Origin: Cupriavidus gilardii
Lineage (GTDB): Bacteria > Pseudomonadota > Gammaproteobacteria > Burkholderiales > Burkholderiaceae
DNA: 64,000 bases
Direction of reading: 5' to 3'
Assembly (NCBI RefSeq): GCF_008801915.1
Contig: NZ_VZOV01000001.1
Location: 62,001 to 126,000, forward strand
The first letter of the stretch is position 1. Each line of letters opens with the position of its first letter. The translations under genes and the position numbers were made by a program. The notes under the pieces are model-generated. The model ran no database searches and was not told where the DNA came from. It saw only the letters and a program-made list of their open reading frames with translations. Shown piece after piece: positions 1 through 64,000 of the stretch.

Positions 1-2
1 CC

Positions 3-278
3 GGCACTGGTACCGGCACCGGCACTGGTACCGGCAACCCCGCGCCGCCCGCGGTGCAGGGCAATGGCGCCGCGCAAGGCGCGGCCAACGGAGCGGCCGG
101 GGCACGGCCATCGGCAACGTCGCCCACGCCGTCTGTTGCGCCGCTGCCGCAAGCGGCACCGCCCGCCGCGCCGTCGGCCCCGCCATCCACGCCGGCCGCA
201 CCGCCGGCCCCGGTTCCAACACCGGCCCCGGCACCGCCGGCTACCAACGGCACGGCGAGCCCCAATGCCCCCGGCTGA
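3..278 (+). CDS. C-terminal tail of a Pro/Ala-rich protein (5' end outside window)
   Basis: The reading frame is open from the left edge to the TGA at 276-278. The visible part begins with a Gly-Thr dipeptide repeat (encoded by repeated GGCACTGGTACC units), followed by about 75 residues made almost only of Pro, Ala, Thr, Ser and Gly. No folded domain can be seen. Such tails are common at the ends of envelope or regulatory proteins of GC-rich bacteria, but the parent gene lies outside the window, so no function is given. A GTG at 54 could serve as a start, but there is no ribosome binding site in front of it, and the repeat upstream reads as continuous protein, so I treat this as a partial gene. 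Confidence 0.5.
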   Translation, partial: GTGTGTGTGTGNPAPPAVQGNGAAQGAANGAAGARPSATSPTPSVAPLPQAAPPAAPSAPPSTPAAPPAPVPTPAPAPPATNGTASPNAPG

Positions 279-344
279 CCGCGGTAGTCGCCGCAGTGCC
301 CCATGCGCTATGCTTGCGCGATTTGGTGAGGATAGGCGCGCACA

Positions 345-1016
345 ATGGGCATCCTGAGCTTGAGCAACCTGGTCGCGGAGTTCCTGCTCGCGTTCTCCGC
401 GCTGCTCAGTATCATCAACCCGTTCGGCATGGCCTTCGTGCTGTTCGACCGGACGCGCTTCCTGACCGTCGAGGAGCGCCGCAAGCTCAGCCGTCAGGTC
501 GCGATCAATTCGCTGATCGTGCTGCTGGTGACGTTCTTCCTCGGCACCGCCATCCTCGGCTTCTTCGGCATCTCGCTGCAGGCGTTGCGCCTGGCCGGCG
601 GCTTCGTGGTGGCGTTCAGCGGCTGGACCATGCTGAATGCGCCGACGCAGCCGGCCGAGAAGCGCATCGAGTCGGTCTCGACCGGCGATGTCACGCAGAT
701 GGCGTTTTTCCCGCTGACGATCCCGCTGACTACCGGTCCCGGGTCCATCGCCACCGCGATCGCGCTGAACGCCAGCCGCAGCCGCGAATGGCGCGATGCG
801 ATCGAGTCGGCGGTGGTGTCGGTGACGGTCAGCGTGGCGGTCGCGATCGTCGTCTACGTCGTCTACAGCCGCGCCGAGCTGCTGGCCCGCGTGCTCGGGC
901 CGGAAGGCACCAATGTCGTCACGCGACTGTCGGCCTTCCTGCTGCTGTGCATCGGCGTGCAGATCATGATGACCGGCATCAGCGAATACCTGACGTCGTT
1001 GCCGGGCCTGGGCTGA
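345..1016 (+). CDS. MarC family (UPF0056) integral membrane protein
   Basis: A 223-residue polytopic inner-membrane protein with about six hydrophobic segments. Family hallmarks are visible: the early segment ending in SIINPFG (residues about 20-26), and the LTIPLTTGPGSI loop near residue 127. This is the usual MarC/YchE/YhgN length. The biochemical role of the family is not settled; the early link to multiple antibiotic resistance in E. coli was later withdrawn, and a transport role is only presumed. The ATG at 345 is preceded by GAGG at a rather long spacing of about 13 nt. The gene stands alone and converges on the chemotaxis receptor gene at 1051, with a GC-rich hairpin in the gap. Confidence 0.88.
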   Translation: MGILSLSNLVAEFLLAFSALLSIINPFGMAFVLFDRTRFLTVEERRKLSRQVAINSLIVLLVTFFLGTAILGFFGISLQALRLAGGFVVAFSGWTMLNAPTQPAEKRIESVSTGDVTQMAFFPLTIPLTTGPGSIATAIALNASRSREWRDAIESAVVSVTVSVAVAIVVYVVYSRAELLARVLGPEGTNVVTRLSAFLLLCIGVQIMMTGISEYLTSLPGLG

Positions 1017-1022
1017 TCCGCG

Positions 1023-1049
1023 CGGCAGCCGTCGGCACGCCGGCTGCCG
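1023..1049. terminator. Hairpin in the convergent gap, likely bidirectional terminator
   Basis: CGGCAGCCG (1023-1031) and CGGCTGCCG (1041-1049) form a perfect 9-bp stem around a 9-nt loop. It fills the 34-nt gap between two convergent genes. There is no clear T-run on either side, so termination strength is uncertain. Confidence 0.5.
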
Positions 1050-1050
1050 G

Positions 1051-2550
1051 TCAATCCAGACGGAACTGTCCCACCGCGCCGGTCAGCCGCGCCAGTTGCT
1101 GCTGCTGGCGCGCGACCTCTTCGGCGGTCTGGTCGACATGGTCGGCGTTCTGGCGCGCTGCCGCGTCGATGCCGGCGATATTTCCATCCACCTGATCGAT
1201 GCCGGCGCGCTGTCCGCCGGTGGCGAGCGCCATCTGGTCGACGATGGCCGCGAGCCGCGCGACGCTGGCCTCGAGTTCGCCCATCGTGCTGCCGGCGGTG
1301 CCGACCAGCGCCGAGCCCGCGCGTGCGCGATCGACCGATTCGCCGATCAGCGCGCGGATTTCCTTGGCGGCCGCTGCGCTGCGCTGGGCCAGCGTGCGCA
1401 CCTCGCCCGCCACCACGGCAAAGCCGCGGCCCTGCTCGCCGGCGCGCGCGGCTTCGACCGAGGCGTTCAGCGCCAGGATATTGGTCTGGAACGCGATGCC
1501 GTCGATCACGCCGATGATGTCGGCGATCCGTTCGCTGGCGGCATGGATTTCGCCCATCGTGCGGATGACCGAGCCGATCACCTCGCCGCCCTGCGCCGCC
1601 ACCGCGCGCGACGTGCCCGCCAGCGTATGCGCCGCCTGCGCGTGGTCGGCGTTCTCGTGGGCGCTGCGGCGCAGTTCGCTCATCGCCGTGACGATTTCCT
1701 CCAGCGCGTGCTGCTGGCTGTGGGTGCGTTCGGCCAGCACCGCATTGCGCTGCAGGATGTCGCCGGAGGCGGCCGCCGCCTCGGCGGCGCTGTCACGCAC
1801 CTGCAGCAGCGTGCCGCGCACCGCATCGAGCGTGGCCTGGAACGAGCGCGCCAGCGCGCTGACAGGCTGCGGCTCGCCGGCGCGCGCCGGCGTCAGCGTC
1901 AGGTAGCCGGGATCGCGGCCGATGCGCGCGGCCAGCGCCGCGAGCTCGCCGGCGGAGCGGGCGTCGGCCTCCATCCGATAGGCCAGCACCACCAGTACCG
2001 CTGTCTGCACCACGACAAAGGCGGCATGCAGCAGCACGATGCCCAGGCCCGGCTCGGTGAAGCAGATCACGCCCCAGCCCCACGTCTGAAAGTAGTTGAA
2101 GCTCAGGTGGTGCACGGCGATCAGCGCCGCCGCCAGCAGGATCGGGCGGAAATCGCGATACGCGAGCAGCACGGACAGCAGCACGAATACCGCGAAGTGG
2201 TACTCCGCCTGTCCGTGCGCCTGGTGGATCAGCAGCCCGACCATCGCCATCGAGATCGCCGCGGTGGCCAGCCGCGTGCCGAGCCGGCCCGGCAGCGCCG
2301 CGGCCCACAGGCTGGCCGCCGCCGACAGCGGCAGGCCGACCGCCAGGCTCGGGCCGACCGTACCGTAGCGCCAGCCCGCCAGCAGCGAGGCGGCCCACAG
2401 CAGCCAGATCGTACCGACCAGCAGGCGGTCGGCGCGACGGTGAACGGCGGCCAGCAGCGTGCCGCCGGCCTCCGCCTCGGCCATCTGTTGATCCGGTCGG
2501 GCCGCGGCGCGATCCGTTTCGGCGCGCAAAGCCAGTGTGCTGCTACCCAT
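1051..2550 (-). CDS. Methyl-accepting chemotaxis protein with polytopic membrane sensor
   Basis: Signals to CheA/CheW and so to the flagellar motor. From the ATG at 2550 (499 residues) there is a short cytoplasmic N-terminus, then about six membrane segments between residues 40 and 192 with no sizeable periplasmic domain, a linker, and a cytoplasmic signalling domain (about 230-490). The hairpin tip [20 protein letters not shown] near residues 366-385 is the canonical CheA/CheW contact region. The start is chosen because AGGGGG lies just upstream; a TTG 21 nt earlier has no such site. The membrane part carries histidines 109, 112, 118, 147 and 148, which would sit in or near the membrane and could bind a metal or haem (inference). 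No clear HAMP domain is seen. The gene is divergent from the dehydrogenase at 2913. Confidence 0.92.
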
Positions 2551-2912
2551 TCGATCCCCCTGTCGTTGCAATCAGTACGCACTCGTCGTGGATGTTGTTA
2601 TCGCGGCTGCACGACGGCATGCCGCCGCACCGACGATATCGGCAGATTCGGCGCGGACCTGAGGCCGGATGCGGTCATCGTTTACCCGCAGGAAGACGGG
2701 GTTTGCCGGTAAGGATTGCCAGCGCCGTTGTAAGGACGCATCGGCGGGCCGGCGTCGCGCGGATCGGCGTGCGGGGGGTGAGCTGGCAGCGGGCCCGCCT
2801 GGGCGGCCGCCAGGGGGCATATGGCGGCGGCGGCATGAAAGTTGCGGCCGCACGGCCAGGTGCCACGCGAGGGCGTGGCGTTCGCCAACCTTTGCCAGAC
2901 AGGAGACAGCCC
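2551..2912. other. 362-bp divergent intergenic region
   Basis: The region separates the minus-strand chemotaxis gene from the plus-strand dehydrogenase and should hold both promoters. A weak pair TTGCCG (2703) and TTGTAA (2728) with a 19-nt spacer faces the dehydrogenase. I see no convincing small gene or repeat in it; open frames here are long but lack ribosome binding sites. Confidence 0.4.
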
Positions 2913-3770
2913 ATGGCCACACCCGAGCAACTCCCGCCGCAGCATCAGGACCGGCAGCCCGGCCTGGAAAGCGAAATGCATCCGAAGCCCGACAGCGGCG
3001 CCGACGACTATGTCGGCAGCGGCCAGTTGACCGGCAAGGTCGCGCTGATCAGCGGGGGCGACAGCGGCATCGGCCGCGCCGTCGCGGTGGCGTTCGCGCG
3101 CGAAGGCGCCGATGTCGCGGTGGCCTATCTGAACGAGCACGAGGATGCCAGGGAGACCGCGCGCCTGGTCGAGGCAGCGGGCCGCCGCTGCCTGCTGATG
3201 GACGGCGATCTGGGCGACAGCGCCCATGCCGCGCAGGTGGTCGAGCGGACCGTCAAGGAACTCGGCAAGCTCGACATCCTTGTCAACAACGCGGCCGAGC
3301 AGCATCCGAAGCAGCAGCCCGAGCAGATCGACGAGGGCCAGGTCGAGGCGACCTTCCGCACCAACGTCTTCGCGATGTTCCACCTGACCCGCGCCGCGCT
3401 GCCGCATCTGCAGCCGGGCTCGGCCATCGTCAATACCACGTCGGTCACCGCCTATCGCGGCAGCGCGCACCTGCTCGACTACTCGTCGACCAAGGGCGCG
3501 ATCGTCTCGTTCACGCGCTCGCTGGCGCTGCAGGTGGTCAAGCGCGGCATTCGCGTCAATGGCGTGGCACCGGGGCCGATCTGGACGCCGCTGATCCCGT
3601 CGACCTTCCCGCCGGAGCAGGTCGAGAAATTCGGCAAGGAGACGCCGATGGGCCGCCCCGGCCAGCCGTTCGAGGTGGCCGCCGGCTTCGTCTTCCTCGC
3701 CTCGCGCGCGGCCAGCTATATCACCGGGCAGGTGCTGCATATCAACGGCGGCGAGGTGATCAACGGCTAG
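2913..3770 (+). CDS. Short-chain dehydrogenase/reductase, YghA-like
   Basis: A 285-residue NAD(P)-dependent oxidoreductase of the classical SDR type. An N-terminal extension of about 45 residues rich in Gln and Pro precedes the Rossmann fold, as in YghA/YdaD/GsiB-like stress-associated SDRs. Visible motifs are the nucleotide-binding SGGDSGIG (about residues 50-57), VNNAAEQH, the catalytic Ser in TTSVTAY, and the catalytic YSSTK. The C-terminal ITGQVLHINGG motif is also typical. The ATG at 2913 follows AGGAGACAG. Substrate is unknown; relatives are annotated as aldehyde or alcohol oxidoreductases and are often induced in stationary phase or osmotic stress. It is a single gene followed by a strong hairpin. 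Confidence 0.9.
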   Translation: MATPEQLPPQHQDRQPGLESEMHPKPDSGADDYVGSGQLTGKVALISGGDSGIGRAVAVAFAREGADVAVAYLNEHEDARETARLVEAAGRRCLLMDGDLGDSAHAAQVVERTVKELGKLDILVNNAAEQHPKQQPEQIDEGQVEATFRTNVFAMFHLTRAALPHLQPGSAIVNTTSVTAYRGSAHLLDYSSTKGAIVSFTRSLALQVVKRGIRVNGVAPGPIWTPLIPSTFPPEQVEKFGKETPMGRPGQPFEVAAGFVFLASRAASYITGQVLHINGGEVING

Positions 3771-3808
3771 CGCGAAGGCAAGTTTCGTTGTGGCAAGGGA
3801 ACCGAGGG

Positions 3809-3830
3809 GCCGGGCCGGCACCGGCCCGGC
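3809..3830 (+). terminator. GC-rich hairpin after the dehydrogenase gene
   Basis: GCCGGGCCGG (3809-3818) and CCGGCCCGGC (3821-3830) pair perfectly over 10 bp with a 2-nt centre. It lies 39 nt after the stop at 3770. No T-run follows, so it may need Rho or act only as a pause site. Confidence 0.5.
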
Positions 3831-3949
3831 GGGGTGGCGTTCGCGCTTGACGTTCGGGGCTCGGCGTCTAACCTGAAGGCTTGCTGGGGTAAGCTGCGCA
3901 TTCGTGCAGTGCGCCGCCATCGCGGTTGCCCGGTCCAGTCCTTGCCACC

Positions 3950-6097
3950 ATGGCCCACAGCTATCTCGGTACGCGCCACTACTTCGCCACGCAGCGCCGC
4001 ACCCTGGTGGCGCTGCTGTTCGGCGCGATCCTGTTCCCCGCGGCGGTGCTGGCAACCTGGGCGTGGCTGTCGCTGCGCGCGGACATGTCCGAGGCCGAGC
4101 AGCGCTCGGCGCGGCTGGCGCGGGTGATCCAGGAGCACGCCAGCAAGGTCTTCGAAGGCAATCACCAGATCAACAGCCGCATCCGCGATGCCACCGCCGG
4201 CTGGAGCAACGCGCAACTGCGCCAGCACGAGGACGACATCCACACCCGTCTTGCCGATATCGTCGGCGGGCTGCCGCAGGCGTCGTCGCTGGCGGTCTAC
4301 GACGAGCAAGGGTTGCTGCTGGCCAGCAGCCGCTTCTATCCGGTGCCGCGCGTATCGATCAGCGAGCGCGAGGATTTCCGTGCGATCGTCGGTGGGCTGC
4401 GTCCGTTCGACGTGACCGGTGTCGTCACCGACAAGGTGGTTCCCGAACGCGTGATCAACGTCAGCATGCCGCGGCTCGGGCCCGACGCGAATGTCGCCGG
4501 ACTGGTGTCGGTGGCAATGCGCCCTTCGTATTTCGCCGACTTCTATCGCGACGTGCTGAGCCAGGAGACGGGCGCCGAGGCCGCGCTGGTGCGCAGCGAT
4601 GGCGTGGTGCTGGCCGCGTATCCGGACAGCGTGCCCGAACAGGTGCCCGATGCGGTGCGCGAGGGACTGCAGCAGGTATCCGAGGGTTCCGGCGACAGCG
4701 TCGCGCGGATGGCGGGTCCTGGCGGCGACGACAGCATCGTCGCGCACTGGTCGATCGGCGGCGGACAGCTGCACGCCGTGGTCGGCATTCCGATGCGCGT
4801 GATTCACGCCCAGTGGCGGCACCGCCTGTATATCGGCGCGACCGTGGCGGCGATTCCCGCCTTCGCGCTGTGGGCGCTGGCCTGGATGAGCCTGCGCCGG
4901 CTCAAGCGCGAAGAGCAGTCGTATCTGCGATGGCAGGAGGAGGTCACGCGCCGCCAGGAAGTCGAGGAACGCTATCGGCAGTCGCGCAAGCTCGAGGCGG
5001 TGGGACATCTGATCACCTCGGTCGCGCACGACTTCCGCAACGTGCTGTCGGTGATCTCGTTCAATACCGATCTGATGATCACGCGTCCCGATGTCGCGCG
5101 CGAGAAGGCGCTGGCCGGCATCAAGCGCAGCGTGGCGAGCGGCGTCGCGCTCAGCAACCAGCTGATCGGCATGGCGCGCAAGCGCCAGCACCGCAAGGAG
5201 GTGTTGCTGCTGCCGCAGGAGGCCGAGGGCTGGACGCCGCTGATCCGCTCCGCGCTGGGGCCGCGCGTGCAGCTGCGCTACGAGGTCGACCCGGCCTGCT
5301 GGCCGGTCTGCGCCGACCGCAACGAGCTTGAACTGGCGATGATGAACCTGGCGTCGAACGCGCGCGACGCGATGCCCGGCGGCGGTCAATTCGTCGTCGC
5401 GGCCTCCAACGTGACGCTGGACGGCAGCCGTCCCGGAGGCGTGCGCGGCAATTATGTCTGCCTGTCGGCGCGCGACAACGGCAAGGGCATGCCGCCCGAG
5501 GTGGTGGAGCGGGTCTTCGAGCCGCTGTTCACCACCAAGACCGCGGGGCTGGGCAGCGGCCTCGGCCTGGCGCAGGTGCACGACTTCTGCCGCGAAGTCG
5601 ATGGCGTCGCGGTGATCGAGTCCGAAGTCGCCAAGGGCACGACAGTGCGGCTCTATCTGCCGGCCTGGGAACATGGCGACAGCCATGCGCGGACGCGCTG
5701 GGGGGCCGGCGCCAGCGCCGTGCTGATCGTTGCCGATCAGCCGCGCAGCGTGCAGAGCGCCGTCGAATCGCTGCAGGCCACCGGCCACCGGGTCACGCTG
5801 GTGCGCGACGAGGCCGAGGCGATGGCGGCGACCGACCGTTACGGCTTCGATCTGGTGATCGCCGATGCGCGCCTGGGTCCCGCGCTCGGGGGACTGGCGC
5901 TGCGCGACCGGCTGACTCGCAGCTTTCCCTTCCTGCCGGTGATCCTGATGACCGACGACGCCGACATGATCGCGCTGGCGTCGGTTTCCGGGCTGCCGTT
6001 CCTGCTCAAGCCATGGAACGCGCAGACGCTGGTCAAGGCCGGCATCCTGGCGCCGACCCGCGCGGCGGACGGGCAGTCGAGCCCGTCGCGGCTGTAG
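3950..6097 (+). CDS. Hybrid sensor histidine kinase with periplasmic sensor and C-terminal receiver
   Basis: A 715-residue membrane kinase. Order: transmembrane helix about 18-42, a periplasmic Cache-like sensor (about 45-285), a second helix about 292-313, a HisKA dimerisation helix with the phospho-acceptor His360 in SVAHDFRN, a HATPase domain (N box around Asn466/Asn470, G1 box DNGKGM 509-514, G2 around GLGSGLGL 533-540), and a receiver (about 590-700). In the receiver the phospho-acceptor Asp639 and Lys687 are present, but the usual acidic pair after the first strand is VADQ, with a single acid (Asp596), so phosphorylation may be weakened. I chose the ATG at 3950; an in-frame TTG at 3926 is possible, and neither has a clear ribosome binding site. 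No partner response regulator is adjacent; the lone receiver at 17022 is a distant candidate. Confidence 0.88.
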   Translation: MAHSYLGTRHYFATQRRTLVALLFGAILFPAAVLATWAWLSLRADMSEAEQRSARLARVIQEHASKVFEGNHQINSRIRDATAGWSNAQLRQHEDDIHTRLADIVGGLPQASSLAVYDEQGLLLASSRFYPVPRVSISEREDFRAIVGGLRPFDVTGVVTDKVVPERVINVSMPRLGPDANVAGLVSVAMRPSYFADFYRDVLSQETGAEAALVRSDGVVLAAYPDSVPEQVPDAVREGLQQVSEGSGDSVARMAGPGGDDSIVAHWSIGGGQLHAVVGIPMRVIHAQWRHRLYIGATVAAIPAFALWALAWMSLRRLKREEQSYLRWQEEVTRRQEVEERYRQSRKLEAVGHLITSVAHDFRNVLSVISFNTDLMITRPDVAREKALAGIKRSVASGVALSNQLIGMARKRQHRKEVLLLPQEAEGWTPLIRSALGPRVQLRYEVDPACWPVCADRNELELAMMNLASNARDAMPGGGQFVVAASNVTLDGSRPGGVRGNYVCLSARDNGKGMPPEVVERVFEPLFTTKTAGLGSGLGLAQVHDFCREVDGVAVIESEVAKGTTVRLYLPAWEHGDSHARTRWGAGASAVLIVADQPRSVQSAVESLQATGHRVTLVRDEAEAMAATDRYGFDLVIADARLGPALGGLALRDRLTRSFPFLPVILMTDDADMIALASVSGLPFLLKPWNAQTLVKAGILAPTRAADGQSSPSRL

Positions 6098-6124
6098 CGC
6101 TCGGCCGCGCCTGCCCGCTGCCGT

Positions 6125-8773
6125 TCAACCGGTGCGGCGCAACAGCGCGACCGGCAGCGGATCGAGTATGTCCGCGACGCGCAGCCGGCCGTTCGGCGCG
6201 GACAGCATGCGCCCGGTCAGCGCATCGGTCCAGCGGCTGGCGCCTGGCTCGCCGACGCACAGCAGCGTGTCGCCCCATGCGGCCGGCGCGATCGCGGGCC
6301 GGTCCTGCACCAGCCGGGCGTCCAGCCGCGCGGTGATCGCGATCGCGCGATCGTCGCCGCGCCGCCGCTCGAACGCCAGCAGATGCGACGCCGCCGGGCC
6401 TTCGCCATGCAATTGCCGGTAGCCGCCATCGCGGAACAGCGCGGGCTGTTGCTGCCGCGCGGCCAGCAGTGCGCGCACCAGCTGCACCTTGATGCGGCCG
6501 TCGCGCCATTGTTCGAGCCACGCTTGCCAGCCCGCCGAGCAGGCCAGTGCCGCGCGCAGCGAGTCGTAGTCGACGGGGCGGCGGTTGTCGGGATCGACGA
6601 GGCTGAAGTCCCAGCCCTCCGTGCCCTGATACCGGTCCGGCACGCCTGGGGCGGTGAGTTGCAGTAGCGTCTGCGCCAGGCTGTTCAGCGCGCCGGCCGG
6701 TGCGATGCGTTGCGCGAAGCGCGCGATGCCGCCGAGCAGGTCGCTGTGCGCCATCGCCTGCAGCAGCCCCGCATAGGCCTGTTCGTAGCCCTCGTCGGGC
6801 CGCGTCCAGTGGCCGTGCCGCTTGGCTTCGCGCACCGCCTTGGTCTGCCACGCGCCGACGCGCTCGAGCAGTGCCTGCACGGCCGGGTCGCCGGCATCGC
6901 GGTCGGCGCGCAGTTCGGGCGGCCACGCGCCGACCAGGGTTTGATACAGCATCAGCCGGTCGGCGCCATCGGGACCGGCGCGCTGGGCCGAATCTGCGAG
7001 CCGCAGCGCGCGGGCTTCCCACTCCCCGACCGCGGCCTGCCATTCCGGCGCGAGTTCGCTCAGCACCGCCAGCCGCATCCGCATGTCCTCGCCGCGCTTG
7101 TGGTCGTGGGTCGCGGTCGCCAGCATCGCGTGCGGCCAGACCTGCGCGCGCACCGCCATGCGGGCATGGAAGCGGTCCGGCGGCATCGCCAGCGTGGCGG
7201 GGTGGCTGCCGACCTCGTTGCGCGACAGCAGCCGGCCGTAGCGGTAGAACATCGTGTCTTCGGCGGCCTTGGCGGCCAGCGGCGGCATCAGTTGCTGCAC
7301 GCGGGCGCGCGCCTCGCGCAGCGCGGCGTCGCCATGCGGACCCGCGCAGAGCCAGGCCAGCAAGCGATCGACGGTCGCGCTGTCGTCGGGACGGACCGCG
7401 CGCCGGGCCAGTTCGGCGGCGGCCTCCAGCCGCAGGCGGTCCTCGCGCGACCACGCGTGTTCTCCCAGATAGGTCCGGTAGACCTCCAGCGGTTCGAGCA
7501 GCGCCGCCAGCGCGCGGCGCCAGCTCGCCAGCGTCAGGTCGCGCGTGGCGGGCTCGGCGCGGGCACAGGCATGCAGGCGGCGGCAGGCGCCTTCGAATTC
7601 GGTGACCAGAAAGCGCGACAGCAGGTGGCGGCGTGCCTCGCGCACCTGCTCGCCATATTCGCGGCTGTCCCCGCTGACCTGCTGCCACAGTGTGGTCAGC
7701 GCCGTTTCGCCGGCGCCGTCGTGCAGCACCGCGCCGACCTCGTCCATGAAGTCGTAGCCGGTGGTGCCGTCGATCTGCCATTCGGTGCGCAGCGTTTCGT
7801 GCTCGGCCAGGATCTTTTCGATGACGATCCAGGGCCGCGCGCCGCGCGCCGCCATCGCGGCGTTCAGTTGCCCGCGCAGCTGCTGGCAATAGCCGCCCGG
7901 GTCGGCCAGGCCATCGACATGATCGACGCGCACGCCGTCGATCAGGCCATCGCGCGCAAGACGAAGCACCAGCGCATGCACGTCGTCGAACACCTGCGGC
8001 TGTTCGACGCGTACCGCGACCAGCTCGCTGACCTCGAAGAAGCGCCGCCAGTTCAGTTCGTCGGCCGCGGTACGCCACCAGGCGAGCCGATAGTTCTGCT
8101 GCTCCAGCAGCGCGTGCAGCCGCTCGACTCCGCCGGGCGCCGCCGCATCGAAGGCGTCGCCGCCGGCGTCGAACGCGGCCATCGACTCGTCGGACAACGG
8201 TACCTCGTGCTCGCCGTACTGCAGCCAATGGCGCTGCCCGTCGCCGCGGACCGCAATTTCGCCGGCCTGCAGCGTGTCCCAATACGGGCGTCCCAGGATC
8301 GGCAGCAGTACCTTGCCATGCAGTTCGGGATCGGGCGAATGCCAGTCGATATCGAAGTGTCCGGCGTAGGGGCTCTCCGCGCCGCGCGCCAGCACGTCGG
8401 CCCACCAGCGGTTGTGGGTCGAGCTGGCCGCCATATGGTTGGGCACGATATCGATGATCACGCCCAGCCCCGCGGCGCGCGCGCGTCCGGCCAGCGCCTG
8501 AAAGCCGGCGTCGCCGCCCAGCTCGGGGTTGATCCGCTGGAAATCGGTGACGTCGTAGCCGTGCGTCGAGCCGGGCTTGGCCGCGAAGATCGGCGACAGG
8601 TACAGATGGCTGACGCCGAGCGAGGCGAGATAGTCGACCTGGCGCTCGGCGTCGGCGAAGGTGAAGCCCGCATGCAGCTGCAGCCTTGCCGTGGCGCGCG
8701 GCACCAGGGTGTGGCCGCGGTCGGCGGCGTGATCGGCGTCGGAATGCGATTCGTTGCTGGAGGCTGACGACAT
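6125..8773 (-). CDS. treY: Malto-oligosyltrehalose synthase
   Basis: Rearranges the reducing-end alpha-1,4 bond of a maltodextrin into an alpha,alpha-1,1 bond, leaving a terminal trehalose unit (GH13 intramolecular transglucosylase, EC 5.4.99.15). 882 residues, somewhat longer than the roughly 700-850 usual. The first barrel strand region SHLYLSPIFAAKPGSTHGYDV (split here around residues 55-75) is typical. The nucleophile is Asp284 in VRVDHVDGL, and the acid/base is Glu319 in VIEKIL. It follows treZ by 19 nt on the same strand, so the two are surely co-transcribed; TreZ then releases trehalose. No strong ribosome binding site is seen in front of the ATG at 8773, which suggests coupling to treZ translation. 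Confidence 0.95.
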   Translation of the reverse strand: MSSASSNESHSDADHAADRGHTLVPRATARLQLHAGFTFADAERQVDYLASLGVSHLYLSPIFAAKPGSTHGYDVTDFQRINPELGGDAGFQALAGRARAAGLGVIIDIVPNHMAASSTHNRWWADVLARGAESPYAGHFDIDWHSPDPELHGKVLLPILGRPYWDTLQAGEIAVRGDGQRHWLQYGEHEVPLSDESMAAFDAGGDAFDAAAPGGVERLHALLEQQNYRLAWWRTAADELNWRRFFEVSELVAVRVEQPQVFDDVHALVLRLARDGLIDGVRVDHVDGLADPGGYCQQLRGQLNAAMAARGARPWIVIEKILAEHETLRTEWQIDGTTGYDFMDEVGAVLHDGAGETALTTLWQQVSGDSREYGEQVREARRHLLSRFLVTEFEGACRRLHACARAEPATRDLTLASWRRALAALLEPLEVYRTYLGEHAWSREDRLRLEAAAELARRAVRPDDSATVDRLLAWLCAGPHGDAALREARARVQQLMPPLAAKAAEDTMFYRYGRLLSRNEVGSHPATLAMPPDRFHARMAVRAQVWPHAMLATATHDHKRGEDMRMRLAVLSELAPEWQAAVGEWEARALRLADSAQRAGPDGADRLMLYQTLVGAWPPELRADRDAGDPAVQALLERVGAWQTKAVREAKRHGHWTRPDEGYEQAYAGLLQAMAHSDLLGGIARFAQRIAPAGALNSLAQTLLQLTAPGVPDRYQGTEGWDFSLVDPDNRRPVDYDSLRAALACSAGWQAWLEQWRDGRIKVQLVRALLAARQQQPALFRDGGYRQLHGEGPAASHLLAFERRRGDDRAIAITARLDARLVQDRPAIAPAAWGDTLLCVGEPGASRWTDALTGRMLSAPNGRLRVADILDPLPVALLRRTG

Positions 8774-8792
8774 GGTGGCAAGCGGCCGGCGT

Positions 8793-10853
8793 TCAGCTGG
8801 TAGTGTCTTCGGACCGCGTCTGCTGCCCGGATTGCAGATAGGCGACCGTGGCGCCGGCGGACAGCGTGCCCGCTTCGAGCAGACGCGCGGCGCCGGGCTC
8901 GCTCTCGGCCAGCAGCTCGCCTAGCGGCGCGTCGCCGCAGGAAACGACGGCGTCGCCGAGGTTGGCCCACAGTGTCAGCAGCGCGCCGTCCCCCAGGCGC
9001 CAGCTGGCGCGCACCGCCGCGTCGCCGAGCACGGCGGCGCCTTCGCTGCGCGTGCCCGGCAGCCGCGGCAGCAGCTCGCGCCGGCGCAGCGTGATCAGCG
9101 ACTTGTAGTACTGCGCGTATTCGCCGTCGGGGTCGAACTCGGGGCGCGATGCCTCGAAGGTGGTCGGCGCATTCGGGTCCGGAATGCTGTCCGCGCGCGC
9201 GCCGTCGGCAAAGCCGGCCATCGAGCCGAATTCGCGGCGGCGGCCTTCGCGCACGGCGTCGGCCAGTTCCGGCGGATGGCTGGTGAAATAGAGGAATGGC
9301 GTCTGCGTGCCGCCTTCCTCTCCCATGAAGACCATCGGGATCTGCGGGCACAGCATCTGCAGCGCGATCGCGGCGCGCAGCGGGCGTGGCCGGGCCAGCG
9401 CCGCGATGCGCTCGCCGAACGCGCGATTGCCGATCTGGTCGTGGTTCTGCAGGAAGCTGATGAACGCGGTCGGCGGCAGATGGGCGCTGCGCTGGCCGCG
9501 GTGGACGGGCTTGTCGCCGCCCGATTCGCGCGTGCGATGCGGCGACGCCTCGCCCTGATAGGCGAAGCCCTCGGCCAGCACGCGCGCCAGATGGCGGGTG
9601 GTGGGGCCGAGCGGCTGGTGGTCGCCCCGCGGTGCCGCGTCCTGGTCATAGGCGCGGCCGTAGTCCGGACCGGGATGGCTGCCGGAATCGGCGCGATGCG
9701 CGGCATCGGCGCCGGCGCCGAATTCGGGCGCGACCACCGCGCCATAGTCGGCGTAATAGCCGTCGTGCTCGCCGGTCAGCAGCACATGCAGCACGTGGTG
9801 TGCGTCATCGTTCCACTGCGCGTCGTAGCCGCCGGCCAGCAGCGCGGCGTCGTTGTTGTCGTTCTCCAGCACCAGATGGATCTGGCGGCCGGCGCAGCGC
9901 TGCCGCAGCGTCGGCGCCAGTTCGGCCAGCCAGCCCTCGTCGGCGATCGCATGCACCGCGTCGAGCCGCAGCCCGTCGAAGCGGAAGTCCTGCAGCCAGT
10001 AGCTGGCGTTCTCGGTGAAGAAGTCGCGCACCTCCTGCCGGCGGAAGTCGATGGCCGGGCCCCACGGCGTGCGCACATCCTCGCGGAAGAAGGCGCTGGC
10101 GTAGCGCGGCAGATAGTTGCCCTCGGGGCCGAAGTGGTTGTAGACCACGTCCAGCAGCACCATCATGCCCAGGCCGTGCGCCGCATCGATCAGCGCCCGC
10201 AGCTGGTCTGGCGTGCCGTAGCTCGATTCGGGCGCGAACGGCAGTACGCCGTCGTAGCCCCAGTTGCGGCTGCCGGGAAACTCGGCCAGCGGCATCAGCT
10301 CGATGGCGGTAAAGCCGAGTGCCGCCAGCCGCGGCAGTTCGCGCATCGCGCCGGCGTAGCCGCCGCACAGGCCGACGTGCATTTCGTAGACGATGGCTTC
10401 GTGCCAGGGCCGCCCCTGCCAGTACGGATGGCACCACTGATAGGTGGCCGGGTTGACCACCACGCTGGCGCCGTGCACGTCGCCGGCCTGGGCCCGCGAG
10501 GCCGGGTCCGGCACGATGGTGCCGTCGCCCAGGCGGAACCAGTAGCGCGCGCCCTCGCAACAGGCCACGGTGGCCTCGAACCAGCCGTCGGCGGCCGGCG
10601 TCATCAGCACCGGGCCGGCGTCGTGGATCTCGAGCCGGGGAATCTCGCCCTCGGCCGCCATATCGGGCGCCCACAGCCGGAAGCAGGTGCGGCCGTCGGC
10701 CAGCCGCAACGGTCCGAAGCGCGGCTGGCTGGCCGGCGCCGCTTCAGGCGCGCTGCCCAGCGGCGCGGCCGCCGGCGCGGTGCCCAACGTTTCCCAGCCG
10801 CCGCGCGGCTGGGCCGCGGCCGCCGCGGCAGCGGGATTCGGCTCTACGTTCAT
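8793..10853 (-). CDS. treZ: Malto-oligosyltrehalose trehalohydrolase
   Basis: Cleaves free trehalose from maltooligosyl-trehalose made by TreY (GH13, EC 3.2.1.141). 686 residues against about 560-620 usual. The extra length comes from an Ala/Pro-rich N-terminus (residues 1-45) and an insertion of about 50 residues (about 371-420, rich in Gly, Asp, His) before the last barrel strands. Catalytic residues are intact: Asp298 in DGLRLDAVH, Glu330 in LVLENDNN and Asp472 in LQNHDQIGNR. A carbohydrate-binding beta domain (about 45-145) precedes the barrel. The ATG at 10853 follows ACGGAAA. The gene lies 87 nt after glgA and 19 nt before treY. Confidence 0.95.
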   Translation of the reverse strand: MNVEPNPAAAAAAAQPRGGWETLGTAPAAAPLGSAPEAAPASQPRFGPLRLADGRTCFRLWAPDMAAEGEIPRLEIHDAGPVLMTPAADGWFEATVACCEGARYWFRLGDGTIVPDPASRAQAGDVHGASVVVNPATYQWCHPYWQGRPWHEAIVYEMHVGLCGGYAGAMRELPRLAALGFTAIELMPLAEFPGSRNWGYDGVLPFAPESSYGTPDQLRALIDAAHGLGMMVLLDVVYNHFGPEGNYLPRYASAFFREDVRTPWGPAIDFRRQEVRDFFTENASYWLQDFRFDGLRLDAVHAIADEGWLAELAPTLRQRCAGRQIHLVLENDNNDAALLAGGYDAQWNDDAHHVLHVLLTGEHDGYYADYGAVVAPEFGAGADAAHRADSGSHPGPDYGRAYDQDAAPRGDHQPLGPTTRHLARVLAEGFAYQGEASPHRTRESGGDKPVHRGQRSAHLPPTAFISFLQNHDQIGNRAFGERIAALARPRPLRAAIALQMLCPQIPMVFMGEEGGTQTPFLYFTSHPPELADAVREGRRREFGSMAGFADGARADSIPDPNAPTTFEASRPEFDPDGEYAQYYKSLITLRRRELLPRLPGTRSEGAAVLGDAAVRASWRLGDGALLTLWANLGDAVVSCGDAPLGELLAESEPGAARLLEAGTLSAGATVAYLQSGQQTRSEDTTS

Positions 10854-10940
10854 GATGATTTCCGTATCGATGAAAGGCGGACGGCGGCAGCGGCGATGGC
10901 GCGCGGCCCGCGCACCATGCCGTCCCGCCGGCCTCGGACA

Positions 10941-12737
10941 TCAGGCGGCCGCCGTGGGCAGCGCATCGCCGAATCCGCCGTTGTTGGCAGTCGCGTTGGC
11001 CTGCGCGGGAACCGGGCCGCGATCGACGCGCGCGCCGCGGCTGCGCCGCCGCGACGGCGAGGCCTGGATCGCCAGTTCCGGCGCCGGCTCCGGCGCCATG
11101 GCACGGGCCATGGCGGGAGCGATGGCGGGCGTGGCGCGCGGCACCGGCTGCGGGACGCGTTGCGGCTGCGGCGCGGCTTCGACCTGCGCCACCTCCGCTG
11201 CCCGCTGCGTGGCGCGCTGCATCGCCAGCGCCGATGCCAGCGCAGGCGACAGCGCGCTGTACAGCGACAGGTATTGCTCGGCCGGCCGGGTCCAGCAGAA
11301 CAGCGACTGCATGCCGGCGCGCTGCAGCACCTTCCACGCGCGCGGCCGCCGCAGCCATTGCAGCGCGCGCTCGATCGCCGCGCTCATTGCCTCGACGGTC
11401 TCGCCGTCGAACAGGAAGCCGGTGGCGCCTGGGCGCGGGGTCGAGCCGTGGCCGGCGTCGCGGACCGTATCGACCAGGCCGCCGACGCGCGAGGCGACCG
11501 GTACGGTGCCGTAGCGCATCGCATAGACCGGTGTCAGGCCGAACGGCTCGAAGCGGCTGCCGTGCAGCAGCACGTCGGCGCCCGCATGCAGCAGGTGCGC
11601 GGTTTCTTCGCGATAGCCGATCGACACGCCGACGCGCTCGGGATGACGGGCGGCCAGCGCCTCGAAGCCGCGCTCGATCGCCGCGTCGCCGCAGCCGAGC
11701 ACCGCGAACTGCACGGTGTCGTCGGCCTGCAGCGCGCGCTCGATGGCACCGAGCGCGACATCGGCCATCTTCTGATGCGTCAGCCGGCTGCCCATCGCGA
11801 CCAGCGGCGCGGCGGGATCGGCCGGCAGCCCGAAGCGGTTTTGCAGCGCCGTCTTGCAGGCGCGCTTGCCGGCCATCGAATTGGCCGTATAGCAGTGCGG
11901 CAGCAGGTCGTCGCTGGCCGGGTCCCAGTCCTCGGTGTCGATGCCGTTCGGGATCGCGCCCAGCACATCGCGCCGCGCCTGCAGCAGTCCCTCGAGCCCG
12001 TGGCCGAACTGCGGCGTCAGCATCTCCTGCGCATAGTTGTGGCTGACCGTGGTGACGCGGTCCGCGTAGCGGATGCCGGCCTTCAGGAAATTGAGCCGGC
12101 CCCAGAACTCGACGCCGTCGGCGCTCAGGCAGTCTTCCGGCAGACCCAACTGCCGCGCCAGGCACAGCGGGAAGATGCCCTGGAAAGCGAGGTTGTGGAT
12201 CGTCAGGATGCTCGGCGTATCCAGCCCGGCGGCGCGCATCAGCAGCGGCGTCAGTCCCGCATGCCAGTCGTGCGCGTGCACGGCCGCGGGCATCGGCAGC
12301 GGCGTGCGGCCGGCGGCGATCGCGGTGGCGGCATGGGCCAGCGCGGCAAAACGCTGCGGATTGTCGGCGAAGTCGCGCCCGGTCGGGTCGGTGTACGGCG
12401 TGCCGGCCCGATCGTAGAACGACGGGCAGTCCAGCAGGGCGACCTGCACGTTGCTGCCCGGCATTCGGCCGAGCATCAGTCGCATCTGGCTGTGGCCGGG
12501 CGGCAGCGCCAGCCCGGGCGCGTGGTCGCCAAGCTTGAGCGCGCCGAGACTGCGCAGTCCCACGGCGCCGGCCAGGGCCTGCGGATAGCCCGGCATCAGG
12601 ATCGTGACATCGAGGCCCCGCTGCTGCAGGGCGCGGGCCAGCCCGCTGACGACATCTCCCAAGCCGCCTGTCTTGGCCAAGGGCATGGCCTCGGCCGCCA
12701 CGAATAGCACGTTCGTGTTCAAGTTGATCTCCGCCAT
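10941..12737 (-). CDS. glgA: Glycogen synthase (GT5)
   Basis: Transfers glucose from a nucleotide sugar (ADP-glucose in most bacteria) to the non-reducing end of alpha-1,4-glucan. 598 residues against about 480-530 usual. The N-terminal substrate loop KTGGLGDV and the C-terminal GSRFEPFGLTPVYAM motif with its catalytic Glu are present, so the two GT-B domains look active. The final 110 or so residues are a low-complexity Ala/Pro/Arg/Gln tail not found in the standard enzyme. I chose the ATG at 12737, which gives the usual short N-terminus; a GTG at 12776 is an alternative. No ADP-glucose pyrophosphorylase gene (glgC) accompanies it in the window. It lies 224 nt after glgP and 87 nt before treZ on the same strand. 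Confidence 0.93.
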   Translation of the reverse strand: MAEINLNTNVLFVAAEAMPLAKTGGLGDVVSGLARALQQRGLDVTILMPGYPQALAGAVGLRSLGALKLGDHAPGLALPPGHSQMRLMLGRMPGSNVQVALLDCPSFYDRAGTPYTDPTGRDFADNPQRFAALAHAATAIAAGRTPLPMPAAVHAHDWHAGLTPLLMRAAGLDTPSILTIHNLAFQGIFPLCLARQLGLPEDCLSADGVEFWGRLNFLKAGIRYADRVTTVSHNYAQEMLTPQFGHGLEGLLQARRDVLGAIPNGIDTEDWDPASDDLLPHCYTANSMAGKRACKTALQNRFGLPADPAAPLVAMGSRLTHQKMADVALGAIERALQADDTVQFAVLGCGDAAIERGFEALAARHPERVGVSIGYREETAHLLHAGADVLLHGSRFEPFGLTPVYAMRYGTVPVASRVGGLVDTVRDAGHGSTPRPGATGFLFDGETVEAMSAAIERALQWLRRPRAWKVLQRAGMQSLFCWTRPAEQYLSLYSALSPALASALAMQRATQRAAEVAQVEAAPQPQRVPQPVPRATPAIAPAMARAMAPEPAPELAIQASPSRRRSRGARVDRGPVPAQANATANNGGFGDALPTAAA

Positions 12738-12871
12738 TCTGAATGCGCTGGTGGTGGGGCGGCGGTCGGGCTGCACCGCCGCTGCTGCGCTTCACTTGCG
12801 GAGCGTCGTGCGGGCCCCGGCGCGTGAAGCGTTGGAGCCATGCGAATGGCATGCCAGCGTGGCGTGTTTTT

Positions 12872-12886
12872 CGCAAAGGCTTTGCG
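12872..12886. promoter_or_regulatory. 15-nt palindrome CGCAAAGGCTTTGCG upstream of glgA
   Basis: Perfect 7-nt arms around a central G, located 135 nt upstream of the glgA start in the 224-nt glgP-glgA gap. It is followed by A residues in the minus direction, not T, so it does not look like a terminator for glgP. It may be an operator for a separate glgA promoter. This is only a structural observation. Confidence 0.25.
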
Positions 12887-12961
12887 TTCAACGGTTTGCG
12901 TAACCGGTTCGTAACTGTTGAAACAAGCGCTGCGTAAAGGCTCCGCCGGCCGATGTAAGAA

Positions 12962-15523
<2,562 letters not shown>

Positions 15524-15895
15524 GGCGGTCCTCCGGTTGGAAAACCGCAAGCAGCTGCAAGAGGCGTACCTTGCCGTCGGTAAGCGCGTTTTGCTTGACC
15601 AGACGGGCATCGGCGCCGGGCAGGTCTTGCCAATTATTGGCGAGTTTGTAGAAAACGGTTAGATCTGACGAGGGAAGTGTTCGGCTCCTCCCGCTGGCGG
15701 GAGAGGGAGAACCCATTTGGCGGCGCGCGTGTTGTCCCCATGTCATCCCATTCCTACAAAGGATTGCGCGCGCGGCGGGATGCATCGGGCGCCGCCCCGG
15801 ACTAATGTCGGAATGCCATCCCCCGCAATGCCGCAACGACGGCGCAACAACGGACCGACAGGGCGCTGCAGGGAAGGGCGGAGACGGGAGCCACG
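15524..15895. other. 372-bp divergent region between glgP and the topoisomerase gene
   Basis: Should hold promoters for both genes. It contains a 13-nt palindrome GCCAATTATTGGC (15629-15641), AT-rich compared with its surroundings and about 105 nt upstream of glgP, which is a candidate operator. It also holds the CTCCCGC-TG-GCGGGAG hairpin listed separately. No small gene is evident. Confidence 0.45.
15688..15703. repeat. REP-like hairpin CTCCCGCTGGCGGGAG
   Basis: Perfect 7-bp arms around TG, extended by GAGGGAG on the right side. Sequences of this form (CCCTCTCCCGC followed by GCGGGAGAGGG) are a familiar dispersed intergenic repeat in beta- and gamma-proteobacterial genomes. Only one copy is obvious in this window, so its repeat status rests on general knowledge. 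Confidence 0.4.
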
Positions 15896-17014
15896 ATGCG
15901 CGCTTCGACGCCAGCCGCTGAAAGCGTGACAGCAGGAACGACTGCAGGATCGACGGGAGCGACCGCGGCAACGACGACGGCGGCGCGCGAGGCGCTGCCG
16001 CCCGGCGTCCGCTATGTCAACGACACGGGGCCGGGCATTACCCGGCGCCTGCTGCGCGGCCGCTTCGCCTACTTCGCGCCGGACGGCACCCGTATCCGCG
16101 ATCGCGACACCATCGCCCGCATCGACGCGCTGGCGATTCCCCCCGCCTACCAGGACGTCTGGATCTGTCCCGATCCGCGCGGCCATATCCAGGCCACCGG
16201 CCGCGACGCGCGCGGCCGCAAGCAGTATCGCTACCACCCGGCGTGGATCGCGCTGCGCGACGAAAACAAGTACGACCGCCTGCTGGCGTTCGGGCGCGCG
16301 TTGCCGCGGCTGCGCCGGCGCGCCCGGCGCGACCTGCAGCGCAACGGCATTCCGCGCGAGAAGGTGCTGGCCGCCGTGCTGCTGCTGCTCGACGCGACGC
16401 TGGTGCGGGTCGGCAGCCGGCGCTACGCGCGCCAGAACCGCACCTACGGTCTGACCACGCTGCGCCGTCGCCATGTGCAGGTGCGCGGCAGCCGGCTGCG
16501 CTTCCTGTTTACCGGCAAGAGCGGCGTCGAGCATGACGTGACGCTGCAGGACCGCCAGCTGGCGCGGCTGGTGCGCACCTGCGCGGACCTGCCGGGCCAG
16601 CACCTGTTCAAGTACCGCGACGAGGACGGCCAGCTGCGCGAGGTCGGTTCCGACGATGTCAACGCGTACCTGCGCGAGCTGGCCGGCGAGGACTTCACCG
16701 CCAAGGACTTCCGCACCTGGGCCGGCAGCGTCCACGCACTGGCCGAGCTGCGCAAGGCGCCGGCGGCCGAGACGGACGCGGCCCGCAAGCGCGCGGTCGC
16801 CGCGACGATCAAGATCGTGGCCCGGCGCCTGCGCAATACGGTAGCGGTATGCCGCCAGTGCTATGTCCACCCGGCGGTGGTCGATGCCTATATGAACGAG
16901 CGGATGGCGGCCTGCGCGCAGTGCCGTCGCGCCGTCGCGGCGCTGAGCATGGATGAGACCCGGCTGCTGGCGTTGCTCGAAGCGCAGGGCGCGGCGGCGG
17001 GCGGCCGCGGCTAG
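15896..17014 (+). CDS. DNA topoisomerase IB
   Basis: Relaxes supercoils through a transient 3'-phosphotyrosyl link (poxvirus-type bacterial TopIB). 372 residues. After a Thr/Ala-rich N-terminus of about 34 residues comes the N-terminal domain (YVNDTGPGITRR, then the IPPAYQDVWICP motif near residues 81-92). The catalytic domain has Arg/Lys motifs in KYRDEDGQLR and KDFRTWAGS (270-278), and the active-site Tyr323 in RQCYVHPAV. The ATG at 15896 follows GGGAG. It is the only plus-strand gene inside the glycogen and trehalose island and has no obvious functional tie to it. Its stop lies 7 nt from the convergent receiver gene. Confidence 0.95.
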   Translation: MRASTPAAESVTAGTTAGSTGATAATTTAAREALPPGVRYVNDTGPGITRRLLRGRFAYFAPDGTRIRDRDTIARIDALAIPPAYQDVWICPDPRGHIQATGRDARGRKQYRYHPAWIALRDENKYDRLLAFGRALPRLRRRARRDLQRNGIPREKVLAAVLLLLDATLVRVGSRRYARQNRTYGLTTLRRRHVQVRGSRLRFLFTGKSGVEHDVTLQDRQLARLVRTCADLPGQHLFKYRDEDGQLREVGSDDVNAYLRELAGEDFTAKDFRTWAGSVHALAELRKAPAAETDAARKRAVAATIKIVARRLRNTVAVCRQCYVHPAVVDAYMNERMAACAQCRRAVAALSMDETRLLALLEAQGAAAGGRG

Positions 17015-17021
17015 CGCGGCC

Positions 17022-17387
17022 TCACGAGGGCTCGCTGTGCTCGAGCAACTCGTCGATGGTGCGGATCAGCGCATCCGGCGCGCACGGCTTGCGGCAGTAA
17101 CGCACGTTCGGATTGGGCACCTCGGGCAGCGTCTGGATGCTGGTGAAAACGACAATCGGTGTATGACTTAGCGACGCGTCGCCGAGCAGCAGATGGCATA
17201 GCAAGGCACCGTCGCCGCGCGGCATGACCCAGTCGGTGACCACCACCGCTGGGTGCAGCCGCTGCGCGGCATCGAAGCCGGCCAGTCCATCTTCGGCCAA
17301 CTCGACGGTAAATCCCGCGCGGCTCAGGGCACTGGCCATCGCGTGAGCCACGGCGGGATCGTCGTCGACGACGAGTACGGTTCGCAC
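17022..17387 (-). CDS. Single-domain response regulator (CheY-like receiver)
   Basis: A 121-residue stand-alone receiver with no output domain. All key residues are present: the acidic pair in VVDDDP (residues 7-11), the phospho-acceptor Asp52 in VTDWVMP, the Thr in VFTS (about 82) and the Lys in RKP (100). The GTG at 17387 follows AAGG about 8 nt upstream; the frame remains open much further upstream but runs through malQ and is not coding there. It is the last gene after malQ (128-nt gap) on the same strand. The partner kinase is unknown; it may act by protein contact in a phosphorelay. Confidence 0.85.
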   Translation of the reverse strand: MRTVLVVDDDPAVAHAMASALSRAGFTVELAEDGLAGFDAAQRLHPAVVVTDWVMPRGDGALLCHLLLGDASLSHTPIVVFTSIQTLPEVPNPNVRYCRKPCAPDALIRTIDELLEHSEPS

Positions 17388-17515
17388 GGTGATACCTTGT
17401 GTTGGCAGATCGCAATGGTGTCGCCGTTGCCATGCAAGCCGCGCGCCAGGGTCATGCTTGCCGCCGCGCGGCAACCGGGGCGCGCCAGCGGACGGTGCGG
17501 TCTTCCGTCCGGCGT

Positions 17516-19720
17516 TCAACTCTTCGGGGCACGCCCCGTGCGCAGCGCATCGATGCGCCGCTGCACGCCCGGCTGGCCGAACAGCGCCTGCACATCGAAG
17601 CGCAGCCGGCGCTGCCAGTTCGGATGGCCGCTGGTAGTGCCCGGCAGATTGGGCTGCTCGACGTCGGCCAGCAAGTCCTCGACGGGCACCAGCCGCAGCG
17701 GCGTGCGCGTGCGCGACAGCCAGGCGAGGATCGTGGCGACCGGCGCGCGGTCGGGGTCGGGCGCCTCGCCCCTGGCCAGTCCGGCATCGCACAGCGCCTG
17801 CCACAGCGCCTGCCGGTCGCGGGCGCGCTCGGCGCGCGCGCCTGCCTCGGTGACATCCGGGCCAAGCTGGTCCAGACGCGCGCGCCAGGTGATGTCCTGC
17901 CCCGCCCACCAGCCGGCGATGGTCGGCAGGTCGTGCGTGGCCGAGGTCGCCACCGCGTTGGCCGGCCAGCGCTCCGGCGGCACGAAAGGCGCGGGAGCCG
18001 GCGGGGGCTCGGCCGCCTTGCCGTTGTCCTGTTTGTCCGGCTGCTCGCGCTCGAACCACAGCACGTCGATGCCCAGCATGCCGCGCTCGGCCAGCGTGGC
18101 GTTGAAGGTGTCCGGCACCGTGCCCAGGTTTTCGCCGATGATGATGGCGCGATGGCGCCACGACTCGAGGGCAATCAGCCGCAGCAGGTCGTCCATCGGA
18201 TAGCGCAGATAGGCGCCCGATTCCGGCGGCATGCCCTCGGGCACCAGCCAGACGCGCGCGAGCCCCAGCGCGTGGTCGATGCGCAGCCCGCCGACATGCG
18301 CGAGGTTCGCCCGCAGCATCTCGATGAAGCCGGTGTAGCCGTGCCGGCGCAGGCCGCGCGGCGAAAACACCGTGATGCCCCAGCTTTGGCCCAGCGCGTT
18401 GTACACGTCGGGCGGGGCGCCGGCGGAAAACCCCTGCAACATTTCGTTCTGCCGCGTCCAGGCATGGCTGCCGGTGGGGGCGGTGCCGACCGCCAGATCG
18501 CCGATCAGGCCGATCGCCATGCCGGCATCGCGCGCGCTGCGCTGCGCCGCGCGCAGGCCGTCGTCGGCCAGCCATTGCAGGAACACGTGGTAGCCGATCT
18601 CGTCGGGAAAGGCGCTGGCGAAGGCCGACAGCGCCGCGTCCTGCGGCGAGCGATGCGTGACGGGCCAGCGCCGCCAGTCGCCGGCCACCTGCAGCTCGGC
18701 GCGGGTGCCGGCCTGCGCCACGTGCTGGGCCTGCAGCGCTTCGAAGGCAGCGTGCGCGAGCAGCGGCGTGCCGCCATTGGCGCGGAACTTGGCCAGATCG
18801 TCGGCGGCGTCCGCGGGCAGCAACTGGTCGCGGTGGTCCCACAGCCAGCGCGTGATTTTCAGCCGTGCCTGCGCGACCGCCGGCCAGTCGATCTCGGCCT
18901 TCGATTCCAGCGTCTGCATCAGCCCGCCCAGCTGCAGCGCCGAGATCGCGCGCGCCACCGCCGCCTGGCCGAACACCGGCGCCGGATCGGCGTACAGCAC
19001 GTTCAGGAACAGCCGGCTGGACGGCGAGTATGGGCTGTAACGCTCGGGAAAGGCCGCAAAGCCGGCGTGCAGCGGACTGATGGCGACCGCGTCGGCGCCT
19101 TCGCGGGCGGCCGCCTCGGCGAACATCGCCAGCGCGCTCAGATCGCCGATGCCGGCCGGCGCGCCGCGGCGCAGCCCGTAGACCTGTACTGACGGGCCCC
19201 AGGGCTTGCGGCTGATCCGCTCCTGCTCGGACAGGCCGATGCCGCGCAGCGCGTCCTGCACGCCGAAACAGCGCAATGGCGCGACCGCCACCTTTACCTC
19301 GACATCGCCCATCAGCAGCCGATGATAGCCATGGCTCTGCACCGCGGGGACGATCAGCGCGCCATGCGCATCGCGCCGCGCGACGCCGGTCTGCACGCTG
19401 CCGTCTTCCAGTTCGAGCCGGAACGGCTGCTCCTGCCGGGTATGGACGAGCGGCACGCGGATCGGCTTGCCCTGGTCGGCGGTCAACAGCGGCGCCAGCG
19501 CGGTGGCGGCATCGTCGGCCAGCATCCGGGCACGCGAGGCCTCGCACTGGCCGATGGTCCTGCACGGCAGATCCAGCCGTTCGAGCACGGCCCGCAGCGA
19601 TGCCTCGGGGACCACGCGTTCGCGTCCCTGGGCGTCCTGCCAATGGACCAGCAGGCCGGCGCGCTGGGCGAGCAGATGCAGCGATGCGAGCGCGGCATCG
19701 GGATTGGCTTGGCGCGGCAT
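17516..19720 (-). CDS. malQ: 4-alpha-glucanotransferase (amylomaltase)
   Basis: Moves maltodextrin segments between chains and releases glucose (GH77). 734 residues, the length of the proteobacterial MalQ with its extra N-terminal beta domains. Catalytic residues are the nucleophile Asp482 in LRIDHALGL and the acid/base Glu530 in IIIGENLGTVP. The PWGPSVQVYGLRR start of the barrel is also typical (about 173-185). The ATG at 19720 follows AAAGGAG; an in-frame start 16 codons upstream lacks a site. It sits 75 nt after glgX and closes the glgE-treS-glgB-glgX-malQ series. Confidence 0.95.
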   Translation of the reverse strand: MPRQANPDAALASLHLLAQRAGLLVHWQDAQGRERVVPEASLRAVLERLDLPCRTIGQCEASRARMLADDAATALAPLLTADQGKPIRVPLVHTRQEQPFRLELEDGSVQTGVARRDAHGALIVPAVQSHGYHRLLMGDVEVKVAVAPLRCFGVQDALRGIGLSEQERISRKPWGPSVQVYGLRRGAPAGIGDLSALAMFAEAAAREGADAVAISPLHAGFAAFPERYSPYSPSSRLFLNVLYADPAPVFGQAAVARAISALQLGGLMQTLESKAEIDWPAVAQARLKITRWLWDHRDQLLPADAADDLAKFRANGGTPLLAHAAFEALQAQHVAQAGTRAELQVAGDWRRWPVTHRSPQDAALSAFASAFPDEIGYHVFLQWLADDGLRAAQRSARDAGMAIGLIGDLAVGTAPTGSHAWTRQNEMLQGFSAGAPPDVYNALGQSWGITVFSPRGLRRHGYTGFIEMLRANLAHVGGLRIDHALGLARVWLVPEGMPPESGAYLRYPMDDLLRLIALESWRHRAIIIGENLGTVPDTFNATLAERGMLGIDVLWFEREQPDKQDNGKAAEPPPAPAPFVPPERWPANAVATSATHDLPTIAGWWAGQDITWRARLDQLGPDVTEAGARAERARDRQALWQALCDAGLARGEAPDPDRAPVATILAWLSRTRTPLRLVPVEDLLADVEQPNLPGTTSGHPNWQRRLRFDVQALFGQPGVQRRIDALRTGRAPKS

Positions 19721-19795
19721 GGTGAGACTCCTTTGTGGCTGGCTGGTCGGGATGGCGGACGATGGCAAGGATGGCCGTTGAACCGGGTCCGTCCG

Positions 19796-21925
<2,130 letters not shown>

Positions 21926-21936
21926 GCAGGACCCTC

Positions 21937-24204
<2,268 letters not shown>

Positions 24205-24213
24205 GATTGCGTC

Positions 24214-27635
<3,422 letters not shown>

Positions 27636-27639
<4 letters not shown>

Positions 27640-30600
27640 GCAGACTCCTCGCGTCTTGGCTTGACATGCCACAGGGCGAACGGCAGCGCGTGCGGATCGA
27701 GCCGGATGCGCTGATGCTTGCCTTGCCACTGGAAGCGATGGCCGTGCATCAGATCCTCGGCGGCCAGCGCGCCGTGATCGGGCAGGCCCCACTCCCACAG
27801 CGGCAGTTCGATATCGGCCTCGCGCACCGCGCGCGGGTCCAGGTTCACCGCGGCCAGCAGCACGTCGTCGCCGAAGCCCGCGTCCGGGTCGTGCGAGGTC
27901 GGCACATAGCGCGCGAAGTACAGCACCGCGTCGTCGCTGGCATGCAGGAAGCGCAGGCCGAGGTGGTTCTGCAGCGCTGGATGGCTGGCGCGGATCTGGT
28001 TCAGCCGCGTGATCTCGGCAACGATATTGCCGGGCCGGTTCCAGTCCCAGGCGCGCAGCTGGTACTTCTCCGAATCGAGATACTCCTCCTTGGTCACGCC
28101 GTTGACCACCAGCGGCGTGCCTTCGCACAGCTCGAAGCCGTTGTACATGCCCCAGAGCCCGGACAGCAGCGTTGCCAGCGCGGCGCGGATCAGAAAGCCG
28201 GGCCGCCCCGAGTCGTGCAGGAAGTAGGGATTGATGTCCGGCGTATTGACGAAGAAGTGCGGGCGGAAGTATTCGCGCAGCGGCGTGCGCGTCAGCTCGG
28301 TCATGTACTCGATCAGCTCGCGCTTGTGGTTGCGCCAGGTGAAGTAGGTGTACGACTGGCTGAAGCCCAGCTTGGCCAGCCGCGCCATCATCTTCGGCCG
28401 CGTGAAGGCCTCGGCCAGGAAGATGGTGTCGGGATGGCGCTCGCGCACGTTGGCGATCATCCATTCCCAGAACGGCAGCGGCTTGGTATGCGGGTTGTCG
28501 ACGCGGAAGATGCGCACGCCTTCGTTGACCCAGAACATCACCACGTCGCGCAGCGCGATCCATAGCGCGGGTGCGGCGCCGCCCTTGGCGTAGAAGTCGA
28601 CGTTGACGATGTCCTCGTATTTCTTCGGCGGATTTTCCGCATAGCGCAGCGAGCCGTCGGGCCGGTGCGCGAACCATTCGGGATGCTCGCGCAGCCACGG
28701 GTGGTCGGGCGAACACTGGATTGCGAAGTCGAGCGCCAGCTCGAGCCCCGCTTCGGCACTGGCCGCGCGCAGCCGGCGGAAGTCCTCGATGGTGCCCAGT
28801 TGCGGATGGATCGCGTCGTGCCCGCCCTCGGGCGAGCCGATCGCGTACGGGCTGCCCGGATCGTCCGGTGCGGCCCGCAGGCTGTTGTTGCGGCCCTTGC
28901 GGTTGGCATGGCCGATCGGGTGGATCGGCGGAAAGTACAGCACGTCGAAGCCCATCGCGCGGATGGCCGGCAGGCGCGCGATCACGTCGTCGAAGGTGCC
29001 GTGGCGCTCGGCATCGCCGCTCTGCGAGCGCGGAAACAGCTCGTACCAGCTGGCGAAGCGCGCCGCCAGCCGGTCCGCCTCGACCGGCATCGCGACCGGA
29101 TGGCGCGTGGCGAAGTGGCGCGGGTCGGCTGCCTGCATCAGCGTGCGGGTATGCGGCGACAGCAGGATCTCGAGCCGGCGCAGGTCGTCGCCGGCGGCCG
29201 CCTCCAGCTGCGCGGCGACGTCGCGCAGTGCGCGCGATGCTTCGCGCTCACCGCTGCGGCCGTGCCGCAACGTATTGGCGACCAGGCGCGCGCCTTCCTC
29301 GATTTCCAGCGTCACGTCGACGCCGGCCTGCTTCTTCTTGTTGACCTCGTCGCACCAGGTGGCAAACGCATCGTGCCATGCCTCGACGGTGAATTCGTGC
29401 CGGCCCAGCGCGGTCAGCGCGAAGCTGCCGACCCAGCGGTCATTGACGGTGGGCACCATCGGCGCCTCGTGCCAGCTTTCCTCGCCGGGGCCGCGCCACA
29501 GCACGACGGCGGCGAGCTTGTCGTGGCCGTCCATCCAGATATCGGCGCTGACCTCGACGCGCTCGCCGGTCACCCGGCGCACCGCGAAGCGGCCGTTGTC
29601 GCAGGCCGGGGCGACGTTTTCGATGGCGATGCGCGGCGCCTGCACGGCGGCGGCGACGCTGCGTTCGAGCGCGGCGCGCACCGAGGCGCCGAAGCGCTTG
29701 CCCTCGCGCCGGGCCGGCTCGGCCAGCGCCGCCGACGGGGCGGCATGGAACAGCTGGACGCCGGCCGGAGCCAGCGTGATGATGTCCAGCGCATCGAGCA
29801 GCGTGCCCGCCTCGACGCCGCCGCCCGGTCCGCCGTCGGCGGCCAGCAGCGTGCCCGCGCCATGCGGCAGGGCGCTGAGGATGCGATCGGCGCCGAGGCT
29901 GGCCGGCTGCTGCGTATCGGGATTGATCACGATGGCCAGCGGCAGCGGCGCGCCGGCGGCGGGAATCGGCAAGCGCGCCAGCGCGATCAGCGTGCCATCG
30001 GCGCCGCTCAGCTGGCGCACGGCCAGCGCAGGAGCCGGACCGCGCGCGGCGATCCAGGCGTTGGCATGGATCAGTTCGTGCGACAGGTCGTAGCTCAGGC
30101 CCGGGTCGGCATCCCCATCGCCATCGCGGAGGCCGGGCCGGTCGTCGGGCTGGTCGCGCGGAGGGTCGTCCTCGCAATCGCCGCCGCCGCATTCGAAGCC
30201 GGCGGGCACCAGGATGCCGTCGCCCAGCGCTGCCGCGGTCCACAGCGCGCGCCGTGCGGCCAGCGCGTCAAGGCCCCGGGCCTGGATCGCCGGCGCCGCC
30301 AGCACCGCGCCGAAGGGGCGCAGCCGGGCGATTTCCTCGGCCAGCCAGGGGCTGCGGTAGTCCCACCACGGCAGCGAGCAGAAGGCGCCATCGAAGCCCC
30401 CGCCGCTCAGATCGGCCAGCTGCGCCGGGCTGGTGCCGGGCGTCCACGCCAGCATCAGCGGCGGGCGCCGTGCGCCCGTGTGGCTGCCGCCCGTGCTTGT
30501 GTCACTGGTGCCCTTCAACGCGGCGCTCAGCCTGGCCCAGTGCCGTCCCGCCACGCGGGCCGGCGCCCGGCACACATAGCCGGCGATATCGAGCTCGGCC

Positions 30601-30974
30601 AGCCCCTGCAGCCGCTGGGTCCACCACGACACCAGCGCGGCGGCGACCCCTTCGTCGTGCCAGCGCAGCCGTGCGCCCGGCAGATGGTTGTCGGTGTCGC
30701 GCGGATCGGGCATCGCGCCGTCGTGCCGCCAGAGCGGATCGATCGGCGCGGCGCTGTCGGGATAGCGGTCCAGCGCCAGTTCGAGCAGGCAGGCGAGCCC
30801 TTGCGCCCGGCAGTGGGCGGCGAGCGCGGCCAGTGTCTCGGGCGGGGTATGCAGCGCGGAGGCGCCTGTCAGCAGCACATGATCGAAGCCGAGCGCCTTG
30901 GCCCGGGCCAGGGCCCCGAGGGTGCCGTCATTGGCCTGGTGGACAACATTCGGATCGATCTGGCAGATGCGCAC
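27636..30974 (-). CDS. glgE: Maltose-1-phosphate maltosyltransferase with long N-terminal module
   Basis: Transfers maltosyl units from alpha-maltose 1-phosphate to alpha-1,4-glucan (EC 2.4.99.16). From the GTG at 30974 the protein has 1112 residues, against about 650-700 for the classical enzyme. The GlgE part begins near residue 448 (RIAIENVAP): N-domain, then the barrel with WYELFPRS, nucleophile Asp826 in [10 protein letters not shown], acid/base Glu855 in FLAEAF, and Asp913 in NTPDINPYF. Residues 1-440 form an extra module that looks barrel-like but shows no GH13 catalytic motifs. The start is uncertain: no good ribosome binding site precedes the GTG, and the frame stays open further upstream. 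The 272-nt gap upstream (30975-31246) probably carries the operon promoter. Confidence 0.93.
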
Positions 30975-31246
30975 GGATTGGCTCGTCGGAGGCGATGGAC
31001 AGTCCGGGCACTGATGCGAAGCGCGTGCCAATATACCGCCGCGTCGGACAAGCACCGACGCGGCGGCGGAGCCGCCCTTGCTGGGCAAGGCATCGCGCAG
31101 GATTGCGGCAAGGACGCCGCTTGCCGATCTGACAAGCCACGAAATGTGGCCTGTAAAAACTACAGTGCCGCGCTGCAGAAAGTATCCGAAGGCGTATCCG
31201 CCGCGTGTATCCGCGGCAAGTATTCGCGCCGTCGGCGGGACGGGGC

Positions 31247-32446
31247 TCAGGCGGCCGGACGTCCGGTCGCCGCACCGCGCCGGCGCCGGCCGCTGCTGGC
31301 GGGCCGCCGTGCGGCCGCAACGGGGCGGCCGCCGTCTCCGTCGGCGGACATCGCGGCAACCGCGGCGCCGTCGACTGTGGCCGCGGCCGGCAGCGCGGCG
31401 CGGCCAGACGCCGGCACGGTGCATTCACAGCTGCGGCGGCACACCAGCACGCAGCCATGGCCTGGCTGCCGGCAGTAGTCGCGATGCAGCACCGCGGCAA
31501 CGATGGCCGGATGGCAGGCCATCAGGCCCGGATAGGACTCCAGCGCCCACGGCCAGGACAGGCCGTCGTCATGCAGCACCAGCAGCGCCTGCGGCGGCCA
31601 GCCGGCTTGCGCCTGCGCCAGCGGCCCGCGCACCATCGCGCCGCCGTCGACCAGGGCCTCGCGCTGGCGCAGCAACGGTTGCACCGCGATCGGGCCCGTC
31701 ACTTCGGTGCCAGCCTGTATCACGCAGGCGCAGAAGCGGCCGGCGCCGCCGACGCGCACGTGTCCGGCCTGCGCTTCGATCTGCGCGGCCGCCAGCGCCA
31801 TGTCGCCGCCTCCGGGCAGCGTGGCGCGGACGCGATCGATCTGCTGCATCTGGGCACCGAAGCCCTGCAGAGCGGCGACGCGCCGCGCCGCTTCCGCGCC
31901 GCGGCCCAGTCCGAGCACCACCGTCGACAGTCCGCGCGCCGAATGGATGTTCAGACCGCCCGGGGCCGGATCGCCGTCGGACGGTGCCCATACGACCCCC
32001 ACCGCCACGGCCGGCAGCGTCACCGGGCCGGGCCGATCGGCGGGGGACAGCGTCATCCGGATGACCGAACCGGCGGGGCTGTCGTATCGATCGAGCGCGG
32101 TCACCAGTTCGTACAGCGCGGCCAACCGGCCGCCCGCGCGGGCGCCGGCGTGCCTGCCATCGCCGCCTCGCGATGAATCGCACGAGCCGTCGCGGGGGCG
32201 GGGCCGGTCCACCGCAAGGATCTCGACCTGCGGCGCGGCGGCGCCAGTGACCTCTTCCTGCAGCGGCCGCAGGTGCAGCACACCTCCGCCGGCGTGGCCG
32301 AGCATGCCGGTGGCCGCGGCGACCGCTGCGCGGCCGAGCCGTTCGGTGGCGATTTCGCCGAAGCCGCAGCGCACCGCCAGTTCCGTGGCCGCGTCATGCG
32401 CGTGCGCGAGGTCGTCGGTGGCGTCGATCGCAAGTCGGGTCTGCAT
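31247..32446 (-). CDS. RsbT-RsbX-like two-domain protein, apparently without catalytic residues
   Basis: A 399-residue protein with the layout of beta-proteobacterial 'ATP-binding SpoIIE family phosphatases': an N-terminal GHKL (RsbT-like) domain, about 1-150, and a C-terminal PP2C/RsbX-like domain, about 165-335, then a tail of Ala/Arg/Gly. In the first domain the Glu and Asn that should coordinate Mg-ATP (usual form TELATNLVKHA) are replaced in [13 protein letters not shown]. In the second, the usual DGLGHG metal motif reads LGLGRG, and the closing DDATVVV reads GHGCVLV. The family assignment is by remembered pattern, not by search. It follows the PfpI gene by 28 nt. It may be a scaffold or decoy in a stress-sigma or partner-switching pathway (inference). 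Confidence 0.62.
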
Positions 32447-32474
32447 GGCTGCGTGGTGCGGTGAACAGGCGCGA

Positions 32475-33086
32475 TCAGGTCTGGCCGGCGCGGGCTTCGC
32501 TGCCCTGCGCCGTGCGTTTGCCCAGCTCGGCAAACAGCGTGACGATCTGCTGGTTGAACGCCGGGATGTCGTCCGGCTTGCGGCTGCTGACCCAGTTGCC
32601 GTCGCGCACGACCTCGCGGTCGACCCATTCGCCGCCGGCGTTGCGGATATCGTCGGCGAGCGACGGCCAACTGGTCAGTGTGCGGCCCTTGACCAGCCCG
32701 GCGGACACCAGCAGCCACGGACCGTGGCAGATCACCGCGATCGGTTTGCCGTCGTCCTGCATTTTCTTGACGAAGCGCTGCGCGGCCTGGTCCATGCGCA
32801 GCGCATCGGCGTTCATGGTGCCGCCGGGCAGCACCACACCATCGAAGTCGTCGGGATGGGCGTCGGCCAGCGTCGCCTGCACGCCGAAGCGGTCGGCCTT
32901 CTTGTCGTGCTGGGCGCCTTGCACCTCGCCATCGTGCGGCGCAACGATGACGGTTTCGGCACCGGCCTGTTGCAAGGCCTGGCGCGGGCCTGTCAGTTCG
33001 ACCTGCTCGAACAGGTCGGTGACCAGGAACGCGATGCGCTTGCCGGTCAGCGGATGATTGGCGTCGGGAGACGTGTTCCGGTTCAT
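32475..33086 (-). CDS. DJ-1/PfpI family protein (type 1 glutamine amidotransferase-like)
   Basis: A 203-residue member of the PfpI/YhbO group. The nucleophile elbow is AVICHGPWLL with Cys120 and His121; Glu27 in DLFEQVEL is the partner acid. Related proteins act as general stress proteins, glyoxalase III or deglycase-type enzymes; the exact activity of this one cannot be read from sequence. The ATG at 33086 has GAGGAC upstream, and that segment is duplicated in tandem. It is divergent from the exonuclease gene and leads a two-gene run with the RsbT-RsbX-like gene. Confidence 0.9.
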   Translation of the reverse strand: MNRNTSPDANHPLTGKRIAFLVTDLFEQVELTGPRQALQQAGAETVIVAPHDGEVQGAQHDKKADRFGVQATLADAHPDDFDGVVLPGGTMNADALRMDQAAQRFVKKMQDDGKPIAVICHGPWLLVSAGLVKGRTLTSWPSLADDIRNAGGEWVDREVVRDGNWVSSRKPDDIPAFNQQIVTLFAELGKRTAQGSEARAGQT

Positions 33087-33418
33087 GTTGCGGTCCTCGT
33101 TGCGGTCCTCGTTGCACAGGGAAGTCGATACGTCGATTCATCGAATCGCCGAGATGGAGCCGGACGCGGCCCGACCTTGTAGCTTTTGCGGCCGGCGGTA
33201 AAAAAGCGCTCGCCGCCGCGCCGCCGGTCTTGCGGGATGGCGGCGTCCGTGCCCACTTCGGTCCAGAGCGGCAAGAAGCGTGCCCCCGAGGCGCAGGTGC
33301 CGGGCCACGTCGGCCGCAGTCCGATGGGCCCGCAGCGGCCGCTGGCATAACATCGTCTTATCGATGTGCCGGCCGATGGACTCGTCGGCAAGGCCATCGC
33401 AGCCGGAGTCTGCACCCC
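33087..33418. other. 332-bp divergent region between the PfpI and exonuclease genes
   Basis: Holds the duplicated 12-mer next to the PfpI start and, near the other end, an inverted repeat CATCG-TCTTAT-CGATG (33351-33366) about 53 nt before the exonuclease start, a possible operator. No LexA-like box of the CTGT-N8-ACAG type is visible. No small gene is evident. Confidence 0.4.
33088..33111. repeat. Tandem duplication of TTGCGGTCCTCG in the PfpI leader
   Basis: Two perfect adjacent copies of a 12-mer. On the minus strand each copy reads CGAGGACCGCAA and so carries one GAGGA Shine-Dalgarno-like core. Only the inner copy is at normal distance from the ATG; a third partial copy (TTGC) follows. 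Confidence 0.7.
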
Positions 33419-34621
33419 ATGGACCTTGTCGTAGCGCGGCCCGAGGGCCTGTACTGCCCGCCGGGCGACTTCCATATCGACCCGTGGCGCCCGGTGGCGC
33501 GGGCGGTCATCACGCACGCCCATTCCGACCATGCGCGCGCCGGCAGCGGCCACTATCTGTGCGCGGCGCCAGGACGCGGCGTGCTGCTGTCGCGCCTGCC
33601 CGATATTCATCTGGACAGCCTCGGCTATGGCCAGGCCATCGTGCACAACGGCGTTCGCATCAGCCTGCATCCGGCCGGGCACGTGCTGGGCTCGGCCCAG
33701 GTCCGGCTCGAGTACCGCGGCCAGGTGTGGGTGGCATCGGGCGACTACAAGCTCGCGCACGACGGCACCTGCGCGCCATTCGAGCCGGTGCGCTGCGATA
33801 ACTTCATCACCGAGAGCACCTTCGGCCTGCCGATCTATCGCTGGCAGTCGCAGGCCGAGCTGATGGCACAGATCCTGTCGTGGTGGCGCGCCAATGCCGA
33901 ACAGGGCCGGGCCAGCGTGCTGTACTGCTACGCCTTCGGCAAGGCGCAGCGCATCCTGCATGGACTGATGACGCAGGCCGGCGAAGCGGGGCTGCCCGGT
34001 CCCATCGTCGAGCATGGCGCGATGACCGCGTTGAACCGGGCCTATGCCGCTGCCGGCGTGGCGTTGCCGGCGACGATGCATGCGTCCGAGTTGCCGGCGC
34101 GCAGTCCGCTGCTGCGCCAGGCGCTGGTGATCGCGCCGCCGTCGGCGCAGCGCTCGCCGTGGCTGCGGCGCTTCGGCGATGCCTCGCAGGCCTTCGCCAG
34201 CGGCTGGATGCGGATTCGCGGCACGCGCCGGCGGCGCGGCGTCGATCGGGGCTTCGTCATTTCGGACCATGCCGACTGGCCCGGCCTGCATGCCGCCATC
34301 GAGGCCACCGGCGCGCAGCGGGTCTTCGTCACGCACGGCTATGTGCATGCGATGGTGCGCTACCTGTGCGAAAGCGGGTTGCAGGCGCAGGGCTTCGAGA
34401 CGCAGTACGGCGACGAGGAGGATCACGATCGGGACGAGCCGGATGGTGCGGCCGGTGCCAGCGGCCAGGGCGGAGCAACCGGCCAGGCGGCGGAGGCAGC
34501 GAACGGCGAAATGGAGCCCAATGCGGACGCAAATGCAGACGAAAATGCGGACGCAAATGCAGACGGCAAAGCGGGCGGCAAAGCGGGCGCCGTTTCCGCC
34601 GGCACGAGGGAGGCATCGTGA
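33419..34621 (+). CDS. Ligase-associated DNA exonuclease (metallo-beta-lactamase fold)
   Basis: First gene of the conserved Exo-Lig-Lhr-Pe repair cluster. 400 residues. The metallo-beta-lactamase motif HAHSDHA lies near residues 36-42, with further ligands in HPAGHVLGSA and GDYKLA, and the C-terminal ISDHADW and THGYVHA. Such proteins are manganese-dependent DNA nucleases in the beta-CASP group. Beyond residue about 335 there is a poorly conserved tail rich in Gly, Ala, Asn, Asp, ending in a short repeat of Asn-Ala-Asp units encoded by near-identical 12-nt DNA repeats. The ATG at 33419 follows GGAG. The stop overlaps the ligase start as GTGA. Confidence 0.92.
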   Translation: MDLVVARPEGLYCPPGDFHIDPWRPVARAVITHAHSDHARAGSGHYLCAAPGRGVLLSRLPDIHLDSLGYGQAIVHNGVRISLHPAGHVLGSAQVRLEYRGQVWVASGDYKLAHDGTCAPFEPVRCDNFITESTFGLPIYRWQSQAELMAQILSWWRANAEQGRASVLYCYAFGKAQRILHGLMTQAGEAGLPGPIVEHGAMTALNRAYAAAGVALPATMHASELPARSPLLRQALVIAPPSAQRSPWLRRFGDASQAFASGWMRIRGTRRRRGVDRGFVISDHADWPGLHAAIEATGAQRVFVTHGYVHAMVRYLCESGLQAQGFETQYGDEEDHDRDEPDGAAGASGQGGATGQAAEAANGEMEPNADANADENADANADGKAGGKAGAVSAGTREAS

Positions 34622-36315
34622 AGGCCTTCGCCGAGCTGTACGCCGCGCTCGACGCGACCACCTCGAACAACGCCAAGCTTGCGGCGCTGCGCGGCTATCT
34701 GCAGGCCGCGCCGCCGGCCGATGCCGCCTGGGCTGTCTATTTCCTCGCCGGCGGCAAGCCGCGCCAACTGGTGCCGGTGGCGATGCTGCGCACGCTGGCC
34801 GAGCAGGCGGCGCGCCTGCCGACCTGGCTGTTCGAGGAGAGCTACCAGGCCGTCGGCGATCTGGCCGAAACCATCGCGTTGCTGCTGCCCGAGTCCGAAC
34901 ATACCGACGATGCCGGTCTGGCCGAATGGGTCGAACAGCGGCTGCTGCCGCTGCGCGGCCTGCCGCCCGACGTGCTGCTGCCCAGGCTCGACGCGCTGTG
35001 GCGGCCGCTCGATGCGCAGGCGCGGCTGGTGCTGTTCAAGCTGATCACCGGCGCCTTTCGCGTCGGGGTCTCCCGGCTGCTGGTCACGCGCGCGCTGGGC
35101 GAGGTGGCCGGCATCGATCCGAAGCGCGTGGCCGAACGGATGGTCGGCTATACCGATATCTCGGCGCGGCCCGATGCCGAGCACTATCTGGCGCTGATTG
35201 CGCCGGACGGCAGCGGCGGGTACGGCCAGGACCTCGGCGATGGGGCGAACGTCCCGCGCAGCCGGGGCGGCCAGCCTTATCCGTTTTTTCTGGCCCATCC
35301 GCTGCAGGCCCCGCTCGAGCAGTTCGACGCGGTGCTGGGCCCGGTCTCGCAATGGCAGGTCGAATGGAAATGGGATGGCATCCGCGCGCAGATCGTGCGG
35401 CGCGACGGCCAGACCTGGATCTGGTCGCGCGGCGAGGACCTGATCACCGAACGCTTCCCCGAACTGGCCGAGGCCGCCGCGCCGTTGCCGGACGGCACCG
35501 TGATCGACGGCGAGATCGTGGTCTGGCGCGACGATCGCGTGCAGCCGTTCGCCTTGCTGCAGCAGCGCATCGGCCGCAAGAACCTGGGAGCGAAGCTGCT
35601 GCGCGACGCGCCGGCGGCGCTGCTGGCCTATGACCTGCTCGAATGGCAGGGCGAGGACTGGCGCCGCCGCGCACAGGGCGAGCGCCGTGCCGCGCTGGAG
35701 CGCGTGCTGGCCGCGCATCCGCATCCGTCGCTGCGGCTCAGCCCGCTGGTGCAGGCCGAGGACTGGCCGGGGTACGCTGTGCTGCGCGAGTCGTCGCGCG
35801 AGCTCGGCGTCGAGGGTTTCATGCTGAAGGCGCTCGATGCCGCCTATGGCGCTGGCCGGACCAAGGATGTCGGCGTCTGGTGGAAATGGAAGATCGATCC
35901 GTATGCGGTCGATGCGGTGCTGATCTACGCGCAGCGCGGCCACGGCCGGCGCGCCAGCCTGTACACGGACTTCACCTTCGCGGTATGGAGCGCGCCGCCG
36001 GGTACCGAGGGCCGGGTGCTGGTGCCGTTCGCCAAGGCGTATTCGGGCCTGACCGATCAGGAGATGCGGCAGGTCGACGCGATCGTGCGGCGGACCACCA
36101 TCGAGACCTTCGGGCCGGTTCGCAGCGTCGAGCCGACCCAGGTGTTCGAGCTGGGCTTCGAAGGCATTGCCCGCAGCAGCCGGCACAAGAGCGGCATCGC
36201 GGTGCGCTTTCCGCGCATGCTGCGCTGGCGTACCGACAAGACGATCGACGAGGCCGACACGCTGCAGACACTGCAGGGCATGCTGCCCGCCGGCGAACGA
36301 GGGAAGGCGGCATGA
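34618..36315 (+). CDS. ATP-dependent DNA ligase of the Lhr-associated type
   Basis: Seals nicks by ATP-driven adenylation. 565 residues. An N-terminal helical DNA-binding domain (about 1-220) precedes the nucleotidyltransferase core: motif I KWDG with the adenylated Lys251, motif III/IIIa around [17 protein letters not shown], motif IV EGFMLK (399-404) and motif V WWKWK (421-425), then an OB fold. The GTG at 34618 overlaps the exonuclease stop (GTGA), and the end overlaps the helicase start (ATGA). It is annotated in relatives as 'cisplatin damage response' ligase. No Ku gene is beside it, so a role outside classic Ku-LigD end joining is likely. Confidence 0.95.
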
Positions 36316-39005
36316 ACGCGCGCGTCGCCGATGCGCGGTCCGTGCCCGCCGCGCCGCTGGCGCAGGCGCTGCCGCAATGGTTCGCGCGGCGCGGCTGGCA
36401 GCCGTTTCCGTTCCAGCAACAGGTGTGGCAGGCGATCGCCGCCGGCCGCAGCGGCCTCGTGCATGCGACCACCGGCACCGGCAAGACCTATGCGGCATGG
36501 CTCGGCGCGCTGCTGCGCCATGGCGAGCCGGCGGCGCAGTCTTCCATTGCGCCGCCGCTGACCGTGCTGTGGCTGACGCCGATGCGCGCGCTGGCCGCGG
36601 ACACCGCGCGTGCGCTGCAGGCGCCGCTGGCCGAGCTCGGCCTGAACTGGACCGTCGGCCTGCGCACCGGCGACACGGGCAGCAGCGAGCGCGCCGCGCA
36701 GGCGCGGCGGCTGCCGACCGCGCTGGTCACCACGCCGGAGAGCCTGTCGCTGCTGCTGACGCGGGCCGATGCCAGGGAAGCGCTGGGCCGCGTGCGCATG
36801 GTCGTGGTCGACGAATGGCACGAGCTGATCGGCAACAAGCGCGGCGTGCAGGTACAGCTGGCGCTGGCGCGGCTGCGCCGCTGGTGTCCCGATCTGGTGG
36901 TCTGGGGTTTGTCGGCCACGCTGGGCAATCTCGAACACGCCAGCGAGGTGCTGCTGTCCGGCATGCCGGCCGATCGGCGCGAACTGGTGCGCGGCAAGAT
37001 ACCGAAGCAGCTGATCGTCGATACGCTGCTGCCTGACGCCGCCGGACGCTTTCCGTGGGCCGGGCATCTGGGCCTGTCGATGCTGCCGCATGTGGTGCGC
37101 GAGATCGAGGCCAGCAGCACCACGCTGGTGTTCCTGAACACCCGCTCGCAGGCAGAGCGCTGGTACCTGGCGTTGCTGGAGGCGCGGCCGGATTGGGCGG
37201 GACAGCTGGCGCTGCATCACGGCTCGCTGGATCGCGACGTGCGCGAATGGGTCGAGGCCGGCCTGAAGACCGGCACGCTGAAGGCGGTGGTGTGCACCTC
37301 CAGCCTGGATCTGGGCGTCGACTTCCTGCCGGTCGAGCGCGTGCTGCAGGTCGGCTCGCCCAAGGGCGTGGCGCGGCTGCTGCAGCGTGCGGGCCGCTCC
37401 GGCCACGCGCCGGGGCGGCCCTCGCGCGTGACGATCGTGCCGACCCACAGCCTCGAACTGGTCGAGGCGGTCGCGGCGCGCCACGCGGTCAGGGCAGGGC
37501 GCATCGAGGCGCGCGAGTCGCCGATCAAGCCGCTCGACGTGCTGGTCCAGCATCTGGTCACGGTGGCGCTGGGCGGCGGCTTCGTTCCGGACGCATTGCT
37601 CGACGAGGTGCGCGGCGCCTATGCCTACCGCACGCTGACCGACGCCGAATGGCAGTGGTGCCTCGACTTCGTGCGGCAGGGCGGCAGCAGCCTGTCGGCC
37701 TATCCGGACTACCGGCGCGTGCAGCCCGACGAGGATGGCGTCTGGCGCGTGCCGGACGTTCGCCTTGCCCGCCGCCATCGAATGAGCGTCGGCACCATCG
37801 TCAGCGATGCGACGATGCAGGTGCGCTACTGGAGTCGCGCGGGACGCGGCGGCGCCTCCCTCGGCACGGTGGAGGAGGGCTTTATCGCGCGGCTGTCGCC
37901 GGGCGACTGCTTCCTGTTCGGCGGCCGGCTGCTCGAGTTGGTGCGCGTGCAGGAGATGACCGCCTATGTCCGGCGCGCCGACAAGGGCCGGCCCGTGGTG
38001 CCGCGCTGGAACGGGGGACGGATGCCGCTGTCGACCGAACTGGCCGACGCGGTCGTCGCCACGCTCGAGGATGCCGCCGCGCAAAGGCTCGATCCCGCGG
38101 ATACGCCGGAGCTGCCGTTGATCCAGCCGCTGGTCGACCTGCAGCAGCGCTGGTCGGCCCTGCCGACGCGCACCACGCTGCTGGCCGAGACGCTGAACTC
38201 GCGCGAGGGCTCGCATCTGTTCCTGTATCCCTTTGCCGGGCGCTCGGTGCATCTCGGCCTGGGCAGCCTGCTGGCGTGGCGGCTCGGCTCGCAGTTGCCG
38301 ACGACGATCTCGGTCGCCGTCAACGACTACGGGCTGGAACTGCTGTCGGCCGAACCGCTCGACTGGGCGCACTGGCTGCCGCTGGTGCTGGCGCAGGAAC
38401 GGCAGCGCGATCTGGTCGCCGACGTGCTGGCCAGCCTCAATGCCGGCGAGTTGTCGCTGCGGCGCTTTCGCGAGATCGCACGGGTATCGGGGCTGGTGTT
38501 CCAGGGCTATCCCGGCGCGCACAAGAGCGCGCGGCAGCTGCAGGCCTCGTCGAGCCTGTTCTACGAGGTGTTTCGCAAGCACGATCCCGAAAACCTGCTG
38601 CTGGGCCAGGCCGAGCGCGAGGTCCTGAACCAGGAGCTCGATGCCGCGCGCCTGTCGCGGACGCTGGATCGGCTTGCGGAGCTGCGGCTCGATCTGCGCG
38701 TGCTGAAACGGCCGACGCCGCTGTCATTCCCGCTGATCGTCGAATTCCTGCGCGAGAAGCTGAGCACCGAGAAGCTGGCCGACCGCATCGCGCGGATGCT
38801 GGCCGACCTCGAACGCGCCGCGGGGCCGGAAGGGGAGAGCGGCGATGTGTCCGGGCCGACGAAGGAGCCGCCACCGGACCGCGTCGCGGAGATCGCGCGC
38901 TTCGGCATGGCCGATCATGCCGGCCGCTCGTCGTCGCCCTCATCATCGTCATCGTCCCGGCGCCGGCGCCCGCGCAAGGTCTCGAAGCCGCTGCCGCCGC
39001 TATGA
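36312..39005 (+). CDS. Ligase-associated DEAD/DEAH-box helicase (Lhr-Core)
   Basis: An 897-residue SF2 helicase. Walker A is ATTGTGKT (residues 52-59), motif II is VVDEWHEL (DEWH rather than DEAD or DEAH), motif III is GLSATLGN, and motifs IV to VI are in the second RecA domain ([42 protein letters not shown], quoted in part: [10 protein letters not shown] and QRAGRSGH). A winged-helix and Lhr-type beta-barrel region follow. This matches the Lhr-Core helicase that translocates 3' to 5' on single-stranded DNA. The C-terminal 60 residues are low complexity. Both ends overlap neighbours by 4 nt (ATGA), indicating strict co-translation. Confidence 0.95.
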
Positions 39006-39688
39006 GCGTGCCGATGTCATCCGCTTCTTCGTCCGCACGGCAGGTGGAGGTCGCCGGCGAGACGCTGTGGCTGCTGCCGGAGCGCGCGCTCTGGTGGCCG
39101 GCCGCCGCGATGCTGCTGGTGGCCGACGTCCATTTCGGCAAGGCTGCCGCCTATCGCGCGCTGGGCCAGCCGGTGCCGGCCGGCACCACGCGCGACAACC
39201 TGGCACGGCTGGCGGATCTGGCGGCGCGCTATCCGGCGCGCGAGCTGGTCTTTCTCGGGGATTTTCTCCATGCCCGCGCGAGCCGCACGCCGGCGGTGCT
39301 GGCGGCCCTCGCGGATTGGCGCCGCGGGCTTCCGTCGACGCTGCGCTGCACGCTGGTACGCGGCAATCACGATGCACGGGCCGGCGATCCGCCGCCCTCG
39401 CTCGATATCACGGTGGTCAGCGAACCGTGGCGGCGCGGACCATTCGCGCTGTGCCACTTGCCGGGAGCGGCGAACGGCGGCTACGAACTGGCCGGGCACC
39501 TGCATCCCGCCTATACGCTGCGCGCCGGCTCCGACTCGGTTCGTCTGCCGTGCTTCGTCTTCGATGCGCATGCCGGCATCCTGCCGGCGTTCGGGGCCTT
39601 TACCGGTCACGCGCCGGTCAGGCGGGCGCCGGACCGGCGCCTCTATGTGATCGGCGACGACCGGGTCTGGGCCGTGCCGGCGCGCTAG
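39002..39688 (+). CDS. pdeM: Ligase-associated DNA damage response endonuclease/phosphoesterase
   Basis: A 228-residue calcineurin-like metallophosphoesterase, last gene of the cluster. Metal ligands are in VADVHFGK (about 40-47), [13 protein letters not shown] and AGHLHPAY, the full set for a two-metal site. Relatives (Pe, PdeM) are manganese-dependent nucleases. The start overlaps the helicase stop (ATGA). Its end is 28 nt from the convergent IclR gene. Confidence 0.93.
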
Positions 39689-39716
39689 CGCAACGGGTGA
39701 GCCGTCGCGGTCGGCC

Positions 39717-40475
39717 TCATGGATGCCAGGTGGCCGGCGCGTCGATGCGCGGCGCCGGCCGCTGGCTTCCCGCCATCGCATAGGAGAGCCGGTTCGCCGC
39801 CTCCACCACGGTCTTGGCCATCTTCAGCAGCCGGGCCTCCGTCAGCCGGGAGGTCGGACCGGAGATGCAGATCGAGCCGAGCAGCCGCCAGTGCAGCCCG
39901 AACACCGGCGCCGCCACGCTGGACACCTCGGGCTCGCGTTCGCCCATCGAAAGATGAAAGCCCCGCTGTCGGATGGCCTCGTACGGCCGGCCTGACGCCC
40001 CGGAGAAGGCCAGGATCACGCGGCCCGGCGCGCCCTTGTCCAGCGGCAGCGTGGAACCGATCCGCACATGGTGCCGGATGGCCTGCGGCCCTTCGACGCG
40101 CAGCAGGCAGGCCCGTTCGTCGCCCTCCCGCACGTAGAAGGACGCGCTTTCGCCGGTCTTGCGCGACAGTTCGCGCAGTACCGGCTCGACCACTTCCTGC
40201 ACGTTGAACGTGGCCTGATAGCAGGCGCCGAGCCAGCCGGCCGCGCGCCCCAGTCGCCAGTTTCCGTCCTCCTTCTGCACCAGGTAGTTGTGCGCGGCCA
40301 GCGTTCTGGCAAGGCGCAGCACGGTGGTCTTGTGGATTCCGGTGCGCCGGCTGATCTCGGCCAGCGGCAGATCGGCGTCGTTGACGCCAAACGCTTCCAG
40401 CACCATCAACGCCCGCGAGACGGCCGTCACGCCGCCCCGGGCGTCGTCGTCGTCGCGCTCCGCGGAGCCCTTCAT
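39717..40475 (-). CDS. IclR family transcriptional regulator
   Basis: A 252-residue DNA-binding regulator. The N-terminal winged helix-turn-helix (about 14-75) shows VSRALMVLEAF, LAEISRRTGIHKTTVLRLARTL (helix pair split at HKTT) and the wing around RLGRAA. The C-terminal effector-binding domain (about 90-245) has the GAPGRVILAFS and SSVAAPVFG motifs. The ATG at 40475 is chosen for the AGAGGGGA site upstream; an earlier in-frame start exists but lies in the divergent promoter region. It is divergent from the Bug receptor gene at 40575 and most likely controls that catabolic run through the palindromes in the 99-nt gap. Confidence 0.92.
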   Translation of the reverse strand: MKGSAERDDDDARGGVTAVSRALMVLEAFGVNDADLPLAEISRRTGIHKTTVLRLARTLAAHNYLVQKEDGNWRLGRAAGWLGACYQATFNVQEVVEPVLRELSRKTGESASFYVREGDERACLLRVEGPQAIRHHVRIGSTLPLDKGAPGRVILAFSGASGRPYEAIRQRGFHLSMGEREPEVSSVAAPVFGLHWRLLGSICISGPTSRLTEARLLKMAKTVVEAANRLSYAMAGSQRPAPRIDAPATWHP

Positions 40476-40502
40476 CGCGTCCCCTCTGAAATGAAATGCG
40501 TT

Positions 40503-40524
40503 TTGCACAATGCAACGGCATTGT
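40503..40524. promoter_or_regulatory. Overlapping palindromes, candidate IclR operator
   Basis: In the 99-nt gap between iclR-type and Bug genes, TTGCA-CAA-TGCAA (40503-40515) overlaps ACAATGC-AACG-GCATTGT (40507-40524, an 18-nt palindrome). A further half site ACAATGC occurs at 40545-40551. The placement between two divergent genes fits an autoregulated operator. Confidence 0.55.
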
Positions 40525-40574
40525 ATGAGGTGAAACGACGCAACACAATGCATCAAAACCATACGGAGACAACC

Positions 40575-41558
40575 ATGCAAGGGCCCTGCCGCTTACCGAT
40601 CGCCGCCATCTGCCTGGCAACCGCGTTCGTCACTTCCACCGCTGCCGCCGCCGCTCCCGGCTATCCCGCCAAGCCGATCCGGGTCGTCGTGCCGTTTCCC
40701 GCGGGCGGCGGGACCGACATCATTGCCCGCGAGGTCGCGAACCGGGTGGCGCTGTCGACCGGATGGACCTTCGTCGTCGAGAACAAGCCCGGCTCGGGCG
40801 GCAACCTTGGCATCGATGCCGTGGCCAAGGCGGCGGCCGATGGCTACACGATCGGGCTGGGCCAGACCAGCAATCTGGCGATCAACGCCACGCTTTATCC
40901 CCGCCTTCCCTACAAGCCGATGACCGACCTCGCGCCGATTGCGCTGGTGGCCAGCGCGCCGCTGGTGCTGGCGACGTCGACGACCTCGCCCTACAAGACG
41001 CTGGGCGAAGTCATCAGCGCCTCGCGTGCCAAGCCATCGGCAATCAATTTCGCCTCGCCGGGCAACGGCACCGTGGCACATCTCGCCGGCGAGCTGTTCC
41101 AGAAAACGGCTGGCATCGAGCTGACCCATATCCCGTACAAGGGCGCGGCGCAGGCGGTCAACGATCTGATCGGCGGCCAGGTCGACCTGTACATGGCCTC
41201 GGTGCCAAGCCTGCTCGGCCATATCCGCAACGGCAAGCTGCGCGCGCTGGCCGTTACGTCGACCGGCCGCGTCGCGGACCTGCCGCAAGTGCCGACCTTC
41301 GCCGAATCCAACGTGAAAGGCTTCGAGGCCTCGACCTGGTTCGGTTTCGTGGCCCCGGCCGCTACGCCCAAGGACATCGTCGTGCGCCTGAATTCGGAGT
41401 TCAACAAGGCGCTGCAAGCGGCGGAGCTGAAGAAGAAGCTGAACGACCAGGGTGCAACCGTGCTCAGCGGTACGCCCGATCAATTCGGCGCGCTGATCCG
41501 TCAGGACATCGCGCGCTGGGCGGCGGTCGTCAAGGCGTCCGGAATCACGCTGGATTGA
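40575..41558 (+). CDS. Bug family periplasmic solute-binding receptor (TTT-type), first of three
   Basis: Extracytoplasmic receptor of the tripartite tricarboxylate transporter group, binding small carboxylates. 327 residues with a Sec signal peptide of about 26 residues ending near TSTAAAAAPGYP. Family motifs are PFPAGGGTDIIAR, VVENKPGSGG and IPYKGAAQAV. The ATG at 40575 follows CGGAGACAACC. No TctA/TctB membrane genes are adjacent, which is common for the very expanded Bug family of Burkholderiales. It leads the run toward the aldolase and dehydrogenase genes. Confidence 0.93.
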   Translation: MQGPCRLPIAAICLATAFVTSTAAAAAPGYPAKPIRVVVPFPAGGGTDIIAREVANRVALSTGWTFVVENKPGSGGNLGIDAVAKAAADGYTIGLGQTSNLAINATLYPRLPYKPMTDLAPIALVASAPLVLATSTTSPYKTLGEVISASRAKPSAINFASPGNGTVAHLAGELFQKTAGIELTHIPYKGAAQAVNDLIGGQVDLYMASVPSLLGHIRNGKLRALAVTSTGRVADLPQVPTFAESNVKGFEASTWFGFVAPAATPKDIVVRLNSEFNKALQAAELKKKLNDQGATVLSGTPDQFGALIRQDIARWAAVVKASGITLD

Positions 41559-41648
41559 CGTCTCCGGTCATCCCGCCCGCCGTCGCCATTCGATCGATCC
41601 GATTCCATCCGATTTCATCCCACCCTTTCTGCCTCACGGAGTAGCACC

Positions 41649-42332
41649 ATGGCCCTGCCCAACATCCTGAAGTCGTTCGAGCGCGTGTCGCCCGATATCG
41701 TCGCGCGCGCCGCCCGATTTCAACCCGCCATCCTTGCCGACGTCGCGGGTCGCCGCGGTGCGGTGCACGGCCGCATCAAGCCGCTGCGTCCGCAGATGAA
41801 GCTGGCCGGCCCCGCATTTACGGTGGAAGTGCGGCCCGGCGACAACCTGATGATTCACGCGGCGCTGGCACTGGCGCAGCCCGGCGATGTGCTGGTCATC
41901 GACGGGAAGGGCGACCAGACCTCGGCGCTGATGGGCGCGATCATGATGAACGCGGCGCGGCAGCGCGGTCTTGCCGGCGTGGTGATGGATGGCGCAGTGC
42001 GGGACAGCCTCGAGATCGAGGCGCTCGATTTCCCGGTGTTCTCGGTTGGCACCAATCCCAACGGTCCGACCAAGGAAGTGGCCGGCCGCATCGGCCACCC
42101 GGTCTCGATCGGCGGCGTCACCGTGAATCCGGGCGACTTCGTCAGCGGCGACGCCGATGGCCTGGTGGTGGTCGAGCGCGAGAAGATCGAGTCGCTGCTG
42201 CCGCTGGCCGCGCACAAGGAAGAGGCCGAGGCCCGCCGGATTGCGCAGATTCGCGAGGGCAATACCAATGCGCCGTGGCTGGCCGCCGCGCTGGTGACCG
42301 CGGGCGTGCTGAAGGAAGGGGAGGTGCTGTAA
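41649..42332 (+). CDS. RraA family protein, likely 4-hydroxy-4-methyl-2-oxoglutarate/4-carboxy-4-hydroxy-2-oxoadipate aldolase type
   Basis: 227 residues with the RraA/HMG-CHA aldolase fold. The metal and substrate region reads GLAGVVMDGAVRDSLEIEAL, with the Arg-Asp pair of VRD (about residues 118-120), and FSVGTNPNGPTK. Members of the pyruvate aldolase branch keep these residues, while RNase E-binding RraA proteins are shorter (about 160 residues), so an enzyme is favoured. Related proteins also decarboxylate oxaloacetate. GGAG lies upstream of the ATG at 41649. The stop overlaps the next start as TAATG. Confidence 0.85.
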   Translation: MALPNILKSFERVSPDIVARAARFQPAILADVAGRRGAVHGRIKPLRPQMKLAGPAFTVEVRPGDNLMIHAALALAQPGDVLVIDGKGDQTSALMGAIMMNAARQRGLAGVVMDGAVRDSLEIEALDFPVFSVGTNPNGPTKEVAGRIGHPVSIGGVTVNPGDFVSGDADGLVVVEREKIESLLPLAAHKEEAEARRIAQIREGNTNAPWLAAALVTAGVLKEGEVL

Positions 42333-43261
42333 TGACCCGCTCCGTCATTCTGGTCACCGCCGCCGATCTCGCGCAGCCGGCGCTGGACCTGCTGCGCGAC
42401 TACGACGTCGTGTTCGCCGGCAAGGCGCCGCAGCCCGACGATCTCGTGGCGCTGGCCCGGCAGATCAATCCGGCCGGCATCATCGTCCGCTACGGCAAGG
42501 TGGGGGCCGACATCATGGACGCCGCCCCGGCGCTGAAGGTCATTTCCAAGCATGGCAGCGGCATCGATGTGATCGACCAGGCGGCAGCCGCCAAGCGCGG
42601 GATCGCGGTGAAGGCCGCGGTCGGCGCGAACGCGGCGGCCGTCGCCGAACATGCCTGGGCGCTGATCCTTGCCTGTGCCAAGTCCGTACCGCAACTGCAT
42701 GACAGGATGCGGGCCGGGCACTGGGACAAGGCCACCCACAAGACGATCGAGCTGTCCGGCCGCACGCTGGGTATCGTCGGCCTCGGCGAGATTGGCCGCC
42801 GCGTGGCGGTCATCGGGCAGGCAATGGGCATGCGCGTGCTCGCCTTCGATCCCTTTGCCCGCGCGGTGCCGGAGGGCGTCGAACTGGTGGAACTGCCGGT
42901 GCTCTATCGCAACGCCGACGTGGTGTCGCTGCATTGCCCGCTGACGGACGAGAACCGCCGGATGCTCGATCGCGGAACGCTGGCCACCTTCAAGGATGGC
43001 GCGATCCTCGTCAACACGGCGCGCGGCGGATTGATCGACGAGGCGGCGCTGGTCGAGGCGATGGCGGCCGGCAAGCTGTATGCGGCCGGGCTCGACAGCT
43101 TCGAAACAGAACCGTTGCCGTCATCTCATCCGTTCCGCGACGTGCCGCAACTGATTCTGTCGCCGCACATCGGCGGGGTCAGCGATGCCGCCTACGTGAA
43201 GATGGGCATCGGTGCCGTGCGCAACGTACTGGACGTGCTGGAGGCCACGGTCGCCACCTGA
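42332..43261 (+). CDS. D-isomer specific 2-hydroxyacid dehydrogenase
   Basis: A 309-residue NAD-dependent dehydrogenase of the phosphoglycerate dehydrogenase/glyoxylate reductase superfamily. The Rossmann motif is GIVGLGEIGRRVA (about 146-158). The catalytic Arg lies in NTARGGLIDE (about 227-236), Glu in DSFETEPLP, and His in LSPHIGG. It lacks the ACT domain of SerA, so a catabolic 2-hydroxyacid substrate is likelier than serine synthesis. Its start overlaps the aldolase stop (TAATG), so the two are coupled and probably act in one pathway. Confidence 0.92.
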   Translation: MTRSVILVTAADLAQPALDLLRDYDVVFAGKAPQPDDLVALARQINPAGIIVRYGKVGADIMDAAPALKVISKHGSGIDVIDQAAAAKRGIAVKAAVGANAAAVAEHAWALILACAKSVPQLHDRMRAGHWDKATHKTIELSGRTLGIVGLGEIGRRVAVIGQAMGMRVLAFDPFARAVPEGVELVELPVLYRNADVVSLHCPLTDENRRMLDRGTLATFKDGAILVNTARGGLIDEAALVEAMAAGKLYAAGLDSFETEPLPSSHPFRDVPQLILSPHIGGVSDAAYVKMGIGAVRNVLDVLEATVAT

Positions 43262-43345
43262 GGACTTCCTGCTGCTGGCGCCGCCATCGCGCCGCGCCAG
43301 CCGCGACACAAGATCGCCGCGGCCAACCGCGTTATGGAGACAACT

Positions 43346-44338
43346 GTGAAAACCACTTACCGCCTGGCTGCCGCCGCAGCCGCTATCGGCCGCACCATGC
43401 TGCTGGCCACGACCCTGACCAGCGCCGGCGCTGCGCTTGCAGCCTATCCCGACAAGCCCGTCCGCATCATCGTGCCCAACCCGCCCGGTGGAGCGGTCGA
43501 CGTCGTGACGCGCAAGGTGGCGCAGCAACTGTCGGTCCAACTCGGCCAGAGCTTCGTCGTCGAGAACAAGCCCGGCGCTTCGGGCACCATCGGCACCGGC
43601 ACGGTCGTCAATGCGCCGGCCGACGGCTATACGCTGCTCGCCAACGACAATTCGTACACGACGCTGCCCTACGTGTTCCGCAAGCTGAATTGGGATCATC
43701 AGTCCGCGCTGGTGCCGATCGCACCGTTTGCGTTCTCTCCGGTGGTGCTTGGCGTCAAGGCGGATTCCCGCTTCAAGGACCTGGCCGCGCTGGTCGCCCA
43801 CGCGCGGGCGCACCCGGATACCGTGACGTTCGGCTCCGGTGGGGCCGGCAGCGCGCCGCACTTCGCGACCGAGGCGTTCCAGCAGGCCGCCGGCATCCAG
43901 CTGAGGCATGTACCGTACAAGGGCGCCGGAGACGCCATGGTCGGGCTGTTGTCGGGCAACATCGACGTGCTGGTGCTGTCGACGCCCAGCGTGCTGTCGC
44001 AGGTCAAGGGCAAGCAGATCCGCCTGCTCGCGATCAGCGGCAAGCAGCGGGCGGCAGCGCTGCCCGATGTGCCGACCTTCGCCGAGGGCGGCGTGCCGGG
44101 CTTCAGCCAGTTCAACTGGTCGGGGCTGGCCGCGCCGAAGGGGACGCCGCCCGAAGTCGTGCAGACGCTGCAGAAGGCAGTCCACCAGGCGCTCAGCACG
44201 CCGGACATCAAGGCGTTTCTCGCCAATATGGGTTCTCAGCCAGGCAATCTCGACACCGCCGGCTTTGCCAGCCTGATCCAGCGCGAGACCGCGCAATGGG
44301 CGACGGTGGCGCAGCGTGCCAACATCGAGAAGCAATGA
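43346..44338 (+). CDS. Bug family periplasmic solute-binding receptor, second of three
   Basis: 330 residues, with a signal peptide of about 33 residues ending in GAALAAYPDKP. Motifs are NPPGGAVDVVTRK, VVENKPGASG and VPYKGAGDAM. I chose the GTG at 43346 because GGAGACAACT precedes it exactly as CGGAGACAACC precedes the first receptor gene. An ATG four codons earlier falls inside that ribosome binding site. 84 nt separate it from the dehydrogenase. Confidence 0.92.
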   Translation: MKTTYRLAAAAAAIGRTMLLATTLTSAGAALAAYPDKPVRIIVPNPPGGAVDVVTRKVAQQLSVQLGQSFVVENKPGASGTIGTGTVVNAPADGYTLLANDNSYTTLPYVFRKLNWDHQSALVPIAPFAFSPVVLGVKADSRFKDLAALVAHARAHPDTVTFGSGGAGSAPHFATEAFQQAAGIQLRHVPYKGAGDAMVGLLSGNIDVLVLSTPSVLSQVKGKQIRLLAISGKQRAAALPDVPTFAEGGVPGFSQFNWSGLAAPKGTPPEVVQTLQKAVHQALSTPDIKAFLANMGSQPGNLDTAGFASLIQRETAQWATVAQRANIEKQ

Positions 44339-44375
44339 GCCGGCGCGGGCCGACGGATAACAGGGAGCCGAACCG

Positions 44376-45311
44376 ATGCTGTTACTGACCCAACCTGCGC
44401 TGCGCGATGCCGAAGTCTTCACGTCGCTTCCCGATGCCCTGCGATGCCGGGGCGTTGTCTCCGATTGGGCGCGCGCCAATCGCGGCGGCGCCGCGATCGA
44501 CGCCTTCCTCGAAGGGCCGGTTTGGGCCAACGGCTGCCTGTGGGTCACCGACATCCCGTTCGGCCGGATCTTCCGGATTTCGCCACGGGGCGATTGGGAA
44601 CTGGTCGCGCAGTACGACGGCGAACCGAACGGCATGAAGTGGCTCGGTGGCGATGCGTTCCTGATCACCGACTACCGCAACGGGCTGATGCTGCTCGATG
44701 CCCGCTCGGGCACCGTGCGGCCGTGGCTGGAGCGGCGCAACAGCGAGCGCTTCCGCGGCGTCAACGACCTGACCTTCGACTCGCGCGGCAATCTGTACTT
44801 TACCGACCAGGGGCAGACCGGCATGCACGATCCGACCGGCCGCGTCTATCGGCTGGCGCCGGACGGCAAACTCGACGTGCTGATCTCCAACGCGCCGAGC
44901 CCGAATGGACTGGTGCTGTCGGCGGACGAAACCGTGCTGTTTGTCGCCATGACGCGGGGCAACTGCGTCTGGCGCGTTCCGCTGCAGGCCGACGGTTCGG
45001 TCAGCAAGGTCGGCCAGTTCTTCGCGAGCTACGGGCCCAGCGGCCCGGATGGCCTGGTCATGCGTGCCGACGGTCATCTGCTCGTCGCCAATCCCGGCTT
45101 GGGCTATCTGTGGGTGCTGAACCCGCGCGCCGAGCCGGTAGAGGTGATCCGCAGCCCCGCCGGGACATCGCTGACCAATGCCTGCTTCGGCGGCGACGAT
45201 GGCAGCACGCTGTTCATGACCGAATCGACCTCCAGCTCGATCCTGCGGATCGAAATGCCGCAGGGCGGCGCGCCGGTGCATGGCGCGGGGAGCGGCCGGT
45301 ATGGCAGGTGA
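44376..45311 (+). CDS. SMP-30/gluconolactonase family lactonase
   Basis: A 311-residue six-bladed beta-propeller hydrolase of lactones. Visible features are the blade repeats with FLEGPVW (metal-binding Glu, about residue 46), GVNDLTFDSRGNLYFTDQG (split around Asn128), SPNGLVLSADETVLFV and GPDGLVMRADG (Asp at the metal site). Substrate is probably an aldono- or other hydroxy-acid lactone. The ATG at 44376 follows GGGAG. The stop overlaps the following amidohydrolase by 11 nt, so both are co-translated. Confidence 0.9.
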   Translation: MLLLTQPALRDAEVFTSLPDALRCRGVVSDWARANRGGAAIDAFLEGPVWANGCLWVTDIPFGRIFRISPRGDWELVAQYDGEPNGMKWLGGDAFLITDYRNGLMLLDARSGTVRPWLERRNSERFRGVNDLTFDSRGNLYFTDQGQTGMHDPTGRVYRLAPDGKLDVLISNAPSPNGLVLSADETVLFVAMTRGNCVWRVPLQADGSVSKVGQFFASYGPSGPDGLVMRADGHLLVANPGLGYLWVLNPRAEPVEVIRSPAGTSLTNACFGGDDGSTLFMTESTSSSILRIEMPQGGAPVHGAGSGRYGR

Positions 45312-46140
45312 GGGCGCCGCGTTGGCGCACGCTTGCGATTGCCACATGCACGTCTACGACCGTCGCTACCCGGTCGCCGCCGGTGCGACGCTGCGGCCGC
45401 CGGACGCCACCGTGGCGGCGTATCGGATCGTGCAGCGGGCACAGGGTACGACGCGGACGGTCGTCGTGACACCGTCGACCTACGGCAGCGACAACCGCTG
45501 CACGCTGGATGCAATTGCGCAATTGGGCGCGGAAGCCCGCGGCGTGGCCGTCGTCGGCGCGGACGTGGCCGATGCCGAGCTGGATCGGCTGCATCGAGGC
45601 GGCATCCGTGGGATCCGTTTCAACCTGACGATGCCGGGGCCGGTCGATGCCGGTGCGTTGCCGGCGCTGGCCGCGCGCATCGCGCCCTTGGGCTGGCACG
45701 TGCAGCTCAATCTGCCGGCGGGGTGGCTGCCCGATATGGCCACGACGCTGCGGCGGCTGCCGGTGCCGATGGTGTTCGATCACTACGGCCATTTGCCGTT
45801 CGGCACCGCGGAGGCCGAGCGCGGCTACGGCGTGATTGCCGATCTGGTCCAGGCCGGCAAGGCATGGGTCAAGCTGTCGGCCCCCTATATCGAGTCGCGC
45901 GATGGTCCACCGCACTATCGCGACGTCGCCGAACTGGCATCGAGGTACATCGCGCTGGCGCCGCAGCGCATGGTCTGGGGCTCGGACTGGCCACACCCGA
46001 CGCTGCGCGCGGCCGGTGCCGCGCCGATCGACGATGCGGCGATGCTGGCGCTGTTTCGAGACTGGTGCGGCAACGAGGCCGTCTGCCGGCAGATTCTGGC
46101 CGACAACCCGCGAGAGCTATACGGCTTCGGTCGATCGTGA
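45301..46140 (+). CDS. Amidohydrolase, 2-pyrone-4,6-dicarboxylate lactonase-like (COG3618 type)
   Basis: A 279-residue TIM-barrel metal-dependent hydrolase. It has the N-terminal CDCHMHVYD (HxH) motif, VFDHYGHLPFG with a ligand His in the middle, and the C-terminal VWGSDWPHP with the catalytic Asp. These match the family of PDC lactonase LigI and sugar lactone hydrolases. The pairing with an SMP-30 lactonase suggests successive opening of lactones, or two related lactones. The ATG at 45301 lies inside the end of the preceding gene, with GGGAG about 9 nt upstream. Confidence 0.88.
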   Translation: MAGEGAALAHACDCHMHVYDRRYPVAAGATLRPPDATVAAYRIVQRAQGTTRTVVVTPSTYGSDNRCTLDAIAQLGAEARGVAVVGADVADAELDRLHRGGIRGIRFNLTMPGPVDAGALPALAARIAPLGWHVQLNLPAGWLPDMATTLRRLPVPMVFDHYGHLPFGTAEAERGYGVIADLVQAGKAWVKLSAPYIESRDGPPHYRDVAELASRYIALAPQRMVWGSDWPHPTLRAAGAAPIDDAAMLALFRDWCGNEAVCRQILADNPRELYGFGRS

Positions 46141-46189
46141 AGAACATCAAGACATCAACAACATGAACAAGACAGAACAGGAGACCCTT

Positions 46190-47191
46190 ATGGAAGGGAA
46201 CCGCGGCATCCGCCGGCACCTTTGCTCGTCGCTGGCCTTCGCGATGCTAGCCGCATCCATCGGCGCACCGCTGTCGGCCTCGGCGCAATCCGACTGGCCG
46301 AGCAGGCCGATTACCTATGTCGTTCCCTATCCGGCCGGCGGGACCACCGACATCATCGCGCGGCTGGTTGCGCAGAAGCTCGGCAAGGCGTTGCAGACCA
46401 CCGTCGTCGTCGAGAACAAGCCGGGTGCCACCGGGGCCATCGGCTCGGCCTTCGTTGCGCGGGCACAGCCCGATGGCTATACGCTGCTCGGCGCATCGAC
46501 CGCGTCCCATGCCATCGGGCCCGCATTGAACCCACGGCCAACGTACGATGCCGTCAAGGGATTCACGCCGATCGCTCTGGTGGGCACGATTCCGAGCGTG
46601 CTGGTGGTCGGGGCCGACAGCCCGTATCGCGATGTCGCCAGCCTGCTTGCCGCCGCGCGCAAGCAGCCGGGCAAACTGAGCTATGCCTCCGGCGGTACCG
46701 GCACGATCCTGCAGATGTCGGCCGAGCTGCTGAAGGAGCAGCAGAAGCTGAACATGACCCACGTGCCGTACAAGGGCGATATTCCGGCGATCCAGGACGT
46801 GATGGCTGGGCATGTCGACTTCATGTTCGCACCGACGGCGCCCATTCTGCCGCTGGTGCAGTCCGGCAAGCTGCGGGCCCTGGCCGTGGCGACCAAGGCG
46901 CGCGTCGCCAACCTGCCCGCGGTGCCGACCATGGCCGAGGCCGGCGTGCCCGACTTCGAGGCGGAGCATTGGCAGGGAATCTTCGCGCCGGCGGGGACGC
47001 CGTCCGCGGTGGTGCTGCGGCTGAACACCGAGATCAACCGTGCGCTGAAGGACCCGGAGGTCGTGGCGCAACTGGATCGGCTCGGCATCAACGTAGTGGG
47101 CGGCACGCCGCAGCGGCTTGCCGACTTCCAGAAGGCGGACATCGAGAAGTGGAGCCGGGTCGGGAAGGCGGCTGGCGTTGTTCTGGAATGA
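46190..47191 (+). CDS. Bug family periplasmic solute-binding receptor, third of three
   Basis: 333 residues with an extended signal peptide ending at ASAQSDWP (about residue 34). Motifs are PYPAGGTTDIIAR, VVENKPGATG and VPYKGDIPAI. The ATG at 46190 is chosen for AGGAGA 8 nt upstream; an ATG at 46163 is also in frame. It ends the plus-strand catabolic run and converges on the efflux operon with a 36-nt gap. Confidence 0.92.
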   Translation: MEGNRGIRRHLCSSLAFAMLAASIGAPLSASAQSDWPSRPITYVVPYPAGGTTDIIARLVAQKLGKALQTTVVVENKPGATGAIGSAFVARAQPDGYTLLGASTASHAIGPALNPRPTYDAVKGFTPIALVGTIPSVLVVGADSPYRDVASLLAAARKQPGKLSYASGGTGTILQMSAELLKEQQKLNMTHVPYKGDIPAIQDVMAGHVDFMFAPTAPILPLVQSGKLRALAVATKARVANLPAVPTMAEAGVPDFEAEHWQGIFAPAGTPSAVVLRLNTEINRALKDPEVVAQLDRLGINVVGGTPQRLADFQKADIEKWSRVGKAAGVVLE

Positions 47192-47227
47192 GGTCGGACC
47201 AGCGATCAATCGACCCCGGATCGACCC

Positions 47228-48637
47228 TCAATCGGTGCGCGACCAGCCGCCACCCATCGCCTGGTACAGCGCCACGCTGGCATTGAGCCAGTCCGCCTGT
47301 GCCTGGATCAGGCTCAGCTCCGCGCTCAGCAGCCCACGCTGGGCATCGAGCTGCTCCAGATACGGCGAATAGCCGGCGCGATAGCGGTTGGTCGCGTGGC
47401 GCAGCGCGGCCGCGAGCGCGTCGCGCTGCTGGCCCAGATGCAGTACCTGCGCCTCCAGCTGGCGCAGCGCCGCGAGGTTGTCGTTGACCTCGCGAAAGGC
47501 GGTCAGCGCGGTGCGGCGATAGGCGAAGGCCGCCTGATCGCGCTGGGCCGTGGCGACCTGGGCGCCGGCCTCGATGCGCCCGCCCTCGAACAACGGTGCC
47601 AGGATGCTGCCGCCGAGCGACCAGATGCGGACCGGGCTGGCGACGCCGCTCGCATACAGCAGGCCGGCCGATCCCGACAGATGCAGCCGCGGCAGGAAGG
47701 CCTTGCGCGCGGCGCTCAGATTGGCATCGCTCGCGGCCAGCTGGAATTCGGCCTGCGCGATATCGGGCCGCCGCCGCAGCAGGTCGGCGGGCAGGCCGTC
47801 GGGGATCGGCGGGGGCCGCAGCACGGAGAGCGCGGCGCCCCGCGCAATCTCTCCAGATGGCGACTCGCCGATCAGCAGCAGCAAGGCGTTCTCCTGGCGG
47901 GCGACGGCCAGCTCGGCCTGGGGCACCGCCTGCGCGGTCGATTCGTACTCGGCGCGCGCTTGCGCGAACTCGAGTTGCGAGGTGTAGCCGGCATCGGCAC
48001 GGCGCCGCGCCAGCCGCAAGGCATCCTCGCGGGCGGCCAGCGTCTGGCGTACCACGGCAAGCTGGGCATCGAGCGCGCGCAGCGTCAGATAGGCGCGCGC
48101 CGTGGCCGCTGCGACCGACAGCACCGCGGCGTCGTGCGCCGCTTCGCTGGCCTGCGTGCCGGCGCGCGCCGCCGTCGACTGGTCGGCCAGGCGCCCGAAC
48201 AGATCGACCTCATAGGCGGCCTGGAACTGCGGCTCGAATGAATTCGAGATCGATTCCCTTCCGAGCGCATTGAGGCTGCGCGAGCGCCCGCCGGTCGCGG
48301 TGGCGTCGAGCGTCGGCAGCAACTGGGCCCGCGCCAGCCGCTGCTGCGCGCGCGCTTCGGCGACGCGGGCCGCGGCGATGCCGAGATCGGCATTGCTGGC
48401 CAGCGCGCGCTCGACCAACTGCGCCAGCACCGGGTCGCCGTAGCGGCGCCACCAGTCTCGCTCGAGCGGCGCGCTGGGACCCGGGTCGACGCGCCATGCG
48501 GGCGGCGGCGTCAGCGCAGCGCCGGCCGGCGGCTGGGGCCGCGGGCCCATGCACGCGAACAGCAGCGGCAGTGCCGCGGCGCACAGCGCCATGCGCAACG
48601 ATGCCCGAATACGCGGGAGGCGGGTGGGGGCCGTCAT
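47228..48637 (-). CDS. Efflux outer membrane lipoprotein (NodT/OprM type)
   Basis: A TolC-like channel of 469 residues. The N-terminal signal ends in a lipobox LPLLFACMG with acylated Cys29. The coiled-coil repeats typical of the family are visible twice: ARVAEARAQQRLARAQLLPTL and AEFQLAASDANLSAARKAFLPRL (each quoted in part around LARAQLLP and SAARKAFLP). It forms the outer membrane exit for the pump encoded upstream. Its ATG overlaps the stop of the adaptor gene (ATGA). Confidence 0.93.
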   Translation of the reverse strand: MTAPTRLPRIRASLRMALCAAALPLLFACMGPRPQPPAGAALTPPPAWRVDPGPSAPLERDWWRRYGDPVLAQLVERALASNADLGIAAARVAEARAQQRLARAQLLPTLDATATGGRSRSLNALGRESISNSFEPQFQAAYEVDLFGRLADQSTAARAGTQASEAAHDAAVLSVAAATARAYLTLRALDAQLAVVRQTLAAREDALRLARRRADAGYTSQLEFAQARAEYESTAQAVPQAELAVARQENALLLLIGESPSGEIARGAALSVLRPPPIPDGLPADLLRRRPDIAQAEFQLAASDANLSAARKAFLPRLHLSGSAGLLYASGVASPVRIWSLGGSILAPLFEGGRIEAGAQVATAQRDQAAFAYRRTALTAFREVNDNLAALRQLEAQVLHLGQQRDALAAALRHATNRYRAGYSPYLEQLDAQRGLLSAELSLIQAQADWLNASVALYQAMGGGWSRTD

Positions 48638-49824
48638 CGCGTGCGGGACTCCGCTCCCCGCGTATCGACCTCGACCCGCACCGACATGCCGGGCCGCAGC
48701 CGCGCCGCGAGAGGCTGGTTCGGGTCGATGGCGATACGCACCGAGATCCGTTGCGCGACCTTGACGAAGTTGCCGGTCGCGTTGTCCGGCTGGATCACCG
48801 CGAACTCCGAACCCGCGGCGGGCGCCAGCTGTTCGACGCGGCCGGTCAGCCGGGCATCGTCGAGCCCGTCGACGCGGAAGCTCGCGGGCTGGCCCGGCGC
48901 CATGTGCGAGGTCTGTGCCTCCTTGTAGTTGGCGATCACCCACAACTTCGGCGGCACCAGGAACATGGCCTGCGTGCCGGCCGTGACGTACTGGCCCAGG
49001 CGCGCGCCGATCTGGCTCAGCTGCCCGTCCTGCGGGGCACGCAGCACGGTATTGGCCAGGTCGATCTCGGCCAGCTTCAACGCCGCGCGCGCCGCTTCGA
49101 CTGCCGCCTGCAGCCCCTCGCGGCTGACCGCGACGGCCTGCACGTCCTGACGGGCAATCTCGGTGGCGGCGCGGGCCTGGCGCACCGCCGCCTCGGCCTG
49201 CCGCAATGCGGCGCGGGTCTGGTCGCGTTCGCGCAGCGACACCGAGCCGTCCGCCACCAGCTCGTCGACCCGCCGCATATCGGCCTGCGCCCGCAGCAAT
49301 TGCGCCTGCGCGTTGGCAAGGCTCGCCTGCTGCGCCAGCACCGTCGCTTCGCGCGAGCGGCGCGTCTGGTCGGTGTTGTTCAGGTTGGCGATCTGCGTGT
49401 CGAGGTTCGCGCGGGCCTGCTCGACCCGCTGGCGATAGATGCGGTCGTCGATCTTGAGCAGCACATGTCCCGCCTTGACCTGCTGGAAGTCGCGCACCGG
49501 AACATCGGTGACATAACCGCTGACCTGCGGGCTGATCACGGTCGTCTGCCCGCGCACATAGGCGTTGTCGGTGCCCTGGATCACGCGCGTGAAGGGCGGC
49601 AGTCCCCACGCGTACAGGATGATCAGGATGCTGACGAGCGCGATCGCGACGACGATGATCGTGGCCCGCCGCGTGCCCTTGGGCGGCGACCAGCCGGTCG
49701 GCGGGGCCGAGGCCTGTTGGGGGACCTCGACGGGATCCTGCAGGCGCTCGTGCGAATCCGTCTGCCCGGTCCCGTGCGCGGAAGGGGCGGGGCCGGGTTC
49801 GCGGCGCGGCGTTGGGTCGGTCAC
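48634..49824 (-). CDS. HlyD/EmrA family membrane fusion protein
   Basis: A 396-residue periplasmic adaptor. It has a Pro-rich cytoplasmic N-terminus, one membrane helix (about 54-74), a lipoyl-like half motif around TTVISPQVSGYVTDVPV, a long helical hairpin (about 125-235) and the second half around TVLRAPQDGQLSQIG, then a beta-barrel. The EmrA-like motif GTDNAYVRG precedes the lipoyl half. The GTG at 49824 follows CTGGAG. It lies 33 nt after the MFS gene and overlaps the outer membrane gene. Confidence 0.94.
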   Translation of the reverse strand: MTDPTPRREPGPAPSAHGTGQTDSHERLQDPVEVPQQASAPPTGWSPPKGTRRATIIVVAIALVSILIILYAWGLPPFTRVIQGTDNAYVRGQTTVISPQVSGYVTDVPVRDFQQVKAGHVLLKIDDRIYRQRVEQARANLDTQIANLNNTDQTRRSREATVLAQQASLANAQAQLLRAQADMRRVDELVADGSVSLRERDQTRAALRQAEAAVRQARAATEIARQDVQAVAVSREGLQAAVEAARAALKLAEIDLANTVLRAPQDGQLSQIGARLGQYVTAGTQAMFLVPPKLWVIANYKEAQTSHMAPGQPASFRVDGLDDARLTGRVEQLAPAAGSEFAVIQPDNATGNFVKVAQRISVRIAIDPNQPLAARLRPGMSVRVEVDTRGAESRTR

Positions 49825-49857
49825 CGGTGGCTCCAGATGTTGTTCTTGTTGTCGATG

Positions 49858-51531
49858 CTATTGCTGGCGCTGCCGCATTCTGGCCATCGCTTCCAGCGGC
49901 TCGGCCATCGGATTGTGGCCACGAATACGATCGCGGATATAGAGCGCCAGCAGCCAGGCGAAGGTCGCGGACGCGATGATGCCGATCGTCAGGAACACGT
50001 CGTTGAACGCCAGCACATTGGCCTCGCGCGTGACCTGCTGGGCCAGCAGCGCCGAACCCTCGGCCTGCCGCAGCGCGGGATCGGTCAGCACGCGTCCGTA
50101 GGCGCCGCCCAGCGCCTGGATGCGGGCTGCATCGAGCGGGTCGGTCAGCGTGATCGACTGCACCAGCGAGTGCGAATGGAATTTCTCGCGATGGATCTGA
50201 AAGGTGCCGAGCAGCGCCGAGCCGGCGAGACCGCCCAGCGCTTGCGTGATGCCGAACAGCGCCGAGAAGCTGACGATATGGCTCATGCCCCTGGACAGCG
50301 CGCGCAGCATGCCGATCAGCAGCGTCGGCCCCATGAAATAGACCGCGGCGAAGGCGATCAGCGCCTGGCTGAAATACATGTTGGCCGGCCGCGTCAGATT
50401 GTTGGAGTGCGCATCCATGAAGGCGCCGATCGCAATCAGCAGCAGGGAGATGCGGATCGGCCGCTCGAGATTCAGCGGATTGACCGTCAGCGCGCTGACC
50501 GCCAGGCCCGCGATGGTCGCCAGCGAAACGACGACGTACAGCGGCACCAGCTGGTCGTTGCCCATGCCCAGCGCGGTCAGCAACCCGACCGCGCCGTAGG
50601 CCTGCTCCGACAGCAGCACGCGCACGGCGATCGCCACCAGCGCAAAGCGCAGCATCGCGCGGCTGCCCAGCCAGCGTGTGTTCAGCAGCGGGTTGGCACG
50701 GTTATGCTCGATCCACAGGGCCGCGGTGATCAGCGCCACCGCTCCGCACAGCGCATAGCCGAGCCAGGCGGCCTCGGTCCACCACAGGATGCGGCCCTGG
50801 CTCAGCACCGCGCACAACAGCGCCATGCCGGGCGCGAACAGCGCGAACGTCAAGAAATCGAGCTTCTCGAAGGCGCGGATGCGCTCGCTGGGCGGCAGCC
50901 GCAGCAGGCCCACCGCGACCAGCGACAGCAGCGCGAGACCGAGCTCGAACAGGTACAGCGCCTTCCAGTTGCCGGCCTCCAGCATGCCGGAGGTCAGGAC
51001 GCGGGCCAGCGGCGTGGCCAGTTGCGGCACGCCGATGCCCAGCACGATCGCCTTGAGCCGGTGCGCTGCCGGCATCGACTGGATCATGTAGTACAGCGCC
51101 AGCGTGCTCAGTCCGCTCGCCGCGATGCCATTGGCCGCGCGGACCAGCAACGCGGTCTCGAAGGTATGGACGAAGATGTGGGCAAGCGTGATGACGACGT
51201 AGCCGAGCAGGAACAGCCGCGCGAAATGCTGCAGGCCGTACTGCTGCCGGAACTTGATCAGCAGCATGCTGGCGCAGACGTTGGTCATCACGTAGACCGT
51301 CGACAGCCACGCCGCCTGGTCGCTGTAGAGACCGAACACGCCCTGGATATTGTTCAGGTTGGCGATCACCAGCGCGTTGCCGAAGCCGCCGGTCAGGCCG
51401 ATCAGCACGCCGACACAGAAATAGCCGATGCGCCGTGGCATCGGATGATCGGGCGTCGCGGGAGAGCCCGGAATGGTGGGCCGCTCGTGCGGCTTGAACT
51501 GGTATTCGGCCGTGGCAGCGCCCATTGGCAT
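49858..51531 (-). CDS. MFS drug efflux transporter of the DHA2/EmrB type
   Basis: A 557-residue transporter with about 14 membrane segments, the number typical of DHA2. Conserved pieces are DQAAWLSTVYVMTN in the second helix region and a long last loop (about 450-510) before the final helix. With the HlyD adaptor and the outer membrane lipoprotein it would form a complete pump from cytoplasm to outside. Substrate is unknown; relatives export aromatic acids, fusaric acid or hydrophobic drugs. The ATG at 51531 has no strong site; ATG at 51525 is an alternative. Confidence 0.92.
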   Translation of the reverse strand: MPMGAATAEYQFKPHERPTIPGSPATPDHPMPRRIGYFCVGVLIGLTGGFGNALVIANLNNIQGVFGLYSDQAAWLSTVYVMTNVCASMLLIKFRQQYGLQHFARLFLLGYVVITLAHIFVHTFETALLVRAANGIAASGLSTLALYYMIQSMPAAHRLKAIVLGIGVPQLATPLARVLTSGMLEAGNWKALYLFELGLALLSLVAVGLLRLPPSERIRAFEKLDFLTFALFAPGMALLCAVLSQGRILWWTEAAWLGYALCGAVALITAALWIEHNRANPLLNTRWLGSRAMLRFALVAIAVRVLLSEQAYGAVGLLTALGMGNDQLVPLYVVVSLATIAGLAVSALTVNPLNLERPIRISLLLIAIGAFMDAHSNNLTRPANMYFSQALIAFAAVYFMGPTLLIGMLRALSRGMSHIVSFSALFGITQALGGLAGSALLGTFQIHREKFHSHSLVQSITLTDPLDAARIQALGGAYGRVLTDPALRQAEGSALLAQQVTREANVLAFNDVFLTIGIIASATFAWLLALYIRDRIRGHNPMAEPLEAMARMRQRQQ

Positions 51532-51665
51532 GACGGGGAAGCGGGTTCAGCGAAGGTCCGGCGGGATCGATGATTGCCGCTGCCGGGCTGAAGTGTCAAG
51601 CCATCGTTTGCTGTCGGGGCAAGCAGGGACGGAACGCAGTCCGATCCGGTCGGCCATCGAAGACA

Positions 51666-51691
51666 ATGGCCGGGACGTCGATCCCGGCCAT
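51666..51691 (-). terminator. Hairpin after the fatty acid hydroxylase gene
   Basis: ATGGCCGGGA (51666-51675) pairs perfectly with TCCCGGCCAT (51682-51691) around a 6-nt loop, 24 nt past the stop of the minus-strand gene at 51716. A partly T-rich TGTCTTC follows in that direction. It separates the gene from the efflux operon. Confidence 0.6.
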
Positions 51692-51715
51692 CGATCGATG
51701 GAAGGCGGTCCGCTG

Positions 51716-52522
51716 TCAGGCGGCCATGGCGCGCCGTTCGTCTTCCGTCAGTTGCGGACCATCGAGCGTCACGCGCGAATCGTCGTGACGGAACTTGCGG
51801 ATGATCGGCTTCAGTTCCTCCTTGATATGGTCCTCGCTGTAGCCGTTGAACAGGTGGCCGAGCAGGCCGCGGCGCAGATCGCTGGTGCCCATCAGCCAGT
51901 CGGCGATCGGGAAGGTCAGGTTCATGTTGTAGTGCATCATGATTCCCTGGTTGTGGTGCGCGGTATGGTGCCGGCGAATGGTGTTGATGAACGGCATGTT
52001 GCGCACGAACCAGTTGTCGTGGACATGGCAGCAGTAGTGGAAGACCTCGTAGACCAGGTAGTGCCCGACCATCGTCATGAAGACGATATAGGCGGCGTTG
52101 GCATTGATCAGCAGATAGGCCAGATAGCCGAGCAGACCGCCGCCGACGCCCAGCGTGATCAGCACGCGCCAGGGGAAGAACACGATGCGGAATTCGCGCG
52201 TGGTGTCGATCGTGGGTTCGTTGTCGGTGAAGTACTGGTGATGCTGGCGTGTGTGCCGCTCGTAGATGGCGCGCAGCGCAAACACGTCGATGCGCCGGTG
52301 CATCACGTACTTGTGCATGAACCATTCGACCAGATTGCCGGCGAGAAAGACCGGCAGCACCAGCAGCCACTCCCAGGTTGCGTTCTCCAGCCGCGTCGCG
52401 CAGTAATAGAGCGCCGCGATGCCGGCGGCGAAGATCACGCCGATATGCAGCAGGCCGTTGTACAGCGGGCTGATATCGGCCTTGTACTGCTCGCGGAATT
52501 TGCGTTGGCGTTCGCTCATCAT
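51716..52522 (-). CDS. Fatty acid hydroxylase/sterol desaturase family membrane enzyme
   Basis: A 268-residue di-iron membrane oxygenase. Histidine clusters are HKYVMH (about 69-74), HTRQHHQYF (about 90-98) and RRHHTAHH (about 184-191), with further His in VGHYLVYEVFHYCCHVH. About four membrane segments surround them. These enzymes use O2 to hydroxylate or desaturate lipids; the substrate cannot be read. The ATG at 52522 follows AGGAGACAACATC. The palindrome TACTAATATATTAGTA lies 35 nt upstream, shared with two neighbouring transcripts. Confidence 0.9.
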   Translation of the reverse strand: MMSERQRKFREQYKADISPLYNGLLHIGVIFAAGIAALYYCATRLENATWEWLLVLPVFLAGNLVEWFMHKYVMHRRIDVFALRAIYERHTRQHHQYFTDNEPTIDTTREFRIVFFPWRVLITLGVGGGLLGYLAYLLINANAAYIVFMTMVGHYLVYEVFHYCCHVHDNWFVRNMPFINTIRRHHTAHHNQGIMMHYNMNLTFPIADWLMGTSDLRRGLLGHLFNGYSEDHIKEELKPIIRKFRHDDSRVTLDGPQLTEDERRAMAA

Positions 52523-52556
52523 GATGTTGTCTCCTGTCTATGCCGAACTGACATCG

Positions 52557-52572
52557 TACTAATATATTAGTA
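52557..52572. promoter_or_regulatory. Operator palindrome, copy 1 (fatty acid hydroxylase gene)
   Basis: TACTAATATATTAGTA is a perfect 16-nt palindrome with the core CTAATATATTAG (52559-52570). It lies 35 nt before the ATG at 52522. The same 12-nt core occurs before the genes starting at 54084 and 56368. Confidence 0.8.
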
Positions 52573-52633
52573 GTATATGGCGCGGTGTCAAACGATTTGT
52601 GTCGCGATCGGCCGTGCCGTGCCCATCAAGCAA

Positions 52634-52657
52634 ACGGCCCTCGCAAGCGAGGGCCGT
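52634..52657 (-). terminator. Rho-independent-type hairpin after the MFS gene
   Basis: ACGGCCCTCGC (52634-52644) and GCGAGGGCCGT (52647-52657) form a perfect 11-bp stem with a 2-nt centre. In the minus direction it is followed by TTTGCTT. It lies 47 nt past the stop of the MFS gene. Confidence 0.75.
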
Positions 52658-52704
52658 CGACGTTCTGTCGTCCCGCCTGCCCGCGGAACGACATGGCGGG
52701 CCGG

Positions 52705-54084
52705 TCAGCTCGACACTTCCTCGAGGCACCGGCCCTTGGTCTCGATGCCGAGCCACAGCACGGCGATCGCGGCGATCGCGAACGACAGCGCGCCCAGCGT
52801 GAAGATGCCGCCCTGGCCCGTGACGGGCAGCAGCACCCCGACCAGATAGGGGCCGACCAGCGAGCCGATGCGGCCGATCGACGAGGCGAAGCCGGAACCG
52901 GTGGCACGCGAGCGCGTCGGATACAGCTCGGGCGTGTAGGCATACAGCACCGACCACATGCCGAACAGGAAGAACTGCATGCACAGGCCGGCGGCGATCA
53001 GCTGTTCGACCGGCAGCTTCAGCACGGCCGCTTGCCCATACAGATAGGCGGACGCGGCGCTGCCGAGCAGCATCAGCGCACAGGTTGGCTTGCGCCCCCA
53101 TTTCTCGAGCAACCACGCCGAGAAGATGAAGCCGGGAATACCGGCCAGCGAGATATAGACGGTGTACAGCACCGACTTGGTCACCGCGTAGCCGGCCTGT
53201 TGCAGCAGCGCACCGAGCCAGGTGGTCAGGCCGTAGTAGCCGAGCAGCGCGAAAAACCACACGCCCCACAGCATCACGGTGCGCCTGGCGTACGGGCCTT
53301 TCCACAGCTCGCCGAACATCGTCTTTCGATCGTGGACCGCGGCCGGCGCAAAGCCCTGCTGGACGGCGGGCAACGGCTTGCCGCTGGCACGCTCCACGCG
53401 TGCCTCGATGCCGGCCATCACCGCCTCGGCTTCGCGCTGCCGTCCCGCTCCCTCGAGCCAGCGCGGGGATTCCGGCACCATCCGGCGCACCACGAAGACG
53501 AACGCCGCCGGCAGCGCCATCGCGATGAAGATGCCGCGCCAGCCGATCACCGGCAAGGTCAGGTAGGCCAGCAGTCCAGCGGCGATAAAGCCGATCGGCC
53601 AGAAGCCCTCGAGGATCGCGACATACTTGCCGCGGCTCCTGGCCGGCACGATCTCCGACACCATCGACAGTCCGATCGGAAACTCCATGCCCATGCCGAA
53701 GCCGAGCAGCACGCGATACAGCATCAGCGAGGTCACGCTGTCCGCCAGCCCGCACATCAGGCTGCCCACGCCCCAGAAGATCATGCTGACCTGGAACACC
53801 GGCTTGCGGCCGAAGCGGTCGGCCAGCATGCCGGCCACGGCTGCGCCGGCAAACATGCCCAGAAAGCTGGAACTGGCAAGCAGGCCGGTCTGCGCCGCGC
53901 TCAGGCCGAATTCGGCTTTGATCGAGCCGAGCACGAAGGTCATCATGCCGAGGTCCATCGAATCGAAGAACCAGGCGGTCGCGATGATGCCGAACAAGGT
54001 GCGTTGATAGCGGGTCATGGGAAGGCGCTCGAGCCGCGCCGCGACTCCGGGGGTCAGCGCCACACTGCCTGCCGACATGTCCAT
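52705..54084 (-). CDS. MFS transporter, metabolite:proton symporter type
   Basis: A 459-residue transporter with 12 membrane helices. Typical motifs are FDSMDLGMMTF in helix 1, the loop ADRFGRKP after helix 2, the loop PESPRWL at the middle, and LLEKWGRKPT in the second half. This pattern fits the sugar porter/AAHS side (aromatic acid or nicotinate-like uptake) rather than efflux. The ATG at 54084 follows AGGAGACAACC. The operator core CTAATATATTAG lies 46 nt upstream. Likely the uptake system for the substrate handled by the neighbouring dehydrogenase and hydrolase (inference). Confidence 0.9.
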   Translation of the reverse strand: MDMSAGSVALTPGVAARLERLPMTRYQRTLFGIIATAWFFDSMDLGMMTFVLGSIKAEFGLSAAQTGLLASSSFLGMFAGAAVAGMLADRFGRKPVFQVSMIFWGVGSLMCGLADSVTSLMLYRVLLGFGMGMEFPIGLSMVSEIVPARSRGKYVAILEGFWPIGFIAAGLLAYLTLPVIGWRGIFIAMALPAAFVFVVRRMVPESPRWLEGAGRQREAEAVMAGIEARVERASGKPLPAVQQGFAPAAVHDRKTMFGELWKGPYARRTVMLWGVWFFALLGYYGLTTWLGALLQQAGYAVTKSVLYTVYISLAGIPGFIFSAWLLEKWGRKPTCALMLLGSAASAYLYGQAAVLKLPVEQLIAAGLCMQFFLFGMWSVLYAYTPELYPTRSRATGSGFASSIGRIGSLVGPYLVGVLLPVTGQGGIFTLGALSFAIAAIAVLWLGIETKGRCLEEVSS

Positions 54085-54129
54085 GGTTGTCTCCTGTCGT
54101 TGTCGTGGGGCCGCCTGTCGGCGGTCTGA

Positions 54130-54141
54130 CTAATATATTAG
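54130..54141. promoter_or_regulatory. Operator palindrome, copy 2 (MFS gene)
   Basis: CTAATATATTAG, a perfect 12-nt palindrome, 46 nt before the ATG at 54084. On the minus strand it shares the 18-nt string ATCCATCTAATATATTAG with copy 3, so the similarity extends beyond the core. Confidence 0.8.
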
Positions 54142-54266
54142 ATGGATGCTATGGGTATGCAAGCTGCGTGCGGCCGCGGATGTGCCGGGATGGCGCCGGG
54201 AAGGCCGTGTTTTCAGCCGGAAAGCGTGATTGGACGCGGCCTGCCGGGCGCCGCTCGGGATTTGCC

Positions 54267-55577
54267 CTAGGCCACCCGGCGCGAGGTCGGAGCCGCTCGA
54301 TGGGCGGCGAGTTCGCCGCGCCACGCATGCTCGATCACCTGCGCATAAGTGCCCGGCACGTCGTCGACGGGAAACGCCTGTGCCAGCCGGGTGACGCCCA
54401 ATGCGTCGCGCGTCAGAGCGGGCAACGCGTCGCGCGGGACGCCGAAGGCCTGCAGGTTCGACGGGATGTCGAGCGCGTCGATCAAATTGCGCACGGCCAG
54501 CGGCACGCCGGCGATGCGCTCGGCGTCGCTGTCCGCGTCGACACCGAACAACGGCGCGAGCGCCAGCAGATCGGCGCCACGCGTGGTGCGCAGCGCGTCC
54601 AGCACATAGGGCAGCATCACCGCATTGGTACTGCCGTGCGAGCGGTGGGTCAGGCCCGCGACGGCATAGGCGATGCCATGCACCGCATTCAGGCCGGCGC
54701 TGCCGTAGGACAACGCGGCGTAGAGGCTGGCATAGGACATGCCGATTCGCGCTTCGATATCGCGGCTGCCGGCAGCACCGTGGCCCGTGTCGCCGACGTA
54801 GCCGCTGTCGCGATAGGCGCGCAGCAGGTAGCGGCTGCACAGCGCGATCGCCTCGCGGGCGAACAGCATCGTCAGCGCCGAGCGGCCGCTGTAGCCGGGA
54901 TCGGCGTTGCCTTGCCGCGGGTAAGCCGCGCTGTCGACGGTCAGGTACGACTCGATCGCATGCGTCAGCGCATCGATGCCGGCATCCGCGGTCACGCGCG
55001 GCGGACAGGTGTAGGTGAACTCGGGATCGATCAGCGCGATCTGCGGACGCAGCGCGTTGTCCATCACCGCGATCTTGGTCGCGTTGTCGGGGTCGACGAG
55101 GATCGCGCCAGGGGTCGCCTCGGAACCGGTGCCGGACGTGGTCGGCAGCGCGACCAGCGGTATCGGCCGCGTGCCGGCGGGCAACGCACCGGCGAACTCG
55201 CGCACAGGCCGGCCTTCCAGCAACGTCAGGCTCAAGGCCTTGGCAAGGTCGATATTGCTGCCGCCGCCCAGCGCGACCAGATGATCGGGAACACGGCCAC
55301 CGAGCCGCGCGCGCAGCGTTAGCGTGGCCTCGTCGCACAGCGTCGTGCTCGGATCCGGCATGCCGCCGTCGTAGACCACCGTCTCGATGCCCGCGGCGCT
55401 CGCGGCCTCGATGTACTCGGCGACCCACGGCGTGTGTTCGGTGAAGAAGGTGTCGGTGACCAGCACGCCGTGACGATGGCCGAGGCGCTGCAACAGCGCC
55501 GGCAATTGCGCGCGCGTACCGGCGCCGACGATCAGACGCGCCGGCGCGCAGAAGTAGACCAGGTCTTCGATTCTCAT
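54267..55577 (-). CDS. Iron-containing alcohol dehydrogenase family protein
   Basis: A 436-residue dehydroquinate synthase-like NAD-dependent oxidoreductase. The nucleotide loop GGGSNIDLAKAL (about 97-108) and the TTSGTGSEATP motif (about 139-149) are present. Metal ligands are Asp and His in DAGIDALTHAIES and His in LNAVHGIAYAVAGLTHRSHG (two His about 14 residues apart). It could be a maleylacetate reductase or a hydroxy-acid or alcohol dehydrogenase; sequence alone does not decide. The ATG at 55577 has GGAG upstream and overlaps the hydrolase stop (ATGA), so the pair is an operon. Confidence 0.9.
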   Translation of the reverse strand: MRIEDLVYFCAPARLIVGAGTRAQLPALLQRLGHRHGVLVTDTFFTEHTPWVAEYIEAASAAGIETVVYDGGMPDPSTTLCDEATLTLRARLGGRVPDHLVALGGGSNIDLAKALSLTLLEGRPVREFAGALPAGTRPIPLVALPTTSGTGSEATPGAILVDPDNATKIAVMDNALRPQIALIDPEFTYTCPPRVTADAGIDALTHAIESYLTVDSAAYPRQGNADPGYSGRSALTMLFAREAIALCSRYLLRAYRDSGYVGDTGHGAAGSRDIEARIGMSYASLYAALSYGSAGLNAVHGIAYAVAGLTHRSHGSTNAVMLPYVLDALRTTRGADLLALAPLFGVDADSDAERIAGVPLAVRNLIDALDIPSNLQAFGVPRDALPALTRDALGVTRLAQAFPVDDVPGTYAQVIEHAWRGELAAHRAAPTSRRVA

Positions 55578-56368
55578 GGCAGCTCCAGGGGGATGGACGG
55601 AGAGGGGGCAGGCGTGTCCCCGGTGCGGATCGAGTCGGCGAGCTGTCGCAGCCACGGCGAGGCGAACTCGCAGACTGCATCGGCATGACCGGTCAGCAGG
55701 CCATGGCCGGCGCGTTCGATGGTGGCCAGACGGCCGGCGGGCAATCCATTGGCCAGCGCCTGCGCATGGGGCCAGGGGCAGTCGTCGTCATCGCGGCCAT
55801 GAACGACCAGGGCCGGCATCGGCAGCGTAGCCAGGCGCGAACGCTGATCGGTCTGCCGGATCGCCTGCCACGTCAACGCGACGGCGGCGTGGTCGGCTGC
55901 CTCGCTCAACCCCAGGCGACGCTCGCGCGCGGCGATCTCATCCAGCAGTGCCGCACCTTCGTCGGCGCGAAACCAGCGCGTTTGGCACAGGGCAGGCGAC
56001 CCCGACAGCAACCACAGCGCGAGCGGCGAGCGTGCCTGGCCACGGCCGTCGCGGTAACGGTCCGCGTACTGCAGCGCCACCGACACGCCCATGCTCCATC
56101 CCGCCAGCACGAAGCGACGCCCACCGGCATGCCGTTCCACGACCTCGCGTACCGCGGCCGCATAGCGCTCCAACGTGTACCCGCCGGCCGTCGCCGGCCG
56201 CGGCGCCGCCCCTCGTCCCTGCAGATTCGGCAGCACGAAGGTACAGAGCGCGCTCAATCGCTGCGCCACCGGCAACCACGCCGCCCGCGTCCCCTGGATG
56301 CCGTGCAGCGCCACCACGCACAACGGCCCGCTGCCGACTTCGATCACTTCCATGGAGTCTGCCGCCAT
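55574..56368 (-). CDS. Alpha/beta hydrolase
   Basis: A 264-residue hydrolase with the standard fold. The oxyanion motif is ALHGIQGT, the nucleophile Ser lies in AGWSMGVSV (GxSxG, about residue 92), the acid in VVHGRDDDDCP and the His in ERAGHGLL. Substrate is unknown; esters, lactones or beta-ketols are possible. The ATG at 56368 follows AGGAGACACC, and the operator copy 3 lies directly in front of that site. It leads the two-gene operon with the iron-type dehydrogenase. Confidence 0.9.
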   Translation of the reverse strand: MAADSMEVIEVGSGPLCVVALHGIQGTRAAWLPVAQRLSALCTFVLPNLQGRGAAPRPATAGGYTLERYAAAVREVVERHAGGRRFVLAGWSMGVSVALQYADRYRDGRGQARSPLALWLLSGSPALCQTRWFRADEGAALLDEIAARERRLGLSEAADHAAVALTWQAIRQTDQRSRLATLPMPALVVHGRDDDDCPWPHAQALANGLPAGRLATIERAGHGLLTGHADAVCEFASPWLRQLADSIRTGDTPAPSPSIPLELP

Positions 56369-56381
56369 GGTGTCTCCTGTA

Positions 56382-56399
56382 CATCTAATATATTAGATG
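56382..56399. promoter_or_regulatory. Operator palindrome, copy 3 (hydrolase-dehydrogenase operon)
   Basis: CATCTAATATATTAGATG is a perfect 18-nt palindrome with core CTAATATATTAG (56385-56396). It lies 14 nt before the ATG, next to the ribosome binding site; bound repressor would block the early transcribed region. A -10-like TATGAT lies just upstream on the minus strand. Confidence 0.82.
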
Positions 56400-56491
56400 G
56401 ATCATAGTAGTGTACAGAATGGCGGGATGGCAAGCGGACAGTCGGCATGGAGAGGGAGGTCAGTGGACTACCTGCATCGGCTCCATGCAGG

Positions 56492-56547
56492 TTTTCACTG
56501 AAATGACCCCTTTCAGCATTTGCTGAAAGGGCCCGTTTCAGTGAAAA
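56492..56547. promoter_or_regulatory. Nested inverted repeat in front of the AbiE genes, likely AbiEi operator
   Basis: Outer arms TTTTCACTGAAA (56492-56503) and TTTCAGTGAAAA (56536-56547) enclose inner arms CCCTTTCAGCA (56508-56518) and TGCTGAAAGGG (56521-56531). The TTTCAG core recurs in all four arms. A separate small hairpin CTGCAT/ATGCAG lies at 56472-56490. AbiEi antitoxins of known systems repress their own promoter by binding inverted repeats, which fits this structure. Confidence 0.75.
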
Positions 56548-56588
56548 TCTGGCACACAGACTGTCGAGCAACGCGCCCCTTCCATCAG

Positions 56589-57662
56589 ATGACGCTCACC
56601 GAAGTCGCGACCCAAGCACTTGAACGCGAGGCGACCGCGTTGCGCACGCTATTGCGGCAGGTGCCAGTGATCGAACGCCTCGAGTTGGCAACCGCCTTTC
56701 CCGAAGACTTGGGGCCGGGCGTTGTCGCCGACATTTGCGTCGAGGACCGGTGCCATACGCTGGTCTGTCGTGTTGTCACAAGCGGCCAACCCCGCCATGT
56801 GCGAGCCGCATTGCTGGAGCTTCGGCATCTCGCGGCGGTTGGCGGTCGGGACGACGCGACGCCAGTGCTGATTGCACCGTATCTCTCCGCCGCAGCGCGG
56901 GCCTTGTGCCGCGAGCACAATGCGGGTTACCTCGACCTCGAGGGCAATGTTCACCTCGTATTCGGCACCGTCTTCATCGAGCGGACGGTGACAAGCAAGC
57001 CGTTGGCCGAACGCCGCGACCTCCGTTCCTTGTTCAAGCCGAAGTCGGCGCAGATGCTGCGCGTGATGCTGCGAGAGCCAGGGCGCGCGTGGCGCGTCAC
57101 GGCACTGGCCGAAGCCGCCGGCATCAGCCTCGGCCACGCCAGCAATGTCCGAGCCGGCTTGCTCGATCGCGAGTGGGCGAAGGTCTCGCGCGACGGTCTA
57201 TCCCTGAGCGATCCCGATGCGCTGCTCGATGCCTGGCGCGACGCCTACGAGCCGCCGGTCGGCAAGCGTCACGGCTTCTATACGCCCCTGCATGGCAGTG
57301 CGCTCGAGCATGCGGTACGAGATGCGATGCGGACGCGGACCGGACTGATGACGCTTGCCTCATTCTCGGCGGCGCAATGGCTAGCCCCCTATGCCCGCAC
57401 GGCGACGCAGTATTTCTATGCCGACGAGGCGGGACTCGAACAACTGCGCTCGGCGTTGAAATTGTCACCGGCATTGAAAGGCGAGAATGCCGTGGTGATG
57501 ACGCTGGAGGACCATGGTCCGTTCCGCGATACGGTCGAGCCGGCCCCCGGTGTCATCTGCACGAGTCCCGTTCAGACCTACCTCGACCTCGCGAATGCCG
57601 GCGAACGGGGCAGGGAAGCGGCCGGTCATCTGCGGCAACATCAGCTCGCCTGGCACACATGA
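56589..57662 (+). CDS. AbiEi family antitoxin of a type IV toxin-antitoxin system
   Basis: A 357-residue protein with the two-part AbiEi layout. An N-terminal and middle part (about 1-150) includes the AREHNAGYLDLEGNVHL-like segment (ALCREHNAGYLDLEGNVHL, near 105-125). A winged helix-turn-helix follows in SAQMLRVMLREPGRAWRVTALAEAAGISLGHASNVR (quoted in part: RAWRVTALAEAAGISLG, about 180-200). The C-terminal part, with APGVICTSPVQTYLDLA, is typical of the antitoxin domain. I chose the ATG at 56589; an in-frame TTG at 56520 falls inside the operator and a GTG at 56541 is possible. Its stop overlaps the toxin start (ATGA). Confidence 0.82.
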   Translation: MTLTEVATQALEREATALRTLLRQVPVIERLELATAFPEDLGPGVVADICVEDRCHTLVCRVVTSGQPRHVRAALLELRHLAAVGGRDDATPVLIAPYLSAAARALCREHNAGYLDLEGNVHLVFGTVFIERTVTSKPLAERRDLRSLFKPKSAQMLRVMLREPGRAWRVTALAEAAGISLGHASNVRAGLLDREWAKVSRDGLSLSDPDALLDAWRDAYEPPVGKRHGFYTPLHGSALEHAVRDAMRTRTGLMTLASFSAAQWLAPYARTATQYFYADEAGLEQLRSALKLSPALKGENAVVMTLEDHGPFRDTVEPAPGVICTSPVQTYLDLANAGERGREAAGHLRQHQLAWHT

Positions 57663-58522
57663 AATCCGGTGAACCGCAATCCGCGGTGGACTACGACGAT
57701 CGCACGACAGCGGCGGTCCAGACGGTACTGATCGAAATCGGTCAGATTCTTGGCAGCTTCAAGGGAAAATTCGCCATTGTCGGCGGCGCGGTGCCCTGGT
57801 TATTGCTGGGCAAGACAGACGATATGCCGCATGTCGGCACCATGGACGTCGATCTGGGACTGGATGCCGAGGCCTTGGGCGACGGCCAGTATGCGACGCT
57901 GGTCGACGCGCTGAGGCAGCACGGATACGAAAAGCGCCGTACGCTCCGGCGCTTTCAGTTGGTGCGCGAGGTCCCTGCAATGGACGACGGCCCGCCGATC
58001 GATGTCATCGTCGATTTCCTGATGCCGCGGGATGCCGAGATCGTGAAGAACGTTCCGCCGTTGATCAGCGACTTTGCGGTACAGCGTGCCGACGGCACGG
58101 ATCTCGCGCTGCGCTTCTACCAGATGGTGGCGATTGCAGGACCGATGCCGACTGGCGGGACCAATCGCGTGGAAATTGCGGTGTGCTCGATTCCGGCGCT
58201 GCTTGCGATGAAGGGGCATGCGCTAGCCGGGCGCTACAAACAGAAGGATGCCTACGACATCTATTACTGCATCCGCAACTACCCCGGAGGACCCGAGGCG
58301 CTCGCCCAGGCTTGCCGTCCATTGCTCGATCACCCGAGTGGCGCGATCGGCTTCGATTGCATCGCGCGCAAGTTCGATACGGTAGAGGGCTTCGGGCCGA
58401 CCTGTGTGCGAAGGTTTGTCGAGGATACCGATGTCCTGCGCGACCGGACGCCCGAACAGTGGCAGCAGGATGCGTTCGGACAGGTCGATGCCTGGCTGCG
58501 GGCGCTTGGCTTGCGTCGCTGA
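57659..58522 (+). CDS. AbiEii/AbiGii family nucleotidyltransferase toxin
   Basis: A 287-residue DNA polymerase beta-like nucleotidyltransferase. Motif 1 is IVGGAVPWLLLG followed by GTMDVDLGLD (catalytic acids about 62-66), with a third acid in IDVIVDF. The family's second signature is LLAMKGHALAGRYKQKDAYDIYY (quoted in part: GRYKQKDAYDIY, about 193-204). AbiEii toxins arrest growth by modifying RNA, as shown for tRNA acceptor ends in mycobacterial MenT relatives; the target here is unknown. It overlaps the antitoxin stop (ATGA). The pair may act in phage defence by abortive infection. Confidence 0.85.
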   Translation: MKSGEPQSAVDYDDRTTAAVQTVLIEIGQILGSFKGKFAIVGGAVPWLLLGKTDDMPHVGTMDVDLGLDAEALGDGQYATLVDALRQHGYEKRRTLRRFQLVREVPAMDDGPPIDVIVDFLMPRDAEIVKNVPPLISDFAVQRADGTDLALRFYQMVAIAGPMPTGGTNRVEIAVCSIPALLAMKGHALAGRYKQKDAYDIYYCIRNYPGGPEALAQACRPLLDHPSGAIGFDCIARKFDTVEGFGPTCVRRFVEDTDVLRDRTPEQWQQDAFGQVDAWLRALGLRR

Positions 58523-58576
58523 GCGTCGCGGCCATATCGCTGCCGGGTTTCCCGCTCGCACGCAAAATGACTCATA

Positions 58577-58603
58577 TACAATTTGCATTCGTCAAACATG
58601 CAA
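58577..58603 (+). promoter_or_regulatory. TACAAT -10-like box and inverted repeat at the GntR start
   Basis: TACAAT (58577-58582) resembles a sigma70 -10 box, though no good -35 is placed. It abuts TTGCAT (58583-58588) and ATGCAA (58598-58603), an inverted repeat with a 9-nt spacer over the start of the GntR gene, compatible with autoregulation. Confidence 0.35.
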
Positions 58604-59335
58604 ACGACGTCAATGGTCAAGAAAGCGGCGACAGTCAGGCGGGCGGCGGCCCATGTCGAGGATGACGGCAGCGAGAACGGGGCCGGGCCGCGGGGGCGGC
58701 TGACGGACCAGGCCTATCGGTGGATCGAGGAAGCGATCGTCACGCTGCAGCTTGCGCCTGGATCGTCGGTCTCCGAATTCCAGTTGAGCGAGATGACGGG
58801 CATCGGCCGCACGCCGATCCGCGAGGCGATTCAGCGGCTGGCGCGCGAGCATCTGATCGTGGTGCTGCCGCAGCGCGGCCTGCTGGTTCCGCCGATCGAC
58901 GTGGCCAAGCAATTGCGGCTGCTGGAGACGCGGCGCGAGGTTGAGCGGTTGATCTGCCGCAGCGCGGCTCGCCGTGCCACGGTCGAGGAGCGCCAGGCCT
59001 TCCGGCGCCTTGCCGCCGAGTTCGAGCGCGCAGTCAAGAAAGGGGACGAAGTCGCGTTCGTGCGCGCCGATGCGGGTTTCAACGAGCTCTGTCTGCAGGC
59101 CGCGCGCAACGAATTCGCCGAGGGCGCGATGCGGTTGATGCATGGGCTGTCGCGCCGCTTCTGGTATTTTCACTACAAGCAGGCCGCCGATCTTCCGGAG
59201 ATGGCGCGCCTGCACGCCCGTGTTGCCGCTGCCATCGCCGAGGGCGATGTCGATGGCGCGGGCGAGGCGCTCGACGCGCTGCTGGACAATATCGAGGACT
59301 TCACCCGCGCGACCGTGCTGGGCGACCGCCGCTAG
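58598..59335 (+). CDS. GntR family regulator, FadR/FCD subfamily
   Basis: About 245 residues. The N-terminal winged helix-turn-helix (about 30-95) shows LTDQAYRWIEEAIVTLQLAPGS, then SEMTGIGRTPIREAIQRL, and PQRGLLVPPID in the wing. The all-helical FCD effector domain (about 105-235) has RREVERLICRSAARR, and metal-binding candidates Asp and His in ADAGFNELCLQAARN and RLHARVAAAI. The start is uncertain: ATG at 58598 and ATG at 58613 are both in frame and neither has a ribosome binding site. It is the nearest regulator gene of this type to the CTAATATATTAG operators, but the AbiE genes lie between. Confidence 0.88.
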   Translation: MQTTSMVKKAATVRRAAAHVEDDGSENGAGPRGRLTDQAYRWIEEAIVTLQLAPGSSVSEFQLSEMTGIGRTPIREAIQRLAREHLIVVLPQRGLLVPPIDVAKQLRLLETRREVERLICRSAARRATVEERQAFRRLAAEFERAVKKGDEVAFVRADAGFNELCLQAARNEFAEGAMRLMHGLSRRFWYFHYKQAADLPEMARLHARVAAAIAEGDVDGAGEALDALLDNIEDFTRATVLGDRR

Positions 59336-59428
59336 GGGTTGCGAAGCGCTGCCGGCCCAGGCCATGCAAGACCATTCAGGCATTCGGCCGGCACGGCGCG
59401 GGTTTGCAAACAAGGAACCCACCAACGC

Positions 59429-60448
59429 ATGCCACGTCGTCAGACTCGCCAGATCCGCCCGTTTCGCCCGTTTCGTCTGCTCCCGGCCCTGCTGTTCAGC
59501 CTGCTGACTGCCCCAGCCTTCGCGCAAGCCCCGACGCCGGCCGCGTCGACCGATCCCGTTCCGGCCGCGGTCGAGGTCCGCAATCTGACCACGCCGACCA
59601 CCTGCGCCGAGGAGGACAACGTCTCCTTCGCGCTGTCGGCCCCGTCGATCCAGCGCTTCCGCGTCGAGGCGCTGCATCCCGCCTATATCGGCAAGATCCG
59701 CAAGGACAGCTCGGCGCCGGACTTCTCGGGCTGCAATTTCGGCGATACCCCGCATCCCACCGATCCGCGCCACACCTTCAAGCCGCGCAAGGTCCGCCTT
59801 TATGACGGCAAGGATCTCGCGATCGTGGGCATCACCTTCGACAGCTTCTGGCGGCCGCAGCGCGTGCCGGTCACCGTGGGCGGGCGCAAGGACGGCGGTT
59901 TCCATCTGATTCAGTTCTTCGACAAGCGCAAGGGCGCCCAGGGCAAGGTTGTCGAGACCGAAGTGCTGGTGCTCTATCCGTCGGACGGCTACTGGCGCGC
60001 CAAGCCGCTGCCGGCCGCCCATCTGCCCGACAACGCCTACGGATCGTCGTTCCTGATGGGGCCGGTGCAGCAGGACCTGCGGCCGATCGTCGATATCGCC
60101 CACATCGATATCGATCCGCGCCAGCGCACGATCGGCCTGCGCTTTACGGCCGGTGGCGGGGCGCAGGTGGCGATCCGCGAGATCAGCCGCACGCGTACCG
60201 CGCTCGACGTCGCCTTCAACCCGCCGTATCGCACGCAGGCGCCGTTCGCCATGCTGCGCTCGATGTATGTGACCGAGGACAACGCCGACATGAGCCGCGT
60301 GGCCTGGCAGGACCCGGCGGGTAAATCCGGCGATGCCACGGTCGCCGAGGTGTCGACCTGGCAGGCCGGCGATATCCGTTTCGGCCGTACCGTGCCGTCG
60401 CGGCACAACACCAGCGCCCCGGACATCCGTTTCAGCGATTTCCGTTGA
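59429..60448 (+). CDS. Exported protein of unknown function
   Basis: I do not recognise this 339-residue protein. It has a clear Sec signal peptide (RLLPALLFSLLTAPAFAQA, cleaved near residue 33) followed by a Pro/Ala linker. The mature part has two Cys (in TTCAEED and SGCNFGD) that could form a disulphide. It is rich in beta-type stretches such as KVRLYDGKDLAIVGITF and THFxxx-like GGFHLIQFFDKRKG. It ends in AGDIRFGRTVPSRHN. It probably sits in the periplasm. AAGGA lies upstream of the ATG at 59429, at a long spacing of about 12 nt. It follows the GntR gene by 93 nt but shows no functional link. Confidence 0.75.
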   Translation: MPRRQTRQIRPFRPFRLLPALLFSLLTAPAFAQAPTPAASTDPVPAAVEVRNLTTPTTCAEEDNVSFALSAPSIQRFRVEALHPAYIGKIRKDSSAPDFSGCNFGDTPHPTDPRHTFKPRKVRLYDGKDLAIVGITFDSFWRPQRVPVTVGGRKDGGFHLIQFFDKRKGAQGKVVETEVLVLYPSDGYWRAKPLPAAHLPDNAYGSSFLMGPVQQDLRPIVDIAHIDIDPRQRTIGLRFTAGGGAQVAIREISRTRTALDVAFNPPYRTQAPFAMLRSMYVTEDNADMSRVAWQDPAGKSGDATVAEVSTWQAGDIRFGRTVPSRHNTSAPDIRFSDFR

Positions 60449-60623
60449 TCTGCCTGCACGGCCTGCCGCTTTTGTAAATCCGGCCACCGGAGCGACGTAG
60501 CGGCCAGCGTGCCATGGCACCGCCACCGGCGGAACGAAGTTTGCTTGATGACCCGGTCGGCCATGCCGCCGCGCACAGCGTTGCGCCGGGCGGCGTGCGC
60601 CGAGCCGCCATCAGGAGACCGCC

Positions 60624-61415
60624 GTGAACCAAGCCGCCCGTCCCTTTGCCGTCGTCACCGGTGCCTCGTCAGGCATCGGCTTCGAGCTTGCGCGCTGTTG
60701 TGCGACGCAAGGTTACGATTTGCTGATCGCCGCGGATGAGCCCGCGATCGACACCGCGGCAGTGGCGCTGCGCGATACCGGCATGGCCGTCGATGCGCTG
60801 TGCGTGGACCTGGCCGATCCGGCCGGCGTCGAGGCGTTGTATCAAGCCACGCGCGGACGTCCGGTCGACGTGCTGTGCGCCAACGCGGGCCGGGGACTGG
60901 GCCGCGCCTTTCTCGACCAGGACTTTCGCGATATCCAGCGCGTGGTGGAGACCAATGTCACCGGCACGCTGGACTTGCTGCACCGCATCGGCCGCGACAT
61001 GCGCGATCGCCGCACCGGCCGGATCCTGATCACCGGATCGATCGCCGGCTTCATGCCGGGCACCTATCAGGCCGTCTACAACGCGACCAAGGCCTTCCTC
61101 GAGTCCTTCTCGTTTGCGCTGCGGCATGAACTGCGCGATTGCGGGGTCACCGTGACCTGCCTGATGCCGGGCGCGACCGAGACCGAATTCTTCGAGCGCG
61201 CGGACATGGTCGATACGCGCCTGGGCCAGCAGAAGAAGGACGATCCGGCCGACGTCGCGCGCCAGGGCTTCGAGGCGATGCTGCGCGGCGAAGGCGACGT
61301 CGTCACCGGCTGGCAGAACAAGCTGCGCGCCGCGATTTCGAACGTGACACCGGCCGATCTGCTGGCCGAACAGCACCGCCGCATGGCCGAGCCAGGCGGC
61401 GGCATCGAGCGCTGA
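60624..61415 (+). CDS. Short-chain dehydrogenase/reductase
   Basis: A 263-residue classical SDR. The NAD(P) motif TGASSGIG is at residues 12-19, CANAGRG takes the place of NNAG, the catalytic Ser is in ITGSIAGFMPG, and the YNATK motif carries Tyr and Lys. Its C-terminal region QQKKDDPADVARQGFEAML is typical of a group of SDRs annotated as oxidoreductases of unknown substrate. The GTG at 60624 follows AGGAGACCGCC, so the non-ATG start is well supported. Confidence 0.9.
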   Translation: MNQAARPFAVVTGASSGIGFELARCCATQGYDLLIAADEPAIDTAAVALRDTGMAVDALCVDLADPAGVEALYQATRGRPVDVLCANAGRGLGRAFLDQDFRDIQRVVETNVTGTLDLLHRIGRDMRDRRTGRILITGSIAGFMPGTYQAVYNATKAFLESFSFALRHELRDCGVTVTCLMPGATETEFFERADMVDTRLGQQKKDDPADVARQGFEAMLRGEGDVVTGWQNKLRAAISNVTPADLLAEQHRRMAEPGGGIER

Positions 61416-61611
61416 GTCTGCCCGAGCGCGAGTTCGCCGCGAGCCAGATCGTCGATAAGGACCATTGCATAGCGGCCCTGCGCGTACTAGCGTCGTAGTT
61501 GTCGTTCCTCACCGCCGCCGATCCGGCGCCAGATGCGCGCCGGCGGACGCGTTCGCATCCCGGGCACAGAGCCAGCCCTTCCAGCCGATGCCCGACAACA
61601 AGGAGACAGCC

Positions 61612-63642
61612 ATGCGACAGCGCACGACCTTCGATCCCGCTTTCCCCGCATCCCGGCCGCGCAGACGTTCCCGCGGCTGGCTGATGATGGCCACCGCCGC
61701 GCTGCTGCTGTCCGCGTGCGGCGGCGACGATGACGACGACCACCATGGCCACAAGCCGCCGCCTCCGCAGCCGGTGGCGGGCTGCGAGCTGAACGGCACG
61801 ACCGGCGGCGAAGTGATCGTACTGCCCGGCGAGCCCGGCGCCCCCGAGGTGGCCACCGGCTACGCGCCGAAGCGCACGGTCTACGCGAAGACCTACATGG
61901 CGGTGACCAACAACCCGGTCTCGACCAAGGTGGCCTGCGACATCCTGAAGGATGGCGGCACCGCGGTCGATGCGGCAGTGGCTGCGCAGATGGTGCTGAA
62001 CCTGGTCGAGCCGCAGTCGTCGGGCATCGGCGGCGGCGCCTTCATCATGCATTACGATGCGCAGACGAAGAAGGTCATCGCCTACGACGGCCGCGAGACC
62101 GCGCCGGCCGGGGCCGACGAGAACTATCTGCGCTGGAAGTCCTCGACCGACCAGACCCCGCCGCTGCCCAATGCCGTGCGCAGCGGCCGCTCGATCGGCA
62201 CGCCGGGCACCTTGCGCGTGCTCGAACTCGCCCATCGCGACTACGGCAAGAAGACGTGGAAGGAGCTGTTCTCGCCAGCGATCAAGCTGGCCACCGACGG
62301 CTTCGCGATTCCGCCGCGCATGGCCGCGTCGATCTCCAGCGCCACCACCGTGCAGAACATCAAGCGCGATCCGGAGATGGCCGCCTACTTCCTGAATCCG
62401 GACGGCACCCCGCGCGCGGTCAATACGATCCTGAAGAATCCGGCGCTGGCGCAGACCTTCACCGCGGTGGCCGAGGGCGGGGCCGATGCGTTCTACAAGG
62501 ACGGTCCGATCGCGCGCGCCATCGTCGACAAGATCCGCACGACCTACGACGGCGGCACCACGCCGGGCGTGACCACGCTCGACGACCTTGCCAACTACCA
62601 GGCGAAGAAGCGCGAGCCGGTCTGCACCACCTACCGGCAATACGAGATCTGCGGCATGCCGCCGCCGTCGTCGGGCGGCATCGCGGTCGGCCAGATTCTC
62701 GGCATCCTGGAGAACTTCGACATGGCCAGCCATGCGCCGACCAGCATGGACCAGAACGGCGGCAAGCCCAGCGTCACCGGCGTGCATCTGGTCGGCGAGG
62801 CGGGCAACCTGGCCTATGCCGATCGCAACCAGTACGTCGCCGACACCGACTTCGTGCCGTTGCCCGGCGGCAGCCCGGACACGATGCTCAACAAGAGCTA
62901 TCTGGCCCAGCGCGCCGGCATGATCAGCCTGACCGCGGCGATGCCGCGGCCCGTGCCGGCCGGCAACTTCGGCGGGGCGCCGATGGGCGCGCCGATCATC
63001 GCCGAGCGCGGCACCACGCATCTGTCGCTGGTCGACAAGTATGGCAACGTGGTGGCGATGACCACGACGATCGAATCGGGACTGGGCTCGTACCACATGA
63101 CCGGCGGCTTCCTGCTGAACAACGAGCTGACCGATTTCAGCGCGGAGCCGGTCGATGCGAACGGTGCGCAGATCGCCAACCGCGTGCAGCCGCTGAAGCG
63201 GCCGCGCAGCTCGATGTCGCCGACGCTGGTGTTCGAGCGCAAGGGCGACGGCAGCCGCGGCGACTTCAAGATGACCACCGGTTCGCCCGGCGGTGCCACC
63301 ATCATCCAATACGTCGCCAAGACGCTGGTCGGCGTGCTGGACTGGAAGATGGACGCGCAGCAGGCGGTGTCGATGATCGACTTCGGTTCGAACAACGCGA
63401 CGATGATCGTCGGCGGCGAGCATCCGAACGTCGATACCAGCACGCCGCAAGGCGGCCTGCCGGGCGACAACGACCCGCTGGTCAAGGGTCTGCGCAACCT
63501 GGGTCACACCGTCAGCGTGGGCAACCAGTCGAGCGGCCTCAGTGCGATCGTGCGCGAGACGATCGGCGGCGCGCCGGCGCTGGTCGGCGGTGCCGATCCG
63601 CGGCGCGAGGGCGTGGTGCTGGGCGATACGTTCCGGCCGTGA
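61612..63642 (+). CDS. ggt: Gamma-glutamyltransferase, lipoprotein form
   Basis: Transfers or hydrolyses gamma-glutamyl groups of glutathione and related peptides. 676 residues. The signal ends in a lipobox LLLSAC with Cys36, followed by a Gly-Asp-Asp-Asp-Asp-Asp-His-His-Gly-His and Pro linker. Family motifs are GGTAVDAAVAAQ (115-126), GIGGGAF and the substrate Arg in YDGRETAP. The autoprocessing and catalytic Thr468 lies in ERGTTHLSLVD, and the second oxyanion motif is TGSPGGATII. So it is processed into large and small subunits and anchored in a membrane facing the periplasm. The ATG at 61612 follows AGGAGACAGCC. Confidence 0.94.
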   Translation: MRQRTTFDPAFPASRPRRRSRGWLMMATAALLLSACGGDDDDDHHGHKPPPPQPVAGCELNGTTGGEVIVLPGEPGAPEVATGYAPKRTVYAKTYMAVTNNPVSTKVACDILKDGGTAVDAAVAAQMVLNLVEPQSSGIGGGAFIMHYDAQTKKVIAYDGRETAPAGADENYLRWKSSTDQTPPLPNAVRSGRSIGTPGTLRVLELAHRDYGKKTWKELFSPAIKLATDGFAIPPRMAASISSATTVQNIKRDPEMAAYFLNPDGTPRAVNTILKNPALAQTFTAVAEGGADAFYKDGPIARAIVDKIRTTYDGGTTPGVTTLDDLANYQAKKREPVCTTYRQYEICGMPPPSSGGIAVGQILGILENFDMASHAPTSMDQNGGKPSVTGVHLVGEAGNLAYADRNQYVADTDFVPLPGGSPDTMLNKSYLAQRAGMISLTAAMPRPVPAGNFGGAPMGAPIIAERGTTHLSLVDKYGNVVAMTTTIESGLGSYHMTGGFLLNNELTDFSAEPVDANGAQIANRVQPLKRPRSSMSPTLVFERKGDGSRGDFKMTTGSPGGATIIQYVAKTLVGVLDWKMDAQQAVSMIDFGSNNATMIVGGEHPNVDTSTPQGGLPGDNDPLVKGLRNLGHTVSVGNQSSGLSAIVRETIGGAPALVGGADPRREGVVLGDTFRP

Positions 63643-63671
63643 TGGCGGCGCGTTAGCGCGGCAGTGAAGGG

Positions 63672-63706
63672 GCGGGTCGGGTCCTGTACGAGCAGGCCCG
63701 GCCCGC
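63672..63706 (+). terminator. Hairpin after the gamma-glutamyltransferase gene
   Basis: GCGGGTCGGGTCCTG (63672-63686) pairs with CAGGCCCGGCCCGC (63693-63706) with two G-U pairs and one bulge. The loop is TACGAG. TTCGCTTG follows. It lies 30 nt after the stop codon. Confidence 0.6.
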
Positions 63707-63750
63707 TTCGCTTGCAGCGCCGGTTCGGGCCGGCGCCGGCAGCGCCCCGG

Positions 63751-63756
63751 TACAAT
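63751..63756 (+). promoter_or_regulatory. Likely -10 box (TACAAT) of the purT promoter
   Basis: TACAAT lies 44 nt before the purT ATG in an otherwise very GC-rich gap. No good -35 hexamer is placed 16-18 nt upstream, so the assignment rests on the -10 alone. No PurR-like palindrome is visible. Confidence 0.4.
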
Positions 63757-63800
63757 GGCCGCTTTCCGCTTGCGCGCTGACTCTTGAATCTCTCGTCCCC

Positions 63801-64000
63801 ATGACCACGCTAGGAACGCCCCTGTCCCCCCGTGCCACCAAAGTGATGCTGCTCGGCTCCGGAGAGCTCGGCAAGGAAGTGCTGATCGCCCTGCAGCGGC
63901 TCGGCGTCGAAACCATCGCGGTCGACCGCTACGAGAACGCGCCGGGCCAGCAGGTCGCGCACCATGCGCGCACCATCGCGATGAGCGACCCCGAACAGCT
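63801..64000 (+). CDS. purT: Formate-dependent phosphoribosylglycinamide formyltransferase (5' part)
   Basis: The first 66 codons of an ATP-grasp purine synthesis enzyme that formylates GAR with formate and ATP. The visible N-terminus has the substrate-binding [14 protein letters not shown] motif, then [21 protein letters not shown] with [15 protein letters not shown], which are diagnostic of PurT. The gene runs off the right edge, so catalytic residues cannot be checked. ATG at 63801 has no clear ribosome binding site; the leader is short. Confidence 0.93.

Follow-up and report, generated by a model that had tools for sequence, protein, structure and literature searches.

A conserved 12-nt palindrome as the probable operator of an FCD/GntR regulator at a hydroxylase gene cluster of Cupriavidus gilardii

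Known FCD/GntR operators and the palindrome in C. gilardii

In the excerpts of the literature drawn on here, operators of the FadR subfamily follow the consensus TKGT/ACMA, with NanR and BioR as published exceptions (PMC4494728). The VanR group of FCD regulators has a six-helix effector domain, compared with seven helices in FadR (PMC7797058). Atu1419 of Agrobacterium fabrum, a repressor of the VanR group, requires G at position 3 of its palindrome; this G is read by an Arg of the helix, and a change of G to A abolishes binding (PMC7797058). Another repressor of the GntR/VanR type, AlkR of Pseudomonas aeruginosa SJTD-1, adjoins the membrane hydroxylase gene alkB2, and its operator lies over the -10 region (PMC12042122).

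The operator proposed here resembles those of the FadR subfamily in being a palindrome rich in A/T that frequently shares a divergon with the regulator gene, but it reads TRAT-AT-ATYA: the TKGT/ACMA boxes, usual for FCD/GntR regulators without defining them, are absent, A/T stands in place of the consensus G/C pair, and the GT...AC bases are missing (PMC4494728). Among the sites with no more than 2 mismatches, the position of the consensus G was A in 76/79 before the fatty acid hydroxylase gene (FAH), 46/48 before the MFS transporter gene and 49/49 before the alpha/beta hydrolase gene (ABH); in the other half of the operator all of these sites had A (T on the printed strand). The site of the exceptional regulator BioR, TTATMKATAA, differs in sequence as well (PMC4494728).

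The window, the whole 64,000-nt stretch that was analysed, contained three exact, unstranded matches to the 12-nt palindrome CTAATATATTAG, at 52559-52570, 54130-54141 and 56385-56396, each followed by a first gene on the minus strand. A first-pass annotation had listed these three copies, the extension of the palindrome to 16 nt at copy 1 (TACTAATATATTAGTA) and to 18 nt at copy 3 (CATCTAATATATTAGATG), and the minus-strand stretch ATCCATCTAATATATTAG common to copies 2 and 3; all were recovered. From 12-mer edge to start codon, copies 1, 2 and 3 lay 36, 45 and 16 nt 5' of the FAH, MFS and ABH genes; the distances given earlier (35, 46 and 14 nt) differ only trivially. No fourth copy was found in the window at up to 2 mismatches, and dinucleotide shuffles of the window averaged 0.00 exact matches and 0.01 at up to 2 mismatches. 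A scan of the whole genome (5,792,089 bases, 115 contigs; up to 1 mismatch), which the same annotation had proposed, found copies only at the three window promoters, and the reversed pattern gave 0 matches genome-wide.

The gene cluster and its regulator

Copy 1 precedes the gene of a 268-aa protein of the fatty acid hydroxylase/sterol desaturase superfamily (FAH; 51716..52522, minus strand; PF04116). Its Pfam score of 30.6 bits falls just below the 31-bit cut-off, and it is this match to the superfamily that suggests a possible role in lipid hydroxylation; a comparison with PDB sequences gave no meaningful match. His residues H70, H75, H90, H94, H95, H162, H166, H185, H186, H189 and H190 were invariant in 33 sequences. 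Copy 2 precedes the MFS transporter gene (52705..54084, minus strand), for which the closest models were aromatic-acid/H+ symporters, with scores below their cut-offs. Copy 3 precedes a two-gene transcript of ABH (55574..56368, minus strand; Pfam) and an iron-containing alcohol dehydrogenase (Fe-ADH; 54267..55580, minus strand; Pfam), the latter overlapping the end of ABH and lacking an operator of its own. PDB sequence matches placed ABH near esterases and haloperoxidases and Fe-ADH near methanol dehydrogenases and lactaldehyde reductases; the matches to the cluster enzymes yielded no substrate name. A link to the fatty acid hydroxylase that root exudate induces in C. taiwanensis was considered and rejected: in the excerpt consulted, its gene is carried by the symbiotic plasmid downstream of a nod-box, and the product has <40% identity to orthologues in other bacterial genomes (PMC5789663).

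The regulator gene proposed to act on these sites lies at 58598..59335 on the plus strand (PF00392 and PF07729), with the reading frame also open from a TTG at 58583. Scored over 58583-59332, the protein has an N-terminal GntR winged helix (51.2 bits; cut-off 27) and a C-terminal FCD domain (78 bits; cut-off 24.3), as expected of the family, and AlkR (9isw) was among its PDB sequence matches. In an AlphaFold2 model (mean pLDDT 81.5, pTM 0.74) the winged helix is followed by six helices (102-126, 129-147, 151-169, 172-195, 199-214 and 218-244), the number predicted for a member of the VanR group. Residues D158, N162 and H206 were identical in every one of 99 sequences, a set in which some genomes recur. 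In some VanR-group members the metal site is formed by three His and an Asp/Asn; at position 162 a His would presumably be expected for such a site. The recognition-helix Arg that corresponds to the G-reading Arg of Atu1419 was kept in 103/103 homologous rows (repeats of the same genomes included; column counts cover the five commonest residues per column). Directly 5' of the regulator gene is a conserved CTCATATACAATTTG (58571-58585).

In most Cupriavidus the regulator gene is divergent from ABH across the operator. Here an AbiEi/AbiEii-like toxin-antitoxin pair (56520..58522), outside the regulon, sits between the regulator gene and copy 3: an AbiEi-like antitoxin gene (56520..57662) and an AbiEii-like nucleotidyltransferase gene (57659..58522), both on the plus strand. 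No AbiEi match was found at two relatives' loci, L063 and L065.

Conservation of the site and its position at promoters

In relatives the operator reads roughly CTRAYATRTYAG, its core and both arms being conserved up to and including the outer C and G and its flanks varying between copies and species. Across 92 loci, mostly of Burkholderiales, a site with up to 2 mismatches preceded FAH in 79/92 (reversed control 0/92), MFS in 48/61 (1/61), ABH in 49/60 (0/60) and Fe-ADH in 3/64 (0/64). The 92 FAH rows comprise 26 from Cupriavidus, the three of L120-L122 and 64 from a second locus set, minus one near a sequence end. These counts, like those for the consensus G above and for promoters and promoter offsets below, omit 16 Cupriavidus loci whose contigs already stood among other loci, matches under 60, 60, 38 and 50% identity (FAH, MFS, ABH and Fe-ADH, respectively), and genes starting <160 nt from the end of the sequence examined (<200 nt for the promoter-offset count). 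The operator stays with promoters: a site was present at 72/80 FAH and 48/58 MFS genes with a promoter of their own, and at 0/55 Fe-ADH genes directly behind ABH, 0/5 FAH genes behind MFS and 0/3 MFS genes behind Fe-ADH. At the loci where no ABH was found (L082, L118 and L119), a 1-mismatch site stood before Fe-ADH. At three loci from other families, L120-L122, only the GntR gene and FAH of the five genes were found together, and the FAH upstream regions had the variants TTGATATATCAG, CTGATATATCAC and CTAACATATCAG (3, 3 and 2 mismatches). The site listing with the copy distances, the L120-L122 variants and L082, L118 and L119 takes in matches of at least 45%.

A palindromic site near regulator gene and targets, a usual though not defining trait of FCD/GntR systems, is thus present in relatives, and that other genera have it in front of the same genes argues well for the involvement of the GntR protein at 58598. 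Together with the promoter-only copies, this also lends good support to the small local regulon that the first-pass annotation had suggested. Some loci depart from the pattern. L155 has sites before FAH and MFS, yet no GntR homologue in the 17.9 kb examined; L215 and L216 have the GntR gene and no site within 2 mismatches before FAH; and L153, L156-L160 and L162 have ABH and the GntR gene adjacent and no ABH site within 2 mismatches (best 4). Further genes with a site encode a periplasmic binding protein (L179 and L185) and a corrinoid-type protein (L121), which suggests a second transporter type but points to no substrate.

Within the genus, 60 Cupriavidus genomes held 72 exact copies, every one of them upstream of a gene (gene start -40 to +330 nt from the site), and the reversed pattern gave 0. 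Many copies unrelated to promoters, which would have spoken against a regulon, were thus seen neither here nor elsewhere in the C. gilardii genome. Forty copies belonged to the hydroxylase cluster (10 before FAH, 9 before MFS and 21 before ABH) and 32 to two other operons, where 31/32 stood beside another FCD-type GntR gene; no exact copy fell outside these three operon types. One of the two operons (dehydratase and RraA-like genes) had 25 copies before an ILVD/EDD dehydratase gene, the other (glucarate-dehydratase-type and aldehyde dehydrogenase genes) 7 before a mandelate-racemase/glucarate-dehydratase-type gene. A divergent FCD GntR gene was on the far side of the site at 18/21 ABH, 24/25 dehydratase and 7/7 glucarate-type copies. 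Both operons share with the hydroxylase cluster the identical 12-mer between an FCD gene and a divergent operon, but differ from it in FCD protein and in flanking bases; the dehydratase-type FCD protein has Gln where the hydroxylase-cluster regulator has Arg in the recognition helix. At E 1e-40 only 2/150 genomes of the order had a homologue of this dehydratase-type protein, and both had a site with 1 mismatch. Conserved use of the operator by the glucarate-type GntR found no support beyond seven Cupriavidus genomes: 18 homologue loci scanned (this genome's included, L245 left out) had 0 exact copies and a single 2-mismatch match, at L237, and the homologue in this genome is without such a site.

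Regulatory model and its alternatives

At the hydroxylase promoter a -35 hexamer TTGACA (52586..52591, minus strand) stands 16 nt before TAATAT (52564..52569, minus strand) within copy 1, a probable -10 hexamer given its spacing from the -35 hexamer. Over 79 FAH sites the best position of TTGACA was 21 nt before the operator (on average 2.92 of the 6 bases matched, against a median of 1.42 across offsets). At the MFS promoter a -35-like TTGCAT (54157..54162, minus strand) is 16 nt before TAATAT inside copy 2, and across 48 MFS sites the scores were 2.67 at offset -20 and 2.46 at offset -21 (median 1.5). Just upstream of copy 3, a putative -10-like TATGAT can be read from the sequence (56401..56406, minus strand), so that copy 3 would cover the transcription start. 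The 12-mer and a TTGACA-N16-TAATAT promoter overlap, which makes occlusion the likely mode of repression.

On sequence evidence, the 12-mer is a conserved operator, and we consider it highly probable that it is the operator of the FCD/GntR regulator at 58598, which would repress the three promoters jointly until a small molecule induces them. We infer binding, repression and induction as follows. A dimer of the regulator would bind the palindrome at the three promoters and block them, since what lies under the site is the -10 box (hydroxylase, MFS) or the stretch directly following a -10-like box (hydrolase and dehydrogenase). A small molecule, probably a substrate or intermediate of the pathway, would bind the FCD domain and release the regulator, whereupon uptake, hydroxylation, hydrolysis and alcohol oxidation would be induced together. 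Most likely, then, one nearby GntR-type regulator would switch a small degradation pathway as a unit. Several points weigh against this assignment: the operator is without the consensus G/C bases though the Arg reader is kept; the genome has 24 FCD loci, so another FCD protein could bind; the loci noted above depart from the pattern; and this genome's homologue of the glucarate-type GntR is without such a site.

The occurrence of the identical 12-mer next to three distinct FCD genes in the genus would also fit another binder, either a second FCD protein or a global factor, with a role at the dehydratase and glucarate operons as well; the local GntR would then use another site. The hydroxylase-cluster FCD protein keeps its base-reading Arg although the site offers A/T there, and CTCATATACAATTTG could serve as a separate control site. 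We regard this as improbable, given that the only copies in this genome are at the GntR-linked cluster, that 60 genomes held no exact copy beyond three operon types, and that at L120-L122 the linkage shrinks to FAH and this GntR with operator variants. It is a tentative idea, and rather doubtful, that two or more FCD regulators (Arg vs Gln in the reading helix) settled on the same all-A/T-core operator, leaving unrelated catabolic operons of one genome cross-wired or separated only by flanking bases.

The 12-mer might instead be no operator and serve simply as a strong, AT-rich and symmetric -10 element of the promoter: at the hydroxylase gene TAATAT fits a -10 box, with TTGACA 16 nt upstream of it. 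If it were no more than that, however, copies would be expected throughout the genome, and only three were found, with both arms conserved to the outer C and G. At all 25 exact sites of the dehydratase operon the 12-mer lies between TTGAC(G/A) and T(T/C)TAAT, 17 nt apart; on our reading of this promoter it would there be spacer and not -10, and for this reason the plain -10-box reading, which we judge very unlikely, was dropped. The 18 nt common to copies 2 and 3 are what a duplicated promoter would leave, but an origin of the copies as a dispersed or mobile repeat, or by chance, is extremely improbable: the core is kept whereas the flanking bases vary from copy to copy and from species to species, shuffles and the reversed pattern in 60 genomes gave 0, and the sites are conserved at orthologous promoters. 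These readings were dropped on the shuffles, the rarity in the genome, and the genus-wide and relatives' controls.

Searches of open-access PMC articles turned up no description of the 12-mer or of the gene set, in agreement with the first-pass annotation, which knew of no such regulon and was essentially right. The proposed pair provides a precise and testable candidate for the control of a set of enzymes and a transporter found again and again in Burkholderiales. Since this operator does not follow the GT...AC rule, the pair is well suited to testing how the very common FCD regulators read DNA. The regulator could also help to find the substrate, the releasing molecule probably being a pathway compound.

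Among the described systems, AlkR differs in having an operator, ATTGTCAGACAAT, with the GT...AC bases absent here, and in its linked enzyme, an alkane monooxygenase; the excerpt of that report mentions no set of hydrolase, Fe-ADH and MFS genes (PMC12042122). The Atu1419 regulon likewise has an FCD repressor, as proposed here, and a 10-bp palindrome whose two central bases are the same (ATGTATACAT vs TAATATATTA), and its sites, like those described above, stand before neighbouring catabolic genes and overlap -10 boxes; unlike in Atu1419, position 3 is A here, and the target genes differ (PMC7797058).

A palindrome before three neighbouring transcription units

The three-promoter cluster is well supported as a local regulon of a known kind. 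Its genes lie on the minus strand: one of the hydroxylase superfamily (51716-52522), one for an MFS protein (52705-54084), and an iron-type dehydrogenase gene (Fe-ADH, 54267-55580) overlapping a hydrolase gene (55574-56368). The three perfect 12-nt palindromes reported in the first-pass annotation are present at 52559-52570, 54130-54141 and 56385-56396, one per transcription unit, located 36 (hydroxylase), 45 (MFS) and 16 nt (hydrolase) 5' of the start codon. No other match with two or fewer mismatches occurs in the 64-kb window, and the genome-wide search proposed in that annotation returned these three, all exact, as the sole matches with one mismatch or none in the 5.79 Mb assembly. The reversed pattern (the 12-mer read backwards) had zero matches in the entire assembly.

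The retained set of hydroxylase, hydrolase, Fe-ADH and MFS or other transporter families looks like one for small-compound catabolism. In some loci other families stand in for the MFS gene; one of them is a periplasmic binding protein, whose gene has its own site in loci L179 and L185. The window hydroxylase is 99% identical to named records from C. cauae, a Cupriavidus sp. MAG and C. gilardii. Directly 3' of its gene, at 48634-51531 on the minus strand, lie an EmrAB-like export pair and then an apparent outer-membrane factor, judged by eye; among the fetched genus loci the pair is found downstream of the hydroxylase only in L063-L065. In locus L121, from another family, a gene between those for GntR and the hydroxylase (7369-9330) encodes a corrinoid-binding protein, part of which weakly resembles URO-D; CTAGTATGTTAG lies 41 nt upstream of it.

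Distribution of the operator

The 12-mer was present in 43 of 60 Cupriavidus genomes, with 72 copies in total; the reversed control was absent from all 60. DNA surrounding every copy was fetched and the nearest matching genes assigned. Hydroxylase promoters held 10 copies, MFS promoters 9, and hydrolase promoters 21, with the orthologous GntR divergent across the site in 18; the three without it adjoining were the window, L064, where an AbiEi-like gene intervenes, and L077. Another 25 preceded an ILVD/EDD-type dehydratase gene, opposite another FCD gene in 24 and a contig end in one. The last 7 preceded a mandelate-racemase/glucarate-dehydratase-type gene and adjoined a third FCD gene. None of the 72 fell outside these five promoter types.

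The dehydratase operon also encodes an RraA-like protein (25 loci among L083-L117; also L227 and L228); its operator is exact in Cupriavidus and differs at a single central position in L227 and L228, which come from two further genera. The glucarate-type arrangement occurs in seven Cupriavidus genomes (L091, L095, L097, L100, L109, L112, L115); the source genome's homologous locus (L229, 78% identity) lacks the 12-mer.

Across genera, we combined 26 genus loci, L120-L122 from other families and 64 non-Cupriavidus loci (including Herminiimonas, Oxalicibacterium, Achromobacter, Paraburkholderia, Pandoraea, Alcaligenes, Comamonas and, among Pseudomonadaceae, three Stutzerimonas and one Pseudomonas); one locus too near the end of its DNA was dropped, leaving 92 hydroxylase loci. 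A site (two or fewer mismatches within 150 nt upstream) preceded 79/92 hydroxylase, 48/61 MFS, 49/60 hydrolase and 3/64 dehydrogenase genes, against 0, 1, 0 and 0 for the reversed pattern. Gene order differs among loci, and the operator tracks promoters, not genes. The dehydrogenase had a site in 0/55 cases directly behind the hydrolase and 3/9 otherwise; the hydroxylase in 0/5 directly behind MFS and 72/80 with its own promoter; MFS in 0/3 behind the dehydrogenase and 48/58 otherwise. Behind the dehydrogenase, across an intergenic gap of 40-51 nt, the hydroxylase kept its site (7/7). Among genes lacking a close upstream cluster gene, 8 for the hydroxylase, 10 for MFS and 11 for the hydrolase had no site at this threshold; in seven of these 11 (L153, L156-L160, L162) the GntR gene adjoins the hydrolase gene.

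Promoter anatomy

At the 79 hydroxylase sites, TTGACA fitted best 21 nt 5' of the operator, with a mean of 2.92 matches out of 6 against a median of 1.42 over offsets. The window hydroxylase promoter has a perfect TTGACA, 16 nt, then TAATAT within the operator; the MFS promoter has TTGCAT at the same spacing, and the top offsets at 48 MFS sites were -20 and -21. No comparable -35 position stood out at the hydrolase promoter, where a TATGAT hexamer ends 4 nt upstream of the operator. At the dehydratase operon the 12-mer instead lies within the 17-nt spacer of a conserved promoter-like pair, TTGAC(G/A)-N17-T(T/C)TAAT (25/25), and is therefore more than a -10 box. Judged from this placement, and by analogy, the operator would likely act by occluding RNA polymerase.

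The candidate regulator and described relatives

The FCD/GntR gene (58598-59335, plus strand) is in most Cupriavidus loci divergent from the hydrolase gene, with the operator in between. Its start, taken from alignments, lies 82-118 nt away from the operator in 16 loci; in L063 (C. cauae) and L065 (C. gilardii USM5) the gap is about 240 nt. In the window the distance is 2.2 kb, spanning a region (56490-58522) with an AbiEi/AbiEii-like toxin-antitoxin pair. No AbiEi match was found between operator and regulator in L063 or L065, and an inverted repeat like that at 56490-56549 is still present in both (13244-13303 in L063), which suggests that the pair was lost there and its promoter repeat remained. 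Just 5' of the regulator gene, CTCATATACAATTTG (58571-58585), conserved in L063-L066, may serve as its promoter or as a site of autoregulation.

GntR residues were placed, by way of the FadR sequence, by matching to the numbering in PMC4494728, according to which Arg28 and Gly59 prefer G/C at one site position and Pro40 avoids G/C there. At position 28 the rows have L, A, Q, F or S (101/103; commonest residues only), at position 40 Pro (103/103) and at position 59 Gln, Arg or Lys (103/103). These residues agree with an A/T-rich site. Arg38 (FadR Arg45) is kept in 103/103 rows; the dehydratase-operon FCD protein has Gln there in the four sequences examined.

Open-access literature searches found no description of this regulon; its unusual features are the all-A/T core of the operator and the sharing of that operator by distinct FCD proteins. 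The predicted GntR structure (mean pLDDT 81.5) is a winged helix with six C-terminal helices, as PMC7797058 describes for the VanR group. That paper also states that in Atu1419 of Agrobacterium fabrum the Arg equivalent to Arg38 requires G at site position 3, whereas here, despite the kept Arg38, position 3 is A in 76/79 hydroxylase, 46/48 MFS and 49/49 hydrolase sites. As proposed for the Cupriavidus operator, the sites of Atu1419 and of AlkR from Pseudomonas aeruginosa SJTD-1 overlap -10 boxes, according to PMC7797058 and PMC12042122, respectively.
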